Assembly (NCBI RefSeq): GCF_001458735.1
Contig: NZ_CZQA01000014.1
Location: 1 to 64,000 of the forward strand
Direction of reading: 5' to 3'
DNA length: 64,000 nt
Origin: Candidatus Nitrospira nitrosa
GTDB lineage: Bacteria > Nitrospirota > Nitrospiria > Nitrospirales > Nitrospiraceae
The notes beneath the pieces are model-generated. The model saw only the letters and a program-made list of their open reading frames with translations, was not told where the DNA came from and ran no database searches. Below, piece by piece: positions 1 to 64,000 of the stretch. The translations under genes and the position numbers were made by a program. Each line of letters begins with the position of its first letter. Positions within the stretch are counted from its first letter, which is position 1.

Positions 1-88
1 CCCGATAATCATCTCGAAGGCTCCTCTCTTGAAGAGTAGAGTCGTTGCTAACGCGACGGGCTCATCCACTTTAACCGAGGAGGTTGCG

Positions 89-1105
89 ATGATGTGTTAT
101 GCGGGCATTGATCTCCATGCCACGAATAGTGTGCTGGTCGTGATTGATGAAGCGGATCGAGTGCTGTATCAGAAACGCCTCCGCAATGACCTGGCCGTGA
201 TCTTCACGGCCTTAACACCGTATCAGACCACGCTGCAGGGCGTGGTCGTTGAGTCCACCTATAATTGGTACTGGTTAGTCGACGGGCTCATGGAAGCAGG
301 GTACCGGGTCCACCTCGCTCATGCACCAGCCCTGCCGCAGTATAGTGGGCTCAAGCATGTTGACGATCAACACGATGCGCAGTGGTTAGCCCATTTACTC
401 CGGCTAGGTTTGCTCCCTACCGGGTACATTTACCCCAAAGCGGAACGGGCCGTGCGGGACTTGTTGCGGAAGCGCAGTCAGTTGGTTCGGCACAAGACCA
501 TGGTCGTGCTGAGCCTACAAAGCCTGCTGACACGACTGACTGGCAATCGGCTCTCCCTCCCTCGGCTTCGACAGCTCACCCCAGAGGGCATTCAGGCACT
601 TGTGCCATTTCCCGAACATGTGCAATCGGTCAGCAGTTCGTTGGCTGTGCTGCAATGTCTGGAGCACGAGATTCACACGATTGAGGGCACGGTTCGGGAA
701 GCGGGGCGGACTCAGCCGGGCTATGTGCTCTTACCGACCGTCCCCGGAATCGGGCCGATCTTGGCGGGCACCATTCTCCTGGAAGCCGGTGACCTGCGGC
801 GGTTTGCGACCGTGGGACACTTCGCCTCCTACTGTCGCTGTGTCGGCAGCGAACATGTGAGTAACGGCAAACGCAAAGGGGCTGGCAACACGAAGAACGG
901 CAACAAGTATTTAAGCTGGGCGTTCATCGAGGCGGCGCACTTCGCCATTCGCTATGGGGCCGGGATTCGCACGTATTATCAGCGCAAGCAGGCACGGACG
1001 CATCCCCTTGTGGCGCTGAAGGCCGTGGCCCATAAATTGGCGCGGGCCTGCTATCACATGCTCCGTGCGCAGGTGCCATTCGATCTGTCCCGCGCTTTTG
1101 GCTAG
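89..1105 (+). CDS. IS110-family DEDD transposase/recombinase
   Basis: This 338-aa recombinase moves the surrounding element. The N-terminal RuvC-like DEDD domain is visible: Asp8 in AGIDLH, Glu55 in VVVEST, and the Asp pair near 93 and 96 in VDDQHDAQWLAHLL. A C-terminal Transposase_20 domain follows, with LPTVPGIGPILAG (215-227), FASYCR and the Ser258-containing segment SNGKRKGAGNTKNGN that holds the family's nucleophilic serine region. The start at 89 is chosen because GAGGAGG lies at 77-83 and the protein then begins at the usual place before the first Asp. The reading frame stays open further upstream to a TTG, but that would remove the ribosome binding site. The gene appears intact. Confidence 0.93.
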   Translation: MMCYAGIDLHATNSVLVVIDEADRVLYQKRLRNDLAVIFTALTPYQTTLQGVVVESTYNWYWLVDGLMEAGYRVHLAHAPALPQYSGLKHVDDQHDAQWLAHLLRLGLLPTGYIYPKAERAVRDLLRKRSQLVRHKTMVVLSLQSLLTRLTGNRLSLPRLRQLTPEGIQALVPFPEHVQSVSSSLAVLQCLEHEIHTIEGTVREAGRTQPGYVLLPTVPGIGPILAGTILLEAGDLRRFATVGHFASYCRCVGSEHVSNGKRKGAGNTKNGNKYLSWAFIEAAHFAIRYGAGIRTYYQRKQARTHPLVALKAVAHKLARACYHMLRAQVPFDLSRAFG

Positions 1106-1548
1106 GCGCGGCAGAGCTGGGGGGAGCTGGGAGCTCGCAAAGGGGTTGAGGCCACACCTCGCACTCCCGATTAGCCCCGGTCTTCCCCCTTCAACTCCCT
1201 CGCCACTGGCGTGGGGACTGAGACGCCTCGACCGTGAGCCATGATGGGGTTGGCGCCAGCCCGCTGGTAGCCAGACGTCCTGTGCGTAGGTATGCTGGAC
1301 ACGGCCGGGAACCGACGGTTGTCTGGGGCACGAGGTGCCAGGGGCTGGAGTGGATCCCCGACGGGGCTCGCTCCCACGCCTTGATCCTGATGGGTGACTG
1401 GTGCGGCTCAAATCCGAGCTGACACTGCTGACGACGACAACCGGGATGCGACGGAGTCACGCGACCACCATGGCGAGGGAAGACGTCGTCGGAGACCTCG
1501 CCCCGTTTGTAGGATACGGAGGGCATGATCGGCTGTGCCCTCTTGACC
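1106..1548 (+). ncRNA. candidate IS110/IS1111 guide RNA (bridge/seekRNA) region
   Basis: This 443-bp stretch between the transposase stop and the right inverted repeat has no convincing gene; the frames open across it overlap one another on both strands and look like nothing known. IS1111-type elements encode their target-choosing guide RNA in exactly this flank. Short GC-rich hairpins are visible, for example CGCC/GGCG at 1201-1211, CCAGC/GCTGG at 1256-1267 and CCCC/GGGG at 1356-1366. The assignment rests on position and local structure only; RNA ends are not defined. Confidence 0.4.
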
Positions 1549-1649
1549 GGAGCCTTCGAGATGGGCGACCCCTTTATTTCGTTCTTGGAACTTGAAACCG
1601 CCTTCATATTGTCAGATTTCACGGTCTTCCTGGTGCAGGATGTCTGTTG

Positions 1650-3500
1650 TTATGACTTGGGATCGGCTTTCATGCTGCTGACTATTTTGGAAAAAACTTC
1701 GTCGTTCAGCGCATTATATGTCTTGTACGTATCCCGATTCTCGTTGGCACCCGGCGTAGTAATACAACAACCTATATCTTTACCGTACACGGTGTTATCA
1801 AATGCCTTGGTGTAGCCTCCGTTCAAGCCGTGTCGCTGCGCGAAGGCATGTAATTTACCAGTTAGATCTGTAGAATCCACTGAGGAATCATGGATCACTT
1901 GGAGTTCACGGGCAGTCCGTTCGCGTTCATCCCGATTGGCCCCCTTGACCGGGCGAAATCCATCGAGATCAAAAAACACGACTTTGAAACCGGTAAATGA
2001 TGTCCCGTCAGGGACAATGTCAAAGTTTGCAAGTTTGTGGTCGGTCCACACCACACCATGCTGGTTGAGGGTGCGTATCACGAGATTGACCGTGAACTCC
2101 TCCCGTTCCGCCAGACTTGTTGTTTCCCCGCGACGATCCGGCGCTCGAACTTGGAGGCGGTCAAGCGCGTTGGTGACCCCCGCAAGGTTGTTGAGTGCAC
2201 CATGCCCTTGAGCCGTCACCTGCTCTTCTCCACTGATGTTCTGCTCACGCGATAGGGCAAACCAGTGCTCTTTCTTGTTCTGATCTCGCGCTTTCACCCA
2301 CAGCAAGTCTTCAACGCGCTGCACAACTTGAAACGGAACGTCAGCCATTAATTGTTTGATATCGCCAAGAATGGCCCGGCTAGTGTCTTGTTCGTAAAGT
2401 GTATTTAAGCCTCTTCTCCTATTAGGATCCGCATCACTACTGCCGAGGTAGACAAACTTCTTGATTACCCCAGCATCTGAGCTCGTATAGACTTTGGAGT
2501 TGGCACCACCGCCAATCAACGTCCCAATCCCTTTTGGTGACTCACCTGGTTTGTTTGGAAACTGTAGAAAACCTTCCGAATCAAGGCGTGGAACCTGACC
2601 GCTGAAGATCAACTCCCCTTCGTAGATTAGGTGCGCGGAGGGAGAAATTGTGGGCTTCACAACACGTGGCCTGTCATAGACGCGTAACGCATTGGGCTCT
2701 GAATTGATTTTTTCTGCAAGTGGCTGCGGTTCGGCTAACGGTAGTTGTCGGGGTGTAATCACTGGCGGCGCCCCATTGCCAGCCGGCACTCCTCGGGGGA
2801 GACCACCCTCTCCGGCCGCATTGACGTCACCCAGCACGACTGGTCCCCCAGGATTACGGGGACTCACTACTGGCGGCGCCCCATTGCCAGCTGGCATTCC
2901 TCGGGGGAGACCACCCTCTCCGGCCTCATTGACATCACCCAGCACGACTGGTCCCCCAGGATTACGAGGGTTCACTACTGGCGGCGCCCCATTGCCAGCC
3001 GGCACTCCTCGGGGGGGTCCACCCTCTCGCTGTTGCTGCTGCACATTCCCTTGTTGATGGGGTTGAGCCGCAGGACCGTTTGTAGTACCAGCGATTGGCG
3101 CTGCTTGCGGTTGAGGCGGGTGCAGTTGACCTTGTGGGCCAGCCCTTAGCTTCTGATCGAGCCCCAGTTGCTGTCCCCGCTGCCGCACATTCCCTTGTTG
3201 ATGGGGTTGAGCCGCAGGAACGGTTGTAGTGCCAGCAGTTGGTCCTGTTGGTGGAACAGGACGGGCGGCAGGATTGCCATCCGTCGGGATCGCAGGCTCG
3301 GCGACCGGATTATTCCGTGTGTCGGCATCCGCCTCATTTCGATTCTGCGGATTCCCTGTGAACTGGTCGCGTTGGCCGCCTTGATCCCGGCGGTTTTCTC
3401 GTTGCCCGGGGGTCGGGCCGCTGCTGCCGGCATAGACTGCATCCGTCAGCAATGCGAACAGAAGCGCGAGAGCCACATCGCGAAGCGTGAATAATTTCAT
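1650..3500 (-). CDS. secreted protein-kinase-like protein with proline-rich repeats
   Basis: This 616-aa protein starts with a signal peptide (MKLFTLRDVALALLFALLTDAVYAG). Residues about 25-260 are low-complexity, rich in Pro, Gly, Asn and Gln, and hold a 36-residue tandem repeat. Residues about 325-545 resemble a protein kinase fold: a glycine-rich loop GGGANSKVY (330-338), a lysine in IKKF (346-349), a catalytic-loop-like TDHKLANF (486-493, with Asp, Lys and Asn as in DxKxxN) and a metal-binding-like FFDLDGF (509-515). These are seen motifs; kinase activity is inferred. The start at 3500 overlaps the stop of the upstream gene as ATGA, which implies coupled translation. A substrate or target cannot be named, and ATP is not expected in the periplasm, so it may act outside the cell or be a pseudokinase. 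Confidence 0.7.
   Translation of the reverse strand: MKLFTLRDVALALLFALLTDAVYAGSSGPTPGQRENRRDQGGQRDQFTGNPQNRNEADADTRNNPVAEPAIPTDGNPAARPVPPTGPTAGTTTVPAAQPHQQGNVRQRGQQLGLDQKLRAGPQGQLHPPQPQAAPIAGTTNGPAAQPHQQGNVQQQQREGGPPRGVPAGNGAPPVVNPRNPGGPVVLGDVNEAGEGGLPRGMPAGNGAPPVVSPRNPGGPVVLGDVNAAGEGGLPRGVPAGNGAPPVITPRQLPLAEPQPLAEKINSEPNALRVYDRPRVVKPTISPSAHLIYEGELIFSGQVPRLDSEGFLQFPNKPGESPKGIGTLIGGGANSKVYTSSDAGVIKKFVYLGSSDADPNRRRGLNTLYEQDTSRAILGDIKQLMADVPFQVVQRVEDLLWVKARDQNKKEHWFALSREQNISGEEQVTAQGHGALNNLAGVTNALDRLQVRAPDRRGETTSLAEREEFTVNLVIRTLNQHGVVWTDHKLANFDIVPDGTSFTGFKVVFFDLDGFRPVKGANRDERERTARELQVIHDSSVDSTDLTGKLHAFAQRHGLNGGYTKAFDNTVYGKDIGCCITTPGANENRDTYKTYNALNDEVFSKIVSSMKADPKS
2748..3026 (-). repeat. 108-bp in-gene tandem repeat (2.6 copies)
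   Basis: The segment ACTGGCGGCG recurs at 2761, 2869 and 2977, a period of exactly 108 bp. The repeat encodes 36-residue units whose core is PAGNGAPPV...PRNPGGPVVLGDVN. Units are nearly identical, so the array is young or kept uniform. Because the period is a multiple of three, copy number can change without breaking the kinase-like domain downstream. Confidence 0.9.
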
Positions 3501-5719
3501 GGCGCGAATCTCCACTTATCATTCATGAACGGCTTCAGATCTTCGATCTGGATCCAAAGCTGAAGCTTGAGGGTGGTAGCGTGCGTATAACCGATGGGCT
3601 TATATTTGGCTTCCTTAATGATGTGCTGGTCCTCAAACGACTTGTCAAAGTCCCAGAGATCCGGCCGAAAGACGTACGTGAAGCCGGCCTTGAAATCGTT
3701 CCAGTCCTTGTTTTTCGTGTTTTGCTTGGTGCTGGCGACGAGATTCACCATATGAAGCTGGACAGCCACATCGATATTGATCATCTGACGATCACTGAGT
3801 CCCGACACGGGTATCCGGGTCTTCAGCACCGTCCGCGTCTCAAGCCCTCTCATGGACTGAGCAATTTTCGGAATCTTGCGCAGACCGAGGGTTTCCTGAT
3901 CGAAGAGATCGACGGGCGTTGCATACGTGCAGTTCTCGGTCGTCTTGAGTTTATCGGCAATGCCACACGCATGCCATTCGTATTGCACGGAGCCGAAGGC
4001 TTCGTGTTCCGCAGGGCCGCGCCCACCGCTCACCTCGTATTCCCGTGCCTGAAAGTTGAAGTTCGATCCCTTGGACTCGGAGATATCGGCGCCCAAGATT
4101 TCTTCCGCCGAAACATTGAGTGATTTGCTCGTGTCCGCGCTTGACCCGGCGCCGACCTCTCTATTCTCCGTCGCGGGGTATATCATCACTTCCTTGGCTT
4201 CCCACGGCATGATGTTCATCCGCACGTGCCCGACGTAAAAGTTTCCATCGGTGGCCATGTCGGTGCTGGGTTTAGAGCCGTGCCGCAGCTCGATGCTGGT
4301 TTCCTTGTCCGTGTCGATGGCGATGTAGAGTTCTCCATCCTGAACCCAGGCCGCGATTTGAGGATGAATGGACAACGTCATTTTCTGGTTTTTGCTGGGG
4401 TCGTTCGGGGATGTTCTCAGATCTGCTGTCAGGTAGGGGGTTTGGTTATTCGGCGCAAATTTGTACTTGATCGCCTTATACCCTTCCTTCGTCTCAAACA
4501 CGGGTCCAACGCCTAGGCGAATCCCCACGCTGTCCGATCCAAAGGGATGCATGACTTCCGGTTCGGCAGCAAGCGCGCGACGTTGCTTCTCGCGCGCGAT
4601 AGCCTCCTCTTTCGCTTTTTGGGCCGCCGCGCGTCTGGCCTCGCGTTCTTTCTCGAGGGCCTCCATCTTCTTGCCCCATTGTTCCAATGCCGGCGCCATA
4701 GCAAGCAGTGACCGAAAGCTCTCGACATCAAACAGGACGAAGGCATCACCCGCGTGATACGCCGTGCTGTCGGCCATGTCAAAAGCAAGTTTTTTCTTCT
4801 CCGCATCCGACGCGTCAAGGTCGGCGAATTGAGGAGGAATTTCTATACCGTATGTTTTCGCGCTGGCCACAGCCGATCCTCCTCGCACCCCGATGCGCAG
4901 GCTCGGGATGGCGACATTCGTAATACTGTAATAATATTGGCCCTTTTCGATGCGCCATTCGCCGGTGGGCAAGGTCTCGCCGTCCGGGCCGCAACGGATC
5001 GGGGCGTTGTCCGTGGCATGGGCATCAAGGTAGAGATAGCGGTCCAAGTAATAGACATTTTGGATGCGATACGTATCTTTTTTCCCCGGGACGCCTTTGA
5101 GCATGAACGCGGCAGTTGTTTTCGCCTCGTTGCCCTTCGAGGAGGACACCTCACTGACCAGCCCGTCCTCGCCGACATTCAGAAGTTTTGTCTGGTTCGT
5201 AGTGATCGCCCGAGCCTCCGGAGGCGCGCCGTCATACCAAGCAACCAGCGCTCCGCGTGGAGGCGCTTTCTGGACACTCGGTTCTGATTTGGGAGGCAAC
5301 GGTGTCGGCTCAACAGACGGCTTAGTAAAGGTCGGAGGTGGCATGGGCTGCGGCAAGAGACTGCCGGTGCTGCCGCGTGTGCCTTGCTGCGGTTGAGGGG
5401 CTGCGGGGATACCGGCGGCATCCAGGACGTGCTGATCGAGTATCACCCGCTGTTTTTCATTGGCGTTCGTGGTGTATTGGCCGATGATCCCATCCGTCAG
5501 CACCCTGAAGTACCACGTGCGGTTCGGTGTCACCGGTTGCACCATGATGGCGCCGGCTTCGATCATCGCGTGCTTCGTGTAGCCGGTTTTCCCCTCGGTG
5601 ATGTAGAGCACATCCACGGCATACCCCGTGAGATTCTCTATCATTAACTCCTTTTGCTGGTCCGCCCCAAGTAAGGCCGGAAGCACGATCAGGGCACAAG
5701 CGAGTATCATTCTATTCAT
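3497..5719 (-). CDS. exported protein of unknown function, partner of kinase-like protein
   Basis: This 740-aa protein is not recognised as a known family. It has a signal peptide (MNRMILACALIVLPALLGA), a small N-terminal beta-rich domain (about 24-100), a proline-rich linker (105-155), a beta-rich middle (about 156-300) and a charged helical coiled-coil-like stretch (342-386, rich in Lys, Glu, Arg and Ala), followed by about 350 residues of mixed sequence. The ATG at 5719 follows GGAGG at a good distance. The stop overlaps the start of the kinase-like gene by four bases, so the two are probably made together and act in the same exported compartment. No lipobox is present after the signal peptide. 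Confidence 0.75.
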   Translation of the reverse strand: MNRMILACALIVLPALLGADQQKELMIENLTGYAVDVLYITEGKTGYTKHAMIEAGAIMVQPVTPNRTWYFRVLTDGIIGQYTTNANEKQRVILDQHVLDAAGIPAAPQPQQGTRGSTGSLLPQPMPPPTFTKPSVEPTPLPPKSEPSVQKAPPRGALVAWYDGAPPEARAITTNQTKLLNVGEDGLVSEVSSSKGNEAKTTAAFMLKGVPGKKDTYRIQNVYYLDRYLYLDAHATDNAPIRCGPDGETLPTGEWRIEKGQYYYSITNVAIPSLRIGVRGGSAVASAKTYGIEIPPQFADLDASDAEKKKLAFDMADSTAYHAGDAFVLFDVESFRSLLAMAPALEQWGKKMEALEKEREARRAAAQKAKEEAIAREKQRRALAAEPEVMHPFGSDSVGIRLGVGPVFETKEGYKAIKYKFAPNNQTPYLTADLRTSPNDPSKNQKMTLSIHPQIAAWVQDGELYIAIDTDKETSIELRHGSKPSTDMATDGNFYVGHVRMNIMPWEAKEVMIYPATENREVGAGSSADTSKSLNVSAEEILGADISESKGSNFNFQAREYEVSGGRGPAEHEAFGSVQYEWHACGIADKLKTTENCTYATPVDLFDQETLGLRKIPKIAQSMRGLETRTVLKTRIPVSGLSDRQMINIDVAVQLHMVNLVASTKQNTKNKDWNDFKAGFTYVFRPDLWDFDKSFEDQHIIKEAKYKPIGYTHATTLKLQLWIQIEDLKPFMNDKWRFAP

Positions 5720-6318
5720 ACGTACGCCTCCATAGGTTTTTCAGAACGCTTCCTGTTCGTACTGAGGCCACTGATGTCCGGCTCACATTCGCTGTTTGAA
5801 TGTCTCGAGCACTCCGTTAGAGTGTTGACTGCCGCGGATCAACACCTATAGAATCTGGCATGCGTACTGCTTACTACTGTTCGACACTTTCCTGCGGTGT
5901 TCGTGAAACATCGTAGGTCTTACTCCTACCATCACTTGATCTCTTATGGTAGGGCCAATTGGATCTACCTGGTCGCCAAGCGATTGTGTACGGATACAAG
6001 GGATTGAGCAATGAGCGGGAGTGCCTCCTTCATTAAAGGGGTCGGGAGTCTTTATACGGCAGGACACTTTCAGCTTCGTGGGCATTCCGCCCCATACCGG
6101 ACCACTCACATCCCCGGTGTCCACCGGCTCACCAGCAGAGACGATGATCTGGTACGTCGTCGTCGAGTCCCGTCCGTGGAGCTCGTCTCTCCTGCGACCT
6201 ATTCCCCTGTCCCCTGATGCCGCTACGAGCGATGAAGATCGGCCTCGTGAAGATCGCTGATACCGCGTCCGCACGACGTTGATGCGACCATTGTGTACGG
6301 GCAAGCCGTTCACATGAT
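5720..6318. other. intergenic region, no gene supported
   Basis: This 599-bp stretch separates the exported operon from the RidA gene. Open frames of 68-155 codons exist on both strands but none has a recognisable product, a good ribosome binding site or normal composition. The upstream region of the exported operon at 5720-5850 presumably holds its promoter; no clear promoter motif was picked out. Confidence 0.5.
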
Positions 6319-6780
6319 TTACGTGGCGAGTTCGACGATCAATTCGATTTCCACGGGGGCATGACGCGGCAACTCCGCGGCACCGACGGCCACACGGGCA
6401 TGACGACCCGCATCACCGAACAACGATACGAGAAGATCAGAAGCTCCGTTGAGGACTTGAGGCTGATCGGTAAATCCAGGAGCCGAAGCAATATGGCCGA
6501 CCATCTTGACGATTTGCTGTACACGATCCAGCGACCCGGCAGCACTCCGAATGATACTGAGCCCATTCAATACGGCAACTCGGGATGCTTCTATCCCTTG
6601 CTCAATGGTTAGATTGCCCCCGAGCTTGCCAGTCATGATGAGTTGCCCGTCTCGGGATGGTAACACGCCGGACAGAAAGAGGAGGTCACCAACACGTACG
6701 ACTGGAACATAATTCGCGACGGGTTTCGGAGGATCCGGCAGCGTCAATCCCAGCTCTTTCAGTTTCGCTTCATACGACAT
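6319..6780 (-). CDS. RidA family (YjgF/YER057c/UK114) protein
   Basis: This 153-aa protein belongs to the RidA family, whose best known members hydrolyse reactive enamine/imine intermediates in the cytoplasm. Family features include VRVGDLLFLSGVLPSRDGQL near the N-terminus and the C-terminal HARVAVGAAELPRHAPVEIE with the conserved Arg129 that binds the substrate carboxylate in active members. The length is slightly above the usual 125-130, as in the YjgF_like_1 subgroup. A GAGAGG motif sits before the ATG. It lies 42 bp downstream of the deoB-like gene on the same strand, so they may be co-transcribed. Confidence 0.88.
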   Translation of the reverse strand: MSYEAKLKELGLTLPDPPKPVANYVPVVRVGDLLFLSGVLPSRDGQLIMTGKLGGNLTIEQGIEASRVAVLNGLSIIRSAAGSLDRVQQIVKMVGHIASAPGFTDQPQVLNGASDLLVSLFGDAGRHARVAVGAAELPRHAPVEIELIVELAT

Positions 6781-6822
6781 GCTATCCTCTCATTTCCTTT
6801 CCTCCTTCACGTGTTGCTATCC

Positions 6823-7980
6823 CTACCCCGGTCTGAGCGCATCCAGGAAACTCTCGCCATGGAGGACCCGATCCGCACCCAAGGCTTCGGCTATCGTCTG
6901 CCCCACGTCCGCAGCCGACCCCCTTGTCCCTAAATCGACACCCTGAGCCAGTTTGGGACCGGTGACACAGAGTGGCACATATTCGCGCGTGGACGTCTTG
7001 CCCGTCAAGGAGCCGTCTCTCCCATGATCACCCGTCACGATGACCATATCGCCGGGACGCAACTTATCAAATAACTCCGGCAAACGACGATCAAACTCTT
7101 GCAGGGCCGTGGCCATCTGCGTCGGCTCTTCTGACCACTGATCCACACTGGCCGCAAGCAGCCCACGCGGAACCTTGTTCAATAGGCCGACCACTTCCTC
7201 CAAGCCCGCAATCCCCGATGCAATCGGAAAGGCTTTCGTAAATCCACGACCGCTGAAGAGATCATACACCTTCCCGACCCCCATCGCGATCTGACCGGAT
7301 CGACTTAAGACATCGAACATCGTCACACCGGGCGCTTCATGCACACAGTCTTTCCTCCCACCATACGGACGAAGTTGATCATGTCCTCCACTCACCGGTT
7401 GGGCGACGACACGAAGGAGCACCCCCGCCTCCTTTGCGGCTTTTCGAACTTCACGACAGCGGTGATGGAATTCCGACACGGCCATGATGGATTCATGCAT
7501 GGCCAGGAAACAGGTATTACCTCCATCGGCCCAGAGTATCGGCGCTCCCGTCGCCATATGTTCCACACCATACCGACGAAGCATCGCCCCCATCAATGCC
7601 ACCTCTCTGCCGATCGATTTTCGTCCGAATACTTGCTCGATCATATCGACGATCGACGTGGGGACACCGGAACGACAGACGGCCGCTCCCTTCTGCTGGA
7701 CCACCCCGCTCATTTCCCAATATCCCGCCACGGAATCTTTCCCTGCCGATGCGAAAGCCAGACGCCCAAAGCACCCGCTCGGTTGTCCCATGGCTCGTAC
7801 ACCCTTAATCGGAGCGACATGCCCCAACCCCAGCATTTCTAGGTTCGGCAGACTGAGTCCCCCAACGGTCTCAGCAAGATGGACAAGGGTGTTCGCCTCA
7901 GCATCGCCGTAGTCTGCCGCATCCGGTAAGGCCCCGACCCCACACCCATCCATCACGAGGAGGATGACGCGTTGAATCAT
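6823..7980 (-). CDS. deoB: phosphopentomutase-like protein (DeoB, alkaline phosphatase superfamily), divergent active site
   Basis: This 385-aa protein matches phosphopentomutase over its whole length: LVMDGCGVG with the metal ligand Asp11, KDSVAGYWEMSG in place of the usual KDT(T/M)TGHWE phospho-threonine loop, PGVTMFDVL, GKVYDLFSGRG, the metal site TGDHG (Asp318, His319) and REYVPL. DeoB interconverts ribose/deoxyribose 1- and 5-phosphates, which fits deoC nearby. By eye several canonical residues are missing: the Thr loop reads S-V-A, the Asp/His pair of the second metal (VDFDALYGHRRD in standard enzymes) reads SVDQWSEEPTQ, and the His before TREY is Ser330. It may therefore have changed activity. 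The start is set by AGGTGA before ATG and by the conserved N-terminus. Confidence 0.78.
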   Translation of the reverse strand: MIQRVILLVMDGCGVGALPDAADYGDAEANTLVHLAETVGGLSLPNLEMLGLGHVAPIKGVRAMGQPSGCFGRLAFASAGKDSVAGYWEMSGVVQQKGAAVCRSGVPTSIVDMIEQVFGRKSIGREVALMGAMLRRYGVEHMATGAPILWADGGNTCFLAMHESIMAVSEFHHRCREVRKAAKEAGVLLRVVAQPVSGGHDQLRPYGGRKDCVHEAPGVTMFDVLSRSGQIAMGVGKVYDLFSGRGFTKAFPIASGIAGLEEVVGLLNKVPRGLLAASVDQWSEEPTQMATALQEFDRRLPELFDKLRPGDMVIVTGDHGRDGSLTGKTSTREYVPLCVTGPKLAQGVDLGTRGSAADVGQTIAEALGADRVLHGESFLDALRPG

Positions 7981-8085
7981 CTGTTCACCTCACCTACATT
8001 ACGACATGTCAACAGAGGAACGTATCGAACCATCACCAAGACCTTGGACAAAACCGGAAACCAGAATTCTGGCAACAAGACCACT

Positions 8086-8205
8086 TCATCCATACTCTGC
8101 TAGATAGACACGAGAATCGGGCTCACCACCGCCGTCGTCGGCTGCATCCGGTAAGGCTTCGGTCGCACACCCGTCCATCACGAGGAGGATGACGCGTTGA
8201 ATCAT
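8086..8205 (-). pseudogene. 39-codon deoB N-terminal decoy (repeat copy 2)
   Basis: Within repeat copy 2 the duplicated deoB start reads MIQRVILLVMDGCATEALPD and then diverges, ending at a TGA after 39 codons. The same AGGTGA ribosome binding site precedes it. It carries the first 13 residues of DeoB and no functional domain. It could be translated as a small peptide or be a silent by-product of the duplication. Confidence 0.5.
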
Positions 8206-8310
8206 CTGTTCACCTCACCTAAATTACGACATGTCAACGGAGAAACGTATCGAGCCATCACCAAGACCTTGGACAAAGCCGGAAAACAGAATTCTGGCAA
8301 CAAGACCACT

Positions 8311-8430
8311 TCATCCATACTCTGCTAGATAGACACGAGAATCGGGCTCACCACCGCCGTCGTCGGCTGCATCCGGTAAGGCTTCGGTCACACACCCGTC
8401 CATCACGAGGAGGATGACGCGTTGAATCAT
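8311..8430 (-). pseudogene. 39-codon deoB N-terminal decoy (repeat copy 3)
   Basis: Repeat copy 3 holds the same short frame as copy 2, with one visible base difference in the segment after Cys13. The third possible decoy in the partial copy at 8594-8646 lacks the ATG. Confidence 0.5.
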
Positions 8431-8757
8431 CTGTTCACCTCACCTAAATTACGACATGTCAACGGAGAAACGTATCGAGCCATCACCAAGACCTTGGACA
8501 AAGCCGGAAAACAGAATTCTGGCAACAAGACCACTTCATCCATACTCTGCTAGATAGACACGAGAATCGGGCTCACCACCGCCGTCGTCGGCTGCATCCG
8601 GTAAGGCTTCGGTCACACACCCGTCCATCACGAGGAGGATGACGCGATTGATCGTCGACTCACTCTACCAAATCACCGTGAGTCGCCATAGAGACGTATG
8701 GAACCATCAAGAGGATCCAAGAGGACGTAGGAAGAAAATTATTGAAATGGGTCTAGC

Positions 8758-8952
8758 CTAGCCCGCATTATTCATGACTCTTCTGCTGCAACCACCGATC
8801 CGCTGTTACGACAAGCCTGCGGCCGACAGGCTCGCCCTTCAGACCTTCGACGTACTGCATGAGTACGCCTCAGGTCCTCAAGGCTCCGCGCGCCGATCTC
8901 ACAACGCGGCTGGGCGGTTTCGCCACGAACAGTCATGAATAATGCGGGCTAG
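8758..8952. repeat. 195-bp MITE-like element
   Basis: A 21-bp perfect inverted repeat, beginning CTAGCCCGCATTATTCATGA at 8758-8777 and mirrored at 8932-8952, encloses about 150 bp with no gene. The interior has its own hairpins, such as AGCCTG/CAGGCT around 8815-8835 and CGTACT/AGTACG near 8850. This is the form of a miniature inverted-repeat element or a repetitive palindromic sequence. It lies between deoC and the deoB repeat array. No element with matching ends that could mobilise it is in this window. Confidence 0.75.
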
Positions 8953-9106
8953 CAACAACGGGGAGCCCACTGATTCTCTCGTATATTCTGCTGCCGACAG
9001 ATTGCAGATGGTTTTCAATCTTGCGGTAGTTTCAAGAGCTGTTCGACGATAGGGTAACCGAGCAGTTCACGCGATTGCGAAGAGTTTGCCCTTACGCTCT
9101 GTGAGC

Positions 9107-9784
9107 CTATCCACCCTGGCCGAGCGATGTATGCCATTGTTGAAGAATCGTGAGGCTTGCACTCGTGCCGATCCGATCCGAACCGGCGTCGAGCATTGCC
9201 AGGGTTGTCTTCCAATCCCGGATCCCGCCTGAAGCCTTGACCTTGGCCTTCCCCGCTACGGTCTCTTTCAGTAAACGCACATCTGCCACAGTCGCTCCGG
9301 AAGCACCGAACCCCGTCGAGGTCTTCACATACTCTGCTCCTGCCTCAACCACGAGATGACAAGCGGTTCGCTTTTCTTCCTGGGTGAGATAACAGGTCTC
9401 GAGAATAACTTTATGTTCGACCCCTGGTGTCGCCTTCACAACTTCCGCGATATCCCTCCGCACAGAGTCATAGTCACCGGACTTCAGTCGGCTGACGTTC
9501 AGCACCATATCCAACACCCGGGCCCCGCGAGAGACCGCGTCGACCGCTTCAGCGACTTTGGTGCTCGTCGTATGCCCACCCAGCGGAAATCCGATCGGGA
9601 TCCCAAGCCGGATGGTCGTGCCAACGATCGCCGCTGCCGCTTCATCGACGTAACAAGGCGGGACAAATATGACGGTAAACCCATGGGCCTTCGCCTCCTC
9701 ACAAAGCCGAAGCACATCCTGTTTCGTCGCCTCAGGCCTCAAGACGGTATGGTCGATCAGCGCAGGAAGATTCCAACGTGACAT
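9107..9784 (-). CDS. deoC: deoxyribose-phosphate aldolase
   Basis: This 225-aa cytoplasmic enzyme cleaves 2-deoxyribose 5-phosphate to glyceraldehyde 3-phosphate and acetaldehyde. The TIM-barrel hallmarks are present: IDHTVLRPEAT at the N-terminus, Asp92 in VLDMVLNV, the Schiff-base Lys154 in EYVKTSTGFG and the helper Lys183 in KVKASGGIRD. It is the last gene of the recA-to-deoC run and starts only 3 bp after the mltG stop, so it is almost certainly co-transcribed. Together with the deoB-like gene it suggests deoxynucleoside salvage, although the two are separated by the repeat region. Confidence 0.96.
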   Translation of the reverse strand: MSRWNLPALIDHTVLRPEATKQDVLRLCEEAKAHGFTVIFVPPCYVDEAAAAIVGTTIRLGIPIGFPLGGHTTSTKVAEAVDAVSRGARVLDMVLNVSRLKSGDYDSVRRDIAEVVKATPGVEHKVILETCYLTQEEKRTACHLVVEAGAEYVKTSTGFGASGATVADVRLLKETVAGKAKVKASGGIRDWKTTLAMLDAGSDRIGTSASLTILQQWHTSLGQGG

Positions 9785-9787
9785 GCG

Positions 9788-10870
9788 TTACGAGACTCCT
9801 TGTTCGTGATGGATGGCATTATTCTTGGGGATCATGAATGTCTGCGAATGACGCTCTTTTCTGAATGGACGTTTTTGGTACCGTTCCACCGCCTTGTTGT
9901 GTTCAACCAAGGTGGCGGAAAATTGATGAGTCCCATCGTTTCGCGACACGAAATACAAGTACGCGGATGGAACAGGATACAAGGCCGCACGGATCGCGTC
10001 CGCTCCAGGACTGGCGATCGGACCAGGCGGCAACCCCGCCCACCGATACGTATTGTAAGGACTGGGATGGGAAAGGTCCTTCTTATGCAGATTCCCATCG
10101 AAAGTCGGCAACCCATAGATGACGGTTGGATCACTCTGGAGCGGAATGTTTTTCTTCAACCGATTGTGAAAGACCGCTGAAATCTGTGGGCGTTCATTTC
10201 CTGCCCCAGTTTCTTTTTCAATCACCGAAGCGAGAGTCAAGACTTGATGGACCGTGAGGTTGATCTCTTTGGCCCGCACTTTCAACTCTTGCGTCATGAC
10301 ATGATCGAACTGTTCCACCATCGCCCTAATCACATCCTTCGCCGCCGTCGGTTTCGCAAACCGGTAGGTGTCGGGATAGAGGTAGCCCTCCACTGAATCA
10401 CCCTCCACTCCCAGCGTTTTCAGGAATGACTTGTCCGAGGCCAGACTGAGAAATTCCTTGCGAGTGGTAATATGATGTTCCTCGAGAACATCAGCGATTT
10501 GGCTCATGGCATAACCCTCAGGAATGGTGATGGGATGCAAGACTACGCGACCGGCCAGAAACCTCGAGAGAATCTCGGACGGCGGCATGGCGGCATGGAG
10601 CGCATATTCTCCGGGATGAATCTTGCGGTCCGCCTCCTGGGATTTTCCCATGAGGAGAAAAGCGGATCGACTCCTGATCAATTGCTCCCGTTCAAGTAGG
10701 GTCGCCGCTTGGTTGAAGGTGGCCCCTTCCGGGATGACCACAATTTTCTCGGGAGGACGATCGGCCTCGGAAAGGACGGGCGCTTCAGCCCATCGAATCA
10801 TTAGATAGCCGACCACCCCGGCGAGCACGACGAGAGTGACGGCGGTGATGAGGATCCCACGAACCATCAT
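9788..10870 (-). CDS. mltG: endolytic murein transglycosylase (YceG-like)
   Basis: This 360-aa inner-membrane enzyme cuts nascent peptidoglycan glycan strands. One N-terminal membrane segment (about 5-26, ILITAVTLVVLAGVVGYLMI) anchors a periplasmic LysM-like part and the YceG domain. The catalytic Glu218 is in LASVIEKETG, the same number as in the E. coli protein, and the later motif LPPGPIASPG is typical. The start at 10870 (a second ATG is at 10867) is needed to keep the membrane segment, and gives an 86-bp overlap with ruvX. No strong ribosome binding site is seen, which fits coupled translation. Confidence 0.94.
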   Translation of the reverse strand: MMVRGILITAVTLVVLAGVVGYLMIRWAEAPVLSEADRPPEKIVVIPEGATFNQAATLLEREQLIRSRSAFLLMGKSQEADRKIHPGEYALHAAMPPSEILSRFLAGRVVLHPITIPEGYAMSQIADVLEEHHITTRKEFLSLASDKSFLKTLGVEGDSVEGYLYPDTYRFAKPTAAKDVIRAMVEQFDHVMTQELKVRAKEINLTVHQVLTLASVIEKETGAGNERPQISAVFHNRLKKNIPLQSDPTVIYGLPTFDGNLHKKDLSHPSPYNTYRWAGLPPGPIASPGADAIRAALYPVPSAYLYFVSRNDGTHQFSATLVEHNKAVERYQKRPFRKERHSQTFMIPKNNAIHHEQGVS

Positions 10871-11369
10871 GCGATTGATCGATTGACGACGACTCTACCC
10901 ACTCTTCTTCTGTCTCTTGTGCCGAGCGATGTTCCTCGCCAGAGCCTACTGCAGCCGTCTTGGCTTCAAGATAGCCTTGCAAAAGAATGGCTGCGGCAAC
11001 ACGATCGACGACTCCTTTACGTTTTCTTCGACTGACATCGGCGGCAATCAATAACTCTTCAGCCGATCGAGTCGTCATCCGCTCGTCCCACATGACGATG
11101 GGGACGGATAAGATCTCACCGAGTCGGTCGACGAACATATGGACCGCCTGAACCGCCGGTCCCTCTTCACCATTGAGTCGTAACGGGAGTCCAATCACCA
11201 CCTCTCGGACATCGTGCGCATTCACCAGCTGTTGAATGTGTGCAAGATCCCGATCCAGCGTCCTCCGTTCCAACGTTTCAAGCGGTTGAGCCGTCCACCC
11301 AAGCTCATCGCTCAATGCCACTCCGATCCGCTTGGTGCCGTAGTCAAGAGCCAAGATCCTAGTTGCCAT
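10785..11369 (-). CDS. ruvX: RuvX/YqgF family Holliday-junction-resolvase-like nuclease
   Basis: This 194-aa RNase H-fold protein is thought to act in 16S pre-rRNA 5' maturation. Catalytic-type residues are in place: Asp9 in LALDYGTKRIGVA, the VVIGLPLRLNG strand, Asp95-Glu96 in MWDERMTT and Asp122 in GVVDRVAAAILLQ. The known domain ends near residue 137; about 57 further residues, rich in Ser, Arg, His and Glu, form an unusual tail whose codons overlap mltG. The tail may simply result from loss of an earlier stop. The gene starts 6 bp after the alaS stop. Confidence 0.92.
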   Translation of the reverse strand: MATRILALDYGTKRIGVALSDELGWTAQPLETLERRTLDRDLAHIQQLVNAHDVREVVIGLPLRLNGEEGPAVQAVHMFVDRLGEILSVPIVMWDERMTTRSAEELLIAADVSRRKRKGVVDRVAAAILLQGYLEAKTAAVGSGEEHRSAQETEEEWVESSSIDQSHDGSWDPHHRRHSRRARRGGRLSNDSMG

Positions 11370-11375
11370 GACAGT

Positions 11376-14012
11376 TTACCGCTGGAGCAGAGTTTCGACC
11401 AGGCTAAAAACCTTTTCGAGCGCCGCATCAAGACGTGAGGCATCCTTCCCTCCCGCTTGAGCCATTTCCGGGCGGCCCCCGCCGGTGCCACCGACTTCGG
11501 CGGCCATCGGCTTGATGAGATCTCCCGCCTTGACTCGTCCGATGAGATCTTTTGTCACAACGACCAGCAACGAAACCTTTCCTTCATCCATGACCGCACC
11601 AAGCGCGATGACACCGCTCTTCATCTTGTCCCGCAACTGGTCGGCCAGCGCCCGCATGGCGTTCGCATCCAATCCATCAGTCCGCTGTACGTGGACCGAC
11701 ACACCGGCAATGCTCTTGATCGTTGAGGCAGCTGCCGCTCCCCCGGCCATCTTGAGCTTCACGTCCTCCAGCTCACGTTCTTTGTCCTTGAGCTGCGTCA
11801 GCAGCTTTCTCGTCCGTGCGACGATCTCCGACTGCCCCACTTTCAACAAGTCAGACAGCTGTCGAACTTCAGCCTCCAGTGTCTTGATTTGATTGTACGC
11901 GCCGCTGCCGGTTTGAGCTTCAAGTCGTCGCACGCCGGCGGCGACACCGGTCTCGGACACAATCCGAAAGAGTCCGATCTCACCGGTCTGTCGGCAATGC
12001 GTCCCTCCACAGAGCTCCTTACTAAAGGACTCAACGGACACCACCCGAACCTGCTCGCCATACTTGTCACCAAAAAATGCCAACGCGCCTTTGGCCACCG
12101 CGTCCTGAATACTCATCACCTCGGTGGACACCGACTCGTTCTTTCTGATTTCCTTGTTGACCGTCGATTCAATCTCGTCGATATCACGAGAGGACAATGG
12201 CCGGAAATGGGCAAAGTCGAACCGAAGCCGATTGGGCCCGACCAACGAGCCATACTGTTTCACGTGTGGGCCGAGCAGATCGCGCAGGGCCGCATGGACC
12301 AGATGTGTCGCCGTATGATTGCGCGCCGCATCCTGGCGTGTCGAGGCATTGACCGTTAGGTGTAACCGCTCGCCTTCACGAATGCGTCCTTGGCGAACCG
12401 TCCCCTTGTGAAGAATCAGCATCGGTGCAGGCCTTGTGGTCTCCGTGATCTCCACCAACCCCTCCGGCCCCGACAAGGTTCCTCGGTCTCCGACTTGTCC
12501 ACCCCCTTCGGCATAAAACGACGTGACATCGAGAGCCACCTCAATCTCGTCCCCGTCCCTCGCTTCCTTCACCAACTGTTCGCCCTTGAGAATTGCACGG
12601 AGCACGGCATCACTTTCCAGTCGGTCATAGCCGATGAATTGTGTGGGACCAACCCGCTTCGCTAACTCGGCGACAGCGGGCCTGGCCGTATCTTGTTCAA
12701 ACCCGCCGGTTTTCCTGGCTCGAGTCCGTTGTTCGTCGATCGCTGCATCAAATCCCGCCTCATCGATGGTCATACTTTGTTCACGACAGGCCTCGGTCAT
12801 GAGATCCATCGGGAACCCATAGGTATCGTAGAGTTTGAAGACATCTCCGCCGGCCAACACCGTTCGCCCGGCAGATCGCGTCTTCTCGATCATCTCGTTC
12901 AAGATCGGCAACCCCTGATCGAGCGTCGCAATAAACCGTTCTTCTTCCCCACGGGTCGCCTCAGTGATCGTGTTGGCCGCGCGGGTAATCTCCGAATAGG
13001 CAGCGCCCATCTGGCTCACGACCGCCGCAGTCAATTCGTGGAGGAATGGTTCAACGATCCCCAGCAATCGGCCATGTCGAGCCGCACGGCGCAGGATTCT
13101 GCGCAAGACATACCCCCGCCCCTCATTCGACGGTAAGACTCCATCCGTCATTAAAAATGTCACGGCGCGCAAATGATCGGCGATGACTCGCATGGACCGA
13201 TCCGACACCTCTTTCTTGCCGTACGCTGTGCCGGCCCGCTCGGCAATGGCCGCCAACAACGGCGTAAAGAGGTCACTGTCATAATTGCTATGGACACCCT
13301 GAGCCACCGCAGCCAACCGCTCCAACCCCATCCCGGTATCGATACTGGGCTTCGGCAAGGGGTGGAGGGTTCCGGACGTGTCCCGGTTGTACTGCATGAA
13401 GACCAGATTCCAAATCTCGATGACTCGGTCGCCCTCGCTGTTCGGTCGATCATCGCCTGGGACAATGGCTCCTTGATCGAAATGGATTTCAGAACAGGGC
13501 CCGCAGGGACCGGTGTCCGCCATCTGCCAGAAATTATCTTTCTCATCGCACCGCATAATACGCGAGGCAGGAACCCCGATCTTTCTCCACAAGCGATCCG
13601 CTTCGTCGTCCTCTCGAAAGATCGTCACCCAAAGCCGATCTTTGGTGAGTCCGACTGTTTGCGTAAGAAATTCCCACCCGAACACAATCGCGTCTTCTTT
13701 GAAGTAATCTCCGAACGAAAAGTTCCCCAACATCTCGAAGAAAGTGTGATGGCGCCTGGTATATCCGACATTCTCCAAATCGTTATGCTTCCCCCCCGCG
13801 CGCAAACACTTCTGAACCGACACGGCCCGCGTATAGGCGCGTGTGTCCTCCCCAAGAAACACCCGCTTGAACTGATTCATCCCGGCATTGGTAAAGAGCA
13901 AGGTGGGATCGGCTTGCGGCAGAAGGGAGGCACTCGGCACCGCCTGATGCCCGTGCTTTTCGAAATATCGGATAAAGGCCCGCCGCAGCTCGGTTGCACT
14001 ATTCGTCTTCAT
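11376..14012 (-). CDS. alaS: alanyl-tRNA synthetase
   Basis: This 878-aa enzyme charges tRNA-Ala with alanine. The N-terminal class II core begins ELRRAFIRYFEKHGHQ and contains FTNAGMNQFK and HHTFFEMLGNFSFGDYFK. The editing domain has the zinc-site motifs HTATHLVHAAL and CGGTHCRQTGEIG, and the C-terminal DHHA1-like C-Ala domain carries GGTGGGRPEMAQAGG. The ATG at 14012 is chosen because the conserved sequence follows at once and AGGACG lies about 10 bases before it. It overlaps the end of recX by 14 bp. The length is normal. Confidence 0.97.
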   Translation of the reverse strand: MKTNSATELRRAFIRYFEKHGHQAVPSASLLPQADPTLLFTNAGMNQFKRVFLGEDTRAYTRAVSVQKCLRAGGKHNDLENVGYTRRHHTFFEMLGNFSFGDYFKEDAIVFGWEFLTQTVGLTKDRLWVTIFREDDEADRLWRKIGVPASRIMRCDEKDNFWQMADTGPCGPCSEIHFDQGAIVPGDDRPNSEGDRVIEIWNLVFMQYNRDTSGTLHPLPKPSIDTGMGLERLAAVAQGVHSNYDSDLFTPLLAAIAERAGTAYGKKEVSDRSMRVIADHLRAVTFLMTDGVLPSNEGRGYVLRRILRRAARHGRLLGIVEPFLHELTAAVVSQMGAAYSEITRAANTITEATRGEEERFIATLDQGLPILNEMIEKTRSAGRTVLAGGDVFKLYDTYGFPMDLMTEACREQSMTIDEAGFDAAIDEQRTRARKTGGFEQDTARPAVAELAKRVGPTQFIGYDRLESDAVLRAILKGEQLVKEARDGDEIEVALDVTSFYAEGGGQVGDRGTLSGPEGLVEITETTRPAPMLILHKGTVRQGRIREGERLHLTVNASTRQDAARNHTATHLVHAALRDLLGPHVKQYGSLVGPNRLRFDFAHFRPLSSRDIDEIESTVNKEIRKNESVSTEVMSIQDAVAKGALAFFGDKYGEQVRVVSVESFSKELCGGTHCRQTGEIGLFRIVSETGVAAGVRRLEAQTGSGAYNQIKTLEAEVRQLSDLLKVGQSEIVARTRKLLTQLKDKERELEDVKLKMAGGAAAASTIKSIAGVSVHVQRTDGLDANAMRALADQLRDKMKSGVIALGAVMDEGKVSLLVVVTKDLIGRVKAGDLIKPMAAEVGGTGGGRPEMAQAGGKDASRLDAALEKVFSLVETLLQR

Positions 14013-14478
14013 GGACCACGTCCTCACTTCTCTTGAACTCCGTCATCATACGTTCAATCACCTCGTCACTGAAACCCCGCTGATGGAGGAACCGCGCCAT
14101 GTACCCCTGGGCCGATCGCGTCCCCTGATGGGGCATGGCCTGGAGGGCACGGCGCGCAACGATCTCCTCGTTATGACGCTGAAAGACCTCAGTGAGAACC
14201 AGGTCGGTCACGCCATCGGAAATGCCCTTGGTCAGCAATTCCGCCTTCAGCCGTTCCGGCCCCATCGGCTTGGTCGCCAGGCGCTTCTCCACCCATCGCT
14301 GGGCATAGGCACGATCGTCGAGGTACCGGAGGTCCGTCAGGCGGCAAATGGCCTGTTCGATGTGGGGAGGGTCGACCCCTCGTGAGCGGAGAAACCGTTC
14401 GACCTGAGCAACCGTGCGCTCTCGCTGTGCCAAAAAGCGAACCGCGAGCCGGATTACTGCATCCAGGCTTGTGGGCAT
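13999..14478 (-). CDS. recX: regulatory protein RecX
   Basis: This protein of about 159 aa modulates RecA filaments. The RecX three-helix repeats are seen in AVRFLAQRERTVAQVERFLRS, followed by LRYLDDRAYAQRWVE and KPMGPERLKAELLTKGIS. The reading frame is open another 58 codons upstream, but that part overlaps the 3' end of recA and is Arg-rich and unlike RecX, so the ATG at 14478 is preferred. There is no clear ribosome binding site. It lies 31 bp after recA, the classic arrangement. Confidence 0.87.
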   Translation of the reverse strand: MPTSLDAVIRLAVRFLAQRERTVAQVERFLRSRGVDPPHIEQAICRLTDLRYLDDRAYAQRWVEKRLATKPMGPERLKAELLTKGISDGVTDLVLTEVFQRHNEEIVARRALQAMPHQGTRSAQGYMARFLHQRGFSDEVIERMMTEFKRSEDVVHEDE

Positions 14479-14509
14479 GGCACGGGAGCGAGCCCTTGTC
14501 GTCCGCCCG

Positions 14510-15589
14510 TCACCGATGCGCCCGCTTTTCTTCACTTCGCGCAACCGGTTTGTCCTCTTTGGTCTCTTTCCCTTCCGTTTTCTTCTCTCCACGTGCGGGA
14601 ACGCCGGCCGCCTCCCGAAGTTTCTGTTCAACCTCGCGAGCGGCGACGACATTCGTCTTCAGAAACTCTCGAGCCGCGTCGCGTCCCTGGCCGATCCGTT
14701 CGCCGTTATAGGAATACCAGGCACCGGACTTATCGATGATCTTCTTGTCGACCCCCATATCCACGAGCTCGCCGGTTTTGGAAATCCCCTCGGCAAACAT
14801 GATGTCGAACTCCGCCTGACGAAACGGCGGTGCCATTTTGTTCTTGACCACCTTCACGCGGACCCGGCTCCCCATCACGTCCTGACCTTCCTTGATGGAT
14901 TCAATCCGTCGAATATCCAAACGGACGGAGGAATAAAACTTGAGCGCGTTCCCACCCGTCGTGGTCTCTGGATTGCCAAACATGACACCGAGCTTCATAC
15001 GGATTTGATTGATAAAGATGACGGTCGTCAACGATTTTGAGATAGCCCCCGTGAGCTTTCTCAAGGCCTGCGACATCAACCGTGCCTGAAGCCCCATGTG
15101 GGCATCACCCATCTCACCTTCGATCTCAGCCCGCGGCGTCAACGCCGCGACCGAATCGACCACGATCAGATCAATCGCCCCGCTCCGAACCAACGTTTCA
15201 GCAATCTCCAATGCCTGCTCCCCCGTATCGGGCTGTGACACGAGGAGATCATCGGCTTGCACTCCCAATTTCTTGGCATAGGTCAGGTCCAATGCATGTT
15301 CCGCGTCGATAAACGCGGCGACCCCTCCCACCTTCTGTGCCTCGGCAATACAATGCAACGTCATCGTCGTCTTCCCTGACGCCTCCGGGCCAAAGATCTC
15401 AATCACCCGTCCGCGCGGAAGCCCGCCGACCCCAAGGGCAATATCGAGACCGAGCGAACCGGTGGAAATAGCCGGGACATCGACCTTCTCCTCGGCGCCC
15501 AGCTTCATGATCGCCCCCTTCCCATACTGCTTCTCGATCTGGGACAGGGCCAAGTCCAGTGCGCGCTTCTTGTCGTCTTTTTCGGACAT
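14510..15589 (-). CDS. recA: recombinase RecA
   Basis: This 359-aa ATPase drives homologous strand exchange and SOS induction. Walker A is GPEASGKT at 67-74, preceded by [20 protein letters not shown]. Other signatures are [16 protein letters not shown], the L2 loop region [28 protein letters not shown], and an acidic, Lys-rich tail. GAGGAG precedes the ATG. It is the first gene of the six-gene run to deoC. No LexA-type box was recognised upstream by eye. Confidence 0.98.
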
Positions 15590-15627
15590 ACGAATCTCCT
15601 CACAGGGTGAACGGGATGTATCAGGGG

Positions 15628-15633
15628 ATTATA
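15628..15633 (-). promoter_or_regulatory. candidate -10 element of the recA operon promoter
   Basis: On the minus strand TATAAT lies 39 bp before the recA ATG, in the context CGGTATAATCC. The corresponding -35 (TAGGTT, 17 bp upstream) is weak, so this might be an activated or extended promoter. No other candidate of this quality is present before recA. Confidence 0.45.
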
Positions 15634-16126
15634 CCGAAGCGGCCAGGGGAAACCTAGTCTGATCTTACCGGCGGGATGTCATTCACGATCTTTAAGGGAG
15701 CACATAAAGCTGATGAGTAAGGAAGCGGGAAATCAATAGCTAGAAGCCCTCTAGCCGCCATCCGCACACTCCTGAAAGCCGCCAACTCCATCCGCAAGCC
15801 CGCGCATCAGGCTTAGCAGGCGACTGAAACCACGCAGACGATACACCTTGATAGGGAGCACCTCGCATTACTCGCAACGAGGGCCATCTGACACAGAGCA
15901 ATTCTGAAACTGCCTCTCATTCAAGGTCCCGTAGGAAAGACCGCCTGACCCCTCATTTTGTTACATCTCAGGTGGGACCGGCCTGTACTTTAATCCACCC
16001 TGATCATGTGTTCGTTGATATTGCCCCCGGGACCATGAAGCCAGATCCTTCGAGTCACGGCCTCAATGGACCGGAAAAGACTCGAACAGGTAGAATAGTG
16101 CTGTTACGCCTCCGTGAAAGGACTTG
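15634..16126. other. intergenic region between recA and the divergent membrane gene
   Basis: No gene or RNA is recognised in this roughly 490-bp stretch. It separates divergently transcribed genes and should hold both promoters. Several short hairpins occur but none with a T-tract. Confidence 0.45.
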
Positions 16127-16678
16127 ATGGACTTCATCTCTCATGGCCTCTGGGGTTCGATTACGTTTGGTCGCAAGAGCCGATGGAGTTTCGGGCTGGC
16201 ATTCGCCATCGGTATGGCGCCGGATCTTTTTTCATTCGGAGTTCTGTACATCGCGGCCGCCTTCGGCTTCTCGCCGAAGCCCGACTTCAGTCACGGCACT
16301 CCTCCGGAATCGACCATTCCGCAATACGTCCATCAACTCTACAATTTCACCCATAGTTTCGTCGTCTTTCTCATCGCCTTTGTCTTCCTGTGGCTCTTCC
16401 TGAAACGACCGGTCTGGGAACTCGGAGCATGGGGGCTGCATGTCTTGGCCGACGTGCCCTTGCATTCGTATGCCTTTTTCCCGACACCGGTGCTATGGCC
16501 CCTCTCCAACTGGAAATTCGACGGGTGGCAATGGACGACGCCCGGCGTTCTCATTCTCAACTTTATGCTCCTGCTGTTGCTCTACGCCTGGTACATCCGG
16601 TATCTCTACTTGGCCAACAAGAAAGAGCAGACCCAGCAGAAAGCCAGTTCCAACTACCCGCTTAAGGAACCCAAATAG
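16127..16678 (+). CDS. membrane-bound metal-dependent hydrolase-like protein (DUF457/YdjM-like)
   Basis: This 183-aa protein starts MDFISHGLWGS and contains the pattern of His and Asp residues in or near membrane helices that is typical of the YdjM/DUF457 group: SHGLWG, IGMAPDLF, YNFTHSF and WGLHVLADVPLHSY. At least three hydrophobic segments are visible, including FVVFLIAFVFLWLFL and GVLILNFMLLLLLYAW. The family is predicted to be a metal-dependent inner-membrane hydrolase, with no settled substrate. The ATG at 16127 follows GAAAGGA. A TTG just before it is less likely. It stands alone. Confidence 0.7.
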   Translation: MDFISHGLWGSITFGRKSRWSFGLAFAIGMAPDLFSFGVLYIAAAFGFSPKPDFSHGTPPESTIPQYVHQLYNFTHSFVVFLIAFVFLWLFLKRPVWELGAWGLHVLADVPLHSYAFFPTPVLWPLSNWKFDGWQWTTPGVLILNFMLLLLLYAWYIRYLYLANKKEQTQQKASSNYPLKEPK

Positions 16679-16981
16679 CAAAGTTCTGATCATCCCTGTC
16701 GTTACGATTGAAGGAACCCGGTACCGATTACGGCGTCTCCCCATCAAGCCCAGTCGACACGGCCCCTTTTCATTGCAAACGCAAACCTTTACGTCTTCTT
16801 CCCTGGCGGCACTACCTTGCCCCTCTGGCTCAGATGGTCTTCGTTCTGCCGATCGGAAAACGCAAGACGAACCGAATATCTCACCGAAGAGTATATTCTC
16901 TCCGTGGCACAAGTCTTCGATTATCGACGAGAACATCAATCAGCGGATTGCCGCGATAGTAAGTAGTTTTACCGCATCATC

Positions 16982-17088
16982 CTAGGGAAGGTCTGATTTA
17001 TTCTGAATTTCGATCACGGGCCAGTCAAGTATTAGGTGTTTTGAGAGTTCGTTAGTTTAAAAAACTGAATTTATCAGACCTTCCCTAG
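16982..17088. repeat. 107-bp MITE-like element with IS-type ends
   Basis: A perfect 16-bp inverted repeat CTAGGGAAGGTCTGAT at 16982-16997 is mirrored at 17073-17088. The 75 bp between are AT-rich and non-coding. The ends resemble those of IS5/IS1182-type insertion sequences (GGGAAGGTCTGA), so this is probably an internally deleted element. The surrounding 16679-17226 holds no other supported feature. Confidence 0.65.
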
Positions 17089-17226
17089 ATATCACCCCGT
17101 CTCAACTCGCACCTACATGTGCATCCTCCTCAACACCGTCGGCCGCTACCGCAACCCAGCCCACAGAGCATATCGCCAAAAGACTCGCGGCACAAAACGC
17201 CCCCCTTACCTCCGGTGTATGCACCG

Positions 17227-17988
17227 TTATGCAGTTTTTCCCGAGCCGACGTATAAAAGATCCTCGACTGAGAACTTGGCGGAAATGAATTGTCGCACAC
17301 GATCTCTCGCTGCTCGAACAACCTGGATATGCTGCTGCAGGTCCATGGCTAGCTTAGCCATACCAGCCAAGTCGTTTGGGGCCAAGACTTCAGGCGCATT
17401 TTCCTCTGGCAGGCTTCGCGCGAGCATATCGATACCGGGTTCGAACATACCTCGTGGCAACTTCATGTCACCGAGGCTGTGATAGAGGGCCTCGAGGTCA
17501 AGCGCCATGAGTGACAACGGCGGAGAGGTGTACGAGATTCCCGCCAGTTTGCGGACCTCTCCAGACTGCCATTGAACCTCGAATTGAGCTGCCCCGCCTG
17601 AAAAGACCTTGGAGGCAGCCGCTACCATTCCCATCTTGGAGACGTGTACCTGCCCGAACATCAAGAGGACCGCAGGATCAAGAACCTCAAGTACCCGACT
17701 GACCTGGTTGGCCGCACCAACGAAACGAGCTGTGCAGCTCTCGACTTCTTCTTGAAATCCTCTAACCCAAGCACTGTAGAGGCGCGGCCTCTTGTCGACG
17801 CCGATGCGCTGAAGCATTGAGAGAAATTTTGAGGCGACTTGTTCTACGTCGAAGAGTGCGTCATGAAGATCGAGAAACGCTCGACAGGCCCTCTTCTTAT
17901 CATCGAGAGCAAGGTCCAGCTGCTTACCGAGCAATTTAATTGCAATGAACTCAATGAGCTTTCCGGCGAAACCAATCCAGGTGATCAT
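17227..17988 (-). CDS. hypothetical protein
   Basis: The 253-aa product is not recognised. It begins with a moderately hydrophobic helix (ITWIGFAGKLIEFIAIKLLG), is mainly alpha-helical, and contains VLEVLDPAVLLMFGQVHVSKMGMV. No catalytic motif is seen. The ATG at 17988 is used; a TTG at 18012 in frame would add eight residues, and neither has a good ribosome binding site. It lies just beyond a degraded integron-type recombinase fragment and reads away from it, as a cassette gene of an inverted integron would. Confidence 0.55.
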   Translation of the reverse strand: MITWIGFAGKLIEFIAIKLLGKQLDLALDDKKRACRAFLDLHDALFDVEQVASKFLSMLQRIGVDKRPRLYSAWVRGFQEEVESCTARFVGAANQVSRVLEVLDPAVLLMFGQVHVSKMGMVAAASKVFSGGAAQFEVQWQSGEVRKLAGISYTSPPLSLMALDLEALYHSLGDMKLPRGMFEPGIDMLARSLPEENAPEVLAPNDLAGMAKLAMDLQQHIQVVRAARDRVRQFISAKFSVEDLLYVGSGKTA

Positions 17989-18150
17989 CGGTTGTGCCTG
18001 TCTGTTCGACAATGCTTAGACGGTCTGAATAACCTCTCAGAAGCAGTCTTTGCCGCGCCTACCTAATCCCGGCAGGCGGACACTGGATATCTGCCCTAAC
18101 CAATTGATTTGGGATTAGTTGCGATCCAACAAGAGTTCCAGGTTACCGTA

Positions 18151-18167
18151 TTATACAGTCTGTATAA
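18151..18167. repeat. 17-bp palindrome TTATACAGTCTGTATAA, copy 1
   Basis: TTATACAG-T-CTGTATAA is a perfect palindrome around one base. An identical copy is at 26521-26537. In both places it lies just past the 3' end of an integrase remnant, and about 50 bp further on is CTAACCAATTGA (18097 region and 26466 region). The shared arrangement shows the two loci derive from one ancestral sequence. Confidence 0.85.
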
Positions 18168-18196
18168 CACGGTTCACAGGCCATCGATCAGACTCC

Positions 18197-18282
18197 TCAC
18201 CCTGTGCCCCCCTTGATCAGCACATAGGTGTAAATGATCGTCGTGCTGACGTCCTTCTGACCGAGTAGTTCCTGGACTGACG
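18197..18282 (-). pseudogene. integron-type tyrosine recombinase, C-terminal remnant 1
   Basis: Minus-strand translation gives SVQELLGQKDVSTTIIYTYV followed by LIKGGTG and a stop. This matches the end of integron integrases ([20 protein letters not shown]), including the catalytic tyrosine in IYTYV. Only about 28 codons remain; sequence further upstream on this strand is unrelated. The box LGH has become LGQ. Confidence 0.75.
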
Positions 18283-18528
18283 GTATGATCAATGCCTTAT
18301 CCCGTCCTTCTATCCATGCAGAGCCTGAACAGGAGCGTCAGATTCTTGCGCCGAGCCTGTCACACTATCAAGTAGAACCACATAAGAACCAGGCTCTCAT
18401 CCCGTCTCCTGCCATTCAGCATCCTGGGTCTTTCTCGTCAGCACAGCGGCGAAACATCCACCGTTCCTGCACACGGCTGGCAGTAGACACGAGCCAGTTC
18501 ATTTGATGTCACCCTACTTCTCACGATA

Positions 18529-18558
18529 TTTAAGTGACCAGAATTCTGGTCACTTAAA
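18529..18558. promoter_or_regulatory. 30-bp perfect palindrome, probable toxin-antitoxin operator
   Basis: The bases TTTAAGTGACCAGAA and TTCTGGTCACTTAAA form a 30-bp perfect palindrome ending 13 bp before the antitoxin ATG. Phd/YefM antitoxins bind palindromes at their own promoter, so this is the expected autoregulatory operator. A transcription-termination role is less likely since no T-tract follows and the genes start right after it. Confidence 0.75.
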
Positions 18559-18571
18559 CAAGAGGTCTCTA

Positions 18572-18868
18572 ATGGCAAAAACCTTATCGTTATCGGAAGT
18601 CAAAGCCCGGCTTCCTGAACTGGTAGCAGGTGTCCAAGAGCGCGAGGAGGAAGTGATCGTCACGAAAAATGGCCGGCCAGCGGCCATCTTGATGAATATC
18701 GATGAATACACCCGTCTCAAAGAAACCGTGGATGTCCTAAGCGATCCTGAACTCATGAGCCAGATTGCCGAGAGCCTGGTCCATTACAAAACGAAACGCA
18801 CAGGACTCTCATTTGAGGATGTATTCGGCGAACCTCTCACGCCTGTCAAGAAACGACGCACGGCGTGA
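18572..18868 (+). CDS. Phd/YefM-family antitoxin
   Basis: This 98-aa protein neutralises the toxin encoded next to it and represses the operon. The Phd/YefM DNA-binding start is clear: SLSEVKARLPELVAGVQ, VIVTKNGRPAAILMNIDEY. The C-terminal part (VLSDPELMSQIAESL...) would wrap the toxin. The start follows AGAGG and lies just after a 30-bp palindrome. Its stop overlaps the toxin start as GTGA. Confidence 0.9.
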   Translation: MAKTLSLSEVKARLPELVAGVQEREEEVIVTKNGRPAAILMNIDEYTRLKETVDVLSDPELMSQIAESLVHYKTKRTGLSFEDVFGEPLTPVKKRRTA

Positions 18869-19158
18869 TCTCCTTCCGACCCGACATCCCTCCACATGTC
18901 GCGGCCGTCATCCGCACACTCCATCCCGACATCAAGCAACTGATCAAGTCAGCCATTCGTGCCATTGCAGCTGATCCTGAATGTGGAGAACCGCTTAAAC
19001 GGGAACTCGATGGGTTACGCAAGTATCGCGCTCGCCGCTTTCGCGTCGTCTATGCGGTCGATCACAAGAGACGAGTCATGAGCCTCATGGCCGTAGGACA
19101 CCGGCGATCTGTGTATGAGGAGCTGACCGAGCGAATTCTCCGGAAGCCTCGAACATAG
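18865..19158 (+). CDS. RelE/ParE-family toxin
   Basis: This 97-aa protein has the RelE/ParE fold signature: IKQLIKSAIRAIAADPECGEPLKRELDGLRKYRARRFRVVYAVD and the final strand with MSLMAVGHRRSVYEEL. RelE-type members cut mRNA at the ribosome and ParE-type members poison gyrase; the target here cannot be told from sequence. It uses a GTG start that overlaps the antitoxin stop by four bases, the normal type II order with antitoxin first. Confidence 0.88.
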   Translation: MISFRPDIPPHVAAVIRTLHPDIKQLIKSAIRAIAADPECGEPLKRELDGLRKYRARRFRVVYAVDHKRRVMSLMAVGHRRSVYEELTERILRKPRT

Positions 19159-19366
19159 CCGTACCTAAACAATGATCAAGTCTTGTGCACCAGCACTTCA
19201 TGATACGCCACCTCCCAAGATTTCATTTCTCACTGCCCCCATTTCACACGTTCAGCGATTTCAGCGAGCGGTTTGTCCGCATTCGCACAGTGAGCTGACC
19301 GCACCTACCGGTCATCCCATCGTGTTGTACTGAATCAAGGCTTTCGCTATAGTCACAATACAGCTG

Positions 19367-19675
19367 ATGAAAACACTGGATAACATTCGTCGACAACTTT
19401 CCGCAGGTGAATTCGAATTTAGTCACCATGCGTTTAAACGAGCCGTCGAGCGAAACATCAGTGACGTAGAAGTCCAGCAGGCCGGAGCAGAGGCCTCGAT
19501 CATCGAAGACTATCCGGAGGACAAGTACGCACCCAGTAGCCTCATGCTAGGGTTCACTGCAGCAGACCGACCACTACACATTCAAGTCTCTCATGCGGAC
19601 TCTGACTTGCTGAAGATCATCACGATCTATCAGCCGAATCCGACTGAGTGGTATGATTACACCAAACGGAGGTAA
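19367..19675 (+). CDS. DUF4258 protein, likely toxin of a type II-like pair
   Basis: The 102-aa product starts with LDNIRRQLSAGEFEFSHHAF and continues KRAVERNISDVEVQQA, then SIIEDYPEDKYAPSSLML, LHIQVSHAD and ITIYQPNPTEWYDYTKRR. This is the DUF4258 pattern, small proteins often paired with a YgiT/MqsA-type zinc finger, and thought to be RelE-fold ribonuclease toxins. The next gene starts 2 bp later and encodes exactly such a zinc finger. Toxicity is inferred from this pairing. Confidence 0.8.
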   Translation: MKTLDNIRRQLSAGEFEFSHHAFKRAVERNISDVEVQQAGAEASIIEDYPEDKYAPSSLMLGFTAADRPLHIQVSHADSDLLKIITIYQPNPTEWYDYTKRR

Positions 19676-19677
19676 CC

Positions 19678-19908
19678 ATGTTCCGGTGTCATGTGTGCGG
19701 AAAAGCTGAGAGCCGTGAGGAGCGCATCAGCGAGGTTTTTGACATTGATGGCAGGCCGGTGCAGGTTGAGCAGATTCCGGCAACGGTGTGCCTCCATTGC
19801 GGTGAAGCGGTGTTCAGTCGAGATACGACGGAGCGAGTTCGCCGGATGGTGCATGGGGAGGCCAAACCGATCAAGTCGATTCAGATGGACGTATTCGCCT
19901 ACCGCTAG
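19678..19908 (+). CDS. YgiT-type zinc-finger protein (MqsA N-terminal-like), likely antitoxin
   Basis: This 76-aa protein has two CxxC pairs, CHVCGK at the start and CLHCGE in the middle, the YgiT zinc-binding domain found at the N-terminus of MqsA. It lacks the C-terminal HTH of MqsA, so it probably neutralises but might not repress. It follows the DUF4258 gene by 2 bp with GGAGG before the ATG. The toxin-first order is that of mqsRA. Confidence 0.82.
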   Translation: MFRCHVCGKAESREERISEVFDIDGRPVQVEQIPATVCLHCGEAVFSRDTTERVRRMVHGEAKPIKSIQMDVFAYR

Positions 19909-19978
19909 CTTTCTCTGACAATTCTCTCACTTGTACATTCTCCCACAGCAATTCACCTTTGACTCAAAGGAATGTCCA

Positions 19979-21049
19979 ATGCCAACATTGTTCACCCCGC
20001 TCCAAGTTGGAAAACTCCTTTTACCCAACCGCGTCGTCATGGCTCCCCTCACTCGTGCACGTGCCGGCACGACCCACATCCCCAACGACATGATGGTGGA
20101 CTACTACTCCCAGCGCGCGTCAAGCGGTCTGATGATGACGGAATGCACAATGGTGGATGCCCATGCCTGCGCCTTCATGGGTGAAGGTGGTATTTACAGC
20201 CCGGCTCACGTAGCTGGGTGGAAACGCGTGACGGATGCGGTCCATGCCAAGGGCGGCCGCATCTTCATGCAGATCTGGCATCCTGGTCGCGCCGCGCATT
20301 CGTTGTTGAACGACGGTGAGCAGCCGGTCTCCAGCAGCGCCAAGGCCATTCCTAATGAGATGACCCACACCCCTCAAGGTGACAAGCCCTACGAAGTCCC
20401 TCGCGCCCTCCGCACCGAGGAAATCCCACGCTATGTAGAGATGTTCAGACTTGCCGCAACGAACGCACAGGTGGCCGGATTTGACGGTGTACAAATCCAC
20501 GGCGCCCATGGGTATTTGATCGACAATTTTCTTCGGGACGGCGTCAACGCCCGCACGGACGCCTACGGAGGTTCCGTACCCAACCGTGCTCGGTTTCTAT
20601 TGGAGATAACCGACGCCGTCATCAGTGTCTGGGGTGCTGGGCGTGTCGCGGTGCGGATTTCGCCTCTGGTCCCGTTTAATGACATGGTCGACAGCCAACC
20701 CGAAGCCCTCGTGACCTATGTGGCGCAAGAATTAAGCCGGCGCGAGATTGCCTTCCTTGAAATTCGACATGAAAACCATGCGCTGCCTAAAGAGCAGACC
20801 CTGTTACAGATTGCTCGTCGCCAATTCCGTGGTGTGCTGATGAGCAATGGAAGCTATACGCGTGAAAGCGGCGAATCGACAGTTACACAAGGAGCCGCTG
20901 ACGCCATCGTCTATGGCCGACCGTACATCGCCAATCCTGACCTGGTTGAACGTTTCGCGAAGCAGGCTCCGCTCAACGAGGTAAATTTCGCTCGACTCTA
21001 TGGAGGTGGCGCGGACGGCTACAGCGACTACCCTGCATTGGTCGGATGA
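19979..21049 (+). CDS. alkene reductase, old yellow enzyme family (NemA-like)
   Basis: This 356-aa FMN flavoprotein reduces activated C=C bonds or nitro-esters with NAD(P)H. It begins TLFTPLQVGKLLLPNRVVMA and APLTRARAG, with the TIM-barrel markers QIWHPGRAAH, FDGVQIHGAHGYLIDNFLRD, the NRARFLLEI helix and IVYGRPYIANPDL near the phosphate site, ending GADGYSDYPAL as in N-ethylmaleimide reductases. The ATG at 19979 follows AAAGGA and matches the family start. It appears to be a single gene, downstream of the toxin-like pair but not overlapping it. Confidence 0.93.
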   Translation: MPTLFTPLQVGKLLLPNRVVMAPLTRARAGTTHIPNDMMVDYYSQRASSGLMMTECTMVDAHACAFMGEGGIYSPAHVAGWKRVTDAVHAKGGRIFMQIWHPGRAAHSLLNDGEQPVSSSAKAIPNEMTHTPQGDKPYEVPRALRTEEIPRYVEMFRLAATNAQVAGFDGVQIHGAHGYLIDNFLRDGVNARTDAYGGSVPNRARFLLEITDAVISVWGAGRVAVRISPLVPFNDMVDSQPEALVTYVAQELSRREIAFLEIRHENHALPKEQTLLQIARRQFRGVLMSNGSYTRESGESTVTQGAADAIVYGRPYIANPDLVERFAKQAPLNEVNFARLYGGGADGYSDYPALVG

Positions 21050-21177
21050 CATCCAACCACTATCTTTCAGGGTTTGTGTTGTATATCGGCGTGCCGACAA
21101 TCTACAGCGGACTGGAAGGTAGTAATCGGATTGGTGCATAATCCCCTCCCTCTACTCGCATCAATTTGGAGACCGAC

Positions 21178-22404
21178 ATGATCTCGCAACGGATAATACT
21201 TTCCGCCCTCTGTGCCCTGCTCCCGCTGCTCTTGGCCATGCGACCAGTGGATGAGACTCTGCTGACAGCCGCTATGGATGGACAGCTCCCCAAGATCAAG
21301 AAACTTGTTGAGGAAGGAGCGGATGTCCACGCAGCCAATGCGCAGGGGACGACCTCCCTGCATGCGGCAGCCTGGAATGGACATCGCGATGTCGTTTCAT
21401 TCTTACTTCGGAAAGCCGCGCCGGTGAATCACGTGACCAGCGACGGAGCCACCCCACTCTACATTGCGGCGCAGAATGGTCATCCGGAAGTAGCCGCCCT
21501 GTTGCTCAATAACGGAGCAACCGCGAATCTTGCTACCACCACAGGAGTGACGCCGCTTTTTATCGCCGCACAGAACGGCTATCGAGACATCGTGGCGCTC
21601 TTGCTCCGACATAAGGCCGACGCGAATCAAGCTGCGGAAGACGGAGTGACGCCACTCTTCATCGCGGCACAACGAGGCCAGCATACGGTCGTGGAGCTGC
21701 TGCTGCAACATGGAACCACCGCGAATACGACCTTGGCTGACGGATCGACGCCTCTGTTCGTCGCCGCCCAGAACGGCCATCTCCCAACCGTGACGCTGCT
21801 CCTGGAACAGGGTGCAGCCGTGAACCAGGCCATGACGGATGGCGCAACACCGCTGCTGGTCGCCGCCCAAAACGGACATCGCGCCATCGTGGAACTCTTG
21901 CTCGAACGTGGCGCACTCGTAAACCAATCGGTCCAGAACGGTGTGACTCCACTCCACGTTGCCGCGCAGAACGGCCATCGGGAAGTGGTCACACTACTGC
22001 TAAAAAAGAAGGCTGCCATCAATCAACAAGCACGAAACCGCGCGACCCCGCTCTTCCTTGCCGTACAAAATAACCACCGCGATGTCGCAACACTCCTCTT
22101 AGAAAAAGGTGCCTTGGTGAACCAACCCACGCCTGATGGCGCCACGCCTCTCCACATCGCAACCGCAGCAGGCTATCGCGACATGGCCGCCCTTCTCCTA
22201 AAAAAAGGAGCCTCGATCAACGCAAAGACTGCGGACGGGAAGACCCCTCTGCATCTGGGTGCCTATCATGGCAATCGAGAAATCGTGTCGCTCCTGCTCA
22301 AGCACGGAGGGAACAAACAGGCAAAAACCCTATCGGGCGAGCGTCCGCTCGATCTCGCCCGTCAACAAGGCCACCGCACGCTGTTTGCTCTCCTGAAGCA
22401 ATAA
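21178..22404 (+). CDS. exported ankyrin-repeat protein (12 repeats)
   Basis: The 408-aa product has a signal peptide (ISQRIILSALCALLPLLLAM) followed directly by about twelve 33-residue ankyrin repeats, with the consensus DGxTPLxxAAQNGHxxVVxLLLxxGAxVN. The first repeat is partial and the last reads SGERPLDLARQQGHRTLFAL. Ankyrin stacks bind protein partners; in the periplasm or outside the cell the partner is unknown. GGAGA precedes the ATG at 21178. The next gene encodes a smaller lipoprotein with related repeats. Confidence 0.92.
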   Translation: MISQRIILSALCALLPLLLAMRPVDETLLTAAMDGQLPKIKKLVEEGADVHAANAQGTTSLHAAAWNGHRDVVSFLLRKAAPVNHVTSDGATPLYIAAQNGHPEVAALLLNNGATANLATTTGVTPLFIAAQNGYRDIVALLLRHKADANQAAEDGVTPLFIAAQRGQHTVVELLLQHGTTANTTLADGSTPLFVAAQNGHLPTVTLLLEQGAAVNQAMTDGATPLLVAAQNGHRAIVELLLERGALVNQSVQNGVTPLHVAAQNGHREVVTLLLKKKAAINQQARNRATPLFLAVQNNHRDVATLLLEKGALVNQPTPDGATPLHIATAAGYRDMAALLLKKGASINAKTADGKTPLHLGAYHGNREIVSLLLKHGGNKQAKTLSGERPLDLARQQGHRTLFALLKQ

Positions 22405-22609
22405 GAGCCTTCATGCACTTTCACTTCGTGCAGCCACGGCGCGAGCCACAAAACCGTCAAGCCCTCTAACAGACCCACGATCCACCTCTGCACAAGGATT
22501 CGACCGACCGTAGACCTATAGCGCCTCGATCATGAACGCGAGCCAACTCCACCCAGTCCAGAGAATCTCACTCGCTTGAATCGGGCCACTAGAATAAGGA
22601 GTAGATGAC

Positions 22610-23155
22610 ATGAAACCGGTTGCGCCGAATTGGAAACGAGCCCTCTGTTCACTCATCGTCCTATTCATTAGTGGTTGTGTCACCACACCGGAGGAGCAAC
22701 TACGCCTAGCCGCAGCAGACGGGAATCTGCTCCGAGTGGAGACCTTTCTTTGGCAGGGAGTCAACATCCAAGCGTCCGATGCGCGTGGAATCACAGCACT
22801 CCACCTCGCAACCAAGCACGGGCATCGGAACGTGGCCGCTCTTTTACTGAAACAAGGTGCAGCAGTCAACCCAGCAAGCCAGGACGGCGTCACGCCGCTT
22901 TCCGTCGCAGTCCAAGGGGGGCGGCAAGAAATGGTGGCGCTACTCTTAGCGAACGGTGCACAGGTAAATGAACAGGCGCAGATCGGTGGCACGACGCTCT
23001 TGCACGTCGCAGCCTACCGAGGGGATCTGGAGATCGTGAGCCTTTTACTGCAGCATGGCGCGGATAAGCAGGCAAGAATGACATCGGGTGAACGCCCTGT
23101 GGATTTGGCTCAGCAGCAAGGTCACCGGGCGTTGATTCCGCTGCTTGAGCCATGA
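22610..23155 (+). CDS. ankyrin-repeat lipoprotein
   Basis: This 181-aa protein has a lipoprotein signal with the lipobox ISGC at Cys23 and then about five ankyrin repeats, ending SGERPVDLAQQQGHRALIPL, very close to the end of the preceding 408-aa ankyrin protein. The two genes are paralogues, and the shared ending suggests one came from the other by duplication and repeat loss. It is predicted to be anchored on the periplasmic face of a membrane. Confidence 0.9.
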   Translation: MKPVAPNWKRALCSLIVLFISGCVTTPEEQLRLAAADGNLLRVETFLWQGVNIQASDARGITALHLATKHGHRNVAALLLKQGAAVNPASQDGVTPLSVAVQGGRQEMVALLLANGAQVNEQAQIGGTTLLHVAAYRGDLEIVSLLLQHGADKQARMTSGERPVDLAQQQGHRALIPLLEP

Positions 23156-23279
23156 GGGACTGAACAGAACAACCGGGCAGGATACGTCACTTGGCCAATC
23201 ACCGCGTAATGCAAGATGTGTCGGTCGTCTCCACTACGACACCGTTCCCCTTGCTCTTCTGATCGGTGCCTCTTCGTCT

Positions 23280-24013
23280 ATGAACAGGTGGTGTTATCGG
23301 CTATCAGTCCTTCTCCTCATCATATCGTCGACCGGCATGTCTGATGCTCAAGCACAAGCTCCCGCCCATCTGCATGATGCAACTGGCATAAGGGTTGCCA
23401 CTGTTTCTCCACAAGGACATATCAGTGCCCCGGAGGAACAGACTTCTCAGAGTTTCACCATCACGTCGCTGGTTTTTTTATTGTCGTGTTTGGCCTAGCC
23501 GAACTAGGCCATGCGCTCCGGTATCCCCTGTCATTGTGGACCTGGTTCATGCTCCCTGGTGCGCTTACGGCGATCGGTCTGTTGGTGCTATTCGGGAATG
23601 ACCATGGTGCGTGGCCGATTCGTTCACTTGATGTGCTCGACACCGTGCGGAGCTAAGACCAGGAACTGATTGAACATAAACTCTATGGAGTCCTTGCCCT
23701 TGTCATCGCCTTTTTTGAGGCATGCCGTCGAAATACAAGAGCTTGGCATCCTCTGTCGGCAGCCCCTCTCGTCCTCTTGACCCTGGCCGGTTCGTTGTGG
23801 CTGTTCGCCCATTCACACAGCGGGCATCCCGCTCTTGCCAAGATCCAGTTTCAGCATTCCTTGTTGGGGATCGTTGGGATCGGCGCCGCCCTGGCGAAGG
23901 GCTTTGCATCCTGGCTGCCCAGTGCGTCCCCCCATGTGACGACACGATGGGAAATCGCTTGGGCGGGATCCGAGATTCTTTTTGGCGTACTGCTCCTCCT
24001 CTACTCCGAATAG
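23280..24013 (+). pseudogene. broken membrane protein gene (frameshift and stop)
   Basis: Translation starts MNRWCYRLSVLLLIISSTGM (signal peptide), reads SFTITSLV into a T7 run at 23473-23479 and then stops in this frame. Adding one base restores FFIVVFGLAELGHALRYPLS and four more hydrophobic stretches, interrupted by one TAA at 23654-23656 and ending LFGVLLLLYSE. The restored product would be a membrane protein of about 240 aa with several His residues (LGHALR, HSHSGHP), not assigned to a family. Both lesions are read directly; whether the T-run is real or slippery cannot be told. Confidence 0.7.
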
Positions 24014-24038
24014 ACACGGTTTTTCGTCTGGAGGGAAT

Positions 24039-24128
24039 TCAACTCTCTTGGAACCGCAGCATGGCTTCCTGAGTCTCGAGGGGGAAATAGGAGACCGCGA
24101 ACAGTTCCTGAGCGAGCCAGTCAGCCAT
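24039..24128 (-). CDS. possible small ORF or gene remnant (29 aa)
   Basis: On the minus strand a 29-codon frame reads MADWLAQELFAVSYFPLETQ and then EAMLRFQES before a TGA. Its composition is protein-like, but no ribosome binding site is seen and the frame is open upstream, so it could be the end of a decayed gene. The rest of 24014-24282 shows nothing recognisable. Confidence 0.2.
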   Translation of the reverse strand: MADWLAQELFAVSYFPLETQEAMLRFQES

Positions 24129-24282
24129 TTGAGACACCCTCGCGTTTCCCCTTCAGACACCTGCCAACTCAATTACCAATATCGTCCTCAACGAGCAGTT
24201 TCCACCTTTCATCCCACTGCATCGCAAACCGAACGAGCAAAGGTATCCGACCCCATACTCTTTGGGCTGTACTGGGTACGTG

Positions 24283-25398
24283 TCAATTCCCTGGTTCGGC
24301 CTCTTCTTTTAGGTCGCCAAGTACACGCACGATCTCGCCACGCAACTGCGGACGTTCCCATGTGCGTGGAGCCAACGGCACCCTTGCCGAAAACAGCTTT
24401 CGTCTAGCGTCGAACTCCGTGAGAGTCTCATACTCGACTTGGCGCTCCTCTGGGGCGCTGCTGTCCTTGATTCGTGGCCAATCGGGGATGATCTTGCAGG
24501 GATGATGTGAACTGTCCTGGAAGTGAAGTATTGCGTCATCAACCAGCTCCTTCTTACCAAGATCGAATTGCAGACCCTCCATTATGTAATCTACAACTTG
24601 ACCTCCGTATGACCGGATCGCCCTCTTCGTTAGAGCGGTGCGGCGCGAAATCGTCCACAGCGTACCGGATGGATGAGTGTCATTTGTTCGGAAACGAACA
24701 TCAAGGGGCGAAACGATGGAAAGAAAGACAGACGGTGCATCCAAGGGTGTGACAACGCTTCTCAGGAACCCTTGGTCGACCTGTGCACCAATTGCCGAGA
24801 TCATCCCTGCATCCAAACTCGGGATGGCCGCAAACTGGAGAACGCCCTCGATTGTTGCCTCGACAGCTTGCAGTGGCTGCCTTGCACGAACAAAAGCGTC
24901 GTATACGGATGAGGATACCACAAGCGGCACTGCAAGGTCGCACGACCAGTAATCAAGAGTTGTCAGAGACATGGTCGCGAACGTTGTGTTGTCTGTGTGA
25001 AACGGGTAGCGCACGACGCCCACTGGCCTGTCCGGGCTACTTGCCATCCAACGGATATCGGTCAGCTCTTCCGGCTTCGGATAGCCCTTCCCTTTGTAGA
25101 TTCTACCGGACATTCGCTCTTTGTGACTGATCGTTTGTCCAGAGAAATCCTTGAACCACAGTTCTCCTGGCAAGCGAGGAACCCACTCTGAAACAAAGGC
25201 CTGTTTGAATCTGACTCGGTCGCCGGCGTGAAGTTCCTCGCCATAGAGCGCGCGACAGAACTGTGAGATCGAGATAAAATCAACTGGGGCGCGTCCAGAG
25301 AGCAGAGACTTGATCCTCTGATCCAGCCACGAGGGGAGGTGCAAGTAGGTCAGAAAACTACCCGCGAGGGCCTTTGCTGTGTCTTCTTTCATCCCCAT
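24283..25398 (-). CDS. hypothetical protein, possible integron-cassette gene
   Basis: The 371-aa product is not recognised. It is soluble, with no signal peptide or membrane segment; motifs such as VGVVRYPFHTDNTTFATMSL and LAVPLVVSSSVYDAFVRARQ are not known to me. The ATG at 25398 is 22 bases after GTTAGGC (minus strand, 25421-25427), which fits the 7-base core of an integron recombination site. A remnant of an integron-type integrase on the same strand lies about 1.1 kb upstream. This suggests, but does not prove, that the gene entered as a cassette. Confidence 0.55.
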   Translation of the reverse strand: MGMKEDTAKALAGSFLTYLHLPSWLDQRIKSLLSGRAPVDFISISQFCRALYGEELHAGDRVRFKQAFVSEWVPRLPGELWFKDFSGQTISHKERMSGRIYKGKGYPKPEELTDIRWMASSPDRPVGVVRYPFHTDNTTFATMSLTTLDYWSCDLAVPLVVSSSVYDAFVRARQPLQAVEATIEGVLQFAAIPSLDAGMISAIGAQVDQGFLRSVVTPLDAPSVFLSIVSPLDVRFRTNDTHPSGTLWTISRRTALTKRAIRSYGGQVVDYIMEGLQFDLGKKELVDDAILHFQDSSHHPCKIIPDWPRIKDSSAPEERQVEYETLTEFDARRKLFSARVPLAPRTWERPQLRGEIVRVLGDLKEEAEPGN

Positions 25399-25420
25399 CG
25401 TGTGGACCCTAATCTTCGAG

Positions 25421-25449
25421 GCCTAACAATGTTTAGAAAGACTGTATAA
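25421..25449 (-). promoter_or_regulatory. attC/attI-like core site and half palindrome
   Basis: On the minus strand the order is TTATACAGTC (25440-25449), then CTAAACATTGTTAGGC ending at 25421. GTTAGGC fits the integron core consensus GTTRRRY and the bases before it resemble the right arm of an attC site. The TTATACAGTC half matches the first ten bases of the 17-bp palindromes at 18151 and 26521. The left arm was not identified, and an IS481-type element was inserted only 28 bp away. Confidence 0.35.
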
Positions 25450-25476
25450 TCCCGTTACAGTAACTTGTCCACTTCT

Positions 25477-26426
25477 CGCATTGTTGCCGTAAATATCCGA
25501 CAGTCCAGAGTAGACTCTGGACATGGACACAAGAACTCGGATCATTCTTGCAGCGGAACTGGCGACTCAAGGGCTCTCCGTTTCCGCGATCGCGGGCCAA
25601 CTTGAGCGCCATCGAGAAACCATAGGACTCTGGCTGAAGGCAGTTCGAATCGAAGGACTCTCTGTCTTTCTGGATCGCTATGCTGCGGCCAAGACGGGGC
25701 CACGTCCGGCACGACAGGTCCCGGGAGCGGTCAAACGCCTTGTCTGGGCGATTCGCGCCCGTGAATACGACTGCTGTGGGCAGAAGATTCAGTACTTTCT
25801 GGCTCATGAACAGCATATCCATCTCTCTGTTCCCAAGATCTATGAAATCTTGGCTGAACGATACGTCTTACGGCCTCGGGGCCGGACCAATCAGCCACGC
25901 GGCGTTGTGCCGATTGCCACGGCTCCCCGCGCGGTCATTCAGATGGATACCGTGGTTTTTGGCGAGGTCTTCGCCTTTACCGGGGTGGACATCTATACGA
26001 AGGAAGCGGATGTCGTTCTGCGGACCGGACTAACAAGCGAGGATGGGGCCATGTTTTTGCGCACAGCCATGACTCGCCGCTTTACCGGGCCTGTGCAGAT
26101 CATCCAGACCGATGGGGGCTCAGAGTTCAAAGGCGTGTTTGCCCAACAGGTGCTCCAGTATTGTACACGACATCGCATCGCCCGTCCCTATAAGAAGAAC
26201 GAGCAGGCGTATATTGAGAGCTTCAATCGAACCCTGCGCAAGGAATGCTTGGGGTGGATCTCCTATCGAGTAGAAGAACTGCCCACACTCCAGGGCGAGG
26301 TGCGTGCATTTCTGGACCGGTATCACTATCATCGGCCGCATCTTGGATTCACCCCGATGCGACCGCCGTTATCGCCAAGCCGTGAAGGACCTGACGGACT
26401 GTCGGATATTTACGGAGAATAGTGCG
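25477..26426 (+). mobile_element. IS481-type insertion sequence, copy 1 (950 bp)
   Basis: The element starts CGCATTGTTG and ends AATAGTGCG, and is flanked by a 5-bp direct repeat CTTCT (25472-25476 and 26427-26431). Subterminal inverted repeats CCGTAAATATCCGACAGTCC at 25487-25506 and its complement at 26396-26415 are perfect over 20 bp. A second copy, with an identical transposase and the same 950-bp length, lies in the opposite orientation at 39434-40383. Confidence 0.93.
25523..26422 (+). CDS. IS481-type DDE transposase (copy 1)
   Basis: This 299-aa transposase has an N-terminal helix-turn-helix (LSVSAIAGQLERHRETIGLW) and an integrase-type DDE core: Asp in VIQMDTVVF, Asp in IIQTDGGSEFKG and Glu in NEQAYIESFNRTLRKECLG, followed by YHYHRPHLGF. 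It is a single frame with no frameshift signal, as in IS481 and unlike IS3. The stop codon lies only four bases inside the right tip of the element. It looks intact and, since two identical copies exist, recently active. Confidence 0.92.
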   Translation: MDTRTRIILAAELATQGLSVSAIAGQLERHRETIGLWLKAVRIEGLSVFLDRYAAAKTGPRPARQVPGAVKRLVWAIRAREYDCCGQKIQYFLAHEQHIHLSVPKIYEILAERYVLRPRGRTNQPRGVVPIATAPRAVIQMDTVVFGEVFAFTGVDIYTKEADVVLRTGLTSEDGAMFLRTAMTRRFTGPVQIIQTDGGSEFKGVFAQQVLQYCTRHRIARPYKKNEQAYIESFNRTLRKECLGWISYRVEELPTLQGEVRAFLDRYHYHRPHLGFTPMRPPLSPSREGPDGLSDIYGE

Positions 26427-26520
26427 CTTCTGCTTAAGCCGGCGAATAACCACCGATTGCACGCTCTAACCAATTGAAACAGAGCACGTTTGTCTCCAAT
26501 GCCACTTTTGGGCACTCGTC

Positions 26521-26537
26521 TTATACAGTCTGTATAA
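26521..26537. repeat. 17-bp palindrome TTATACAGTCTGTATAA, copy 2
   Basis: This is identical to the palindrome at 18151-18167 and lies 6 bp beyond the stop of the integrase remnant at 26544. CTAACCAATTGA occurs about 45 bp further left, as at the first locus. Confidence 0.85.
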
Positions 26538-26543
26538 GACAGT

Positions 26544-26639
26544 TTACAGACCATCGATCGGACTCCTCACCCCGTGAACGCCCTTGCCCAACACGTGCGC
26601 GTACATCATGGTGGTGCTGACGTCCTTGTGACTGAGCGG
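26544..26639 (-). pseudogene. integron-type tyrosine recombinase, C-terminal remnant 2
   Basis: Minus-strand translation gives [20 protein letters not shown] then HGVRSPIDGL and a stop. Integron integrases end [28 protein letters not shown], so this is the C-terminus with the catalytic tyrosine (MMYAHV) and the family's tail. Only about 32 codons survive. It is better conserved than the remnant at 18197-18282 and sits on the same strand. Confidence 0.82.
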
Positions 26640-26707
26640 GCAACAGGCACCCAGAATGATTACGTTTTTTACTGCCCCAGTCACGACTGACATAAATCAC
26701 CACCGCC

Positions 26708-27307
26708 TCACCCCACTTCCCACAGCCTCGTATAGACAGGTCCGGTCGGACGCAGCTGGCTTTTTATTAGCACAACCGGCCCAACTGTCATCGTTCCTAG
26801 CGAGACGCTACGCTCATACACACCACTTTGAGCCAACAGCGGCCCGACCTGTCGTTCTCCAGTTTTAATCCTCGCCACAGTCAGATGGGGGCTGAAGGGT
26901 TTCTCATCTGAGGCAAACCCGAAGGAGTGGCAGCAAGATTCTATCTCCTGATGCAACTCCACCAATCGCTTGGCTGGTTCACTCTGAAGCCACGACTCAG
27001 ATGGTCCCACCCACAGCACTCGCGGTTTCAGGGCATTGGGGAACGCCTGGAGCCGATCGATCGGGATCTGAATGGTCGGATGAGATTGCCTGACACGCGT
27101 CATTGCTTCGCGTAGTGGATCGATGAGCTGTTTCTCTATCTCGCCGAGAAACCTCATCGTGAGGTGAAATGAATTCCGTTGCCCCCAGGCGATGCGGATC
27201 TCCTTGGAGAGATGAGCCGTGAGCCGTTCCTTGATGTCCTGCTGGACCTGGATGATCCCTGTTCTCACCTCGTCACTAATCTCGACGGCCAAAAAAGCCC
27301 GGATCAT
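26708..27307 (-). CDS. thpR: RNA 2',3'-cyclic phosphodiesterase (2'-5' RNA ligase family)
   Basis: This 199-aa 2H-phosphoesterase has the two catalytic HxT motifs, His48 in SFHLTMRFLG and His141 in FSPHLTVARIK. It opens 2',3'-cyclic phosphates on RNA; the name ligase comes from the reverse reaction. The start overlaps the cinA stop by four bases (ATGA), so the two are coupled. This cinA-thpR order, near recA in many genomes, is common. Confidence 0.95.
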   Translation of the reverse strand: MIRAFLAVEISDEVRTGIIQVQQDIKERLTAHLSKEIRIAWGQRNSFHLTMRFLGEIEKQLIDPLREAMTRVRQSHPTIQIPIDRLQAFPNALKPRVLWVGPSESWLQSEPAKRLVELHQEIESCCHSFGFASDEKPFSPHLTVARIKTGERQVGPLLAQSGVYERSVSLGTMTVGPVVLIKSQLRPTGPVYTRLWEVG

Positions 27308-28599
27308 ACTTGTCTCCTCTCAAGAAGCCACCGACGCAAGAGGTCCAATGCTGCCTGTGAAGACCGCTGCTTGATGACTGATCGGTCGCCATGGAACCGG
27401 AATTCCTTTGTGATCGGCCCTCCCACTCCTCCGTCGAGCCCCACATACACCAAGCCGACCGGCTTCGTTTCTGTGGCTCCTCCTGGTCCGGCAATCCCCG
27501 TGACCGACAAAGCCACGGACACACCAGCCCGTTCACGCATCCCCATCGCCATGGCTTGGGCAACCTCTCGACTGACTGCCCCGTGTTGTTCAATGAGACT
27601 CACCGGCACACCCAACATGTCCGTTTTGGCTTGGTTGCTATAGCAGATTGCTCCGCGATCGACATAGGCAGACGCTCCCGGCACTTGGGTCAGTCGATGG
27701 CCGATCAGCCCACCGGTACAGGACTCGGCAACCGCAATCGTGCGTTGCTGCTCGACCAGTAATCGTCCGACGACGTCTTCCATCGTGTCGTGCCCTTCAG
27801 CATAGATCCACTCGCGTAATCGCTGACGCACCGCTTCGATTTTCGAGGTGAAGACGTGAGCCTTGATCGCACGATGCGCGCTCGTCGTCAACGACACCAG
27901 CACGCCATTTGGCGAAGCAAGCAGCCCCAGTGCGATCGGCTCCCGCTTGGAAAGCACTCCCTGCAATTTGCTATCGACATCAGCTTCCGGTAATCCCCAG
28001 GTCTGAAAGATCACCCGGCTAATGGGGTGGGGTTGTGCGTGCTTCGATTGTTTCAGTCGATCGACGATCAGGGGGATGACCGTCTCCTGCATCATGGCTT
28101 GCATTTCACTCGGAACACCCGGTAGCGCCGCGATGTACGTCCCCTTCCAAGAGAGGGCAAATCCCGGCGCAGACCCGACTGGATTGGGCAAGACAATGGC
28201 CTTGGCGGGAATCAGCGCTTGTCGCAACTGGCCCCGATTCGGCACCCTCCCCCACTGAGCCAATCGAGCCTTCATCGCCTCGAACGCTTCTTTGCGACGA
28301 GCAAGGCGGGACCCGGTCGCCGCTGCAACGGCCTCCCTGGTGCAATCATCGACCGTAGGACCGAGCCCTCCCGTCATGATCACCACACCAGCCCGCTGCC
28401 GGGCAATGTTGAGCACGTGCCCGATCTCACCCTCATCATCACCGACAATCGATTTGAACCGGACTTCTACACCAACAGTAGCAAGGGCCTCCGTAATGAA
28501 TAGTGAGTTACTATCGGCCCGCCCCCCGACCAGCAACTCCGAACCAATCGCAATGGTTTCCGCAAGGCACGTACGAGCTGATGACGCAGACATTGGCAT
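27304..28599 (-). CDS. cinA: CinA-family protein, nicotinamide-nucleotide amidohydrolase-like
   Basis: This 431-aa two-domain protein has an N-terminal MoaB/MogA-like COG1058 domain (IAIGSELLVGGRADSNSLFI, VIMTGGLGPTVDDCTREAVA, LPGVPSEM) and a C-terminal CinA amidohydrolase domain (VAESCTGGLIGHRLTQVPGA, GAVSREVAQAMA, VTGIAGPGGATETKPVGLVY). The C-terminal part deamidates NMN in pyridine-nucleotide recycling. The ATG at 28599 has AGAGG a little far upstream; another ATG two codons later is possible. It follows the 28615 gene by 15 bp. Confidence 0.95.
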   Translation of the reverse strand: MPMSASSARTCLAETIAIGSELLVGGRADSNSLFITEALATVGVEVRFKSIVGDDEGEIGHVLNIARQRAGVVIMTGGLGPTVDDCTREAVAAATGSRLARRKEAFEAMKARLAQWGRVPNRGQLRQALIPAKAIVLPNPVGSAPGFALSWKGTYIAALPGVPSEMQAMMQETVIPLIVDRLKQSKHAQPHPISRVIFQTWGLPEADVDSKLQGVLSKREPIALGLLASPNGVLVSLTTSAHRAIKAHVFTSKIEAVRQRLREWIYAEGHDTMEDVVGRLLVEQQRTIAVAESCTGGLIGHRLTQVPGASAYVDRGAICYSNQAKTDMLGVPVSLIEQHGAVSREVAQAMAMGMRERAGVSVALSVTGIAGPGGATETKPVGLVYVGLDGGVGGPITKEFRFHGDRSVIKQRSSQAALDLLRRWLLERRQV

Positions 28600-28614
28600 A
28601 GGCCGATTGAACCT

Positions 28615-29211
28615 CTATTCGATATGAGCAAAATCAACCAAGAAACGCACCTCTCCTCCGCCGGCAGGAAAGATCGTGATCGTCGTTTTGGCGTTCGGAT
28701 CGAAATCGGCATAGCGGAACATCGCAACGATTTTGGCCTGAAATTTCTGCGACTCTAGCCACATGGTCGAACGATCAGCTCGGCCATCGGTTCGCACCGT
28801 GAGCGGGGTGATCGTTCTCCCCCCTTGCTCGATGATCATGTAACTGTTCACAGCAAAGTCTGGACGCTCTCCGACAATCGTCGCGCTCACGAGCATAGTA
28901 GCGGCTTCGATCGTGTGGGCGACATCGGCTGCACTCGGTTTAAGTCCGCGTACCGCCATATGGGCGGCCATCACCGACAGGCTCCCAAGCTTCGTGAGGA
29001 GAATGCCTTCGGCCTGTCCGGAATCAACGCCCCTGAATCGATGGTACAAGGTTTCAGGCGAGTGGTGTTGTGCCGCCGCTTGTTGTCCTCGATCGAGTGC
29101 AAGTTGAATTTGGGCCGGCGTCGGATTCACCTCGATCGCAGCCGCAAGACCGACGAAACTCAGCAGGCAGACGACAGTCTGTCCAATCACGGCATGAGTC
29201 CAACCCCTCAT
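28615..29211 (-). CDS. exported protein of unknown function
   Basis: The 198-aa product has a signal peptide (HAVIGQTVVCLLSFVGLAAA) and a soluble mature part with LALDRGQQAAAQHH, SVMAAHMAVRGLKPSAADVA and a beta-rich end. No known domain was recognised. It is the first gene of a three-gene minus-strand unit with cinA and thpR. A strong ribosome binding site is not seen. Confidence 0.72.
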   Translation of the reverse strand: MRGWTHAVIGQTVVCLLSFVGLAAAIEVNPTPAQIQLALDRGQQAAAQHHSPETLYHRFRGVDSGQAEGILLTKLGSLSVMAAHMAVRGLKPSAADVAHTIEAATMLVSATIVGERPDFAVNSYMIIEQGGRTITPLTVRTDGRADRSTMWLESQKFQAKIVAMFRYADFDPNAKTTITIFPAGGGEVRFLVDFAHIE

Positions 29212-29355
29212 CTGTCAGCGGGTAACAGAACGATTCAACCTTGTCAATGGATGCCTCCTCGCCTCGTCCTCCGGTTGACAACACGGAAGGGGAAATGCTA
29301 AACGAAAGAAAAATACAAAGAGCACTGCCTCTCAATTTACTAAAGGAGCTTTGTA

Positions 29356-30078
29356 ATGTCGACTCCGGAGACCCCCCCTTCTACGCCAGCACCTCGGCGC
29401 CAGTTCGTCAATTTTGCATTCTACAAAGTGGACCCGGCATGGCGGCGTCTCCCAGAAGATGTGCGCACCCAGGGTAAACAGGAGTTCTTACGGGCTGTTG
29501 AAGATTTTAACGGCAAGGTGTTGGTCGTCCCCTATTCCACTGTCGGTATCCGTGGCGACTGTGACTTCATGTTGTGGCGTATCAGCTACGATCTCGATCT
29601 GTTACAGGATATGAGCGCCAAGATGCTTGCCTCCGGTCTTGGACAGTACCTCTCGACTCCCTATTCGTACTTGGCCATGACCAAGCGATCCATTTATGTC
29701 GATAACCATTCGCATGCGGGACAGGAAGGGAAGCGGCTCACGGTCGTGCCAGGGAAGAGCAAGTACATCTTTGTCTACCCCTTTCTTAAAACACGGGAGT
29801 GGTTCCTCCTGACGAAGGCGGCTCGCCAGGGGATGATGGACGAGCATATCGAAGTAGGTCATCGGTTTCCATCAGTGAAGCTGAATACCACCTATTCGTT
29901 TGGATTGGATGATCAGGAATGGGTTGTTGCGTTTGAAAGCGACAAGCCAGAAGATTTCCTTGACCTGGTGATGGCCCTACGGGAAACGGAAGGATCACGA
30001 TATACCTTGCGAGATACCCCGATCTTCACCTGCGTCCGCAGAAGTCTGAAGGAAACGCTCGACACTCTTGGCGGCTAA
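29356..30078 (+). CDS. chlorite dismutase/HemQ-family heme protein
   Basis: This 240-aa protein belongs to the Cld/EfeB-Dyp/HemQ structural family. The likely heme-ligand His164 is in MMDEHIEVG, Tyr141 in FVYPFLKTREWF fits the tyrosine used by coproheme decarboxylases, and SFGLDDQEWVVAFESD is the conserved core. At the place of the distal arginine essential in the Nitrospira defluvii chlorite dismutase (seven residues before GLDD) this protein has Leu176. A role in heme synthesis (coproheme decarboxylase, HemQ/ChdC) is therefore more likely than chlorite detoxification; the subfamily is inferred from residues only. AAAGGAG precedes the ATG. A terminator follows at 30105. Confidence 0.88.
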   Translation: MSTPETPPSTPAPRRQFVNFAFYKVDPAWRRLPEDVRTQGKQEFLRAVEDFNGKVLVVPYSTVGIRGDCDFMLWRISYDLDLLQDMSAKMLASGLGQYLSTPYSYLAMTKRSIYVDNHSHAGQEGKRLTVVPGKSKYIFVYPFLKTREWFLLTKAARQGMMDEHIEVGHRFPSVKLNTTYSFGLDDQEWVVAFESDKPEDFLDLVMALRETEGSRYTLRDTPIFTCVRRSLKETLDTLGG

Positions 30079-30104
30079 GCGCTGAGGATATCCGTACGGA
30101 CTAG

Positions 30105-30140
30105 GGCCTTCGGTCATCCGACCGAAGGCCTTTTGTTTTT
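30105..30140 (+). terminator. rho-independent terminator after the Cld/HemQ-family gene
   Basis: An 11-bp GC-rich stem (GGCCTTCGGTC with GACCGAAGGCC), a 4-base loop and the tract TTTTGTTTTT make a textbook intrinsic terminator 26 bp after the stop codon. Confidence 0.93.
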
Positions 30141-30283
30141 CGGCGATGACCTCTCGTTGTCACACAGAGAGTGTCCTCACGTTGCTGTTCCTCCAGCTGG
30201 AATAGACGTTAGGCCCTAGTTTTGACAGTTCGACAAACGCTATGGTACCTGTACAGATAGCACTATCAAGAAAGTGAGTGGCC

Positions 30284-30505
30284 ATGGCTGACACGACCTC
30301 CCTCTATGCCTTGCGTTTCCCCGATGGCTCAGTCAGTCTCTACATCGATGAACAGTATGCTCAGGATAAAGGGATCGATCCATCCAAGCTCGTCCGGGTG
30401 GAAATTCCACGCGAGATGTTCATTAGTGGGACGATCCAGGATGTTCGGGAATATGTCGCGCGTCAGCTGGAGCAAGTCTCTCGGCAGAAGGCCGGTACGG
30501 CATAA
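30284..30505 (+). CDS. small hypothetical protein
   Basis: This 73-aa acidic protein (LYALRFPDGSVSLYIDEQYA ... FISGTIQDVREYVARQLEQV) is not recognised. The ATG at 30284 is preferred to a GTG two codons earlier. It has good coding character and may be the first gene of a unit with the 393-aa gene downstream, which starts 86 bp later. Confidence 0.6.
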   Translation: MADTTSLYALRFPDGSVSLYIDEQYAQDKGIDPSKLVRVEIPREMFISGTIQDVREYVARQLEQVSRQKAGTA

Positions 30506-30591
30506 CCAACATCGCCACAGATCAACGGATTAGAAAAGGACATTGCACGAAGAGATCACCCCCTCTTTCTGTATGAGTCAAGCGGAACACC

Positions 30592-31773
30592 ATGACACCA
30601 ACACTCGCATCCTCTCCCCTCACTGTCGACATCATTGAGGAGGCTATTGCCAACCTGCCGATTCAGGGACGCATTATCCTCCGTCTACTGCTCCTGCAAT
30701 ATCTCGACGTCACACAGGATGAAATTCTGTTTATGGTGGCAGATCGACCAGACCCTCGCTGCGTCTCAGGCAAGAAACCGATCACGACCATGACCCAAGA
30801 ATCCATCATCGCCATGGTCAACCGCCGGGATGAATACCGCCGACGAGCCAGACTGCGCCGGGAACGAACCTGGTTGCAATGTATGGCCCTCGAACATTTG
30901 ATCAAGACAGCCGACGCATTCGCTACCCGTGCTACGGTCCTCCTCGCTGATCGAGGTGTCTCGGCTGACACCATCGCGGCGCTTAGCGCACAGGCTCGTT
31001 CTGCAGTCCCGTCCACGACATTACGACTCCTGGAACAACAGTGGGAGAAAGACGAAATCAGCTCCGAGGAGTACCAGAAACATCGTTTGGTCGTCGAAAT
31101 GCAGACACAGCTGCGCTTTGTTGAACGATTCAGAAAACGTCTGACCTTGGCAGATCGCGAACGTCGAACCTCCGACTCTACAACGCTGCAGGACCATGAA
31201 ATCGGCCACATCTGGGGCATCCCAGCCGGAACCCTCGCTGCACGCAAGGTCAAATTTCTCTCCCAGTATCTACTGGCAACCCAAGCGAGATGTTCAGATT
31301 CTCCAGGGAGCGGATCGTCCGTTCCGTCACCCGAGATGTGGCAAGCCACACTGCGTGCACTCTCCCAGACTCCGATTGAGCGGTCGATTGCCACGTACGA
31401 CGGACTGGAAGGGACTGAGTCCGCACTGATTGAAAAATTGGGAATCTATGCGATGATGGGGATATCGGAAGCGACGGAGACCAAGTTCTGGAACTCTCTC
31501 GTGTATGGGGCCAGTTCCAACGCCATCCATACCGAAACAACCCGAACCCTATTCGGACTCCAACGGCTGGTCTCCATTCAAAAGGATCTGGACACCAGTA
31601 CCGCCGCGTTGGACGAGGAACTACTGAAACGGTCGATGCCCACACCTAAGGCCGGCGAGCTTCCATCTCCAGCACCAGAGTCCGGTCAGGGGGAACTCAC
31701 AGACTTCCAACGGCATATTCTCCATAACTTTATCGGGGAGGATGTGACCGGTCGGCCATCCGACAAATGGTGA
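30592..31773 (+). CDS. conserved-looking protein of unknown function
   Basis: The 393-aa product is soluble, Arg-rich and mostly helical, with AIANLPIQGRIILRLLLLQYLDVTQDEI near the start and a long charged helical segment around residues 80-200. The N-terminal stretch to about residue 50 looks like a small helical domain as in sigma-factor or HTH proteins, but no clear DNA-binding motif is present, so no function is claimed. It stands between two unrelated small genes on the same strand. Confidence 0.62.
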   Translation: MTPTLASSPLTVDIIEEAIANLPIQGRIILRLLLLQYLDVTQDEILFMVADRPDPRCVSGKKPITTMTQESIIAMVNRRDEYRRRARLRRERTWLQCMALEHLIKTADAFATRATVLLADRGVSADTIAALSAQARSAVPSTTLRLLEQQWEKDEISSEEYQKHRLVVEMQTQLRFVERFRKRLTLADRERRTSDSTTLQDHEIGHIWGIPAGTLAARKVKFLSQYLLATQARCSDSPGSGSSVPSPEMWQATLRALSQTPIERSIATYDGLEGTESALIEKLGIYAMMGISEATETKFWNSLVYGASSNAIHTETTRTLFGLQRLVSIQKDLDTSTAALDEELLKRSMPTPKAGELPSPAPESGQGELTDFQRHILHNFIGEDVTGRPSDKW

Positions 31774-31822
31774 ACTTTCGGTATTGCCAATCAGGGGCGG
31801 TTCGGTATAATTACCTCCAGCC

Positions 31823-32263
31823 ATGACGACGCAGGCCATCAGTCGACCAACATTCGTCACCTCTCTAGGACCGTTTCTTTTCTTCATCCTGTTGTGTGTA
31901 TGTGCGCCTGGCTCACCTAGTACGACATCAGCTCTCGCGAACGGTCTGATTGAGATAGCGGAATTGTTGGCGCACCCAGAGCAATACGATCATCAGGACG
32001 TCGTCGTCACGGGAAAGGTTATGAATGTCCAGCTGGCGACCAATCGCCAGGGACAGCCAGCCTACGGATTTCTCCTCCAAGATCAAGCCGGCACCCTCAA
32101 GGTCGTGAGCCTTGGCCAGCTTGAGGTTCACGAAGGTGATCAAGTGATCGTGGAAGGTGTCTTCAGTCGTCTCCGCCAAGTTGGCCGCACCATTGTCTAT
32201 AACGAGATTAAGGCCATCTCGGTTAAGCCCATGACACGCCTCAATCCAGATCTGGTCGGCTGA
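31823..32263 (+). CDS. exported OB-fold-like protein
   Basis: This 146-aa protein has a signal peptide (LGPFLFFILLCVCAPGSPST) and a beta-rich domain with DHQDVVVTGKVMNVQLATN, YGFLLQDQAGTLKVVSLG, EGDQVIVEGVF and VGRTIVYNEIKA, the strand pattern of an OB-fold as in BOF or tRNA-type anticodon-binding families. Its ligand is unknown. A TATAAT lies only 12 bases before the ATG, so the message may be leaderless if that is the promoter. Confidence 0.72.
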   Translation: MTTQAISRPTFVTSLGPFLFFILLCVCAPGSPSTTSALANGLIEIAELLAHPEQYDHQDVVVTGKVMNVQLATNRQGQPAYGFLLQDQAGTLKVVSLGQLEVHEGDQVIVEGVFSRLRQVGRTIVYNEIKAISVKPMTRLNPDLVG

Positions 32264-32348
32264 TCGCTTCAATCGCTTTTCACACCTTTGGGACTTTGTT
32301 TCGAGTACATCTTGAAAGTGGTTGCTTTCCTATTATTCCCAGCCAACA

Positions 32349-32744
32349 ATGGCTCACATGATACGGCAAAGCCTCGTCACAGTGATGCTAGGACTCACCA
32401 TGCAGGTATCGCTGGCAAGTTGCAGCGCCCCTGCACATGTGGGTGAATACCCCAATCAACAACGCGTGGTTGGGAAATCAACGTCAGCGATCCTTGCCTG
32501 TGCAGGGACACCCCAAAAACAAACATCCGACAGTGAGCGGACTCTTCTGCGCTACTACCGTGAAGCGCCGATACTGGAAGAATCTCGGCCGGTTGGGAAA
32601 GGCAGCTTTGCGACAATTCGTCATGGCTGTTGGGCCACCGTGGTGCTGGTCGATGACCGTGTTGTCGATGTTCAATATCGTTTCGTCCCTCCAACATTTG
32701 ATGCATCCAACGACTGCGAAGAGATTTTTGATTCCTGTCAGTAG
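32349..32744 (+). CDS. small lipoprotein
   Basis: The 131-aa product has a lipoprotein signal (IRQSLVTVMLGLTMQVSLASC) with lipobox LASC. The mature part carries VVGKSTSAILACAGTPQKQT and further Cys residues near the C-terminus (HGCWATVVLVD, NDCEEIFDSCQ) that could form disulphides. No family was recognised. The ATG at 32349 is chosen because it puts the signal peptide at the N-terminus. It overlaps the likely start of the next gene. Confidence 0.7.
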   Translation: MAHMIRQSLVTVMLGLTMQVSLASCSAPAHVGEYPNQQRVVGKSTSAILACAGTPQKQTSDSERTLLRYYREAPILEESRPVGKGSFATIRHGCWATVVLVDDRVVDVQYRFVPPTFDASNDCEEIFDSCQ

Positions 32745-33702
32745 CGGCGGCTTCCGGCTGCTGCATCACTGTCATGGCTTTTGGATCTCGTTCAGCGTTC
32801 CCACATTGAGACTCCTCATCCTGGGCCTCCTCCTCAGCTACCTTTCGAGTGGTACCCCCTCCGCATTGGCCCTCGAAAAGTACGGACGCCCACTCCCCTC
32901 CATTAACGATTCAAACGGACGTGAGGCGGAGGAATCCCTCTTCGCCGGCTATTTCCTCACCGGCGTATTTGCCTCAAACCCCTCTTTTGCTGCCAGACCT
33001 GACAATACAGGTCTCGTGGGTCTGCGTCATATGCTCCATCTTGAAACCGATCTCTACAAGCAGTACCTCACCTTCTATACAGATCAGAATTTTTTCTCAG
33101 ATCGCACGAATGGATGGATTGAACTAAGTGAGTGGGACGGCACCTATGCGTTTACCGGTGTACTGGGCCACGTCAACTGGCGCCTCCAGTATGAACGCGA
33201 CGCGCCAATTGACCGGAAGGGTGTGACGCAAGAGTATGCCGACGGGCTGGTGACAGCGAAATTTCAAGCCGTGCAAGATTTCCCTTGGTGGCAACGCCGA
33301 TTCCCCCATCAAAATTTGACGGCCTATGCTGGGGCCGGCTGGCTTTTTCATAACAGAAACTACTTCGCCAGGCCCGACAATACCGGCCGAGCGCTCTTTC
33401 GGTACGTCGCCCATGCTGACCTCGATCTCTACAAAAACAAGATCGTGCTCTATGGCGATGTGAATATGTTTACGGATCGGGATGCAGGAAATCAGGCCAG
33501 CCCGACCGAATTGGATTGGATCATCGGGCTCGCCGTACGCTGGCGCAACATGGAATTTGCGGTCTATCACGAACAAGATCAGCCGCTGGATCGAGCCGGC
33601 CTTGTTCAAAAATATCTCGCGCTCCAGCTCCGCTTTTCATTCGACATTTCAAAGCAAGATCTTGGGATTGGCCTTGCTCAACCAACATCAGGGGATCAGT
33701 GA
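32701..33702 (+). CDS. outer-membrane beta-barrel-like protein
   Basis: This protein of about 333 aa has a hydrophobic signal (LRLLILGLLLSYLSSG) and then alternating aromatic/polar strands, for example LVGLRHMLHLETDLYKQYLT and YLALQLRFSFDI at the end, as in outer-membrane porin-like barrels. Two similar halves contain FAARPDNTG and YFARPDNTG, so it may be an internal duplication. The ATG at 32701 puts extra residues before the signal; a TTG at 32806 would start right before it, so the start is uncertain. It overlaps the convergent SDR gene by 7 bp. Confidence 0.68.
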   Translation: MHPTTAKRFLIPVSSGGFRLLHHCHGFWISFSVPTLRLLILGLLLSYLSSGTPSALALEKYGRPLPSINDSNGREAEESLFAGYFLTGVFASNPSFAARPDNTGLVGLRHMLHLETDLYKQYLTFYTDQNFFSDRTNGWIELSEWDGTYAFTGVLGHVNWRLQYERDAPIDRKGVTQEYADGLVTAKFQAVQDFPWWQRRFPHQNLTAYAGAGWLFHNRNYFARPDNTGRALFRYVAHADLDLYKNKIVLYGDVNMFTDRDAGNQASPTELDWIIGLAVRWRNMEFAVYHEQDQPLDRAGLVQKYLALQLRFSFDISKQDLGIGLAQPTSGDQ

Positions 33703-34559
33703 GGGAGTTTGAGGACAGCCGTAAGAAGGCGGTCCATGATCCGGTCTGGTAGAATCTGCCCGATAAACGCACGGATCTTTGCATCCGTACCGACCAGGTA
33801 GCGAGTCTTGGGCACCGGAGCCGTTAAGGCGTGCTCAACCGCCTTCGCGACAACGTCTGCTGGAATCGCTCGTTTCGCTGCCTCCTCCACCACCTTTCGC
33901 ACCGCCGCCACAGTCGGCTCATACAGTCGTCGAAGATCCGTTCCCATCACGGCCTCTCGCCCAGCGGCATCCTCGGCAGACTTAGTCCAGATTGGTGTTG
34001 TAATCGCACCAGGCTCGATAATTGAGACTTGGATGCCCCATGGTTGCACCTCAAGTCTCAAGGCATCGGTCATCGCCTCCAGTGCGAACTTCGACGCCGA
34101 GTAGGCGCCCATCATCGGAATCGTCGAACGACCCGCAATCGAGCCCATATTCACAATACGCCCACGGGCCTGACGGATCAGCGGCAGAAACGCCTGCGTG
34201 ACAGCGAGCTGGCCGATCACATTCACTTCAAGCTGCCGCCGAAAATCAGCAAGAGGGATCGCTTCGAGCGGTGCCGGCACTGCAATCCCGGCATTATTCA
34301 CAAGCCCATACAGCCCACTCGCTCCACATCGCTCGGACACTATTGCACGAGAACGTTGAATGGATGGCAAATCAGTCACATCGAGCAGGATCGGCATGAG
34401 TCGATCAGAGCTGGACTGTTGAAGCACCGCCCCATCTTCAGGCTTCCGCACTCCGGCAAAGACGGTGAACCCCAATCGATCAAGACGCAGCGCACAGGAC
34501 GCCCCAATGCCCGTGGACGCGCCAGTAATGACTATGGCCCGATCGCCTCTGGTTGACAT
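33696..34559 (-). CDS. SDR-family short-chain dehydrogenase/reductase
   Basis: This 287-aa oxidoreductase has the Rossmann start VITGASTGIGASCALRLDRLG, the NNAG motif in LVNNAGIAVPAP, and the catalytic Ser/Tyr/Lys in MGSIAGRS and AYSASKFALEA. The substrate cannot be told; classical SDRs of this type act on alcohols, ketones or sterol-like compounds with NAD(P)H. The ATG at 34559 follows AAAGGGG. It is transcribed towards the beta-barrel gene. Confidence 0.92.
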   Translation of the reverse strand: MSTRGDRAIVITGASTGIGASCALRLDRLGFTVFAGVRKPEDGAVLQQSSSDRLMPILLDVTDLPSIQRSRAIVSERCGASGLYGLVNNAGIAVPAPLEAIPLADFRRQLEVNVIGQLAVTQAFLPLIRQARGRIVNMGSIAGRSTIPMMGAYSASKFALEAMTDALRLEVQPWGIQVSIIEPGAITTPIWTKSAEDAAGREAVMGTDLRRLYEPTVAAVRKVVEEAAKRAIPADVVAKAVEHALTAPVPKTRYLVGTDAKIRAFIGQILPDRIMDRLLTAVLKLPH

Positions 34560-34562
34560 CAC

Positions 34563-35066
34563 ACCCCTTTCAAGTTTCTACCGAGAAACCATAACAGGTT
34601 TGGAACGGCTTTCTCCAGATGGAGCCGGCCGTTCTTGATGCTCGGGGTCTCTTCCGCTTGATTTCATTTCTGATCGCTGCGATTGCAACTCAGCCACATT
34701 AACCAGACGGAACCGGGTTATAACCAGATATACCAATGAGCACCTACAGCCAGCCTCAACCATGCCACGACGGTTGGATGGAAAGCCCCTTCCAAGCGAT
34801 AAGAGTCACTCGGCTTGAGGTGAATCGTTTTAGATACGAAGTGAATCAGTTTAGATACAACCTGAATCTTTTTGTGTTCACCCGTCATACCCTATTTCAA
34901 CGCCAAACAGAGGCCTTTCCCACTACCCTATAGAGGCCACGTTGAGCTCACAGGCTACGTATTGCTCAATTCTGCTAGCCCTTGCCAGATTGCAGTGAGC
35001 GGTGGCTTGTAATTTGCTTAGATCTCAGACATTCAGCATGTCGTCAGAGCTAAGATCAAACCAAGA
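34563..35066. other. intergenic region with IS-end-like repeats
   Basis: No gene is supported in this 504-bp stretch. It holds TGAATCGTTTTAGATAC at 34821-34837 and TGAATCAGTTTAGATAC at 34842-34858, followed by TGAATC at 34863. The same motif on the other strand, TGAATCTGTTTAGATAC, is at 52763-52779. Tandem motifs of this kind are found at the ends of IS21-like elements, so these may be relics of such ends. Confidence 0.5.
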
Positions 35067-37934
35067 ATGATTACGTATGGACATTTATTCCTGAGGTTGG
35101 AATCTAGGACTCCTACTTCATGGCCTCGATTCCCATCTTTCCCAAAGTTGAGTCCCTGCTTGTCACTTGCCATTCTCTTACTGCATTTAACAAATGGGGT
35201 TCTCACTGTATCGGCGGAAATGCCCATTACGTCATCTGGTTTGAACACGCACATTAGCAGTCCGGTCTCGGTAGATGGGAAGACACAATACGACATTACG
35301 GGTGGGACCAGAGTAGGAGCAAATTTATTTCACAGCTTCGGGAACCTTGATGTTCCTCAAAATACGATTGCAAACTTTCACAACGAGTCCATGCACCCCA
35401 CGGACAATATCCTAGGACGTGTCACCGGCAATAGCGTTTCGGACATTCTCGGTACCATCAAGACCACTGAATTCGGTGGGGCGAACCTCTTTCTTATGAA
35501 TCCAGCCGGGTTCCTATTTGGGCCCAATGCAAGCCTGCATGTCGGTGGAGCCGTTGCGTTCACGAGTGCAGAGTACCTGCGTCTATCGAACGAAGCCCAA
35601 ACTGGATATTTTTATACCGACCCAGCTAACCCAAGCCTCCTCACTCCATGGCCGGTCGCTGCGTTTGGATTTCTGGGTTCAAGTCCAGGAGCAATTACCG
35701 TACAGGGTAGCCAATTGAAAGTGACGGAGGGAGCCAGCCTTTCACTAGTCGGTGGCAACATCATTATCGAGTCTGCGATGACTAACGGGGCAGTCCGCTC
35801 GGCACAACTCTTAGTGCCAAATGGCAACCTTCATCTCGCTACCACGGTATCGCCGGGAGAATTTCCTGCTGATATAAATGCTTTTTCGCTTGTAGAACCA
35901 CTTGCGAATATTGATGGTCATTCATTTGCAGCCTTTGGGGCCATTACACTTACGCCAAACTCAACTGTCAACGTCAGTGGCACAAACACCGTTTCGATCC
36001 GAGGAGGCCACTTTGTCCTAAGTCTGAACGACACGACCCTCAGTACCACTGACAATACGGTAGCGCCAAATTTCATCTCACTAAAACCTACCAGTTTAAT
36101 TATCTCGGCAAATGATGGTTCAATGCCCGGCGCCAACATTCAGATCAGCACAGCAACGCTACAAATGGATCGAGCCGAGATAATTACCCGATCTACCGGG
36201 ATAGGAAACGCGGGAGCTATTGAGGTTCATGCACAAAACTCGATCAACATTACAGACTCTTCAATGTCTTCTGCGAGCGAAGGCCAGAACACCGATGCAG
36301 GGGCAGGAGGGGACATCCTTCTACATGCACCATCTATAGACATAACGGATAGCACGCTGTCCGCTGTTACCGTTGGACCAGGAAATGCTGGCAACATCTC
36401 CCTACGGGCGAATGCCTTACAACTCGTATCCGTCGACCCTAAAGATCTTAAGAGTACAGAAATTAGTGCAACTACCTCCGGACCAGGTCACGGTGGAAAT
36501 ATTTCTATTCTAGGCATCACTGGATCTGGCAGTCGTGTACAAGACGTTACGCTGTCAGGTTTGAGCAGTCTCCGAAGTGAGACTCTGAATGGTACAGGAA
36601 CAGGTACCGGCACCGCCGGGAATATCTCGCTCGATGCCAGGCGGTTGTCGCTCATGGAGAAAAGTATCATCACAACCGCCTCGCGCGACAGTGACCCGAG
36701 CCACACCAACTCCGGTAACGCTGGCAACATCACGCTCAACACAACAGAATCAATTCATATCTCGCAGAGCCTCGTAACGAGTGATGTGAGTGAAGCCAGT
36801 ACAGGAACCGGTGGCCATATTGTAATTACCACCCCGATTTTATTGGTTGAAGATGGGGGCTTCATATCGACAAGTACTACCTCTTCTGGGAACGCGGGAA
36901 CTGTCACAATCAATTCACGCCATATGACGTTGGCTGGTGGAGGACAAGTAACAAGCACGAGTTCGCTTGAAGACCTGATACCTCCTCCAACTGGAGCAGC
37001 CGGCACCGTAATCATCCAGGGTGTCGAAGGCCCTGGAAGTCGCGCAAGTTCTATCAGTATCAGTGGGAAGGGGAGGTCTGGGGTATCAAGTGGGATTGTT
37101 ACCGACACCCAAGGCACCGGTGCAGGCGGGAATATCACGCTCGAAGCTGATCAGGCACAGCTCGATGATGGTGCCCAAATTACAGCAAACAGCTCCGAGG
37201 GGGGAAGTAACGCAGGCAACATCACCATCACCGCTACTAATGGCTTCAGTATGAAGCAGAACAGCAATATCACAACGTCAGTGTCTGAAAATAGTACCGG
37301 GGGGAACTCAGGCGGTGGAAACATTAAAATTACAACCTCACCATCAGCAACCATACATCTGCAAAACAGCACGATCAGCGCCTCGGTCGGTGACGGACGA
37401 GGCGGCGGTGGAAATATCTCCATTGACCCACAACTTATTATTCTTCAGGGCAGCAACATTTTGGCTCAGGCTGATGAGGGAAGAGGAGGTCAAATTTCCA
37501 TTACCGCTGGAGTATTCCTTCCGGATGCTAACAGTGTTATCAATGCAGATTCAGGATCCGGCGTGAACGGAACTGTAACCATTCAATCGCCAACGTCGAA
37601 TTTGAGTGGTACCGTGGGCCAACTGGTATCCAAAACGAGCCCGCCCCAGGCGCTGTTACATAGCCGTTGTGCCGCATTAGTTGGTGGCCGTGAAAGTACG
37701 TTTATTCTTGCTGGCCGTGGCACACTCCCATCCGAACCTGGCGGTTGGCTTCTAAGTCCGCTTACCCTTGCCGGCTCTGAAGCCGACGGCAGCATGATGA
37801 GCAGTGTGGGTCTGCATACGAGAGACAGCAGGAAACTAGAAGCATCACCATTCGTACCTATGCGGCACATTGTCTTCCCAGAATTACTCACTCAGCCTGT
37901 TCCCATAGAGTGGCTGTCGAACTGCAAACCATGA
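35067..37934 (+). CDS. filamentous hemagglutinin-like two-partner-secretion exoprotein (TpsA)
   Basis: The 955-aa protein has an N-terminal signal region and a TPS domain (about 50-300) with FHSFGNLDVPQNTIANFHN, TTEFGGANLFLMNPAGFLFG and PNASLHVGGAVAF, the hallmark of filamentous-hemagglutinin secretion domains. The rest is a beta-helix of many GNAGNI(S/T)(I/L) repeats. Such proteins are exported through a TpsB outer-membrane channel and act as adhesins or surface fibres. No TpsB gene is in the window. The ATG at 35067 has only a weak ribosome binding site; an ATG further in would cut the signal region. Confidence 0.88.
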   Translation: MITYGHLFLRLESRTPTSWPRFPSFPKLSPCLSLAILLLHLTNGVLTVSAEMPITSSGLNTHISSPVSVDGKTQYDITGGTRVGANLFHSFGNLDVPQNTIANFHNESMHPTDNILGRVTGNSVSDILGTIKTTEFGGANLFLMNPAGFLFGPNASLHVGGAVAFTSAEYLRLSNEAQTGYFYTDPANPSLLTPWPVAAFGFLGSSPGAITVQGSQLKVTEGASLSLVGGNIIIESAMTNGAVRSAQLLVPNGNLHLATTVSPGEFPADINAFSLVEPLANIDGHSFAAFGAITLTPNSTVNVSGTNTVSIRGGHFVLSLNDTTLSTTDNTVAPNFISLKPTSLIISANDGSMPGANIQISTATLQMDRAEIITRSTGIGNAGAIEVHAQNSINITDSSMSSASEGQNTDAGAGGDILLHAPSIDITDSTLSAVTVGPGNAGNISLRANALQLVSVDPKDLKSTEISATTSGPGHGGNISILGITGSGSRVQDVTLSGLSSLRSETLNGTGTGTGTAGNISLDARRLSLMEKSIITTASRDSDPSHTNSGNAGNITLNTTESIHISQSLVTSDVSEASTGTGGHIVITTPILLVEDGGFISTSTTSSGNAGTVTINSRHMTLAGGGQVTSTSSLEDLIPPPTGAAGTVIIQGVEGPGSRASSISISGKGRSGVSSGIVTDTQGTGAGGNITLEADQAQLDDGAQITANSSEGGSNAGNITITATNGFSMKQNSNITTSVSENSTGGNSGGGNIKITTSPSATIHLQNSTISASVGDGRGGGGNISIDPQLIILQGSNILAQADEGRGGQISITAGVFLPDANSVINADSGSGVNGTVTIQSPTSNLSGTVGQLVSKTSPPQALLHSRCAALVGGRESTFILAGRGTLPSEPGGWLLSPLTLAGSEADGSMMSSVGLHTRDSRKLEASPFVPMRHIVFPELLTQPVPIEWLSNCKP

Positions 37935-38020
37935 GGTATCCCCCAGCTGTTCTTAGGGCAATTGCAATTTAATTTATTGCAACTTAACAATATTCCGCAT
38001 CTACAAAATGGAGGATTTGA

Positions 38021-38290
38021 ATGTCACAATTCATCATCAAGAAATCTCGTGACCCTAATGGGAACATTCAATATAGCATTACGTGGCCGACAAGGAGGAA
38101 CGTGCAGAAGTATCGTTTCCTGGTTGGCACAAGCCCTGGCCTTGACGACATTTATAGCGGCAAAACAAAAGAAGGAACTGGACCGGGAAATTATACCGAA
38201 GAGCTGAAAGGTGTCCCTCGCAAGTGGCTTCAAGTTTCCTACTTAAGTTCAAATAGGCTTGGCCATACGACTCCCGAACAATTGCCTTAG
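38021..38290 (+). CDS. small hypothetical protein
   Basis: The 89-aa product (SQFIIKKSRDPNGNIQYSIT ... RKWLQVSYLSSNRLGHTTPE) is not recognised. It is basic and without a signal peptide. GGAGG precedes the ATG, which supports real translation. It lies just after the TpsA-type gene and before a decayed transposase. Confidence 0.5.
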   Translation: MSQFIIKKSRDPNGNIQYSITWPTRRNVQKYRFLVGTSPGLDDIYSGKTKEGTGPGNYTEELKGVPRKWLQVSYLSSNRLGHTTPEQLP

Positions 38291-38319
38291 ATGGCATAAC
38301 AAAATGACCATCAGAGTTT

Positions 38320-39080
38320 CTGATGGCAGATGAGGCAGACCGCTAGTTTGACCAGCGCGTCATAGTTGTAAGCCCGTTGCTCGATACGGTTCCGGATTTT
38401 CCCGAAGCGCTTGAACTAAGCCAGGGCTCGCTCGACATACTAGCGTATCCTGCCAAATCCAGAGCCAAGCTCCGTTCACCATTTCACGAGTTTTGGCTCG
38501 ATCCTGCGGTGTCGGAGCTGACCTCGAAGCGGCTCGGAGTCATAGCCACGATCTCCTTGCACCCGATCAGGCCGTCATCGTGGCCGGTTTTTTTCCCCGC
38601 ACCTTCAGCACCCCATCCACCAGCGGGAACACTTGGGTGACATCGTGGGTATTGGCCCCGGTCATCGGGATCGCCACCGAGTGCCCATGACATCAACCAG
38701 GATGTGCAGCTTCGAGCCCAGCTTGCGACGATTGGTGAAGTTGGTGCCTGTGTTCTTTTCGCCGCTCGACACCTTCGTGGTCGCACTGTCAAGCAGCGTG
38801 CGGGACCAATCGATCCTGTCGGCACAGTCGAACTCCGCCAACAGCACTTCTTACAGCTGCAGGAACACGCTATTCCGATGCCGCTGCTTGAGCTGACGTA
38901 GGCAGGTCATCCCAGAGCCGCACCACAGCTCGGCGGGCAGCTCCCGCCATGGAATGCCCGTGCGTGGCACGAAGATGATGCCAGTGAGAACCTTGCGATC
39001 ATTCAGGGGCTTGCGCCTCGGATACCGTGTGCGCCGACGGCGTGGCTGAAGCAGGAGCGGGCTAGCCCGATCCCAGAGGT
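38320..39080 (-). pseudogene. decayed IS5-family transposase
   Basis: Minus-strand pieces in different frames match IS5-type transposases: TGIIFVPRTGIPWRELPAEL then LWCGSGMTCLRQLKQRHRNS (about 38870-38990), IDWSRTLLDSATTKVSSGEK and NTGTNFTNRRKLGSKLHILV (about 38690-38820), and ALREKPEPYRATGLQL near 38370. Stops and frame changes separate them, so the gene is dead. Element ends were not defined. It adds to the evidence that 38-40 kb is a hot spot for insertion. Confidence 0.78.
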
Positions 39081-39433
39081 CACCGGGAAGCCATTTTGAA
39101 ACCGCTTTTAGCGTTCATTCCTCCGTGAATGCCAGTATGCTGTATCATGTGACGAAATGCTGCCATCTCCTCGACGGGCATTTTGTTAGACGCTCTTACG
39201 CTTACCGGCTGAATCAGAAATGCTGGTGTGGCTTTCTTCCCAATCTTCCTCATAATCCAATAATTGAAGAGTATAATGACTTTACCAGGATAGGGTGCGC
39301 TCATTTCATCAACTGTTTGACCAGGAAGAGAATCAAATTGAAACCCCTCGAGGTCTAGACTGTCTCTCCCATTTTCGATCTTACCCACCTTACTTGCACA
39401 CCACCATCCCTTCTGAAACCCTGTCCGGCAATC
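39080..39433 (-). pseudogene. possible gene remnant interrupted by the IS481-type element
   Basis: The minus-strand frame from the insertion point reads CRTGFQKGWWCASKVGKIEN, then LPGQTVDEMSAPYPGKVIIL and PVEEMAAFRHMIQHTGIHGG, to a stop at 39080. If the IS and one CAATC copy are removed the frame stays open for about 24 more codons upstream, to a stop at 40461-40463. No family was recognised and no clear ATG is present, so this is only a possible gene. Confidence 0.3.
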
Positions 39434-40383
39434 CGCACTATTCTCCGTAAATATCCGACAGTCCGTCAGGTCCTTCACGGCTTGGCGATAACGGCGGTCG
39501 CATCGGGGTGAATCCAAGATGCGGCCGATGATAGTGATACCGGTCCAGAAATGCACGCACCTCGCCCTGGAGTGTGGGCAGTTCTTCTACTCGATAGGAG
39601 ATCCACCCCAAGCATTCCTTGCGCAGGGTTCGATTGAAGCTCTCAATATACGCCTGCTCGTTCTTCTTATAGGGACGGGCGATGCGATGTCGTGTACAAT
39701 ACTGGAGCACCTGTTGGGCAAACACGCCTTTGAACTCTGAGCCCCCATCGGTCTGGATGATCTGCACAGGCCCGGTAAAGCGGCGAGTCATGGCTGTGCG
39801 CAAAAACATGGCCCCATCCTCGCTTGTTAGTCCGGTCCGCAGAACGACATCCGCTTCCTTCGTATAGATGTCCACCCCGGTAAAGGCGAAGACCTCGCCA
39901 AAAACCACGGTATCCATCTGAATGACCGCGCGGGGAGCCGTGGCAATCGGCACAACGCCGCGTGGCTGATTGGTCCGGCCCCGAGGCCGTAAGACGTATC
40001 GTTCAGCCAAGATTTCATAGATCTTGGGAACAGAGAGATGGATATGCTGTTCATGAGCCAGAAAGTACTGAATCTTCTGCCCACAGCAGTCGTATTCACG
40101 GGCGCGAATCGCCCAGACAAGGCGTTTGACCGCTCCCGGGACCTGTCGTGCCGGACGTGGCCCCGTCTTGGCCGCAGCATAGCGATCCAGAAAGACAGAG
40201 AGTCCTTCGATTCGAACTGCCTTCAGCCAGAGTCCTATGGTTTCTCGATGGCGCTCAAGTTGGCCCGCGATCGCGGAAACGGAGAGCCCTTGAGTCGCCA
40301 GTTCCGCTGCAAGAATGATCCGAGTTCTTGTGTCCATGTCCAGAGTCTACTCTGGACTGTCGGATATTTACGGCAACAATGCG
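39434..40383 (-). mobile_element. IS481-type insertion sequence, copy 2 (950 bp)
   Basis: The same element as at 25477-26426, in inverse orientation, flanked by a 5-bp direct repeat CAATC (39429-39433 and 40384-40388). The transposase is identical at protein level to copy 1. The two copies enclose 13 kb and could promote its inversion by homologous recombination. Confidence 0.94.
39438..40337 (-). CDS. IS481-type DDE transposase (copy 2)
   Basis: This is a 299-aa protein identical to the transposase of copy 1, with the same HTH, DDE residues and TAG stop close to the element tip. It appears intact. Its likely promoter lies in the 46 bp between the element tip and the ATG, where CAGAGTCTACTCTG forms a near-perfect palindrome just before the start codon. 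Confidence 0.92.
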   Translation of the reverse strand: MDTRTRIILAAELATQGLSVSAIAGQLERHRETIGLWLKAVRIEGLSVFLDRYAAAKTGPRPARQVPGAVKRLVWAIRAREYDCCGQKIQYFLAHEQHIHLSVPKIYEILAERYVLRPRGRTNQPRGVVPIATAPRAVIQMDTVVFGEVFAFTGVDIYTKEADVVLRTGLTSEDGAMFLRTAMTRRFTGPVQIIQTDGGSEFKGVFAQQVLQYCTRHRIARPYKKNEQAYIESFNRTLRKECLGWISYRVEELPTLQGEVRAFLDRYHYHRPHLGFTPMRPPLSPSREGPDGLSDIYGE

Positions 40384-40547
40384 CAATCTATACAGCCCAC
40401 TGCGAGCGTGCTATAGTATTGCCTTCTTTGGGTTGCAGTACAGAACCAGGTCGGTCTATGCTAGGGTATCTAGCTAGAAGACATCAGCCAAAAGTGAACG
40501 ATCGAGTAAACCACAAGAACCCACGCAAGCTCTCTTAAAACAAAAGT

Positions 40548-40623
40548 GGCGGTGTAGCTCAGTTGGTAGAGCAGCGGACTCATAAGCCGCGGGTCACCCG
40601 TTCAATCCGGGTCACCGCCACCA
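40548..40623 (+). tRNA. tRNA-Met (CAT)
   Basis: The 76-nt gene folds as a full cloverleaf: acceptor stem GGCGGTG (40548-40554) with CACCGCC (40613-40619), D-arm AGCTC..GAGC, anticodon stem GCGGA/TCCGC-like around CAT at 40581-40583, T-arm with GTTCAATCC, and encoded CCA at 40621-40623. The CAT anticodon and body fit elongator methionine; tRNA-Ile with lysidine also uses CAT and cannot be excluded. It is not initiator, as the first pair is G-C. Confidence 0.93.
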
Positions 40624-40722
40624 AACCAACATCCCATTTGAACTTATGATCTGCCGCCGATGAGAAGCTCCTAAGTGCATGACGGTTCTAGCCAGGAGCC
40701 TATCACATTCCGAGTGACCTCA

Positions 40723-42123
40723 TTACTGGGCTATCTTTGACGAGTCCCATGTATGAATCACGACTCGCTGACGCTGCCGGACAACGCCCTGTATATTCGT
40801 GAGTGTCGTACCATTGCCCAGCACAACTGCAGACTGCCGCAGATCCCAACTACCCTCCTCATGTTCACCCATGGCCGCCATCAATGCACAGCCCGCCTCA
40901 GACCAGGCTTCTGCCGGGCTTCGCCAGCGGCCTGTACGAACATCCGTCGGTTGATACGGATAGGCAACGTACCAGGATACTCCTGGTAAACGTCGACCGA
41001 TCCGTTGAGCCGCATCCGGATCGAAATACATAGCCGGTACAAACACCTTCTGGCCAGATGCAGACCCGAGAAGATGGAATCGCTTCTCCACCTGTGTCAA
41101 TGGTGCGAGTAGCAACCATGTAGTATTGGGACGAATGGTGCTTAATTGATCAAGATGGGCTTCATTGAAATGGACCCGTCGCATTTTCAGCTCGTTTCTC
41201 ACGAAGTCTACAATCTCTGATGTCGAAAGTCCGCTCGCCGTGGTGAGAACGGTCACGGCCCTTGCACGGTCTCCTAGTGCTCGGTCAAGGAGCGCGCCAA
41301 CCTGACTCGTTAGTCCAGGCAAAGGAAATGCGATACCTGGATTCTCGGGGAGATCTAGTGGTGTAACCGGCAGTGCGGTCACAACGGGCCATTCCATTGC
41401 CGCATTGATGTATTGCCGCTCCCACCCCACAATGTACGGCGCCAAAACAGCAGAGACCCGTTCATGTGCAATCTGAGTCTTCATCTGTGATAATGCATCG
41501 TCTGGATCAGCGTAGCGAATGATTTCAAACGGTGGAAACCGCGTGGTAGTGCCGATGGATGGACACGAAAGCAATCGGTCGCCGATTTCTCGCGCAAACG
41601 CTATGGCGACGGAATTGGGTAAGAGACCCAGTACAACCTTCGTCGTTACGTCCTCACTAACGGAACCTTCACTGATTTGTGTAAGGTATGAGAGTAAGGC
41701 GTCTGTCTCATCCTGACTGAGATCGAACCGAGGCATTGCTGGATCGAGCGATCTTCCACTGGAAGCCACCCCCTGATGGATAGCTCGACTAAATGTCAAT
41801 CGGTTGTACGGAGGCCTCGCCCCACCGGCACGACGAGGTGCGAACACTTTGCTGAGAGTATGCCAACGAATATCAGGCGCATGGATAAACGCTTCACCGC
41901 CACCTCGCGCATTCGCGCCATGGCAAGATACGCAGGCTACGGCAGCTCCTCGAAGATCTAGACTGCCGTGAATACGCCCGCCTATTTCTCTGCCATCACG
42001 TCCGATTCCTTGTTCAAAAATACTCTGGCCGAGTTCCGAGTCAGGAGCGTCGGCACCGGCACACAGAGACCACCCCACCACGAATAGAAAGGTGACTGTC
42101 CATACACAACAAGACCTTGCCAT
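40723..42123 (-). CDS. cytochrome c fused to a periplasmic-binding-protein-like domain
   Basis: This 466-aa exported protein has a signal peptide (VTFLFVVGWSLCAGADA), a monoheme class I-like cytochrome c domain with CVSCH (Cys64, Cys67, His68) and a candidate axial Met130 in LDPAMPRFDL, then about 300 residues resembling a type I solute-binding fold (VVLGLLPNSVAIAFAREIGD, VSAVLAPYIVGWERQYINAA). Such a fusion could link ligand sensing or docking to electron transfer; the ligand is unknown. It is the last gene of the copper-oxidase operon, 11 bp after the SCO gene. It may accept electrons from the oxidase system or pass them on. Confidence 0.8.
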   Translation of the reverse strand: MARSCCVWTVTFLFVVGWSLCAGADAPDSELGQSIFEQGIGRDGREIGGRIHGSLDLRGAAVACVSCHGANARGGGEAFIHAPDIRWHTLSKVFAPRRAGGARPPYNRLTFSRAIHQGVASSGRSLDPAMPRFDLSQDETDALLSYLTQISEGSVSEDVTTKVVLGLLPNSVAIAFAREIGDRLLSCPSIGTTTRFPPFEIIRYADPDDALSQMKTQIAHERVSAVLAPYIVGWERQYINAAMEWPVVTALPVTPLDLPENPGIAFPLPGLTSQVGALLDRALGDRARAVTVLTTASGLSTSEIVDFVRNELKMRRVHFNEAHLDQLSTIRPNTTWLLLAPLTQVEKRFHLLGSASGQKVFVPAMYFDPDAAQRIGRRLPGVSWYVAYPYQPTDVRTGRWRSPAEAWSEAGCALMAAMGEHEEGSWDLRQSAVVLGNGTTLTNIQGVVRQRQRVVIHTWDSSKIAQ

Positions 42124-42134
42124 GAAGTATTCCG

Positions 42135-42752
42135 TTATTGTTTGGCGGCCACTCGTTGCAGTTCCGCGTAGATAAACTCTGGGGTCGCATCGGGCCTGAT
42201 TTTCACCCAGTGGGCTCGAGAGGCATTACCGGCAAGGAATAGGGATTTATGATCGGCCGGATCATCAGACCACTGCCCTAACCGACTCAGCAGCGGCTTC
42301 ATGACCTCTTGATGGCCTGACAAAAACCTCCATCCGGGATGATCTGCCTGATGTTTCTTCGCAAAAGCCTTCAGCGTATCAGGCGTATCTCGAAGTGGAT
42401 CAGATGAGAGCGACAAGAACAACACCGAGTGACCAAACTCATCACCAAATCGGTCCTTCACCTGTCCTAACAAACGAGTAATCAACGGGCAGGCGTCCCG
42501 GCACTCGGTATACACCACATTGATGAGGACGATATGATTGTATAGGAGATCACTGACAAAGCGATGCAGGACACCGTCCTGATCGAACAACTCTGCATCA
42601 CCGAAGTAGGTACGCGCCTTTTGTAGACGCACGTCCTCTGAACTTGCTGCAGTATCGAGCCCGCCTGGCCCAGTCGGAGCCAGTAGAAACGCCACTACGA
42701 TCAGAAGTATACGCCACCACGACATCCTTACCGAGGTTTGAGTGTTATACAT
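42135..42752 (-). CDS. SCO1/SenC/PrrC-family copper chaperone (SCO-a)
   Basis: The 205-aa product has an N-terminal membrane anchor or signal (ILLIVVAFLLAPTG) and a thioredoxin-fold SCO domain. The copper site is complete: Cys84 and Cys88 in TECRDAC and His168 in PADHKSLFLAG. SCO proteins deliver copper to, or reduce cysteines at, Cu centres of exported oxidases. The ATG at 42752 is preferred because GGGGA lies before it. It is 15 bp after a second SCO gene. Since the operon encodes a giant copper oxidase, that is the likely client. Confidence 0.93.
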   Translation of the reverse strand: MYNTQTSVRMSWWRILLIVVAFLLAPTGPGGLDTAASSEDVRLQKARTYFGDAELFDQDGVLHRFVSDLLYNHIVLINVVYTECRDACPLITRLLGQVKDRFGDEFGHSVLFLSLSSDPLRDTPDTLKAFAKKHQADHPGWRFLSGHQEVMKPLLSRLGQWSDDPADHKSLFLAGNASRAHWVKIRPDATPEFIYAELQRVAAKQ

Positions 42753-42767
42753 ACACAAGTTCCCCAG

Positions 42768-43343
42768 CTACTGCGCCCCAACCATCAGCAACGCCGTCTT
42801 GGCCACGTCATGAGGATCAGGAATGCCAACCCAGCGCTGCCACTTCCCTGTTCGAAGATTGCCGGCCATCATGATCGGCGGATGATCCTCCGGCCTACCG
42901 AATACCGGAACATTGAACGCGCGGAGCGCTTGTTTCACATCAGGAACCGTCCCGGTCAGCCAATACCAATGGGCCGTTGTGGCGAATCGACCCGCATAGT
43001 CCTTGAGCTGCACAGGCGTATCATTAGCAGGATCGACTGTTAAAGAGACCAAAACCAGTTCATCACCTAGGCGATCTCGCACATCCTTTTCCACTTGCGC
43101 CATGATGGCACTGAGGATGGAACAGCTCGTTTTACAGGACGTGAAGACAAAGTCAATCACAACAGTGCGTCCCTCCAACAGCCTGTCAAGCAGTTGGGCA
43201 CGGTTCTCTTGATCAACGAGAGCCACTGTTGGCAGCCGTACCGTCGTCGATTCTCCCGCAACCGTAACGCGGATAAGAATTAGGCCCTGCAGGCACAGGA
43301 CGCTCAGACAGAGAATCCTAAGAAGCCAGATGCTCGGTATCAC
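42768..43343 (-). CDS. SCO1/SenC/PrrC-family copper chaperone (SCO-b)
   Basis: This 191-aa SCO protein has an N-terminal hydrophobic segment (IWLLRILCLSVLCLQGLILI) and the copper residues Cys70 and Cys74 in TSCKTSC and His154 in PEDHPPIMMAG. It differs clearly from SCO-a, so the two are old paralogues and may do different jobs, for example copper loading and thiol reduction. The start overlaps the stop of the upstream YVTN gene as ATGA. It is predicted to face the periplasm. Confidence 0.93.
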   Translation of the reverse strand: MIPSIWLLRILCLSVLCLQGLILIRVTVAGESTTVRLPTVALVDQENRAQLLDRLLEGRTVVIDFVFTSCKTSCSILSAIMAQVEKDVRDRLGDELVLVSLTVDPANDTPVQLKDYAGRFATTAHWYWLTGTVPDVKQALRAFNVPVFGRPEDHPPIMMAGNLRTGKWQRWVGIPDPHDVAKTALLMVGAQ

Positions 43344-45277
43344 GGATAGTTCTCATTACCGTCAGTATTAGGTGTGGAGGCTTCCACAATGAGAGTCGAG
43401 AATGTTGCTTCAACTGCTTGAGAGCCGCCAATGTGAACATAGTACCCGCCTGGCTCTGAGAGTGTTCCCTCTCCAACCATCTGGCCGGCATTGTTCTGAT
43501 CGACCTTCAGAGGCCATCGAAGACTTCTCCCTCCTCGTGTCGGGACTACTCGCAGTTCGAATACGTCCCCCATCCTGGCACGTGAGTGCGGGCCATCCTT
43601 TCGACGAACGCGCATTGTAATGGGCTGCCCCACCACGGCACGGTGCACCGGATCTCCCAGCCATTCAAATGCGACTAGTTCCGACAATTCATTTACTGGG
43701 GCACGATCGACGTGCAAGCCGATGCATTCCCTTATCTTCGGAGCATCACTCGCGATGGCCAGGACCATCCGCCCAGCCGACGGCAGTTTCACGACGGCGG
43801 AGTATTCTCCCGGACCGACCTGTCGAAGTCCTCGTTGAATCGCAAGGGCCGCCATCGGCGTATGGCCGTAGGTGCGAAGACCGGAGTCCGGTGCGTTCAT
43901 CCCTTCCATATAGTGATAGACCGTACGTTCCGTAGGAGACGCGAGAAAGGCCCCGCTTCTGTTCAGAGTAAGACCCATCGTAGAGGCAATCGGTAGGCCT
44001 TCTTTCGTCTGGGCGAGAATACCGGACCCAGCCGGGATATATTGCGGCGCAGGATGCGGCTTATCGAGGGCGGCTAGCGAAACCATGGCGACTTGTTCAC
44101 TCGCCAGACTTCGCACATACACATATTGATCGGAGAACATCACATCATACGGCTGACCTGAGACCGTGATGGCATGAACCGGTTGCCCAGTCCCTGCATT
44201 CAGGACATGCACACGATGCTGGCTCGGATTGACAATGAGCACGTAGCGCTTGTCGGGCGAGAGTTTGGCTGGCCCGATACCGGGTTGAAGGGCCACGCTA
44301 TCGATCGCCTGACCTTGTGCGGCATACCGATGCACCCGACCGTGTTTGCCATCGACTACCCAGACCGTACTGTTCGAGGGAATGCTCATGACACTCAACG
44401 GTTCACCAGGCACCGTCATCGTACGGATGATGGCGAACGTCGTGGCATCAACCACGGTAACACTTCCGGCCTGGCGGTTCGTCACATACACATACCGCCC
44501 CTCTTCACTAAACGCAAACTCATGGTGACCACCTGGCAACGGAAGACTCTTTACCAACTGGTTTGTGACAGTATCAATAATACTGACTCCCTCCTGCCGT
44601 CCGGCCTTGCCGGCCGCAATATGCCCGACCCAGAGCAACCGTTCATCAGGCGCCAGGGCAAGCCGAGTGGGAAGACCAGGAACGGGCACATGAGTAAGCA
44701 CCTGTAACGTCTGAAGATCCGCAATCGCCACGGCAGGCTCTTCGGCCAGCCCGACAAAGAGCTTGGCATCATCCGATGTTTTAATCCAATCGAACCCCCT
44801 GCCTTTTAATTTGAGTGAACTGTACAGGCTGGTTCGGCCGGCAAAGCTGACTGAAGGATCGAGCACCGACACACTTGGCTCGGCATCCAACGTCAAAACA
44901 TAGTAGCCGGTGAGGTCGAGAAGTGGACGTTGCAAGAGATCGCCACCAAGATAGCCCGCAACGCGTTGACCACAAGCCGGCATGGCACCGGATGCGGTCG
45001 ACATCGCGTGATCCAGCCAGGCCCCAACGTTCCAGTTATTCAACGGATGACCATCGGCCTGGCGCGTGACTGCCATGCGGATTCTGATCAGCTGATCAGC
45101 GTGGATTCTCGCAGGGGCGCTCTGCTCTGTGACCGGGTCAATTAAAAACTGAACCCGCAGGCCTTCTTGCTCGATGGTCTTCTTGAGATAACTGGCGTGA
45201 GAAACAGCCGGCCCTACTCCGAAGAGCAGGGCCATTAGAACAAGAAGAATCTCTCGTCTTATGGAGCAAGTCTGCAT
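43340..45277 (-). CDS. exported YVTN-type beta-propeller protein
   Basis: The 645-aa product has a signal peptide (REILLVLMALLFGVGPAVS) and a beta-propeller of the YncE/YVTN type (about 130-430), with blades such as LFVGLAEEPAVAIADLQTLQ, YVYVTNRQAGSVTVVDATT and YVLIVNPSQHRVHVLNAGTG. The N-terminal about 110 residues and the C-terminal about 200 residues are extra beta-rich domains. Propellers of this kind often bind metals or protein partners in the periplasm. It overlaps the multicopper oxidase gene by 19 bp and the SCO-b gene by 4 bp, so it is fixed in the operon. Confidence 0.88.
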   Translation of the reverse strand: MQTCSIRREILLVLMALLFGVGPAVSHASYLKKTIEQEGLRVQFLIDPVTEQSAPARIHADQLIRIRMAVTRQADGHPLNNWNVGAWLDHAMSTASGAMPACGQRVAGYLGGDLLQRPLLDLTGYYVLTLDAEPSVSVLDPSVSFAGRTSLYSSLKLKGRGFDWIKTSDDAKLFVGLAEEPAVAIADLQTLQVLTHVPVPGLPTRLALAPDERLLWVGHIAAGKAGRQEGVSIIDTVTNQLVKSLPLPGGHHEFAFSEEGRYVYVTNRQAGSVTVVDATTFAIIRTMTVPGEPLSVMSIPSNSTVWVVDGKHGRVHRYAAQGQAIDSVALQPGIGPAKLSPDKRYVLIVNPSQHRVHVLNAGTGQPVHAITVSGQPYDVMFSDQYVYVRSLASEQVAMVSLAALDKPHPAPQYIPAGSGILAQTKEGLPIASTMGLTLNRSGAFLASPTERTVYHYMEGMNAPDSGLRTYGHTPMAALAIQRGLRQVGPGEYSAVVKLPSAGRMVLAIASDAPKIRECIGLHVDRAPVNELSELVAFEWLGDPVHRAVVGQPITMRVRRKDGPHSRARMGDVFELRVVPTRGGRSLRWPLKVDQNNAGQMVGEGTLSEPGGYYVHIGGSQAVEATFSTLIVEASTPNTDGNENYP

Positions 45278-48200
45278 GAAGAACGTAGCAGTTCAGGGGT
45301 GAAGCGAATGTTTGTTGAGTTTTCACGCTGTACAACTCTAACAATACTCCAAAGTCCGCTAGTAATACCAAACCCTCCATGATCTTGCCAGAGATAGTCC
45401 CCTGGTACTGCGTTGTCGCCACCAGCGGACTTCAACACGACATCAAAATGCGCCATGGGCGTAAGACTCTCTTGACCACCCATTCCCATCTGTAACGCAC
45501 TCTCGCCAATACACTTGGCTGGGACGCCCCATGTCTCATGACGAGGCCCATTCGGATGCTTCTTGTTGACCGCTTCCGCGAGATACGGATCGCGCGCCCA
45601 ATTATGTCCATGGAGCGAAAAGGTTGTCGCTCTCCCAACTCCCGTGGGCAACAAGGCACGAACTCTTAACTCAGTGCCAGCAAAAACTGTTGCAACCGGA
45701 GTATACGGATCCCCAACATTCGGTTCAGAATGGAGAGACGTTCCTCCCGTGTCACAACATCGATTACTAAACGCTTGCCACGCATGCATGACCCCACCAA
45801 ACCCTTCCTTTCCAAATGGCGAGTCAGGAGATAACCCGAACCTAAACCACATAGGTTCGGTGCCGTAGTTAATGGCCATCTGTCCAGAGTCGTGTGCATC
45901 TTCCGGCGCCGTATTCTGAGGCGCTTCGTTTGCACCGGTTTTTTCTGCCGCCAAGCTTTGCACCGCATCTCCGTTGGCATAGCGAAGATTTAAACCTTTT
46001 TGATGGACGAGAACCGTCTCACGAAATCGCTTGATGCCATTTCTAGAAGACGCTTCCTTGAGTAAAGGATATTGCACTGTGGTCGTGGCTCGACTTTTCC
46101 GAATTTGACCAGCCTGCTGCCTATCAGCCACCAAATCATCCACAGGTTTATCCACCCACTCGGGGGTCCAGCTTGAGCGTTCTGGCTCAACCACGAGAGC
46201 TCCCACCGCACCCTTTTGTCCTTGTTTGATTCGATCAGGTGGAGTCAAATTTGTCGCACCAAATTCAACGGGGACAAATCGACACTCTTTACTGCGATCA
46301 GGAGCCTGATGAGGCTCTTTCCGCGCTACCACAAAATCGGTGTCGGTTGAATCAAAGTTAAAGAATCCTGCCTTCAGCACCATATTCTGCCAGGGAAAGA
46401 CCTCCTCAGGCCGTTGGGCAAGACCCGCATCGAGCCCTTTGGGATTGAGCTCAGTCAGAATCCTGAGCTCGGTGGCTAGTTCGCCAAACACACCAGCTTG
46501 GTCCAGTTTTTCCAACCTAGGTTTAATCGTACTAAATTGCTGCGGTTGAGCGTCCACCACTAAATTCAGATTATTCTTAAACTGGTTCTGCAGAGCCAGG
46601 TTGTCCTGAAGGACTATCTGACTAGTGGCAAGCTGAGCTGACTGAGGAATATTGACCGAGGCTTTCGGTTCTGCGCCCACTGCGCGAGCCCCAAGTCGTT
46701 TATTGGGTGCCACCGACCGTTGCCGAAGTTGTCCTCCATCCTGCTTCATGGACATGGTACTGAGTGCCAACGACATCGCCTCCTGAAGTACGGGGATTTG
46801 ACTCTGGCTCAGTCCGGTAACCTGGAGAATCCTGTCTTGATATTTCGAGACTAATACGTTTGACAGCAGCTGTGGATCTACCTCGAGGGTGCCAAACGGT
46901 GAAAACCTCAGCATGTCTATCTTCGTCAATGCATTTTTGAGATCGACAACGACCACACGCGCATTTGGGTCCGGCAAACATTCTTCATGAGCACCGACTC
47001 TCTCGACAGTACCCGCATACCATTCATAGATCTTGTGATGGCCCGGCGGCACGGTGCTTACTAGATTAATTCCGACATTATTCCCGTCATGTTTATTCGT
47101 ATCGTACAGCACCATTTGTGGATGCAATCCAATATGATTAGAGGGGCGTATGAGGTTATTATTAAACGACACCATACTGGAACCAGGGAGACCTCGGTCC
47201 CGTATCTGGATTCCTGACAACGACGTGTAGCCCTCTAAATCAGGCATCCACGAGCGAAAGAATGGAAGCCGGTTCTCTAATGTTGCTCGAATACACTCGC
47301 CTGCGGCGGCCCTTAGGACAACGGGCTCTAGAGGATGATCCGCACGTAACTTACCCGTCACTGGGTCAAGATCATCCTTGTATACAATTAAAATGGCCGT
47401 AGGGTCATGGAGCGGGCCAGCTTGACCTGCCCCCTTGTTCACCAACGTGGTTCTTGGGTTGTAGACCAATGTTCCGCCATTTTGATTGAGTCTTGCGTTT
47501 GGAGCAGCACCAGGGATGGTTATTCCAGGAACAGGATCCAAAACCTGATTGGCCAAAACCGCCACTAAATGATAGGGACGAACAGACGCTGACTTAGGAC
47601 AACTACCTTGCAGAAACGTACTGGGCACTTTGATTCCATTAACTACCTCCTGAAGGTTACTTTCTTCTAGCAGTAATTTAGGCTTAAGCCCTTCTACCTC
47701 TGAGTTGATTCGAGCGTTATTGTTGTTCGTCTTCTTTGCTACTTGAAATTTCGGCAACCCTCCCAAGTCAAATCTCGGAGGAGCAAGATCCTCTTCTCGC
47801 TCAGATATTTGAAGCAGTGACGCAATATTGAGATTGAGTGGGCTCACAGGAGCCTGATACCGCCTGATGGAACTACGGAGAATCCCCCAAACACCGCTCC
47901 ACAGTCCATCCTGGCTCGTATCCACCGTATAAAGCCGATCAACCAATCCTCCCTGGGAAAATGCCCCCTTTTCCGTTATTCGGTCGGTAAATGTGAATTG
48001 CTCAGAAAGGCCGGTATTTTGTGAATTGCGCCAGCCTGAATGGGGCGCCTGGCCGAAGCCAGACCCCGCTTGAATCCAGGTTAAGGAATTGATCGTTCCG
48101 TTGTGCTCGTGTTCATGAGCCCCCCCCTGGACCTTCACCTTTACCAAGTCTCCTGCATAGGTGCGCATGTGAGGTGTAAAGGGGTCACCAGGAAATATCC

Positions 48201-51200
48201 CATTTGTCAAAGCCGGATATGGGCGTTGTACCACCCAATTCGATCCGGTCTTCACCAGGGTCTTGCCCAACCGGGTATTCAGCTCCGGAATTTTCCGATC
48301 AGCTCTCGTTTGGAAAGCAAATGCAAGATCTCCAGGGAAACCAGTGGCTTGCACCTTTGTCCCAGGATCGTACACCCGTGATGCGATTGGCTCATTTCGG
48401 TAATTGACGACCATCATACCCACATCGTCAGCTGAAATCGATTCAGGACAAGGGCGTTTGGGAGCCAAGGGATTGCCATACACCGAACCAACAAGTTTTT
48501 CCTCATTGGGACCACCAGGGCATGTCGCAGGGTACTCAAAGATATCGACTGGCACGCCACTGCCAACATTGGTCTTGCTGGCCGGCTTTCGGTACGAAGG
48601 ATGGATGGCATAGCGAAATGATTCGGTCATAGATTGGTCATGCTTGACCATCAGATCGGCGCCAGGACCATCTACTTTTATAAATCGCAGGTCCTTTTCT
48701 AACGTGTCCGGACTATTGATGCGTTTTCCATCCTCATCCACGCCGACAAAGACGCCCTTCTCATACGCATGCTGAAAATCGCCGAATTGCAAGAAAAACT
48801 CTCGATGCGATTCATCCCGACCATCTTTATCGACATCCAATGGAAGAATTTCACCGAACTTGTTTCTTGCCTTGCTTCGGATTCTTGCTTGCCATGTTGT
48901 GGGACCACCATCCGGTCTGGTGTACAGTGCGACTCCCGTTTCATTGTGAACCCATTCAGAATTGGGCGGCTCGGTCAGCATCGTGGCATAGAGCCCCAGC
49001 TGCTGGTGAGTCGATGGCCCGAGATGGTCGTGGGTAAACGTGATTCCAAGACCACGATGCAGCAATCCTTTATTCACAATAGGGTCTGAGAACCATCTCT
49101 GAATGGTTGTGCGAGCGCCCAACCAATCGCACTTTCCAGGAATACCCCAGCCCTTTTCAAACTCTCTTAAAGTGGCTGCGCTCGCCCATGCGTTTTTACA
49201 TTCCTCGTCGGTAAGCTGCAACACAGCCGCCCCACTTTGAAAAGCTGGGTTTTTCCCGAAATACGGATGCGCTGTAGGGACAAGGGGATTAGGATTGCCA
49301 ACTGGAGGAGGAACCGGATTTGCGCTCTGTTTGTTCCATTCATTGATCGCATGAATGCGTTCGCGCACCGCTCCTGGCGAAAAGGTGCCGTCTTCATAAT
49401 TAAATCCGTTGGCACCTCCATCAGCTGATGTGAGATCCCATTTAGGCAAGTGGATGTGTTGTCCGATCACATCGGTTGGTGTCGTGATCTGATAATCATC
49501 CAAATAGAATTCCTTGGGAACAAGATTCGTGTGCTGGTACACGGCGCAATCATACGTGTTCATCCGCAAGACCAACGGCTCCGGTGGACGCTGCCTGGTC
49601 AATAACCCAGGAACGTCCTCCCAGAGAGTGAGAATGCGTTGCTGGGGATAGTGATAGCCAACCTTATTGAACACCACATCCAATTGCAGATTCGCGCCCT
49701 TGTACACACGAGGGTTATTCCCTCCAAATTCTATCCCTCCAAGGAGGTCCAATTGAGACGAAAAGTACTCCTCAGGTCCCTTATACCTTCCGCCAAAGAA
49801 TTCCCCATGCTGCCCCTTCAACAAACTCCGACCTTTATCGTCAATACAAGGATCGTTGTACGGCGCACCAGGAGTTGGAGGGGCTCCATTTGTAATAAAC
49901 TCACTACCCGACGGCACGCCACTCATGTCGATCTTACTGGTTGGATGAATACGTTGTGCATGAAACTTCATTGCCAACTGTTCAAGCGGAGTACCAGTTT
50001 CGTCGTAATACAGAGGTTTCGCTTTCTCGATATCCTTGGTAGCTGTAAACCTAGTGATCTCCGAGTGATCGTGCCCACCTGACGAATAACCCGCTAAAGC
50101 ATGTCTTGGCAGTCCTCCGTTATGTCCACCAGCCGATAGATCCATATCCAACGGTGGAGTCGTTGGGCGAGACCCCATAGAAACAGGATCTGCTTGTCCA
50201 GCACGCTGAGACACCCCTGCCACCCAAAAAGGGAACCCTGGATTGCCATGTTCACTCCCTTTCCCTGCGGGTGATACCTCTGCTACAGATCCATGTGTTT
50301 GGCTGTCATCCCCGATGCGCGGTTTGACCCTCACGGATACTGGCATCGGCGCCATGCCTTTACCAGGAAGTGGCACAATGGCAGGTATTGGAGTTCCCGC
50401 GACAATTTCCCCATCCGGTAAGGCTCGCGCCTTCTCAGATGGCCTGCCGTGCATTAACCCAAATTGCTCGGTGTGATAACCGGTCCTCGTATCGCTGACG
50501 GCCAAGTGTGTGCCGGCTTCAAAGACATCATGATTGCGCCACATGTACCACATACCCTGCGCAAAATGCGGGTAGAAGTGGCAGTGAAAAATGGCATCTC
50601 CAACGGTCTTATTGCGATTACCCGAGCCACCAAAGGCAATCTCATAGGTGTAACCAGAACCCGGCCCAAGCCCTTGCGCATCAATGTAGTTGGAATTGTC
50701 GTCGTTTGGGTTAAACAACCACTGATGGTTGTGGAGATGGAAAATATGCTGCTCTTTTCCTGAATGGATATTCCGGAATTTGACAAAATCGCCGATGTAG
50801 CTATGGTGAAGATTGGCAGGATCATGCGGATAATAGGCCTCGGTCGCCCAGTTCTTCTGTACACAGAACTTGTCAAACATGCCCTTATTCGGCCACGTGC
50901 CAGCTTCCTTTTCAGCCGGGGTAGTAGGGAGAAATTCCGGCTGACATCGATACGTCTCCATGTTGGCCGGCTGGTCCACAATCATTGCAGCATCACCCAC
51001 CGCAAATGAGCTCAAGAAGAACTCCTCATACGCACAATCCAAACAGTCGTGCATGGGACCGGAATGCAGGCGATTGGCAATGATCTCCGCTCCAATACCT
51101 CCTGATCCATAATTGATCATGAACGCATCACGCACGCCATGCAGCGTATGGCCCAATTCCGGATGGTCGAAGAAATACGGATACGATTGAGTCGCTGCAT

Positions 51201-52473
51201 TCTCATCATGAAAGACTGATACAAACTCTCGAAATGGCTCTAGCCGATTAGGCAAAGTTGGGTTGCGAGCCCACGGTGCCGCGGGATGAATATCTTGTTC
51301 GATTGGATACGTCGTGTGGGGAAATGATCCATCAGAGTTAGGCCCAACTATAATGGCATTAATATCTCCATGAATAATCCGATTGTTCTGAACCATGTTC
51401 AAAACTGGAAGACCTGACTTCCCTTCATTCGACCATGGCGAACCTGCCGGATATTGGGCTTCATAGTTGACAACCGGCTGGCCAGTAGGCGTCACACCCG
51501 TCGTTGCCAAACGCATCTCCTCTTCAGTCACTTGGGCACGATAAAACCTTGCCTGCTTCGGCTGCACTGCCACGGCACCAAATAACCCGACGCCACTATT
51601 GCCAGCCGTACCTTCCCCCCCAAACACCGCGCCACCATTACTGACAAGATACGCCCCTTCTTTAGGAGCAAAAAAGCAATACTCTTTTGTTTCTCCTGGC
51701 CTCGCAAGGCTATTGTTATTCTTCCCAACATAGGAGCTGTCGTCGTCAATGTTTCTCACTAGTTCCAACCCTTGTGGATGAAACCCAACCACTCGGCTTG
51801 CAACTTGATCGTCGATGTGATTGAGCCGCTGATCATCAGGCGTACCGATGGGATCCTTAGCTGCATGCTCCATCGGATGATCGACGTTGGGCAACGGGTC
51901 TGGAAACGAATTAAATGGATTCCCTGGTGTGTGGTGCGGTGGCACCGCCTTGTCCTCAAGCAAATTTGTAAACCGCACCTTGAGATAGCCACCCTCGGCG
52001 ACTCGCAACACCAACGGCCTTGGCCGTAGATCGGGCCGCAATGCAATGTCGCGGCTTGTGGTACGCTTCACAACTTCGCCGAATAATTCCTCCCCTTTCG
52101 TCGAATAATCGAGGGATTTATTAGTTTTTAAATCAATAAGATCATGCCTCAGCGCATACATCATCCAATTGACATTCTGCGCACCAAGACGATTGAACAC
52201 CATCGGATGGTCAATCGCCACGACATCGGCTCGAAGTACATCAGCCGGACAGGAGGCGACAGGTGGTTTGATCACAATCGGTGGCTTTATGATCCCAGGT
52301 ATTGTTACCCCTGGCTTATTAAGGCCAGCTTCGGGGTGTGCAGCTCGACCTGCGTTAATCTGTTTGCTTACTGGCGCCGTGGCTCCTGTTGGAGGCTCCG
52401 CAAAAACAATCCCCGCGAAGGTCAGTGCCATGAAGACCGCCACACCCAGATTCGGATAGGAACGCGCCGTCAT
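45259..52473 (-). CDS. giant multicopper oxidase, MnxG/MofA-type
   Basis: This 2404-aa exported protein has a signal peptide (LGVAVFMALTFAGIVFA) and many cupredoxin domains. Copper ligands are plainly visible: HIFHLHNHQW (His576, 579, 581, 583), the type 1/type 3 motif HCHFYPHFAQGM (His630, Cys631, His632, His636, Met641) and FTHDHLGPSTHQQLGLY (His1148, 1150, 1156). Further His clusters are GGAHEHEHNG and LHGHNWARDPY in the second half. DHPMVFNRLGAQNVNWM near the N-terminus and the HDHxGPSTHQ motif are typical of the very large Mn(II)-oxidase-type proteins MnxG, MofA and McoA. The second half lacks an obvious Cys-containing copper motif; its equivalent reads QDHGGFGITSGLW. Its substrate (Mn(II) or another metal) is inferred. 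GAAGGAGG precedes the ATG at 52473. Confidence 0.9.
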   Translation of the reverse strand: MTARSYPNLGVAVFMALTFAGIVFAEPPTGATAPVSKQINAGRAAHPEAGLNKPGVTIPGIIKPPIVIKPPVASCPADVLRADVVAIDHPMVFNRLGAQNVNWMMYALRHDLIDLKTNKSLDYSTKGEELFGEVVKRTTSRDIALRPDLRPRPLVLRVAEGGYLKVRFTNLLEDKAVPPHHTPGNPFNSFPDPLPNVDHPMEHAAKDPIGTPDDQRLNHIDDQVASRVVGFHPQGLELVRNIDDDSSYVGKNNNSLARPGETKEYCFFAPKEGAYLVSNGGAVFGGEGTAGNSGVGLFGAVAVQPKQARFYRAQVTEEEMRLATTGVTPTGQPVVNYEAQYPAGSPWSNEGKSGLPVLNMVQNNRIIHGDINAIIVGPNSDGSFPHTTYPIEQDIHPAAPWARNPTLPNRLEPFREFVSVFHDENAATQSYPYFFDHPELGHTLHGVRDAFMINYGSGGIGAEIIANRLHSGPMHDCLDCAYEEFFLSSFAVGDAAMIVDQPANMETYRCQPEFLPTTPAEKEAGTWPNKGMFDKFCVQKNWATEAYYPHDPANLHHSYIGDFVKFRNIHSGKEQHIFHLHNHQWLFNPNDDNSNYIDAQGLGPGSGYTYEIAFGGSGNRNKTVGDAIFHCHFYPHFAQGMWYMWRNHDVFEAGTHLAVSDTRTGYHTEQFGLMHGRPSEKARALPDGEIVAGTPIPAIVPLPGKGMAPMPVSVRVKPRIGDDSQTHGSVAEVSPAGKGSEHGNPGFPFWVAGVSQRAGQADPVSMGSRPTTPPLDMDLSAGGHNGGLPRHALAGYSSGGHDHSEITRFTATKDIEKAKPLYYDETGTPLEQLAMKFHAQRIHPTSKIDMSGVPSGSEFITNGAPPTPGAPYNDPCIDDKGRSLLKGQHGEFFGGRYKGPEEYFSSQLDLLGGIEFGGNNPRVYKGANLQLDVVFNKVGYHYPQQRILTLWEDVPGLLTRQRPPEPLVLRMNTYDCAVYQHTNLVPKEFYLDDYQITTPTDVIGQHIHLPKWDLTSADGGANGFNYEDGTFSPGAVRERIHAINEWNKQSANPVPPPVGNPNPLVPTAHPYFGKNPAFQSGAAVLQLTDEECKNAWASAATLREFEKGWGIPGKCDWLGARTTIQRWFSDPIVNKGLLHRGLGITFTHDHLGPSTHQQLGLYATMLTEPPNSEWVHNETGVALYTRPDGGPTTWQARIRSKARNKFGEILPLDVDKDGRDESHREFFLQFGDFQHAYEKGVFVGVDEDGKRINSPDTLEKDLRFIKVDGPGADLMVKHDQSMTESFRYAIHPSYRKPASKTNVGSGVPVDIFEYPATCPGGPNEEKLVGSVYGNPLAPKRPCPESISADDVGMMVVNYRNEPIASRVYDPGTKVQATGFPGDLAFAFQTRADRKIPELNTRLGKTLVKTGSNWVVQRPYPALTNGIFPGDPFTPHMRTYAGDLVKVKVQGGAHEHEHNGTINSLTWIQAGSGFGQAPHSGWRNSQNTGLSEQFTFTDRITEKGAFSQGGLVDRLYTVDTSQDGLWSGVWGILRSSIRRYQAPVSPLNLNIASLLQISEREEDLAPPRFDLGGLPKFQVAKKTNNNNARINSEVEGLKPKLLLEESNLQEVVNGIKVPSTFLQGSCPKSASVRPYHLVAVLANQVLDPVPGITIPGAAPNARLNQNGGTLVYNPRTTLVNKGAGQAGPLHDPTAILIVYKDDLDPVTGKLRADHPLEPVVLRAAAGECIRATLENRLPFFRSWMPDLEGYTSLSGIQIRDRGLPGSSMVSFNNNLIRPSNHIGLHPQMVLYDTNKHDGNNVGINLVSTVPPGHHKIYEWYAGTVERVGAHEECLPDPNARVVVVDLKNALTKIDMLRFSPFGTLEVDPQLLSNVLVSKYQDRILQVTGLSQSQIPVLQEAMSLALSTMSMKQDGGQLRQRSVAPNKRLGARAVGAEPKASVNIPQSAQLATSQIVLQDNLALQNQFKNNLNLVVDAQPQQFSTIKPRLEKLDQAGVFGELATELRILTELNPKGLDAGLAQRPEEVFPWQNMVLKAGFFNFDSTDTDFVVARKEPHQAPDRSKECRFVPVEFGATNLTPPDRIKQGQKGAVGALVVEPERSSWTPEWVDKPVDDLVADRQQAGQIRKSRATTTVQYPLLKEASSRNGIKRFRETVLVHQKGLNLRYANGDAVQSLAAEKTGANEAPQNTAPEDAHDSGQMAINYGTEPMWFRFGLSPDSPFGKEGFGGVMHAWQAFSNRCCDTGGTSLHSEPNVGDPYTPVATVFAGTELRVRALLPTGVGRATTFSLHGHNWARDPYLAEAVNKKHPNGPRHETWGVPAKCIGESALQMGMGGQESLTPMAHFDVVLKSAGGDNAVPGDYLWQDHGGFGITSGLWSIVRVVQRENSTNIRFTPELLRSSCRLAP

Positions 52474-52513
52474 AAAATCCTCCTTCACCAAACCAACTAA
52501 CCCATCCTGCATG

Positions 52514-52542
52514 ATTATTTATAGAACCGGCTAATGAGGCAA
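52514..52542 (-). promoter_or_regulatory. candidate promoter of the copper-oxidase operon
   Basis: On the minus strand TTGCCT (52537-52542) and AATAAT (52514-52519) are 17 bp apart, about 40 bp before the multicopper oxidase ATG. This is the best sigma-70-like pair in the region, but both boxes are imperfect. Confidence 0.35.
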
Positions 52543-52940
52543 TCTTCGTAATCAATACGCATTCATTACAATCCGCGTGCTACTTACGCACTTTCGCGTG
52601 ATGAGTCAAGTTCATTTTTTCACTCGTATTCTTAGAGAGAACGTTGCTATCGTGTGCCCAAAGCAAGGACCGGACCTGAAGGAGATTTTACACACTCACC
52701 TACAATCCTGCGGATATCTAATGATGAGAATAAGTTGAGGTGAATCTTTTTTGATCCACCCCGTATCTAAACAGATTCAGTGCAATCGCATCAGAGGGGT
52801 CCTCTGACATGTCAAGGTATGAACGCCAGTACGTGTCGTTTTGTTAGGAGTGGTCTAATAAGTCAATCGCGCATAAGGAAAACTGCGAGGCAGCTTTTAG
52901 ATCTGGCAGAGCAGGAGAAAAACTCCACGGTTTGATCTCT
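52543..52940. other. intergenic region between the divergent oxidase operon and DUF3703 gene
   Basis: No gene is supported. The stretch contains TGAATC at 52741 and GTATCTAAACAGATTCA at 52763-52779, which matches the paired motifs at 34821-34858 and may be an IS-end relic. Regulatory sites for both flanking genes are expected here, but no metal-responsive operator was recognised. Confidence 0.45.
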
Positions 52941-53324
52941 ATGACATACAAGATGCATCCTTTCTTAAAAGAAGCCTATGACAAAGAATTGGTAGCCGCT
53001 ATAGAGCAGTACCATAGCGGCTACCTGAAACTTGCATTCACTAATCTCGAACGTGCGCATATCCTCGGCCAGTCCTACAATATTGCTCATGCACGAACGC
53101 ACTGGTGGATGTTGAGGGTTGGTTTGCGAAATCGAGATATCGTAGAGATTCTGGGCCAGATTCCAAGGATTCTGGGGGCGTTACTTTTCTCGAGAATCTG
53201 GGCTCCAATCGGCAATACCGGAGGCGCTCGAGTGCCTCTGTTTAAGACGATGCCTATCCCACATGAACTTCAAGTACTACTTGATAGGTATGGGCATAAG
53301 CCAAATAAATGGCTGACTTTATGA
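52941..53324 (+). CDS. DUF3703 family protein
   Basis: This 127-aa protein shows the DUF3703 pattern: LAFTNLERAHILGQSYNIAH, ARTHWWMLRVGLRNRDIVEI and SRIWAPIGNTGGARVPLF followed by KTMPIPHEL. The family has no proven function and is often seen near metal-resistance or transport genes. The conserved His residues (RAHILGQ, HARTHW) could bind a metal. The ATG at 52941 is used because the upstream TTG lacks support. It is divergent from the copper-oxidase operon. Confidence 0.85.
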   Translation: MTYKMHPFLKEAYDKELVAAIEQYHSGYLKLAFTNLERAHILGQSYNIAHARTHWWMLRVGLRNRDIVEILGQIPRILGALLFSRIWAPIGNTGGARVPLFKTMPIPHELQVLLDRYGHKPNKWLTL

Positions 53325-53379
53325 ACATCATGTGAATATTTCACTTCTTCGACTATCGCGGGCAAATCCAGCCCGAAAT

Positions 53380-55995
53380 CTATTCGTCCCTCAGGCCCTC
53401 CACAACCGGTTGCCGCGCGGCCCATCGGGCCGGAAAATAGCCGGCTACCAATGTTGCCAATACGGCAAGTGCCACGGCTTGAAGGAGCGAGCCGATCGGA
53501 ATGATCATTTGAATGGTCCATCCAAACGACTGCTTATTGATCACTTTGATCAGCAACAACGACAGTAGACCTCCTCCAATAAGTCCCAGCACAATCCCTA
53601 TCGCACCAAGATAGATGGCCTCCCAGAGTACCAGCTGTTGAATCTGCCCCGGGCTGCCACCGATGGCCCGGAGAGTGGCGAACTCCCGACGTCGTTCGAG
53701 CACGGAGGTAATGAGTGTGTTGACGATCCCCAGCATCGCAATGACGACGGCGATAGCCTCTAAGACATAGGTCAGGAGAAAGGTCCGATCGAAAATCTCA
53801 AGGATTTCTTTCCGCAGTTCGGTATTACTGATGACTAATGGGGGAAGTCCTCCTTTGGTCACAACGCTCAATTGTTCGCCGATCCTGGCTCGTACACGAT
53901 CCAGACTGGCTCGCTCGCGCAGATATACAGGAAAGACGGTCACGAACTCGTCGTGCCACAGGGACTGATAGAGGGCTCGATCCATGAGGAGCTTACCCCC
54001 GTCCGTTGAATAGTCATAAAACACTGCGACAATAGGAAACTGCCTCACCCCACTTGGCGTCATGATGTCAAGGGAGGACCCTTCCCGCACACCCAAGCGA
54101 TCGGCCAACACTTCGGAAACGAGCAAGCCACCGATCTCAGCCGCTCGATTGAGCTGTTCTGACGAATCACCGTTTCGGACCAGATACTGGCTCCACTGCG
54201 CATGTAAGCGCAAATCTCTCGAAACAACGGCCACCCGATGGCCTTGTAGCGTAATACGTACATCGCGGTAGGTATCTACTGCCGCCACCTCAGGAATCGA
54301 GGATAGTATGGTCGTCCACGCCGGCGGCAGGCTCCGCCCGATGGTCCCGATCTCCGTACCTCGCAACCAGAGTGACGGCGCCACGACCACATCGGCTAAA
54401 ACCGTATCGGCAACCCAGACCTCCACGGTATGCCGAAAGCTGCGCACCATCACCAGCACCCCGATCATAATCGCCAGCCCCACCATAAACGCTGAGACCG
54501 TAACACCGTTTCGACCGGGATTTCTCGACGCGTGCTCCACCGCAATCGTTCTCATCACCCCTGGCAATCCGGTTATTGGACCGATCGATCGATGATGATG
54601 CGTTCCTCTCGTGACACATAATGGAGCCAGACAAGCCAACCCAGCTAAGAGACAGAGCGTGGCCATGTAGCCCAAGACCGGAACCCCTTGAATCGGCCCT
54701 GGCCAGCTCAGGAATCCTGCCAGGCCAAGCAGTGCACATCCCATGAGAGCGAGACGGCCCACTCGCAACTGCTGACTCGCTTCATAATCTCCCGGAGCAA
54801 GAGCACGAACGGTCGCCGTCCGGCTGGCATCCACACTGGGGCCGATTGCTCCGATCATGGACACCACACAACCGATGAGCACGCCTTCCACCCCCATCGT
54901 GAACCATGGTCCGGCCCATAATGATTCTGATCCACCGGCACTCACCGGAACGTAGAGATCTGAGATGGTTCGGCTCAGCAGTGCGATCAGCTGCTGCGCC
55001 AACACCATTCCCGCGATACTTCCGAGAACACCTCCCAAGATACCGAACAGCCCAGCCTCAATGAGAAACAACAGCGCCACCCGCCCTTGAGTCATCCCCA
55101 CCGCTCGATAGATACCAATTTCCCGCCGTCTTTGTGCAACGGCGAAGGCCATGGTGTTATAAATCAAAAACATCCCCACCAACAGGCCAACCCAGCTGAG
55201 CACCGTGAGATTCAAGCGGAACGCACTGATCATTTGCTCGACCTGACTCGTCCGGTTCACCGGTCGCTCGACCGTCACATGTGGCGGCAAGACCGTTCGT
55301 ACCTTCTCTGCCACCTCCTCAACAGACAGGTTTGGAGCGGTCACGAGATCAATCCGATCGACCAGACCAACCATGCCAAAAGTCACCTGAGCGGCAGCAA
55401 TATCCATGACCGCCAGACGCTCCCAGGACGAACGTTGATCGGATTCGCCGTGAAGAATTCCTGCGACTCGGCAACGACAGCTGCCGGTCCCAATGAGAAG
55501 ATGAACCTCATCCCCTACCGACAGGTTCCATTCGGTCGCTAGTTTTTCCCCCATAAACACCGAGTATGGATGGATCATGTCAAGCATCTGGCGTTCGGTA
55601 GTCGGCTGACTCACACGAAACCCTCTCGTATTGAATTCAGCCAAGAGATCCAGACCAAGCACTTGAATCGCCTGTTCAGGTTGATCCCTTCTTATTCGAA
55701 CGGCGGTTTGAAGAATTACGGGAGATACTGTGGTCACGCCGGGAACAGTACGTAGGTGCGTGATCAGTCGCTCATCAAGACCTGCCTCACCTCCTGCCAC
55801 CTCCAAGGTGGTTGGACCGGCCACGGTCAGCACCGCTTGCTCAAATGAGCTCAGCACATCCACATTGGCCGTACGCACGGCCACGGATGCTGAAACCCCA
55901 AGGGCCACACCGCCGATCGTTAGTGCGGTCCGCAATGGCCATTGTCGCAGGTGGGAGAGAAGAATCAGAAGAACGACTTTAATAAAGGACAGCAT
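53380..55995 (-). CDS. ABC transporter permease with two FtsX domains
   Basis: This 871-aa inner-membrane protein has ten or so membrane helices arranged as two FtsX/MacB-type units. The signature loops are MAFAVAQRRREIGIYRAVGM with TQGRVALLFLIEAGLFG in the first, and ITSVLERRREFATLRAIGGS with PGQIQQLVLWEAIYLGA in the second. Permeases of this layout act in lipoprotein release or export of other hydrophobic or enzyme cargo. Its likely ATPase is the gene at 57362-58063, now separated by pyrD and a LuxR-type gene. The ATG at 55995 is just before the first helix; no strong ribosome binding site is present. Confidence 0.88.
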   Translation of the reverse strand: MLSFIKVVLLILLSHLRQWPLRTALTIGGVALGVSASVAVRTANVDVLSSFEQAVLTVAGPTTLEVAGGEAGLDERLITHLRTVPGVTTVSPVILQTAVRIRRDQPEQAIQVLGLDLLAEFNTRGFRVSQPTTERQMLDMIHPYSVFMGEKLATEWNLSVGDEVHLLIGTGSCRCRVAGILHGESDQRSSWERLAVMDIAAAQVTFGMVGLVDRIDLVTAPNLSVEEVAEKVRTVLPPHVTVERPVNRTSQVEQMISAFRLNLTVLSWVGLLVGMFLIYNTMAFAVAQRRREIGIYRAVGMTQGRVALLFLIEAGLFGILGGVLGSIAGMVLAQQLIALLSRTISDLYVPVSAGGSESLWAGPWFTMGVEGVLIGCVVSMIGAIGPSVDASRTATVRALAPGDYEASQQLRVGRLALMGCALLGLAGFLSWPGPIQGVPVLGYMATLCLLAGLACLAPLCVTRGTHHHRSIGPITGLPGVMRTIAVEHASRNPGRNGVTVSAFMVGLAIMIGVLVMVRSFRHTVEVWVADTVLADVVVAPSLWLRGTEIGTIGRSLPPAWTTILSSIPEVAAVDTYRDVRITLQGHRVAVVSRDLRLHAQWSQYLVRNGDSSEQLNRAAEIGGLLVSEVLADRLGVREGSSLDIMTPSGVRQFPIVAVFYDYSTDGGKLLMDRALYQSLWHDEFVTVFPVYLRERASLDRVRARIGEQLSVVTKGGLPPLVISNTELRKEILEIFDRTFLLTYVLEAIAVVIAMLGIVNTLITSVLERRREFATLRAIGGSPGQIQQLVLWEAIYLGAIGIVLGLIGGGLLSLLLIKVINKQSFGWTIQMIIPIGSLLQAVALAVLATLVAGYFPARWAARQPVVEGLRDE

Positions 55996-56149
55996 GAAGG
56001 TAGAAGAAGCGGAACCGCGAGGGACACACACCAGAGACTGATTATCCGAAGCTGACAGTCCCAACCTGTTTCTGCAAATTCTTTGAGTTTCGTTTACACG
56101 CTGAGGACCGTTTGCTAGACTGACGCGTACTTATACAGAAGGAGCACCA

Positions 56150-56437
56150 ATGGCAAGACACTCTCGCACAGCAGCAAAAGCATCCAAACATCTCGTACGA
56201 ACCACCCGCCCCCCTAAGTCTGCAGTGTCCATCACCCCCAGGCAACGTGAAATCTTGAGACTCGTCGCACTCGGCCATACAAATCGCGAAATCGCCGGAT
56301 CGTTGGGGATCAGTGTCAGGACGGTTGAGGTCCACCGCTTCAACTTGATGCGGCGGCTGAACGTTCGCAACGTGGCCCAGCTGCTACGCCAAGCATTGCA
56401 GCAAAATCTCTTGCCGCGCAACTTCGGCACCAAATGA
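56150..56437 (+). CDS. stand-alone LuxR-type HTH regulator
   Basis: The 95-aa product is a basic N-terminal tail followed by a GerE/LuxR helix-turn-helix: SITPRQREILRLVALGHTNR with EIAGSLGISVRTVEVHRFNLMRRLNV. It has no receiver or ligand domain, so it would be controlled by its amount or by partners. AAGGAG precedes the ATG. It lies between the permease and pyrD on the opposite strand and ends 1 bp before the pyrD stop. Confidence 0.88.
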   Translation: MARHSRTAAKASKHLVRTTRPPKSAVSITPRQREILRLVALGHTNREIAGSLGISVRTVEVHRFNLMRRLNVRNVAQLLRQALQQNLLPRNFGTK

Positions 56438-56438
56438 G

Positions 56439-57365
56439 CTAGAGTTCCTTGAGACGTCCGCGGCACTCCTGAATCGATCGGTATCCCTTTCGGGTTAATA
56501 CCGCCCCGAGTTCTGCCTCTAAACGACGGAAGGCGCCCAACCCCTCCTCCACCAATACTGTTCCAACCTGCACCGCTGACGCTCCACAGAGAATATGTTC
56601 AAACGCATCACCGCCATCCATCACTCCACCCGTGCCAATGATGGGCATCTTCTCTCCAAAGATCTTATAGAAGGCACGGACGTTCGCCAAAGCCACGGGT
56701 TTGATCAGGCGTCCGCCTAATCCACCAAATCCACCTTTCGGCTTGATCACGACCGTTTCCCGCTCCGAATCAACCACGAGTCCATTGCCGACTGAATTGA
56801 TCAGGTTCAGAAAGTCCACGCCACATCGCCCTAGCATGGTGCCCATCGCATGATGATGGGCTGGATCAAAGTAGGGCGGCAGCTTGACCCCCATGGGAAC
56901 GGTGATTTTTGGACGCACCTTTTTGAGTACTCGCTCAGAGGCGTCCGGGTCATACCCGATCTGCGGCTTCCCAGGGATGTTGGGACAGGATAAATTTACC
57001 TCAATAAGATCCGGTTGTGCGGCATTGATTGTTTCCGCAATCGTCGGAAAATCGTCCTCCGTCAGTCCGGCTACACTGGCAATGACGGGCTTGCCAAATC
57101 GTTTGAGCTGCGGAATTAATTCAGCATATGCTCGATAGCCAAGATTCGGCAGTCCCATGGAGTTGATAGAGCCTCCCGGAAACCCATAATACCTCGGCTC
57201 TGGATTCCCTTGACGCGGCTCAATCGTCATCGATTTTGTGACGATCGCCCCTGCGGTGGACCCTCCGAGGGCCTCCAATTCTTCTCGCGTCACACAAAGC
57301 GCACCAGCTGCATTCATAAAACAGCTGGGGAACATCACGCCTGCAATCGTCGTCGAGAGGTTCAT
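56439..57365 (-). CDS. pyrD: dihydroorotate dehydrogenase, class 1-like
   Basis: This 308-aa FMN enzyme oxidises dihydroorotate to orotate in pyrimidine synthesis. Class 1 signs are MNAAGALCVTREELEALG, INSMGLPNLG, VIASVAG, the catalytic cysteine in IEVNLSCPNIPGKPQ, and PIIGTGGVMDGGDAFEHILC with ASAVQVGT. The soluble class 1A form uses fumarate, class 1B needs PyrK; no pyrK is near. The ATG at 57365 overlaps the ABC ATPase stop as ATGA, so it is translationally coupled to that gene. Confidence 0.92.
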   Translation of the reverse strand: MNLSTTIAGVMFPSCFMNAAGALCVTREELEALGGSTAGAIVTKSMTIEPRQGNPEPRYYGFPGGSINSMGLPNLGYRAYAELIPQLKRFGKPVIASVAGLTEDDFPTIAETINAAQPDLIEVNLSCPNIPGKPQIGYDPDASERVLKKVRPKITVPMGVKLPPYFDPAHHHAMGTMLGRCGVDFLNLINSVGNGLVVDSERETVVIKPKGGFGGLGGRLIKPVALANVRAFYKIFGEKMPIIGTGGVMDGGDAFEHILCGASAVQVGTVLVEEGLGAFRRLEAELGAVLTRKGYRSIQECRGRLKEL

Positions 57366-58063
57366 GATGGGCAAACCGAATGAGTAACAGGGGTCGTGCG
57401 TGAAACCAGTCTACCGTCACGCATCGCCCACGTATAGTCAGCCGCGAACGCAGCCTGTGTGCTATGAGTCACCAACAGCACCGTCTGTCCCCCAGACTGG
57501 GCGAGCCCACGGATCAGTGTCATGATCTCTGCACCTTGATGCGAATCCACGTTGCCGGTCGGTTCATCAGCCAACAGAAGCCGTGGTTGGTGGACTAATG
57601 CCCGCGCAATCGCCACTCGTTGCTGCTCGCCACCCGAGAGCTCACCTGGACGATGGCGGCGCCGATGACTCATGCCAACCTGATGCAACAGATCATCGAC
57701 CCGTGCAGCAATATCACGTCCTTGGTCTCCCCGCAACATCAACGGGAGTGCGATATTCTCTTCCGCCGTCAGTCCATGAACAAGATGGAAGGCTTGAAAC
57801 ACAATCCCGATTGTTTCACGCCGCATCGTCGTCCAGTCCTGACTGTTCAGCGTGCTCGTGGACCGTCCATCAATCACAACTTCACCAGAAGTGGGGTGAT
57901 CCAGCCCAGCGACAAGATTGAGAAGGGTACTTTTCCCACACCCACTAGGACCGACAAACGCACAGAATTCGCCCTGCCGAATTTCAAGATCCACATCGTG
58001 CAAGGCGGTCACCATGGCCTCACCGCGCGAGTAAGTCTTGGAAAGCCGTCTGATCGTAACCAC
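57362..58063 (-). CDS. ABC transporter ATP-binding protein (LolD/MacB-like)
   Basis: This 233-aa ATPase has Walker [10 protein letters not shown], the signature [15 protein letters not shown], Walker [11 protein letters not shown] and the switch His in LVTHSTQ. The family energises FtsX-type permeases, so the 871-aa permease at 53380 is the natural partner even though pyrD lies between them. It is the first gene of the unit ATPase-pyrD, with permease transcription probably continuing or separate. Confidence 0.92.
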
Positions 58064-58208
58064 CGACTCCGAATGCTCCTGAACGACGTGGTCCTAGATC
58101 CTCTGAAACCCGTACTCCTATAACACACCCCTTCGGAACAGGACAACCTTGACAGGAGCTGCCGCTTCGCCATAATGAAACAAGCGCAAGGATTCATCTC
58201 TGTCTGCC

Positions 58209-59012
58209 ATGGCTGCCTTTCCTCTGCTCCCAACATTCCTACGTCGTGTCACACGCTTTTTCTTCCCAATTCAGTGTGTCGTGTGTGGTGCACCCTTGGC
58301 AGATGACCTGATCCCTCATTTTTGTACCGGCTGCTGGAGCGCGCTTCAGCCGATGCCCCCAGCTCGATGTGCACGATGTGATCGACCGTTTGCTTCTGCA
58401 TTGGCGACTGCCTATAGCCCGCAGCACCTGTGCTACGCCTGCGTTGAACGTCCACCTTCCTACACACGAGCCTGGACACTATATCCCTACACCCCTCCCC
58501 TCCAAGATGCGATCCGCCTGTTGAAGTACCAGGGCAAGGTGTCCCTCGTGACACCCCTTGCCAACTTGATGCTCACCACACTTCCACAGCTGGATACCAT
58601 CGACATGATCATCCCAGTTCCATTGCACCACGCGCGGCTCTGCCAGCGAGAGTTCAATCAGGCACTGCTGCTGGCCGATCAGATCGGACGGCATCTGAAT
58701 ATTTCCATTTCGTACACCAATCTGGTCCGTACCACTTCCACCGCGCCTCAGACCTCTCTCTCCCGCAAAAGCCGGCTCAAAAACCTTCGCCACGCATTTG
58801 CGGTACGGCATCCTACTCAGCTCATGAACAAACGTATTTTATTGATTGACGATGTCTTCACAACCGGCACGACTGTCAACGAATGTGCCAGGACTCTGCG
58901 CCGATCCGGTTCAGCCGACGTCTTCGTCCTCACCTTGGCACGAACCATCGACCAGAATCTGATCCCTGATCGCACGCACTCTCCAGCATTCTATCCATTT
59001 TCAAGTCATTGA
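58209..59012 (+). CDS. ComF-family phosphoribosyltransferase-like protein
   Basis: The 267-aa product has an N-terminal zinc-ribbon-like part (PIQCVVCGAPLADDLIPHFC, CARCDRPF, CYACVERPP) and a C-terminal PRTase domain with the PRPP loop RILLIDDVFTTGTTV and the helix LKNLRHAFAV. ComF proteins help natural transformation in some bacteria, and double-strand break handling has been proposed. GC and codon use match the neighbours. It is followed 12 bp later by an FmdB-type gene. Confidence 0.92.
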   Translation: MAAFPLLPTFLRRVTRFFFPIQCVVCGAPLADDLIPHFCTGCWSALQPMPPARCARCDRPFASALATAYSPQHLCYACVERPPSYTRAWTLYPYTPPLQDAIRLLKYQGKVSLVTPLANLMLTTLPQLDTIDMIIPVPLHHARLCQREFNQALLLADQIGRHLNISISYTNLVRTTSTAPQTSLSRKSRLKNLRHAFAVRHPTQLMNKRILLIDDVFTTGTTVNECARTLRRSGSADVFVLTLARTIDQNLIPDRTHSPAFYPFSSH

Positions 59013-59024
59013 AAGGTCAACTTC

Positions 59025-59366
59025 ATGCCCATCTATGAGTACCTGTGCCAGGACTGCACGAAGCGCAATGCGATCCTGATATTGAACCCCCAGCGAGTCG
59101 ATCCGGTGCAATGCCGTCACTGTGGAAGCTTAAGGATGAATCGCCTCCTCTCACGATTTTCCGCTCCCAAGTCGGAGGAGGCCAGGCTCGAGTCACTTGC
59201 CGATCCCACCACCCTCGGTGGACTCGATGAATCTGATCCCCGGAGTGTCGCCCGACTCATGAAGAAAATGGGACAGGAGTTGGGTGAAGACGTCAGTGAC
59301 GTCGAAGCCATGTTGGACGAACCAGGTAGAGACGACTCAAGCGTCGACCACGCCGACGACATCTAA
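59025..59366 (+). CDS. FmdB-family zinc-ribbon protein
   Basis: This 113-aa protein begins MPIYEYLCQDCTKRNAIL and has a second pair CRHCGS, the FmdB/CxxC-CxxC regulatory zinc ribbon. The C-terminal half is acidic and helical (RSVARLMKKMGQELGEDVSD). FmdB-type proteins are small and poorly understood; a role in regulation is presumed. It appears to be in an operon with comF. Confidence 0.88.
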   Translation: MPIYEYLCQDCTKRNAILILNPQRVDPVQCRHCGSLRMNRLLSRFSAPKSEEARLESLADPTTLGGLDESDPRSVARLMKKMGQELGEDVSDVEAMLDEPGRDDSSVDHADDI

Positions 59367-59388
59367 GATGTTTCTCATATATTTTCAC

Positions 59389-59416
59389 TTGACTTTCTTA
59401 CAACGACCTCTAGAAT
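59389..59416 (+). promoter_or_regulatory. candidate sigma-70 promoter of the HTH-mraZ-rusA operon
   Basis: TTGACT at 59389-59394 and TAGAAT at 59411-59416 are spaced by 16 bp, 55 bp upstream of the HTH gene. GTGGGGGTGG follows at about 59428; MraZ binds G-rich direct repeats in its own promoter, so this could be a regulatory site, but the match is loose. Confidence 0.55.
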
Positions 59417-59470
59417 ACCTCCATAGTGGGGGTGGTATGTAGCATGGAAGCTCTATGACGAAGTGGAGTA

Positions 59471-59677
59471 ATGAGCAAGACTCCCAAGAGCGAGCTGATG
59501 ACAGCCATGAAAACCTACCGCTTCCTCAAGATTCCACAGGATACGCTCTATCGGTATCTTCAGCGCCGATCCATCCCTGGATCTATGCTTGGCATCGATT
59601 GGCGATTCGTTCGTTCGGATCTCGAACGGTGGATCCAAGACACCCAACTCCAGATATCCGGGCAATTCCTAAACTAA
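59471..59677 (+). CDS. small HTH (excisionase/MerR-like) DNA-binding protein
   Basis: This 68-aa protein reads MKTYRFLKIPQDTLYRYLQR and RSIPGSMLGIDWRFVRSDLE then RWIQDTQ, the winged-helix pattern of HTH_17/excisionase-like proteins (recognition helix, wing with G.W, and a final R.DLERW helix). It ends 6 bp before mraZ and is likely co-transcribed with it. Its target is unknown. Confidence 0.78.
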   Translation: MSKTPKSELMTAMKTYRFLKIPQDTLYRYLQRRSIPGSMLGIDWRFVRSDLERWIQDTQLQISGQFLN

Positions 59678-59683
59678 GGGATT

Positions 59684-60127
59684 ATGATGTTCGCCGGTGA
59701 ATATCTTTGCAAAGTGGATGAAAAAGGGAGATTTATCGTCCCCTCTCCGATCCGCGAGCAGATTGAAGCCGAGGGCCAAGCCGTGATGTTCTTGAAAGGC
59801 CCCGAACAGTCACTCCTGATCTATTCGATGAAGGAATGGGAGAAGGTTCTGGACCGAACAAAGTCGTCCTTGGATGAAGACCAAAGTCGGCTGTTCATGC
59901 ACTTCGTCGTCTCGGAAGCCGGCTCATCGGATATCGATAAGACCGGACGGATCCTGATTCCTGGCCGTTTACGCAAACTGGTCCCGGTGGATGAGGACCA
60001 GGAGATCATATTGGTTGGACTCTATCACCGCATGGAACTGTGGAATCCAAGTGACTGGCGTCGTTATATTGCCCGTACGGAAGATCGGTATGAACAGAAT
60101 ATGGCCAAGATCGTAAACCTGCTCTAA
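59684..60127 (+). CDS. mraZ: transcriptional regulator MraZ
   Basis: This 147-aa AbrB/SpoVT-fold protein has the two MraZ halves: FAGEYLCKVDEKGRFIVPSP and SDIDKTGRILIPGRLRKLVPVDEDQEIILVG with LWNPSDWRRY. In most bacteria mraZ opens the division and cell wall (dcw) cluster, followed by mraW (rsmH); here the next gene is a RusA-type nuclease. It may still repress its own operon through G-rich repeats. Both ATGs at 59684 and 59687 are possible. Confidence 0.95.
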   Translation: MMFAGEYLCKVDEKGRFIVPSPIREQIEAEGQAVMFLKGPEQSLLIYSMKEWEKVLDRTKSSLDEDQSRLFMHFVVSEAGSSDIDKTGRILIPGRLRKLVPVDEDQEIILVGLYHRMELWNPSDWRRYIARTEDRYEQNMAKIVNLL

Positions 60128-60325
60128 GTCAGCCGCATGCCATCACGCCATCGACGAGGCATTGCATTCTCTTCCCGCATCTCCCTCGCAAAAACAATCC
60201 AATCTCAAGGAGCACGATCTCGACTACGGTTCATCGCCTCCGTTTCCCTGAAGACCTCTCCCCGTTCCCTCAAGTCCCTTCGGTCAAATACCAACGCTAC
60301 TGATAACGCCCAATCCCATCCAGCG

Positions 60326-60733
60326 ATGGTCACCGCAGACAGCCTAACGATTACGTTGCCAGTTCCTCCTAGCATCAACCATCAATATGCCACGGTGAAC
60401 GGACGTCGATTGCTCTCAGCGACCGGTCGCTCATACAAAGCGCAGGTCGGTCAGCAGGTGTGGGTGACCTTGGCTCAGTCACCTGAGGCGCCATCCTTTC
60501 GCGACCGCCTCCAATCCGGCCCACTTTCTCTGTCGATCCGGTTCTTTTTTGCCTCGGCATTGAAGCGGGATCTTGACGGAGGGCTGAAGATCGCCCAGGA
60601 CGCAATCTGTGAAGGTCTCGACGTCAATGACAATCGGATCATTGAAACTCATCTCTACAAGCACGTCGACAAAATCAACCCCCGCATTGAACTCTCCCTT
60701 TCCTGCTTATCACCTTCAACCCACGAGTCCTGA
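60326..60733 (+). CDS. RusA-family Holliday junction resolvase-like nuclease
   Basis: The 135-aa product has the RusA signature: LPVPPSINHQYATVNGRRLL, then the acidic site KRDLDGGLKIAQDAICEGLD with Asp82, Asp84, Lys88 and Asp92, and VNDNRI with Asp102. RusA dimers cut Holliday junctions and are usually carried by prophages. The frame is open 63 codons further upstream (to 60137), but that Ser/Arg-rich part is unlike RusA, so the ATG at 60326 is preferred. It follows mraZ in the same direction. Confidence 0.82.
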   Translation: MVTADSLTITLPVPPSINHQYATVNGRRLLSATGRSYKAQVGQQVWVTLAQSPEAPSFRDRLQSGPLSLSIRFFFASALKRDLDGGLKIAQDAICEGLDVNDNRIIETHLYKHVDKINPRIELSLSCLSPSTHES

Positions 60734-60840
60734 CAATAGACTTTCTCCTTCCCGCAGCTACAGTTCTGTCCATCTTCCGCCGATAGGTTAAGAAGCCATC
60801 GACTTCGGAACTTTCTCAAAGGCATTTTTTTATCCCGACC

Positions 60841-62025
60841 ATGCGCGTACCCATCAGCCAACTTCAGATCGGAATGTACGTCGCAGGTCTGGATCTCCCA
60901 TGGTTTCGCTCCCCCTTCCTTCGTCATTCCTTCAAGGTCGAACGACCAGCGCAAATCGAGAAGTTGCTCCGCGCCGGAGTCAAGACAGTGACTATCGATC
61001 TTGACCGGGGGATCAGCCCTCACCCTGAGCAAGATACGACAGACCGACAACCCCCGACACCCCACACCCCGGCGATTCAGGACAAAAAGCCGATCAAATC
61101 ACTTGCCCAACTTAACGAAGAATATGCACAAGCTGCGCTGGCAAAGCAGCAGTTGACACAGTCCGTTCAGACTGTCTTCACAAGGATTGCGAGTACCGGA
61201 ACGGTCAATGCGCAACAAGCAGCCGATGCCGTCCACGAGATCACGATTGTGACCAGAACGCTCACCCCCTCATCCGTCTTCATGGCCTTGAGCCAGAATC
61301 GAGCCGGTGATCCAATGCTGAGCCAGCATGCCCTCACAACCTGTACCTTGGCATTGATCCTGGGACAGACATTTCAGTTCAACCCATTGGAGCTGCAAGA
61401 ACTGGCCACGGCCGCGCTCCTGCATGACATCGGACTGCTGCAGATAGCCCCCGCACTCGTTCGTCATGCGCACGCCGACCAACGTCTTTCCCCTGCTCAA
61501 CAACGAGAGTTTGAGACTCATCCACGTATCGGCGTGAGAACATTGCAACAAGCAGGCAGCAGCGAGACGGCCATCCTCCATCTCATTGCCAACCATCATG
61601 CCTATCTCGATGACAGCGGGTATCCGAAAGAAGCTCGAGGGGAATTTACCTCGGACCGAACCAGAATTCTTATGATCGTTGATCGGTACGATGAACTGTT
61701 AAGTGGATTCGGCGGGGCCACACCGCTGCCTTCGCACCGGACGTTTCAGCGGCTCTACCAAGAAGCTCGACAGAATAAGCTCGATCAGCAGCTTCTATCA
61801 TCATTTATTGGGTTAGTGGGCATTTATCCGGTGCATAGCCAGGTACGGCTGAATACGAAGGAACGAGGCGTGGTAACGACGTTGAATCAAGAGACATTGC
61901 ACCAGCCGATCATCACCATCACTCATCAGCCAGAAGGCACGACCTATCCGGACCCGTTCACCGTCAATCTGGCGAATCAACCCGATGGGCCGCAGACTCG
62001 TGCCATAGAAGCGGTCATCACGTAA
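60841..62025 (+). CDS. HD-GYP-type protein with DUF3391 N-terminus
   Basis: This 394-aa protein has a DUF3391 N-terminus (VPISQLQIGMYVAGLDLPWF) and an HD-GYP domain: LLHDIGLL (His195, Asp196), THPRIG (His227), NHHAYLDDSGYP (His252, His253, and GYP at 260-262) and DRYDEL (Asp281). HD-GYP enzymes hydrolyse cyclic di-GMP. Here the usual Lys in HDxGK is Leu199 and the HHE glutamate is Ala254, so activity is uncertain; it may be weak or a binding-only protein. No receiver or GGDEF domain is present. Confidence 0.88.
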   Translation: MRVPISQLQIGMYVAGLDLPWFRSPFLRHSFKVERPAQIEKLLRAGVKTVTIDLDRGISPHPEQDTTDRQPPTPHTPAIQDKKPIKSLAQLNEEYAQAALAKQQLTQSVQTVFTRIASTGTVNAQQAADAVHEITIVTRTLTPSSVFMALSQNRAGDPMLSQHALTTCTLALILGQTFQFNPLELQELATAALLHDIGLLQIAPALVRHAHADQRLSPAQQREFETHPRIGVRTLQQAGSSETAILHLIANHHAYLDDSGYPKEARGEFTSDRTRILMIVDRYDELLSGFGGATPLPSHRTFQRLYQEARQNKLDQQLLSSFIGLVGIYPVHSQVRLNTKERGVVTTLNQETLHQPIITITHQPEGTTYPDPFTVNLANQPDGPQTRAIEAVIT

Positions 62026-62063
62026 TGAAGCTGACGAACAGCGCACGCGACCAACCAGCGTAC

Positions 62064-63299
62064 CTATTCGTAGCGCAAGGCCTCGATCGGATTCAATCGT
62101 GCTGCTTTATTGGCAGGATAGAGTCCAAAAAACAGGCCAACCACGAGGGAAAAACCGAATGCAGTCACAATCGTCTTTCCTGAGATGATGGTCGGCCAAC
62201 CGGCAATAATGGACGTCAGCTTGGCCGCAGTCACACCCAAGAGCACACCGATCCCTCCCCCAACCATACTGAGCGTCATGGCCTCAATGAGAAATTGCAT
62301 CATGATGTGGAGCCGTTTGGCGCCGACCGCCATACGTATTCCGATCTCTCGCGTGCGTTCAGTGACCGACACGAGCAAGATATTCATAATGCCGATGCCT
62401 CCGACAAGAAGGGAGACGGATGCAATGACAAGCAACATACCCGTCAAGGTCTCACTGGTCCCTTCTTGAATCTTTGCAACATCGATTTGGGTACGAATCA
62501 GGAAGTCATCCGGTCGATCTCCTTGTAATCGATGGCGTGATCTCAACACCTCCCGTATTTGTTCAATCGCATCAAATATATCTTCCGTCCGATCTGTAGA
62601 AACATGGACGCCACTGACGGACCCAAGAAACGATGTCCCCAACACCTTTCGCTCAGCAGTGGTGAAAGGAATAATCACCACATCATCCTGATCATAGCCA
62701 GAAGGACTCTGCCCTTTCGGACTCAAGACACCGATAACCCGGATCGGAACATTTTTCACACGAATAACCGCCCCAACCGGCTCCTCTCCCGACTCAAAGA
62801 GGTTGTCCACCACCGTCTGACCAATCAGTGCCACGCGAGCGGCGGTATCCATGTCCGTTTGGGTAAATGGACCTCCGCTGCTGTAGGCCCAGTCTCTGAT
62901 CGTCAGCACACTCGGCGAAGCCCCTATCACCGTCGTACTCCAGTTGCGGCCTCCACTCATCACTTGCATCGAGCCCGATCGAGACCAACCTGCTTCAGCC
63001 AAAAGCGGAACCTTCTTTTTTAAGTCGATCGCATCGGCCACCGTCAAGGTAACCACGGCACCTTGCCCCCCACGCACACCGCTGATTACCGAATAATTTG
63101 GCCAAATGAGAATACTATTCACCCCCATGGAGGCGATCTGTTTCTGCACGGCTAGTTTTGCCCCCTCCCCGATACTGACCATGGCAATAACCGCACCGAC
63201 TCCGATGATAATCCCCAACATCGTCAATCCAGCACGCAGGCGATTTCGTTGCAAAATTCGCAGCGCAGTCACAACTGTCAGCCACACAAACGTCGGCAT
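62064..63299 (-). CDS. MacB-type ABC transporter permease
   Basis: The 411-aa protein has one helix at the N-terminus (GLTMLGIIIGVGAVIAMVSI), a periplasmic MacB core domain (about 50-275) and three C-terminal helices with VTERTREIGIRMAVGAKRLH and the ending GLYPANKAARLNPIEALRYE, typical of MacB. MacB-type pumps with an outer-membrane channel expel macrolides, siderophores or peptides. The ATG at 63299 follows AGGGG; an upstream GTG is less likely. The ATPase gene lies 11 bp upstream. Confidence 0.93.
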   Translation of the reverse strand: MPTFVWLTVVTALRILQRNRLRAGLTMLGIIIGVGAVIAMVSIGEGAKLAVQKQIASMGVNSILIWPNYSVISGVRGGQGAVVTLTVADAIDLKKKVPLLAEAGWSRSGSMQVMSGGRNWSTTVIGASPSVLTIRDWAYSSGGPFTQTDMDTAARVALIGQTVVDNLFESGEEPVGAVIRVKNVPIRVIGVLSPKGQSPSGYDQDDVVIIPFTTAERKVLGTSFLGSVSGVHVSTDRTEDIFDAIEQIREVLRSRHRLQGDRPDDFLIRTQIDVAKIQEGTSETLTGMLLVIASVSLLVGGIGIMNILLVSVTERTREIGIRMAVGAKRLHIMMQFLIEAMTLSMVGGGIGVLLGVTAAKLTSIIAGWPTIISGKTIVTAFGFSLVVGLFFGLYPANKAARLNPIEALRYE

Positions 63300-63310
63300 C
63301 AGCACCCCTG

Positions 63311-64000
63311 CTAATGAGCCCGATCCTGAATGGTACGGTCACTCAGGACTTGGCCGTCCTTGATCACAATTTCACGCGCAGCAAGGGCGGCAATATCGAC
63401 TTCATGCGTCACAAGAATGATCGTAATTCCATCACGATTCAATCCCTCAAGAATCGCCATGATTTCATAGCTCGACCCTGTATCAAGATTTCCCGTCGGT
63501 TCGTCGGCAAGTAACAAAGATGGCGAGGTCACCAGTGCCCGAGCGATGGCCACCCGTTGCTGTTGACCACCCGACAATTGCGTGGGGGTATGATGCTCCC
63601 GGCCCTTCAGTCCGACCCGTTCGAGTGCTGTAGAGGCACGGGCTCGCTGCTCCTTTAAGGACAGTCCTCGGTACAGAAGCGGCAATTGAGCGTTTTCCAA
63701 TGCGCTGGTTCTCGGAATGAGATTGAAACTTTGAAAGACAAAACCGATTTTCTGATTCCGAATCTCTGCCAACTGATCCGGTTGCAACCCCTCCACCTCA
63801 ACACCGCCTAACCGATAGTGCCCCTTGCTCGGCTGATCCAGGCAACCAAGAATATTCATCAGCGTGGACTTCCCTGAGCCGCTTGTCCCCATAATGGCGA
63901 CAAACTCGCCATCGTTGATTGTCACACTGAGGCCCCTCAATGCCTGCACCTCAATGTCACCGACTCGGTACACTTTCCAGAGATCTTCGCAGACGATGAG
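63311..64000 (-). CDS. MacB/LolD-type ABC transporter ATPase (5' end beyond window)
   Basis: The visible part has Walker A GTSGSGKST, signature [16 protein letters not shown], Walker [13 protein letters not shown] and switch LVTHEVD. The reading frame continues into the window edge as LIVCEDLWKVYRVGDIE, which matches the family N-terminus before the first visible GTG, so the real start is just outside. It is the ATPase for the MacB-type permease next to it. The next gene in a full locus would be a membrane-fusion (MacA-like) protein. Confidence 0.9.
   Translation of the reverse strand, partial: LIVCEDLWKVYRVGDIEVQALRGLSVTINDGEFVAIMGTSGSGKSTLMNILGCLDQPSKGHYRLGGVEVEGLQPDQLAEIRNQKIGFVFQSFNLIPRTSALENAQLPLLYRGLSLKEQRARASTALERVGLKGREHHTPTQLSGGQQQRVAIARALVTSPSLLLADEPTGNLDTGSSYEIMAILEGLNRDGITIILVTHEVDIAALAAREIVIKDGQVLSDRTIQDRAH

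Follow-up and report, generated by a model that had tools for sequence, protein, structure and literature searches.

Gene layout of the locus

The window analysed here is a stretch of 64,000 nucleotides from Candidatus Nitrospira nitrosa, a genome in which amoA/amoB-type genes are also present. All five ORFs of the set proposed in the initial annotation were found in place on the minus strand, next to a tRNA gene (positions refer to the window):

45259..52473, minus strand: MnxG-type multicopper oxidase (MCO), long-clade variant, 2404 aa (NF041487, PDB 9bxa_A match, trees)
43340..45277, minus strand: YVTN beta-propeller protein, predicted to be exported, 645 aa (TIGR02276)
42768..43343, minus strand: SCO-a, GTG start, 191 aa (PF02630)
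42135..42758, minus strand: SCO-b, TTG start, 207 aa (PF02630)
40723..42123, minus strand: cytochrome c fused to a type-I periplasmic binding-protein fold, 466 aa (PF00034, structure model)
40548..40623, plus strand: tRNA-Met adjoining the operon, at the edge of the block missing in the near relative G266 (ARAGORN, synteny)

An in-frame ATG at 52512 offers an alternative start for the MCO, giving 2417 aa. The genes are joined by overlaps of 19 nt (MCO/propeller) and 4 nt (propeller/SCO-a) and by gaps of 9 nt (SCO-a/SCO-b) and 11 nt (SCO-b/cytochrome), in agreement with the closely linked five-gene set first described. The N-termini, judged by eye only, suggest that all five proteins are exported. 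The G+C content is 52.5 % in the operon and 54.3 % in the window, a difference too small for any argument to be drawn from composition. A sigma-54 promoter and the regulators MnxS1/S2/R are features of the P. putida-type mnxG operon; the single -24/-12 pattern tried for sigma-54 gave no matches in the window, where 2.25 would be expected by chance.

The oxidase and its partner proteins

The first gene had been annotated as an MnxG-type multicopper oxidase, and our searches bear this out. The MCO scored 1966 bits (E 0) against the NCBIfam MnxG model NF041487 and matched the solved MnxG, PDB 9bxa_A, with an E value of 2.2e-55, in an alignment that runs through the copper motifs; the Pfam search left it without a match. 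These scores place the protein among the MnxG-type multicopper oxidases at the superfamily level. The curated cut-off of NF041487 is 3100 bits, however, which puts the MCO outside the MnxG equivalog, and its function may therefore have shifted. For comparison, P. putida ASAD reached 3909 bits and Nitrosomonas L068 2008 bits. The size of the MCO has precedent, since six-domain homologues of prokaryotes are given as spanning 1217–2681 aa in PMC3600357.

All 12 of the expected copper-ligand positions were identical in 105/105 aligned rows. The motifs that hold them lie as follows, together with a stretch that distinguishes the protein by length:

50725..50748, minus strand: copper motif C, H576-x2-H579-x-H581 (HIFHLHNH), ligand residues identical in 105/105 rows
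50551..50586, minus strand: copper motif D, HCHFYPHFAQGM, residues 630–641, ligand residues identical in 105/105 rows
49450..49458, minus strand: copper motif A, H1006-I-H1008, ligand residues identical in 105/105 rows
49024..49032, minus strand: copper motif B, H1148-D-H1150, ligand residues identical in 105/105 rows
46354..46995, minus strand: 214-aa stretch, MCO residues 1827–2040, missing in at least six of the seven shorter MnxG compared

We take the 12 positions to be ligands from what is known of laccase-type enzymes, and motif D presumably follows the canonical pattern HCHxxxHxxxxM. Read in this way, the MCO sequence carries a complete predicted set of mononuclear and trinuclear copper ligands. 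An AlphaFold model of residues 69–1200 had a mean pLDDT of 46.3 and was too poor for the copper geometry to be read from it.

The propeller was 46–51 % identical to its counterparts in Methylomonas, Xanthomonas and Nitrosomonas and 35 % identical to that of Nitrospira L059. The presence of two distinct SCO proteins was upheld, both matching PF02630. The ligands C70xxxC74 and H154 of SCO-a were invariant in 20/20 alignment rows, and the same three residues (the CxxxC cysteines and the histidine) were invariant for SCO-b in the SCO alignment. In 5/5 relatives compared, the best match of SCO-a was SCO1, and that of SCO-b was SCO2 in all five as well; by these sequence matches, SCO-a is the orthologue of the relatives' first SCO protein and SCO-b of the second.

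The proposed fusion of a cytochrome c with a binding-protein-like domain was likewise recovered. PF00034 covers residues 63–150, with C64xxC67H68 and M130, and C64, C67, H68, M130 and P131 were invariant in 29/29 rows. Residues 158–466 adopt a type-I periplasmic binding-protein fold in the structure model (pLDDT 83.5), and 4m88 matches this part at Z 21.0 over 293 aligned residues, with an rmsd of 3.9. A taste receptor tied for first place in this fold search, at Z 21.1. The fusion gave a single match in its own genome, and a PDB sequence search with it returned weak heme-domain matches alone (E 0.4 and 0.67).

Gene order, phylogeny and probable exchange

Conservation of the arrangement was surveyed by a profile search of stop-to-stop frames, with profiles for the propeller, the SCO proteins and the cytochrome made from blastp hits in the same loci. 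Eighty named relatives were kept as the best of 424, and 73 of them were informative, having at least 5 kb downstream. The order MnxG, propeller, SCO, SCO, cytochrome/binding-protein was found in 70 of these 73 informative named loci, a recurrence which argues that the arrangement is not due to chance. The initial annotation had held that known loci combine the large oxidase with either a SCO-like or a cytochrome-like protein, never with both and a propeller; this does not stand, as the putative mnxG operon of P. putida GB-1 is given in PMC11409713 (Table 4) as mnxG, a YVTN propeller, two SCO1/SenC proteins, a substrate-binding protein with a cytochrome c domain, and SurA. The same source describes the gene types and order of DSV-1 and MS-1 as those of GB-1, and PMC8218464 reports for Pseudomonas OF001 an operon of six genes that resembles it. 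Since the five genes occur together elsewhere, the system is one already described, and the suggestion that it was undescribed is ruled out by the published operon build and by the shared order.

The window locus follows the P. putida-type gene order up to the sixth gene, which is missing. The SurA query came from locus L091, where this ORF follows the cytochrome gene, and was called SurA by place and look rather than by family search; tblastn with it (E 1e-3) gave no match in the window or in 9/9 complete long-clade loci, and a match adjoined the cytochrome gene in 59/86 records searched.

Phylogenetic inference, by quick tree searches on a sequence set drawn up with no identified MofA or McoA sequence, grouped the MCO with MnxG and not with an unrelated enzyme class. 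It fell within a well-supported clade of longer MnxG from Nitrospira, Nitrosomonas, Methylomonas, Lysobacter and Xanthomonas, which was set apart from Pseudomonas MnxG (100 SH-aLRT). This separation, the 214-aa stretch missing in shorter MnxG and the lack of a SurA neighbour are what an undescribed, Nitrospirota-specific metal-oxidising respiratory system might be expected to display, but the long clade is common to Nitrospira and Proteobacteria and the operon build is already in print (PMC11409713, PMC8218464), which makes such a system extremely improbable.

The MCO trees split the Nitrospira rows (SH-aLRT 96–97), and the AU test on the MCO tree did not reject a single Nitrospira clade (p 0.0536). 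A single Nitrospira clade was rejected on the accessory-gene tree (p 0.0082), in a test for which the group was picked after the MCO tree had been seen and on a tree with unusual residue composition in 12 of the 22 rows and a long branch (1.61) leading to the other Nitrospira pair. By synteny, the near relative G266 lacks all of the 12.3-kb block beside tRNA-Met, and the block is missing from G091 as well. Absence from a near relative, together with an accessory-gene tree that argues against one Nitrospira clade, makes exchange between lineages likely, and the cassette has probably moved between Proteobacteria and Nitrospira. The literature searched yielded no description of the long-MnxG clade, which is not proof of absence, and no report of manganese oxidation by one of its members.

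Predicted function and relation to known systems

We consider it probable that this locus is an MnxG-type manganese-oxidase operon, of the five-gene GB-1 build, in a Nitrospira with amoA/amoB-type genes. The most likely function, predicted from the family and gene order, is exported Mn(II) oxidation with O2. In P. putida GB-1, deletion of mnxG is reported to slow manganese removal approximately tenfold, and an mnxG mcoA double mutant to form no oxide (PMC11930936). The two SCO proteins would supply both the mononuclear and the trinuclear copper sites with copper, or would hold cysteines in the reduced state for them. Mn(II) would be oxidised by the MCO in single-electron steps, first to Mn(III) and from there to Mn(IV) oxide, with the electrons derived from manganese handed to O2. 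The propeller may serve as a scaffold or partner, and the cytochrome c/binding-protein fusion may exchange electrons with the oxidase, in either direction, or help in its assembly.

An oxidase whose main substrate is not manganese but, for example, Cu(I), Fe(II) or a phenolic compound, and which serves in the handling of copper or oxidative stress with manganese oxidation as at most a side activity, would accord with the score under the equivalog cut-off and with two SCO copper proteins in the operon. It would also accord with the warning of PMC11995701 about MCO promiscuity in nitrifiers; for the nitrifier families that it covers, this source regards manganese oxidation as still to be demonstrated. 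Against this, the entire operon build is that of the GB-1 manganese-oxidase operon, and none of the five proteins matched a copper-resistance Pfam family at E 0.1; we regard this explanation as unlikely, though with an appreciable chance of being correct.

Manganese oxidation could also conserve energy, with electrons passing from Mn(II) through the oxidase and the cytochrome c fusion to the respiratory chain as an extra donor for the nitrifier. The cytochrome is a regular member of the operon, the host carries amoA/amoB-type genes, and PMC9040806 states that in Mn(II) lithotrophy MCOs would have to hand electrons on to a carrier in the periplasm, for instance cytochrome c. A cytochrome of the same type sits in Pseudomonas mnxG operons too, however, and is thus no peculiarity of lithotrophs. 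Multicopper oxidases, moreover, normally pass electrons to O2 themselves, and we judge the energy-conserving variant very unlikely. A broader proposal, that one distinct long-MnxG operon, exchanged horizontally, enables both nitrifiers (Nitrospira with amo, Nitrosomonas) and a methanotroph to oxidise Mn(II), in some with electrons reaching the respiratory chain via the cytochrome fusion, is quite unlikely as a whole.

Taken together, our analysis points to a system of a known type whose host is less expected. The claim of a new system gives way to a testable one, in which the long-MnxG operon of nitrifiers may account for the connection suspected between these bacteria and the removal of manganese; MnxG has been reported in Nitrospira MAGs of a sand-filter inoculum (PMC12070406). 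If true, a shared long-MnxG operon would tie ammonia and manganese removal, for example in water filters, to one cassette. The patchy, probably exchanged cassette also provides close genomes with and without the operon for direct comparison. As the YVTN, SCO, SCO and cytochrome partners are kept with MnxG across lineages, their roles merit attention in P. putida GB-1, for which genetic tools are available.

Compared with the GB-1 mnxG operon (PMC11409713, Table 4; PMC8218464, Fig. 2 legend), the window locus agrees in all five gene types and in their order. The window MCO has 2404 aa, whereas PputGB1_2447 is listed at 1944 aa, and it carries the 214-aa stretch missing in shorter MnxG; the SurA gene of the GB-1 operon has no counterpart beside the window genes. 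In our sequence comparisons GB-1 was represented by other P. putida strains, and the window MCO was 46 % identical to the stand-in MnxG of P. putida ASAD. The operons with a long MnxG in Nitrosomonas (L064, L068, L070), Methylomonas (L067), Lysobacter (L066, L069), Xanthomonas (L060) and Nitrospira (L059, L063) share both the clade and the five genes in 9/9 cases; identity to L059, L060, L067 and L068, over the best aligned piece, was 55–62 % for the MCO and 32–36 % for the cytochrome. MnxG of the Bacillus Mnx complex (PDB 9bxa, which from its length would be that of Bacillus PL-12) is a homologous oxidase with the same order of copper motifs, although the solved protein has 1227 aa; it reads HCHLYPAFGIGM where the window MCO has HCHFYPHFAQGM, with HCHLYPAF in place of HCHFYPHF. 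The mof operon of Leptothrix discophora (mofA, mofB, mofC; PMC8218464), likened here by description, also combines a large MCO and a partner of the cytochrome c type, but its mofB encodes a Mip-type protein and the account in PMC8218464 names no propeller.

The oxidase and its partner genes

The five genes lie at 52473-40723 on the minus strand, with sizes and near-contiguous spacing that match the initial annotation: a multicopper oxidase (2404 aa), a YVTN propeller (645 aa), SCO-a (191 aa), SCO-b (207 aa) and a cytochrome c fusion (466 aa). Domain searches agreed with the identities given there (MnxG-type oxidase, YVTN propeller, two SCO1/SenC proteins and an N-terminal cytochrome c domain). 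The binding-protein-like part of the fusion, to which a Pfam search returned no match, was recovered in a structure model (mean pLDDT 83.5) as a type-I periplasmic binding-protein fold at residues 158-466. This model matched 3td9 (Foldseek, E 8.5e-8) and 4m88 (VIA Z 21.0, rmsd 3.9, 293 aligned), and a tied top match (Z 21.1) was a taste receptor with the same fold.

The oxidase scored 1966 bits against the NCBIfam MnxG equivalog NF041487, which has a cut-off of 3100, compared to 3909 bits for P. putida ASAD and 2008 bits for a Nitrosomonas protein. Judged by sequence, it is homologous to MnxG but outside this curated equivalog. In its alignment to the solved MnxG structure 9bxa_A (E 2.2e-55), the histidine motifs of the two proteins line up. 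Twelve residues expected to be copper ligands by analogy with laccase-type enzymes (H576, H579, H581, H630, C631, H632, H636, M641, H1006, H1008, H1148 and H1150) showed no variation across all 105 aligned rows (some duplicates). The solved 9bxa has Ala at the position of H636. A structure model of residues 69-1200 was poor (pLDDT 46.3). The largest share of the extra length is one block of 214 residues (1827-2040), missing from at least six of the seven shorter MnxG proteins compared. Size alone is not new, as a 2013 report describes prokaryotic six-domain homologues of 1217-2681 aa (PMC3600357).

Our study established the build of the operon, its homology, the ligands in the sequence and signs of mobility. 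In the mechanism that we propose, all five proteins would be exported, the SCO pair would load copper, and the oxidase would oxidise Mn(II) in two one-electron steps, passing the electrons to O2; the propeller may act as a partner and the cytochrome fusion may serve electron or assembly traffic. The presence of the cytochrome is no argument for lithotrophy, because Pseudomonas operons have the same cytochrome type.

Gene order and phylogeny

Named bacterial and archaeal genomes were scanned with an alignment of ten oxidases, giving 424 relatives, of which the best 80 were kept; 61 of these were Pseudomonas by record title. Partner genes were identified by profile searches of open frames. Among the 73 of the best 80 with at least 5 kb of downstream sequence, the order oxidase-propeller-SCO-SCO-cytochrome was found on one strand in 70, the exceptions being one locus with a single SCO (L075) and two with the propeller only (L101 and L131). 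In five of five relatives compared gene by gene, SCO-a corresponded to the first SCO and SCO-b to the second. One contig of Gammaproteobacteria bacterium QDN-W01B-4577 (L083) carried two MnxG-type oxidase genes, with a third in L085 from the same isolate.

A further 20 stretches came from genomes of the window's phylum, one being from its own genome and some duplicating scan loci. Three were complete, four were cut by contig ends, four had the propeller, one SCO and the cytochrome (on the opposite strand in two), five had the propeller without an SCO or full cytochrome (one with an 82-aa cytochrome match), and four had none of the partner genes.

In oxidase trees from quick searches, the window oxidase and the one from uncultured Nitrospira RBC044 (L061) formed a pair within a 14-row clade (SH-aLRT 100) that included Nitrosomonas, Methylomonas, an uncultured proteobacterium, Lysobacter, Xanthomonas and four other Nitrospira. 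Two Nitrospira groups stood apart in the oxidase tree (SH-aLRT 96-97), and a single Nitrospira clade was not rejected there (AU p 0.0536). For the four accessory genes a single clade was rejected (AU p 0.0082, 22 rows), in a test where the group was picked after the first tree, 12 of the 22 rows had an unusual residue composition and the other Nitrospira pair sat at the end of a long branch.

The tRNA-Met site

Oxidase matches above 1700 bits were found in 7 of 79 same-genus genomes, including the window's own. The upstream flank and tRNA-Met (40548-40623, plus strand) are separated by 12.3 kb in the window, including the operon, and by 0.84 kb in G266, a same-genus genome whose contig ends at the tRNA and whose flank is 95.2% identical to the window over 11,039 nt. 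In G091, with both flanks present, the distance is 0.36 kb. The RBC044 oxidase (G342) adjoins the same upstream flank as in the window. Insertions may have occurred repeatedly beside tRNA-Met, given that in G412 some 6.5 kb of different sequence separates this flank from the tRNA (L216, about 8556-15072). No integrase-like gene was seen within the 12.3-kb block, where the family-library searches covered the five operon proteins. Two features lie beyond tRNA-Met, the first just past it on the far side from the operon:

39438-40373, IS-like element with an rve_3 integrase-core ORF and perfect 20-nt inverted repeats (39445-39464 and 40354-40373)
35067-37934, 955-aa protein with a TPS secretion domain of filamentous-haemagglutinin type

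Taken together, the trees, the patchy carriage and the comparison with relatives lacking the block support acquisition of the operon by exchange.

Host oxidases and published mnxG operons

Matches over cut-off to PF02461 (amoA-type) occurred at two equally scoring places in the window's own genome (C1:66037-66744 and C11:106121-106828), and to PF04744 (amoB-type) at one place only, on C1. Neither family matched in the 14 control genomes, and together these results suggest that the host is a comammox Nitrospira. The genome also encodes a second MnxG-like oxidase (C11:176598-181500, L054; 1725 aa, NF041487 699 bits), with a counterpart in G342 and without a propeller, SCO or cytochrome in the region extracted. 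Three large multicopper oxidases of the same genome (C9:495000-534900, L167 and L168; open frames of 1588, 1613 and 1657 aa) share the 12 ligand positions of MnxG. At E 1e-3 or better, 77 of 79 same-genus genomes match the window oxidase, many of them only weakly and through an open frame of around 1600 aa.

The initial annotation considered the combination of genes possibly undescribed, but an operon of the same five gene types is already in print. Table 4 of PMC11409713 gives the putative P. putida GB-1 mnxG operon as mnxG, a 40-residue YVTN propeller protein, two SCO1/SenC genes, an amino-acid ABC substrate-binding protein with a cytochrome c domain, and SurA, conserved in strains DSV-1 and MS-1; a similar six-gene operon is reported for Pseudomonas OF001 (PMC8218464). 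On these gene lists the window matches a published operon in its first five genes and in their order. Loci were compared by sequence using other P. putida strains as stand-ins for GB-1. A SurA-type match adjoined the cytochrome gene in 59 of 86 records searched; none was found in the window or in nine of nine complete loci of the long clade, the longer MnxG proteins that include the window oxidase.

According to PMC11930936, deletion of mnxG in GB-1 slowed Mn removal about 10-fold and an mnxG mcoA double mutant made no oxide. Two further papers report MnxG in Nitrospira MAGs of a sand-filter inoculum (PMC12070406) and putative MoxA, MnxG and McoA in subsea-tunnel nitrifier MAGs, stressing that activity is yet to be tested (PMC11995701). 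The literature searched, partly available as excerpts, yielded no description of a long MnxG clade common to nitrifiers, a methanotroph and Lysobacteraceae, and this clade adds modestly to a kind of system already known.
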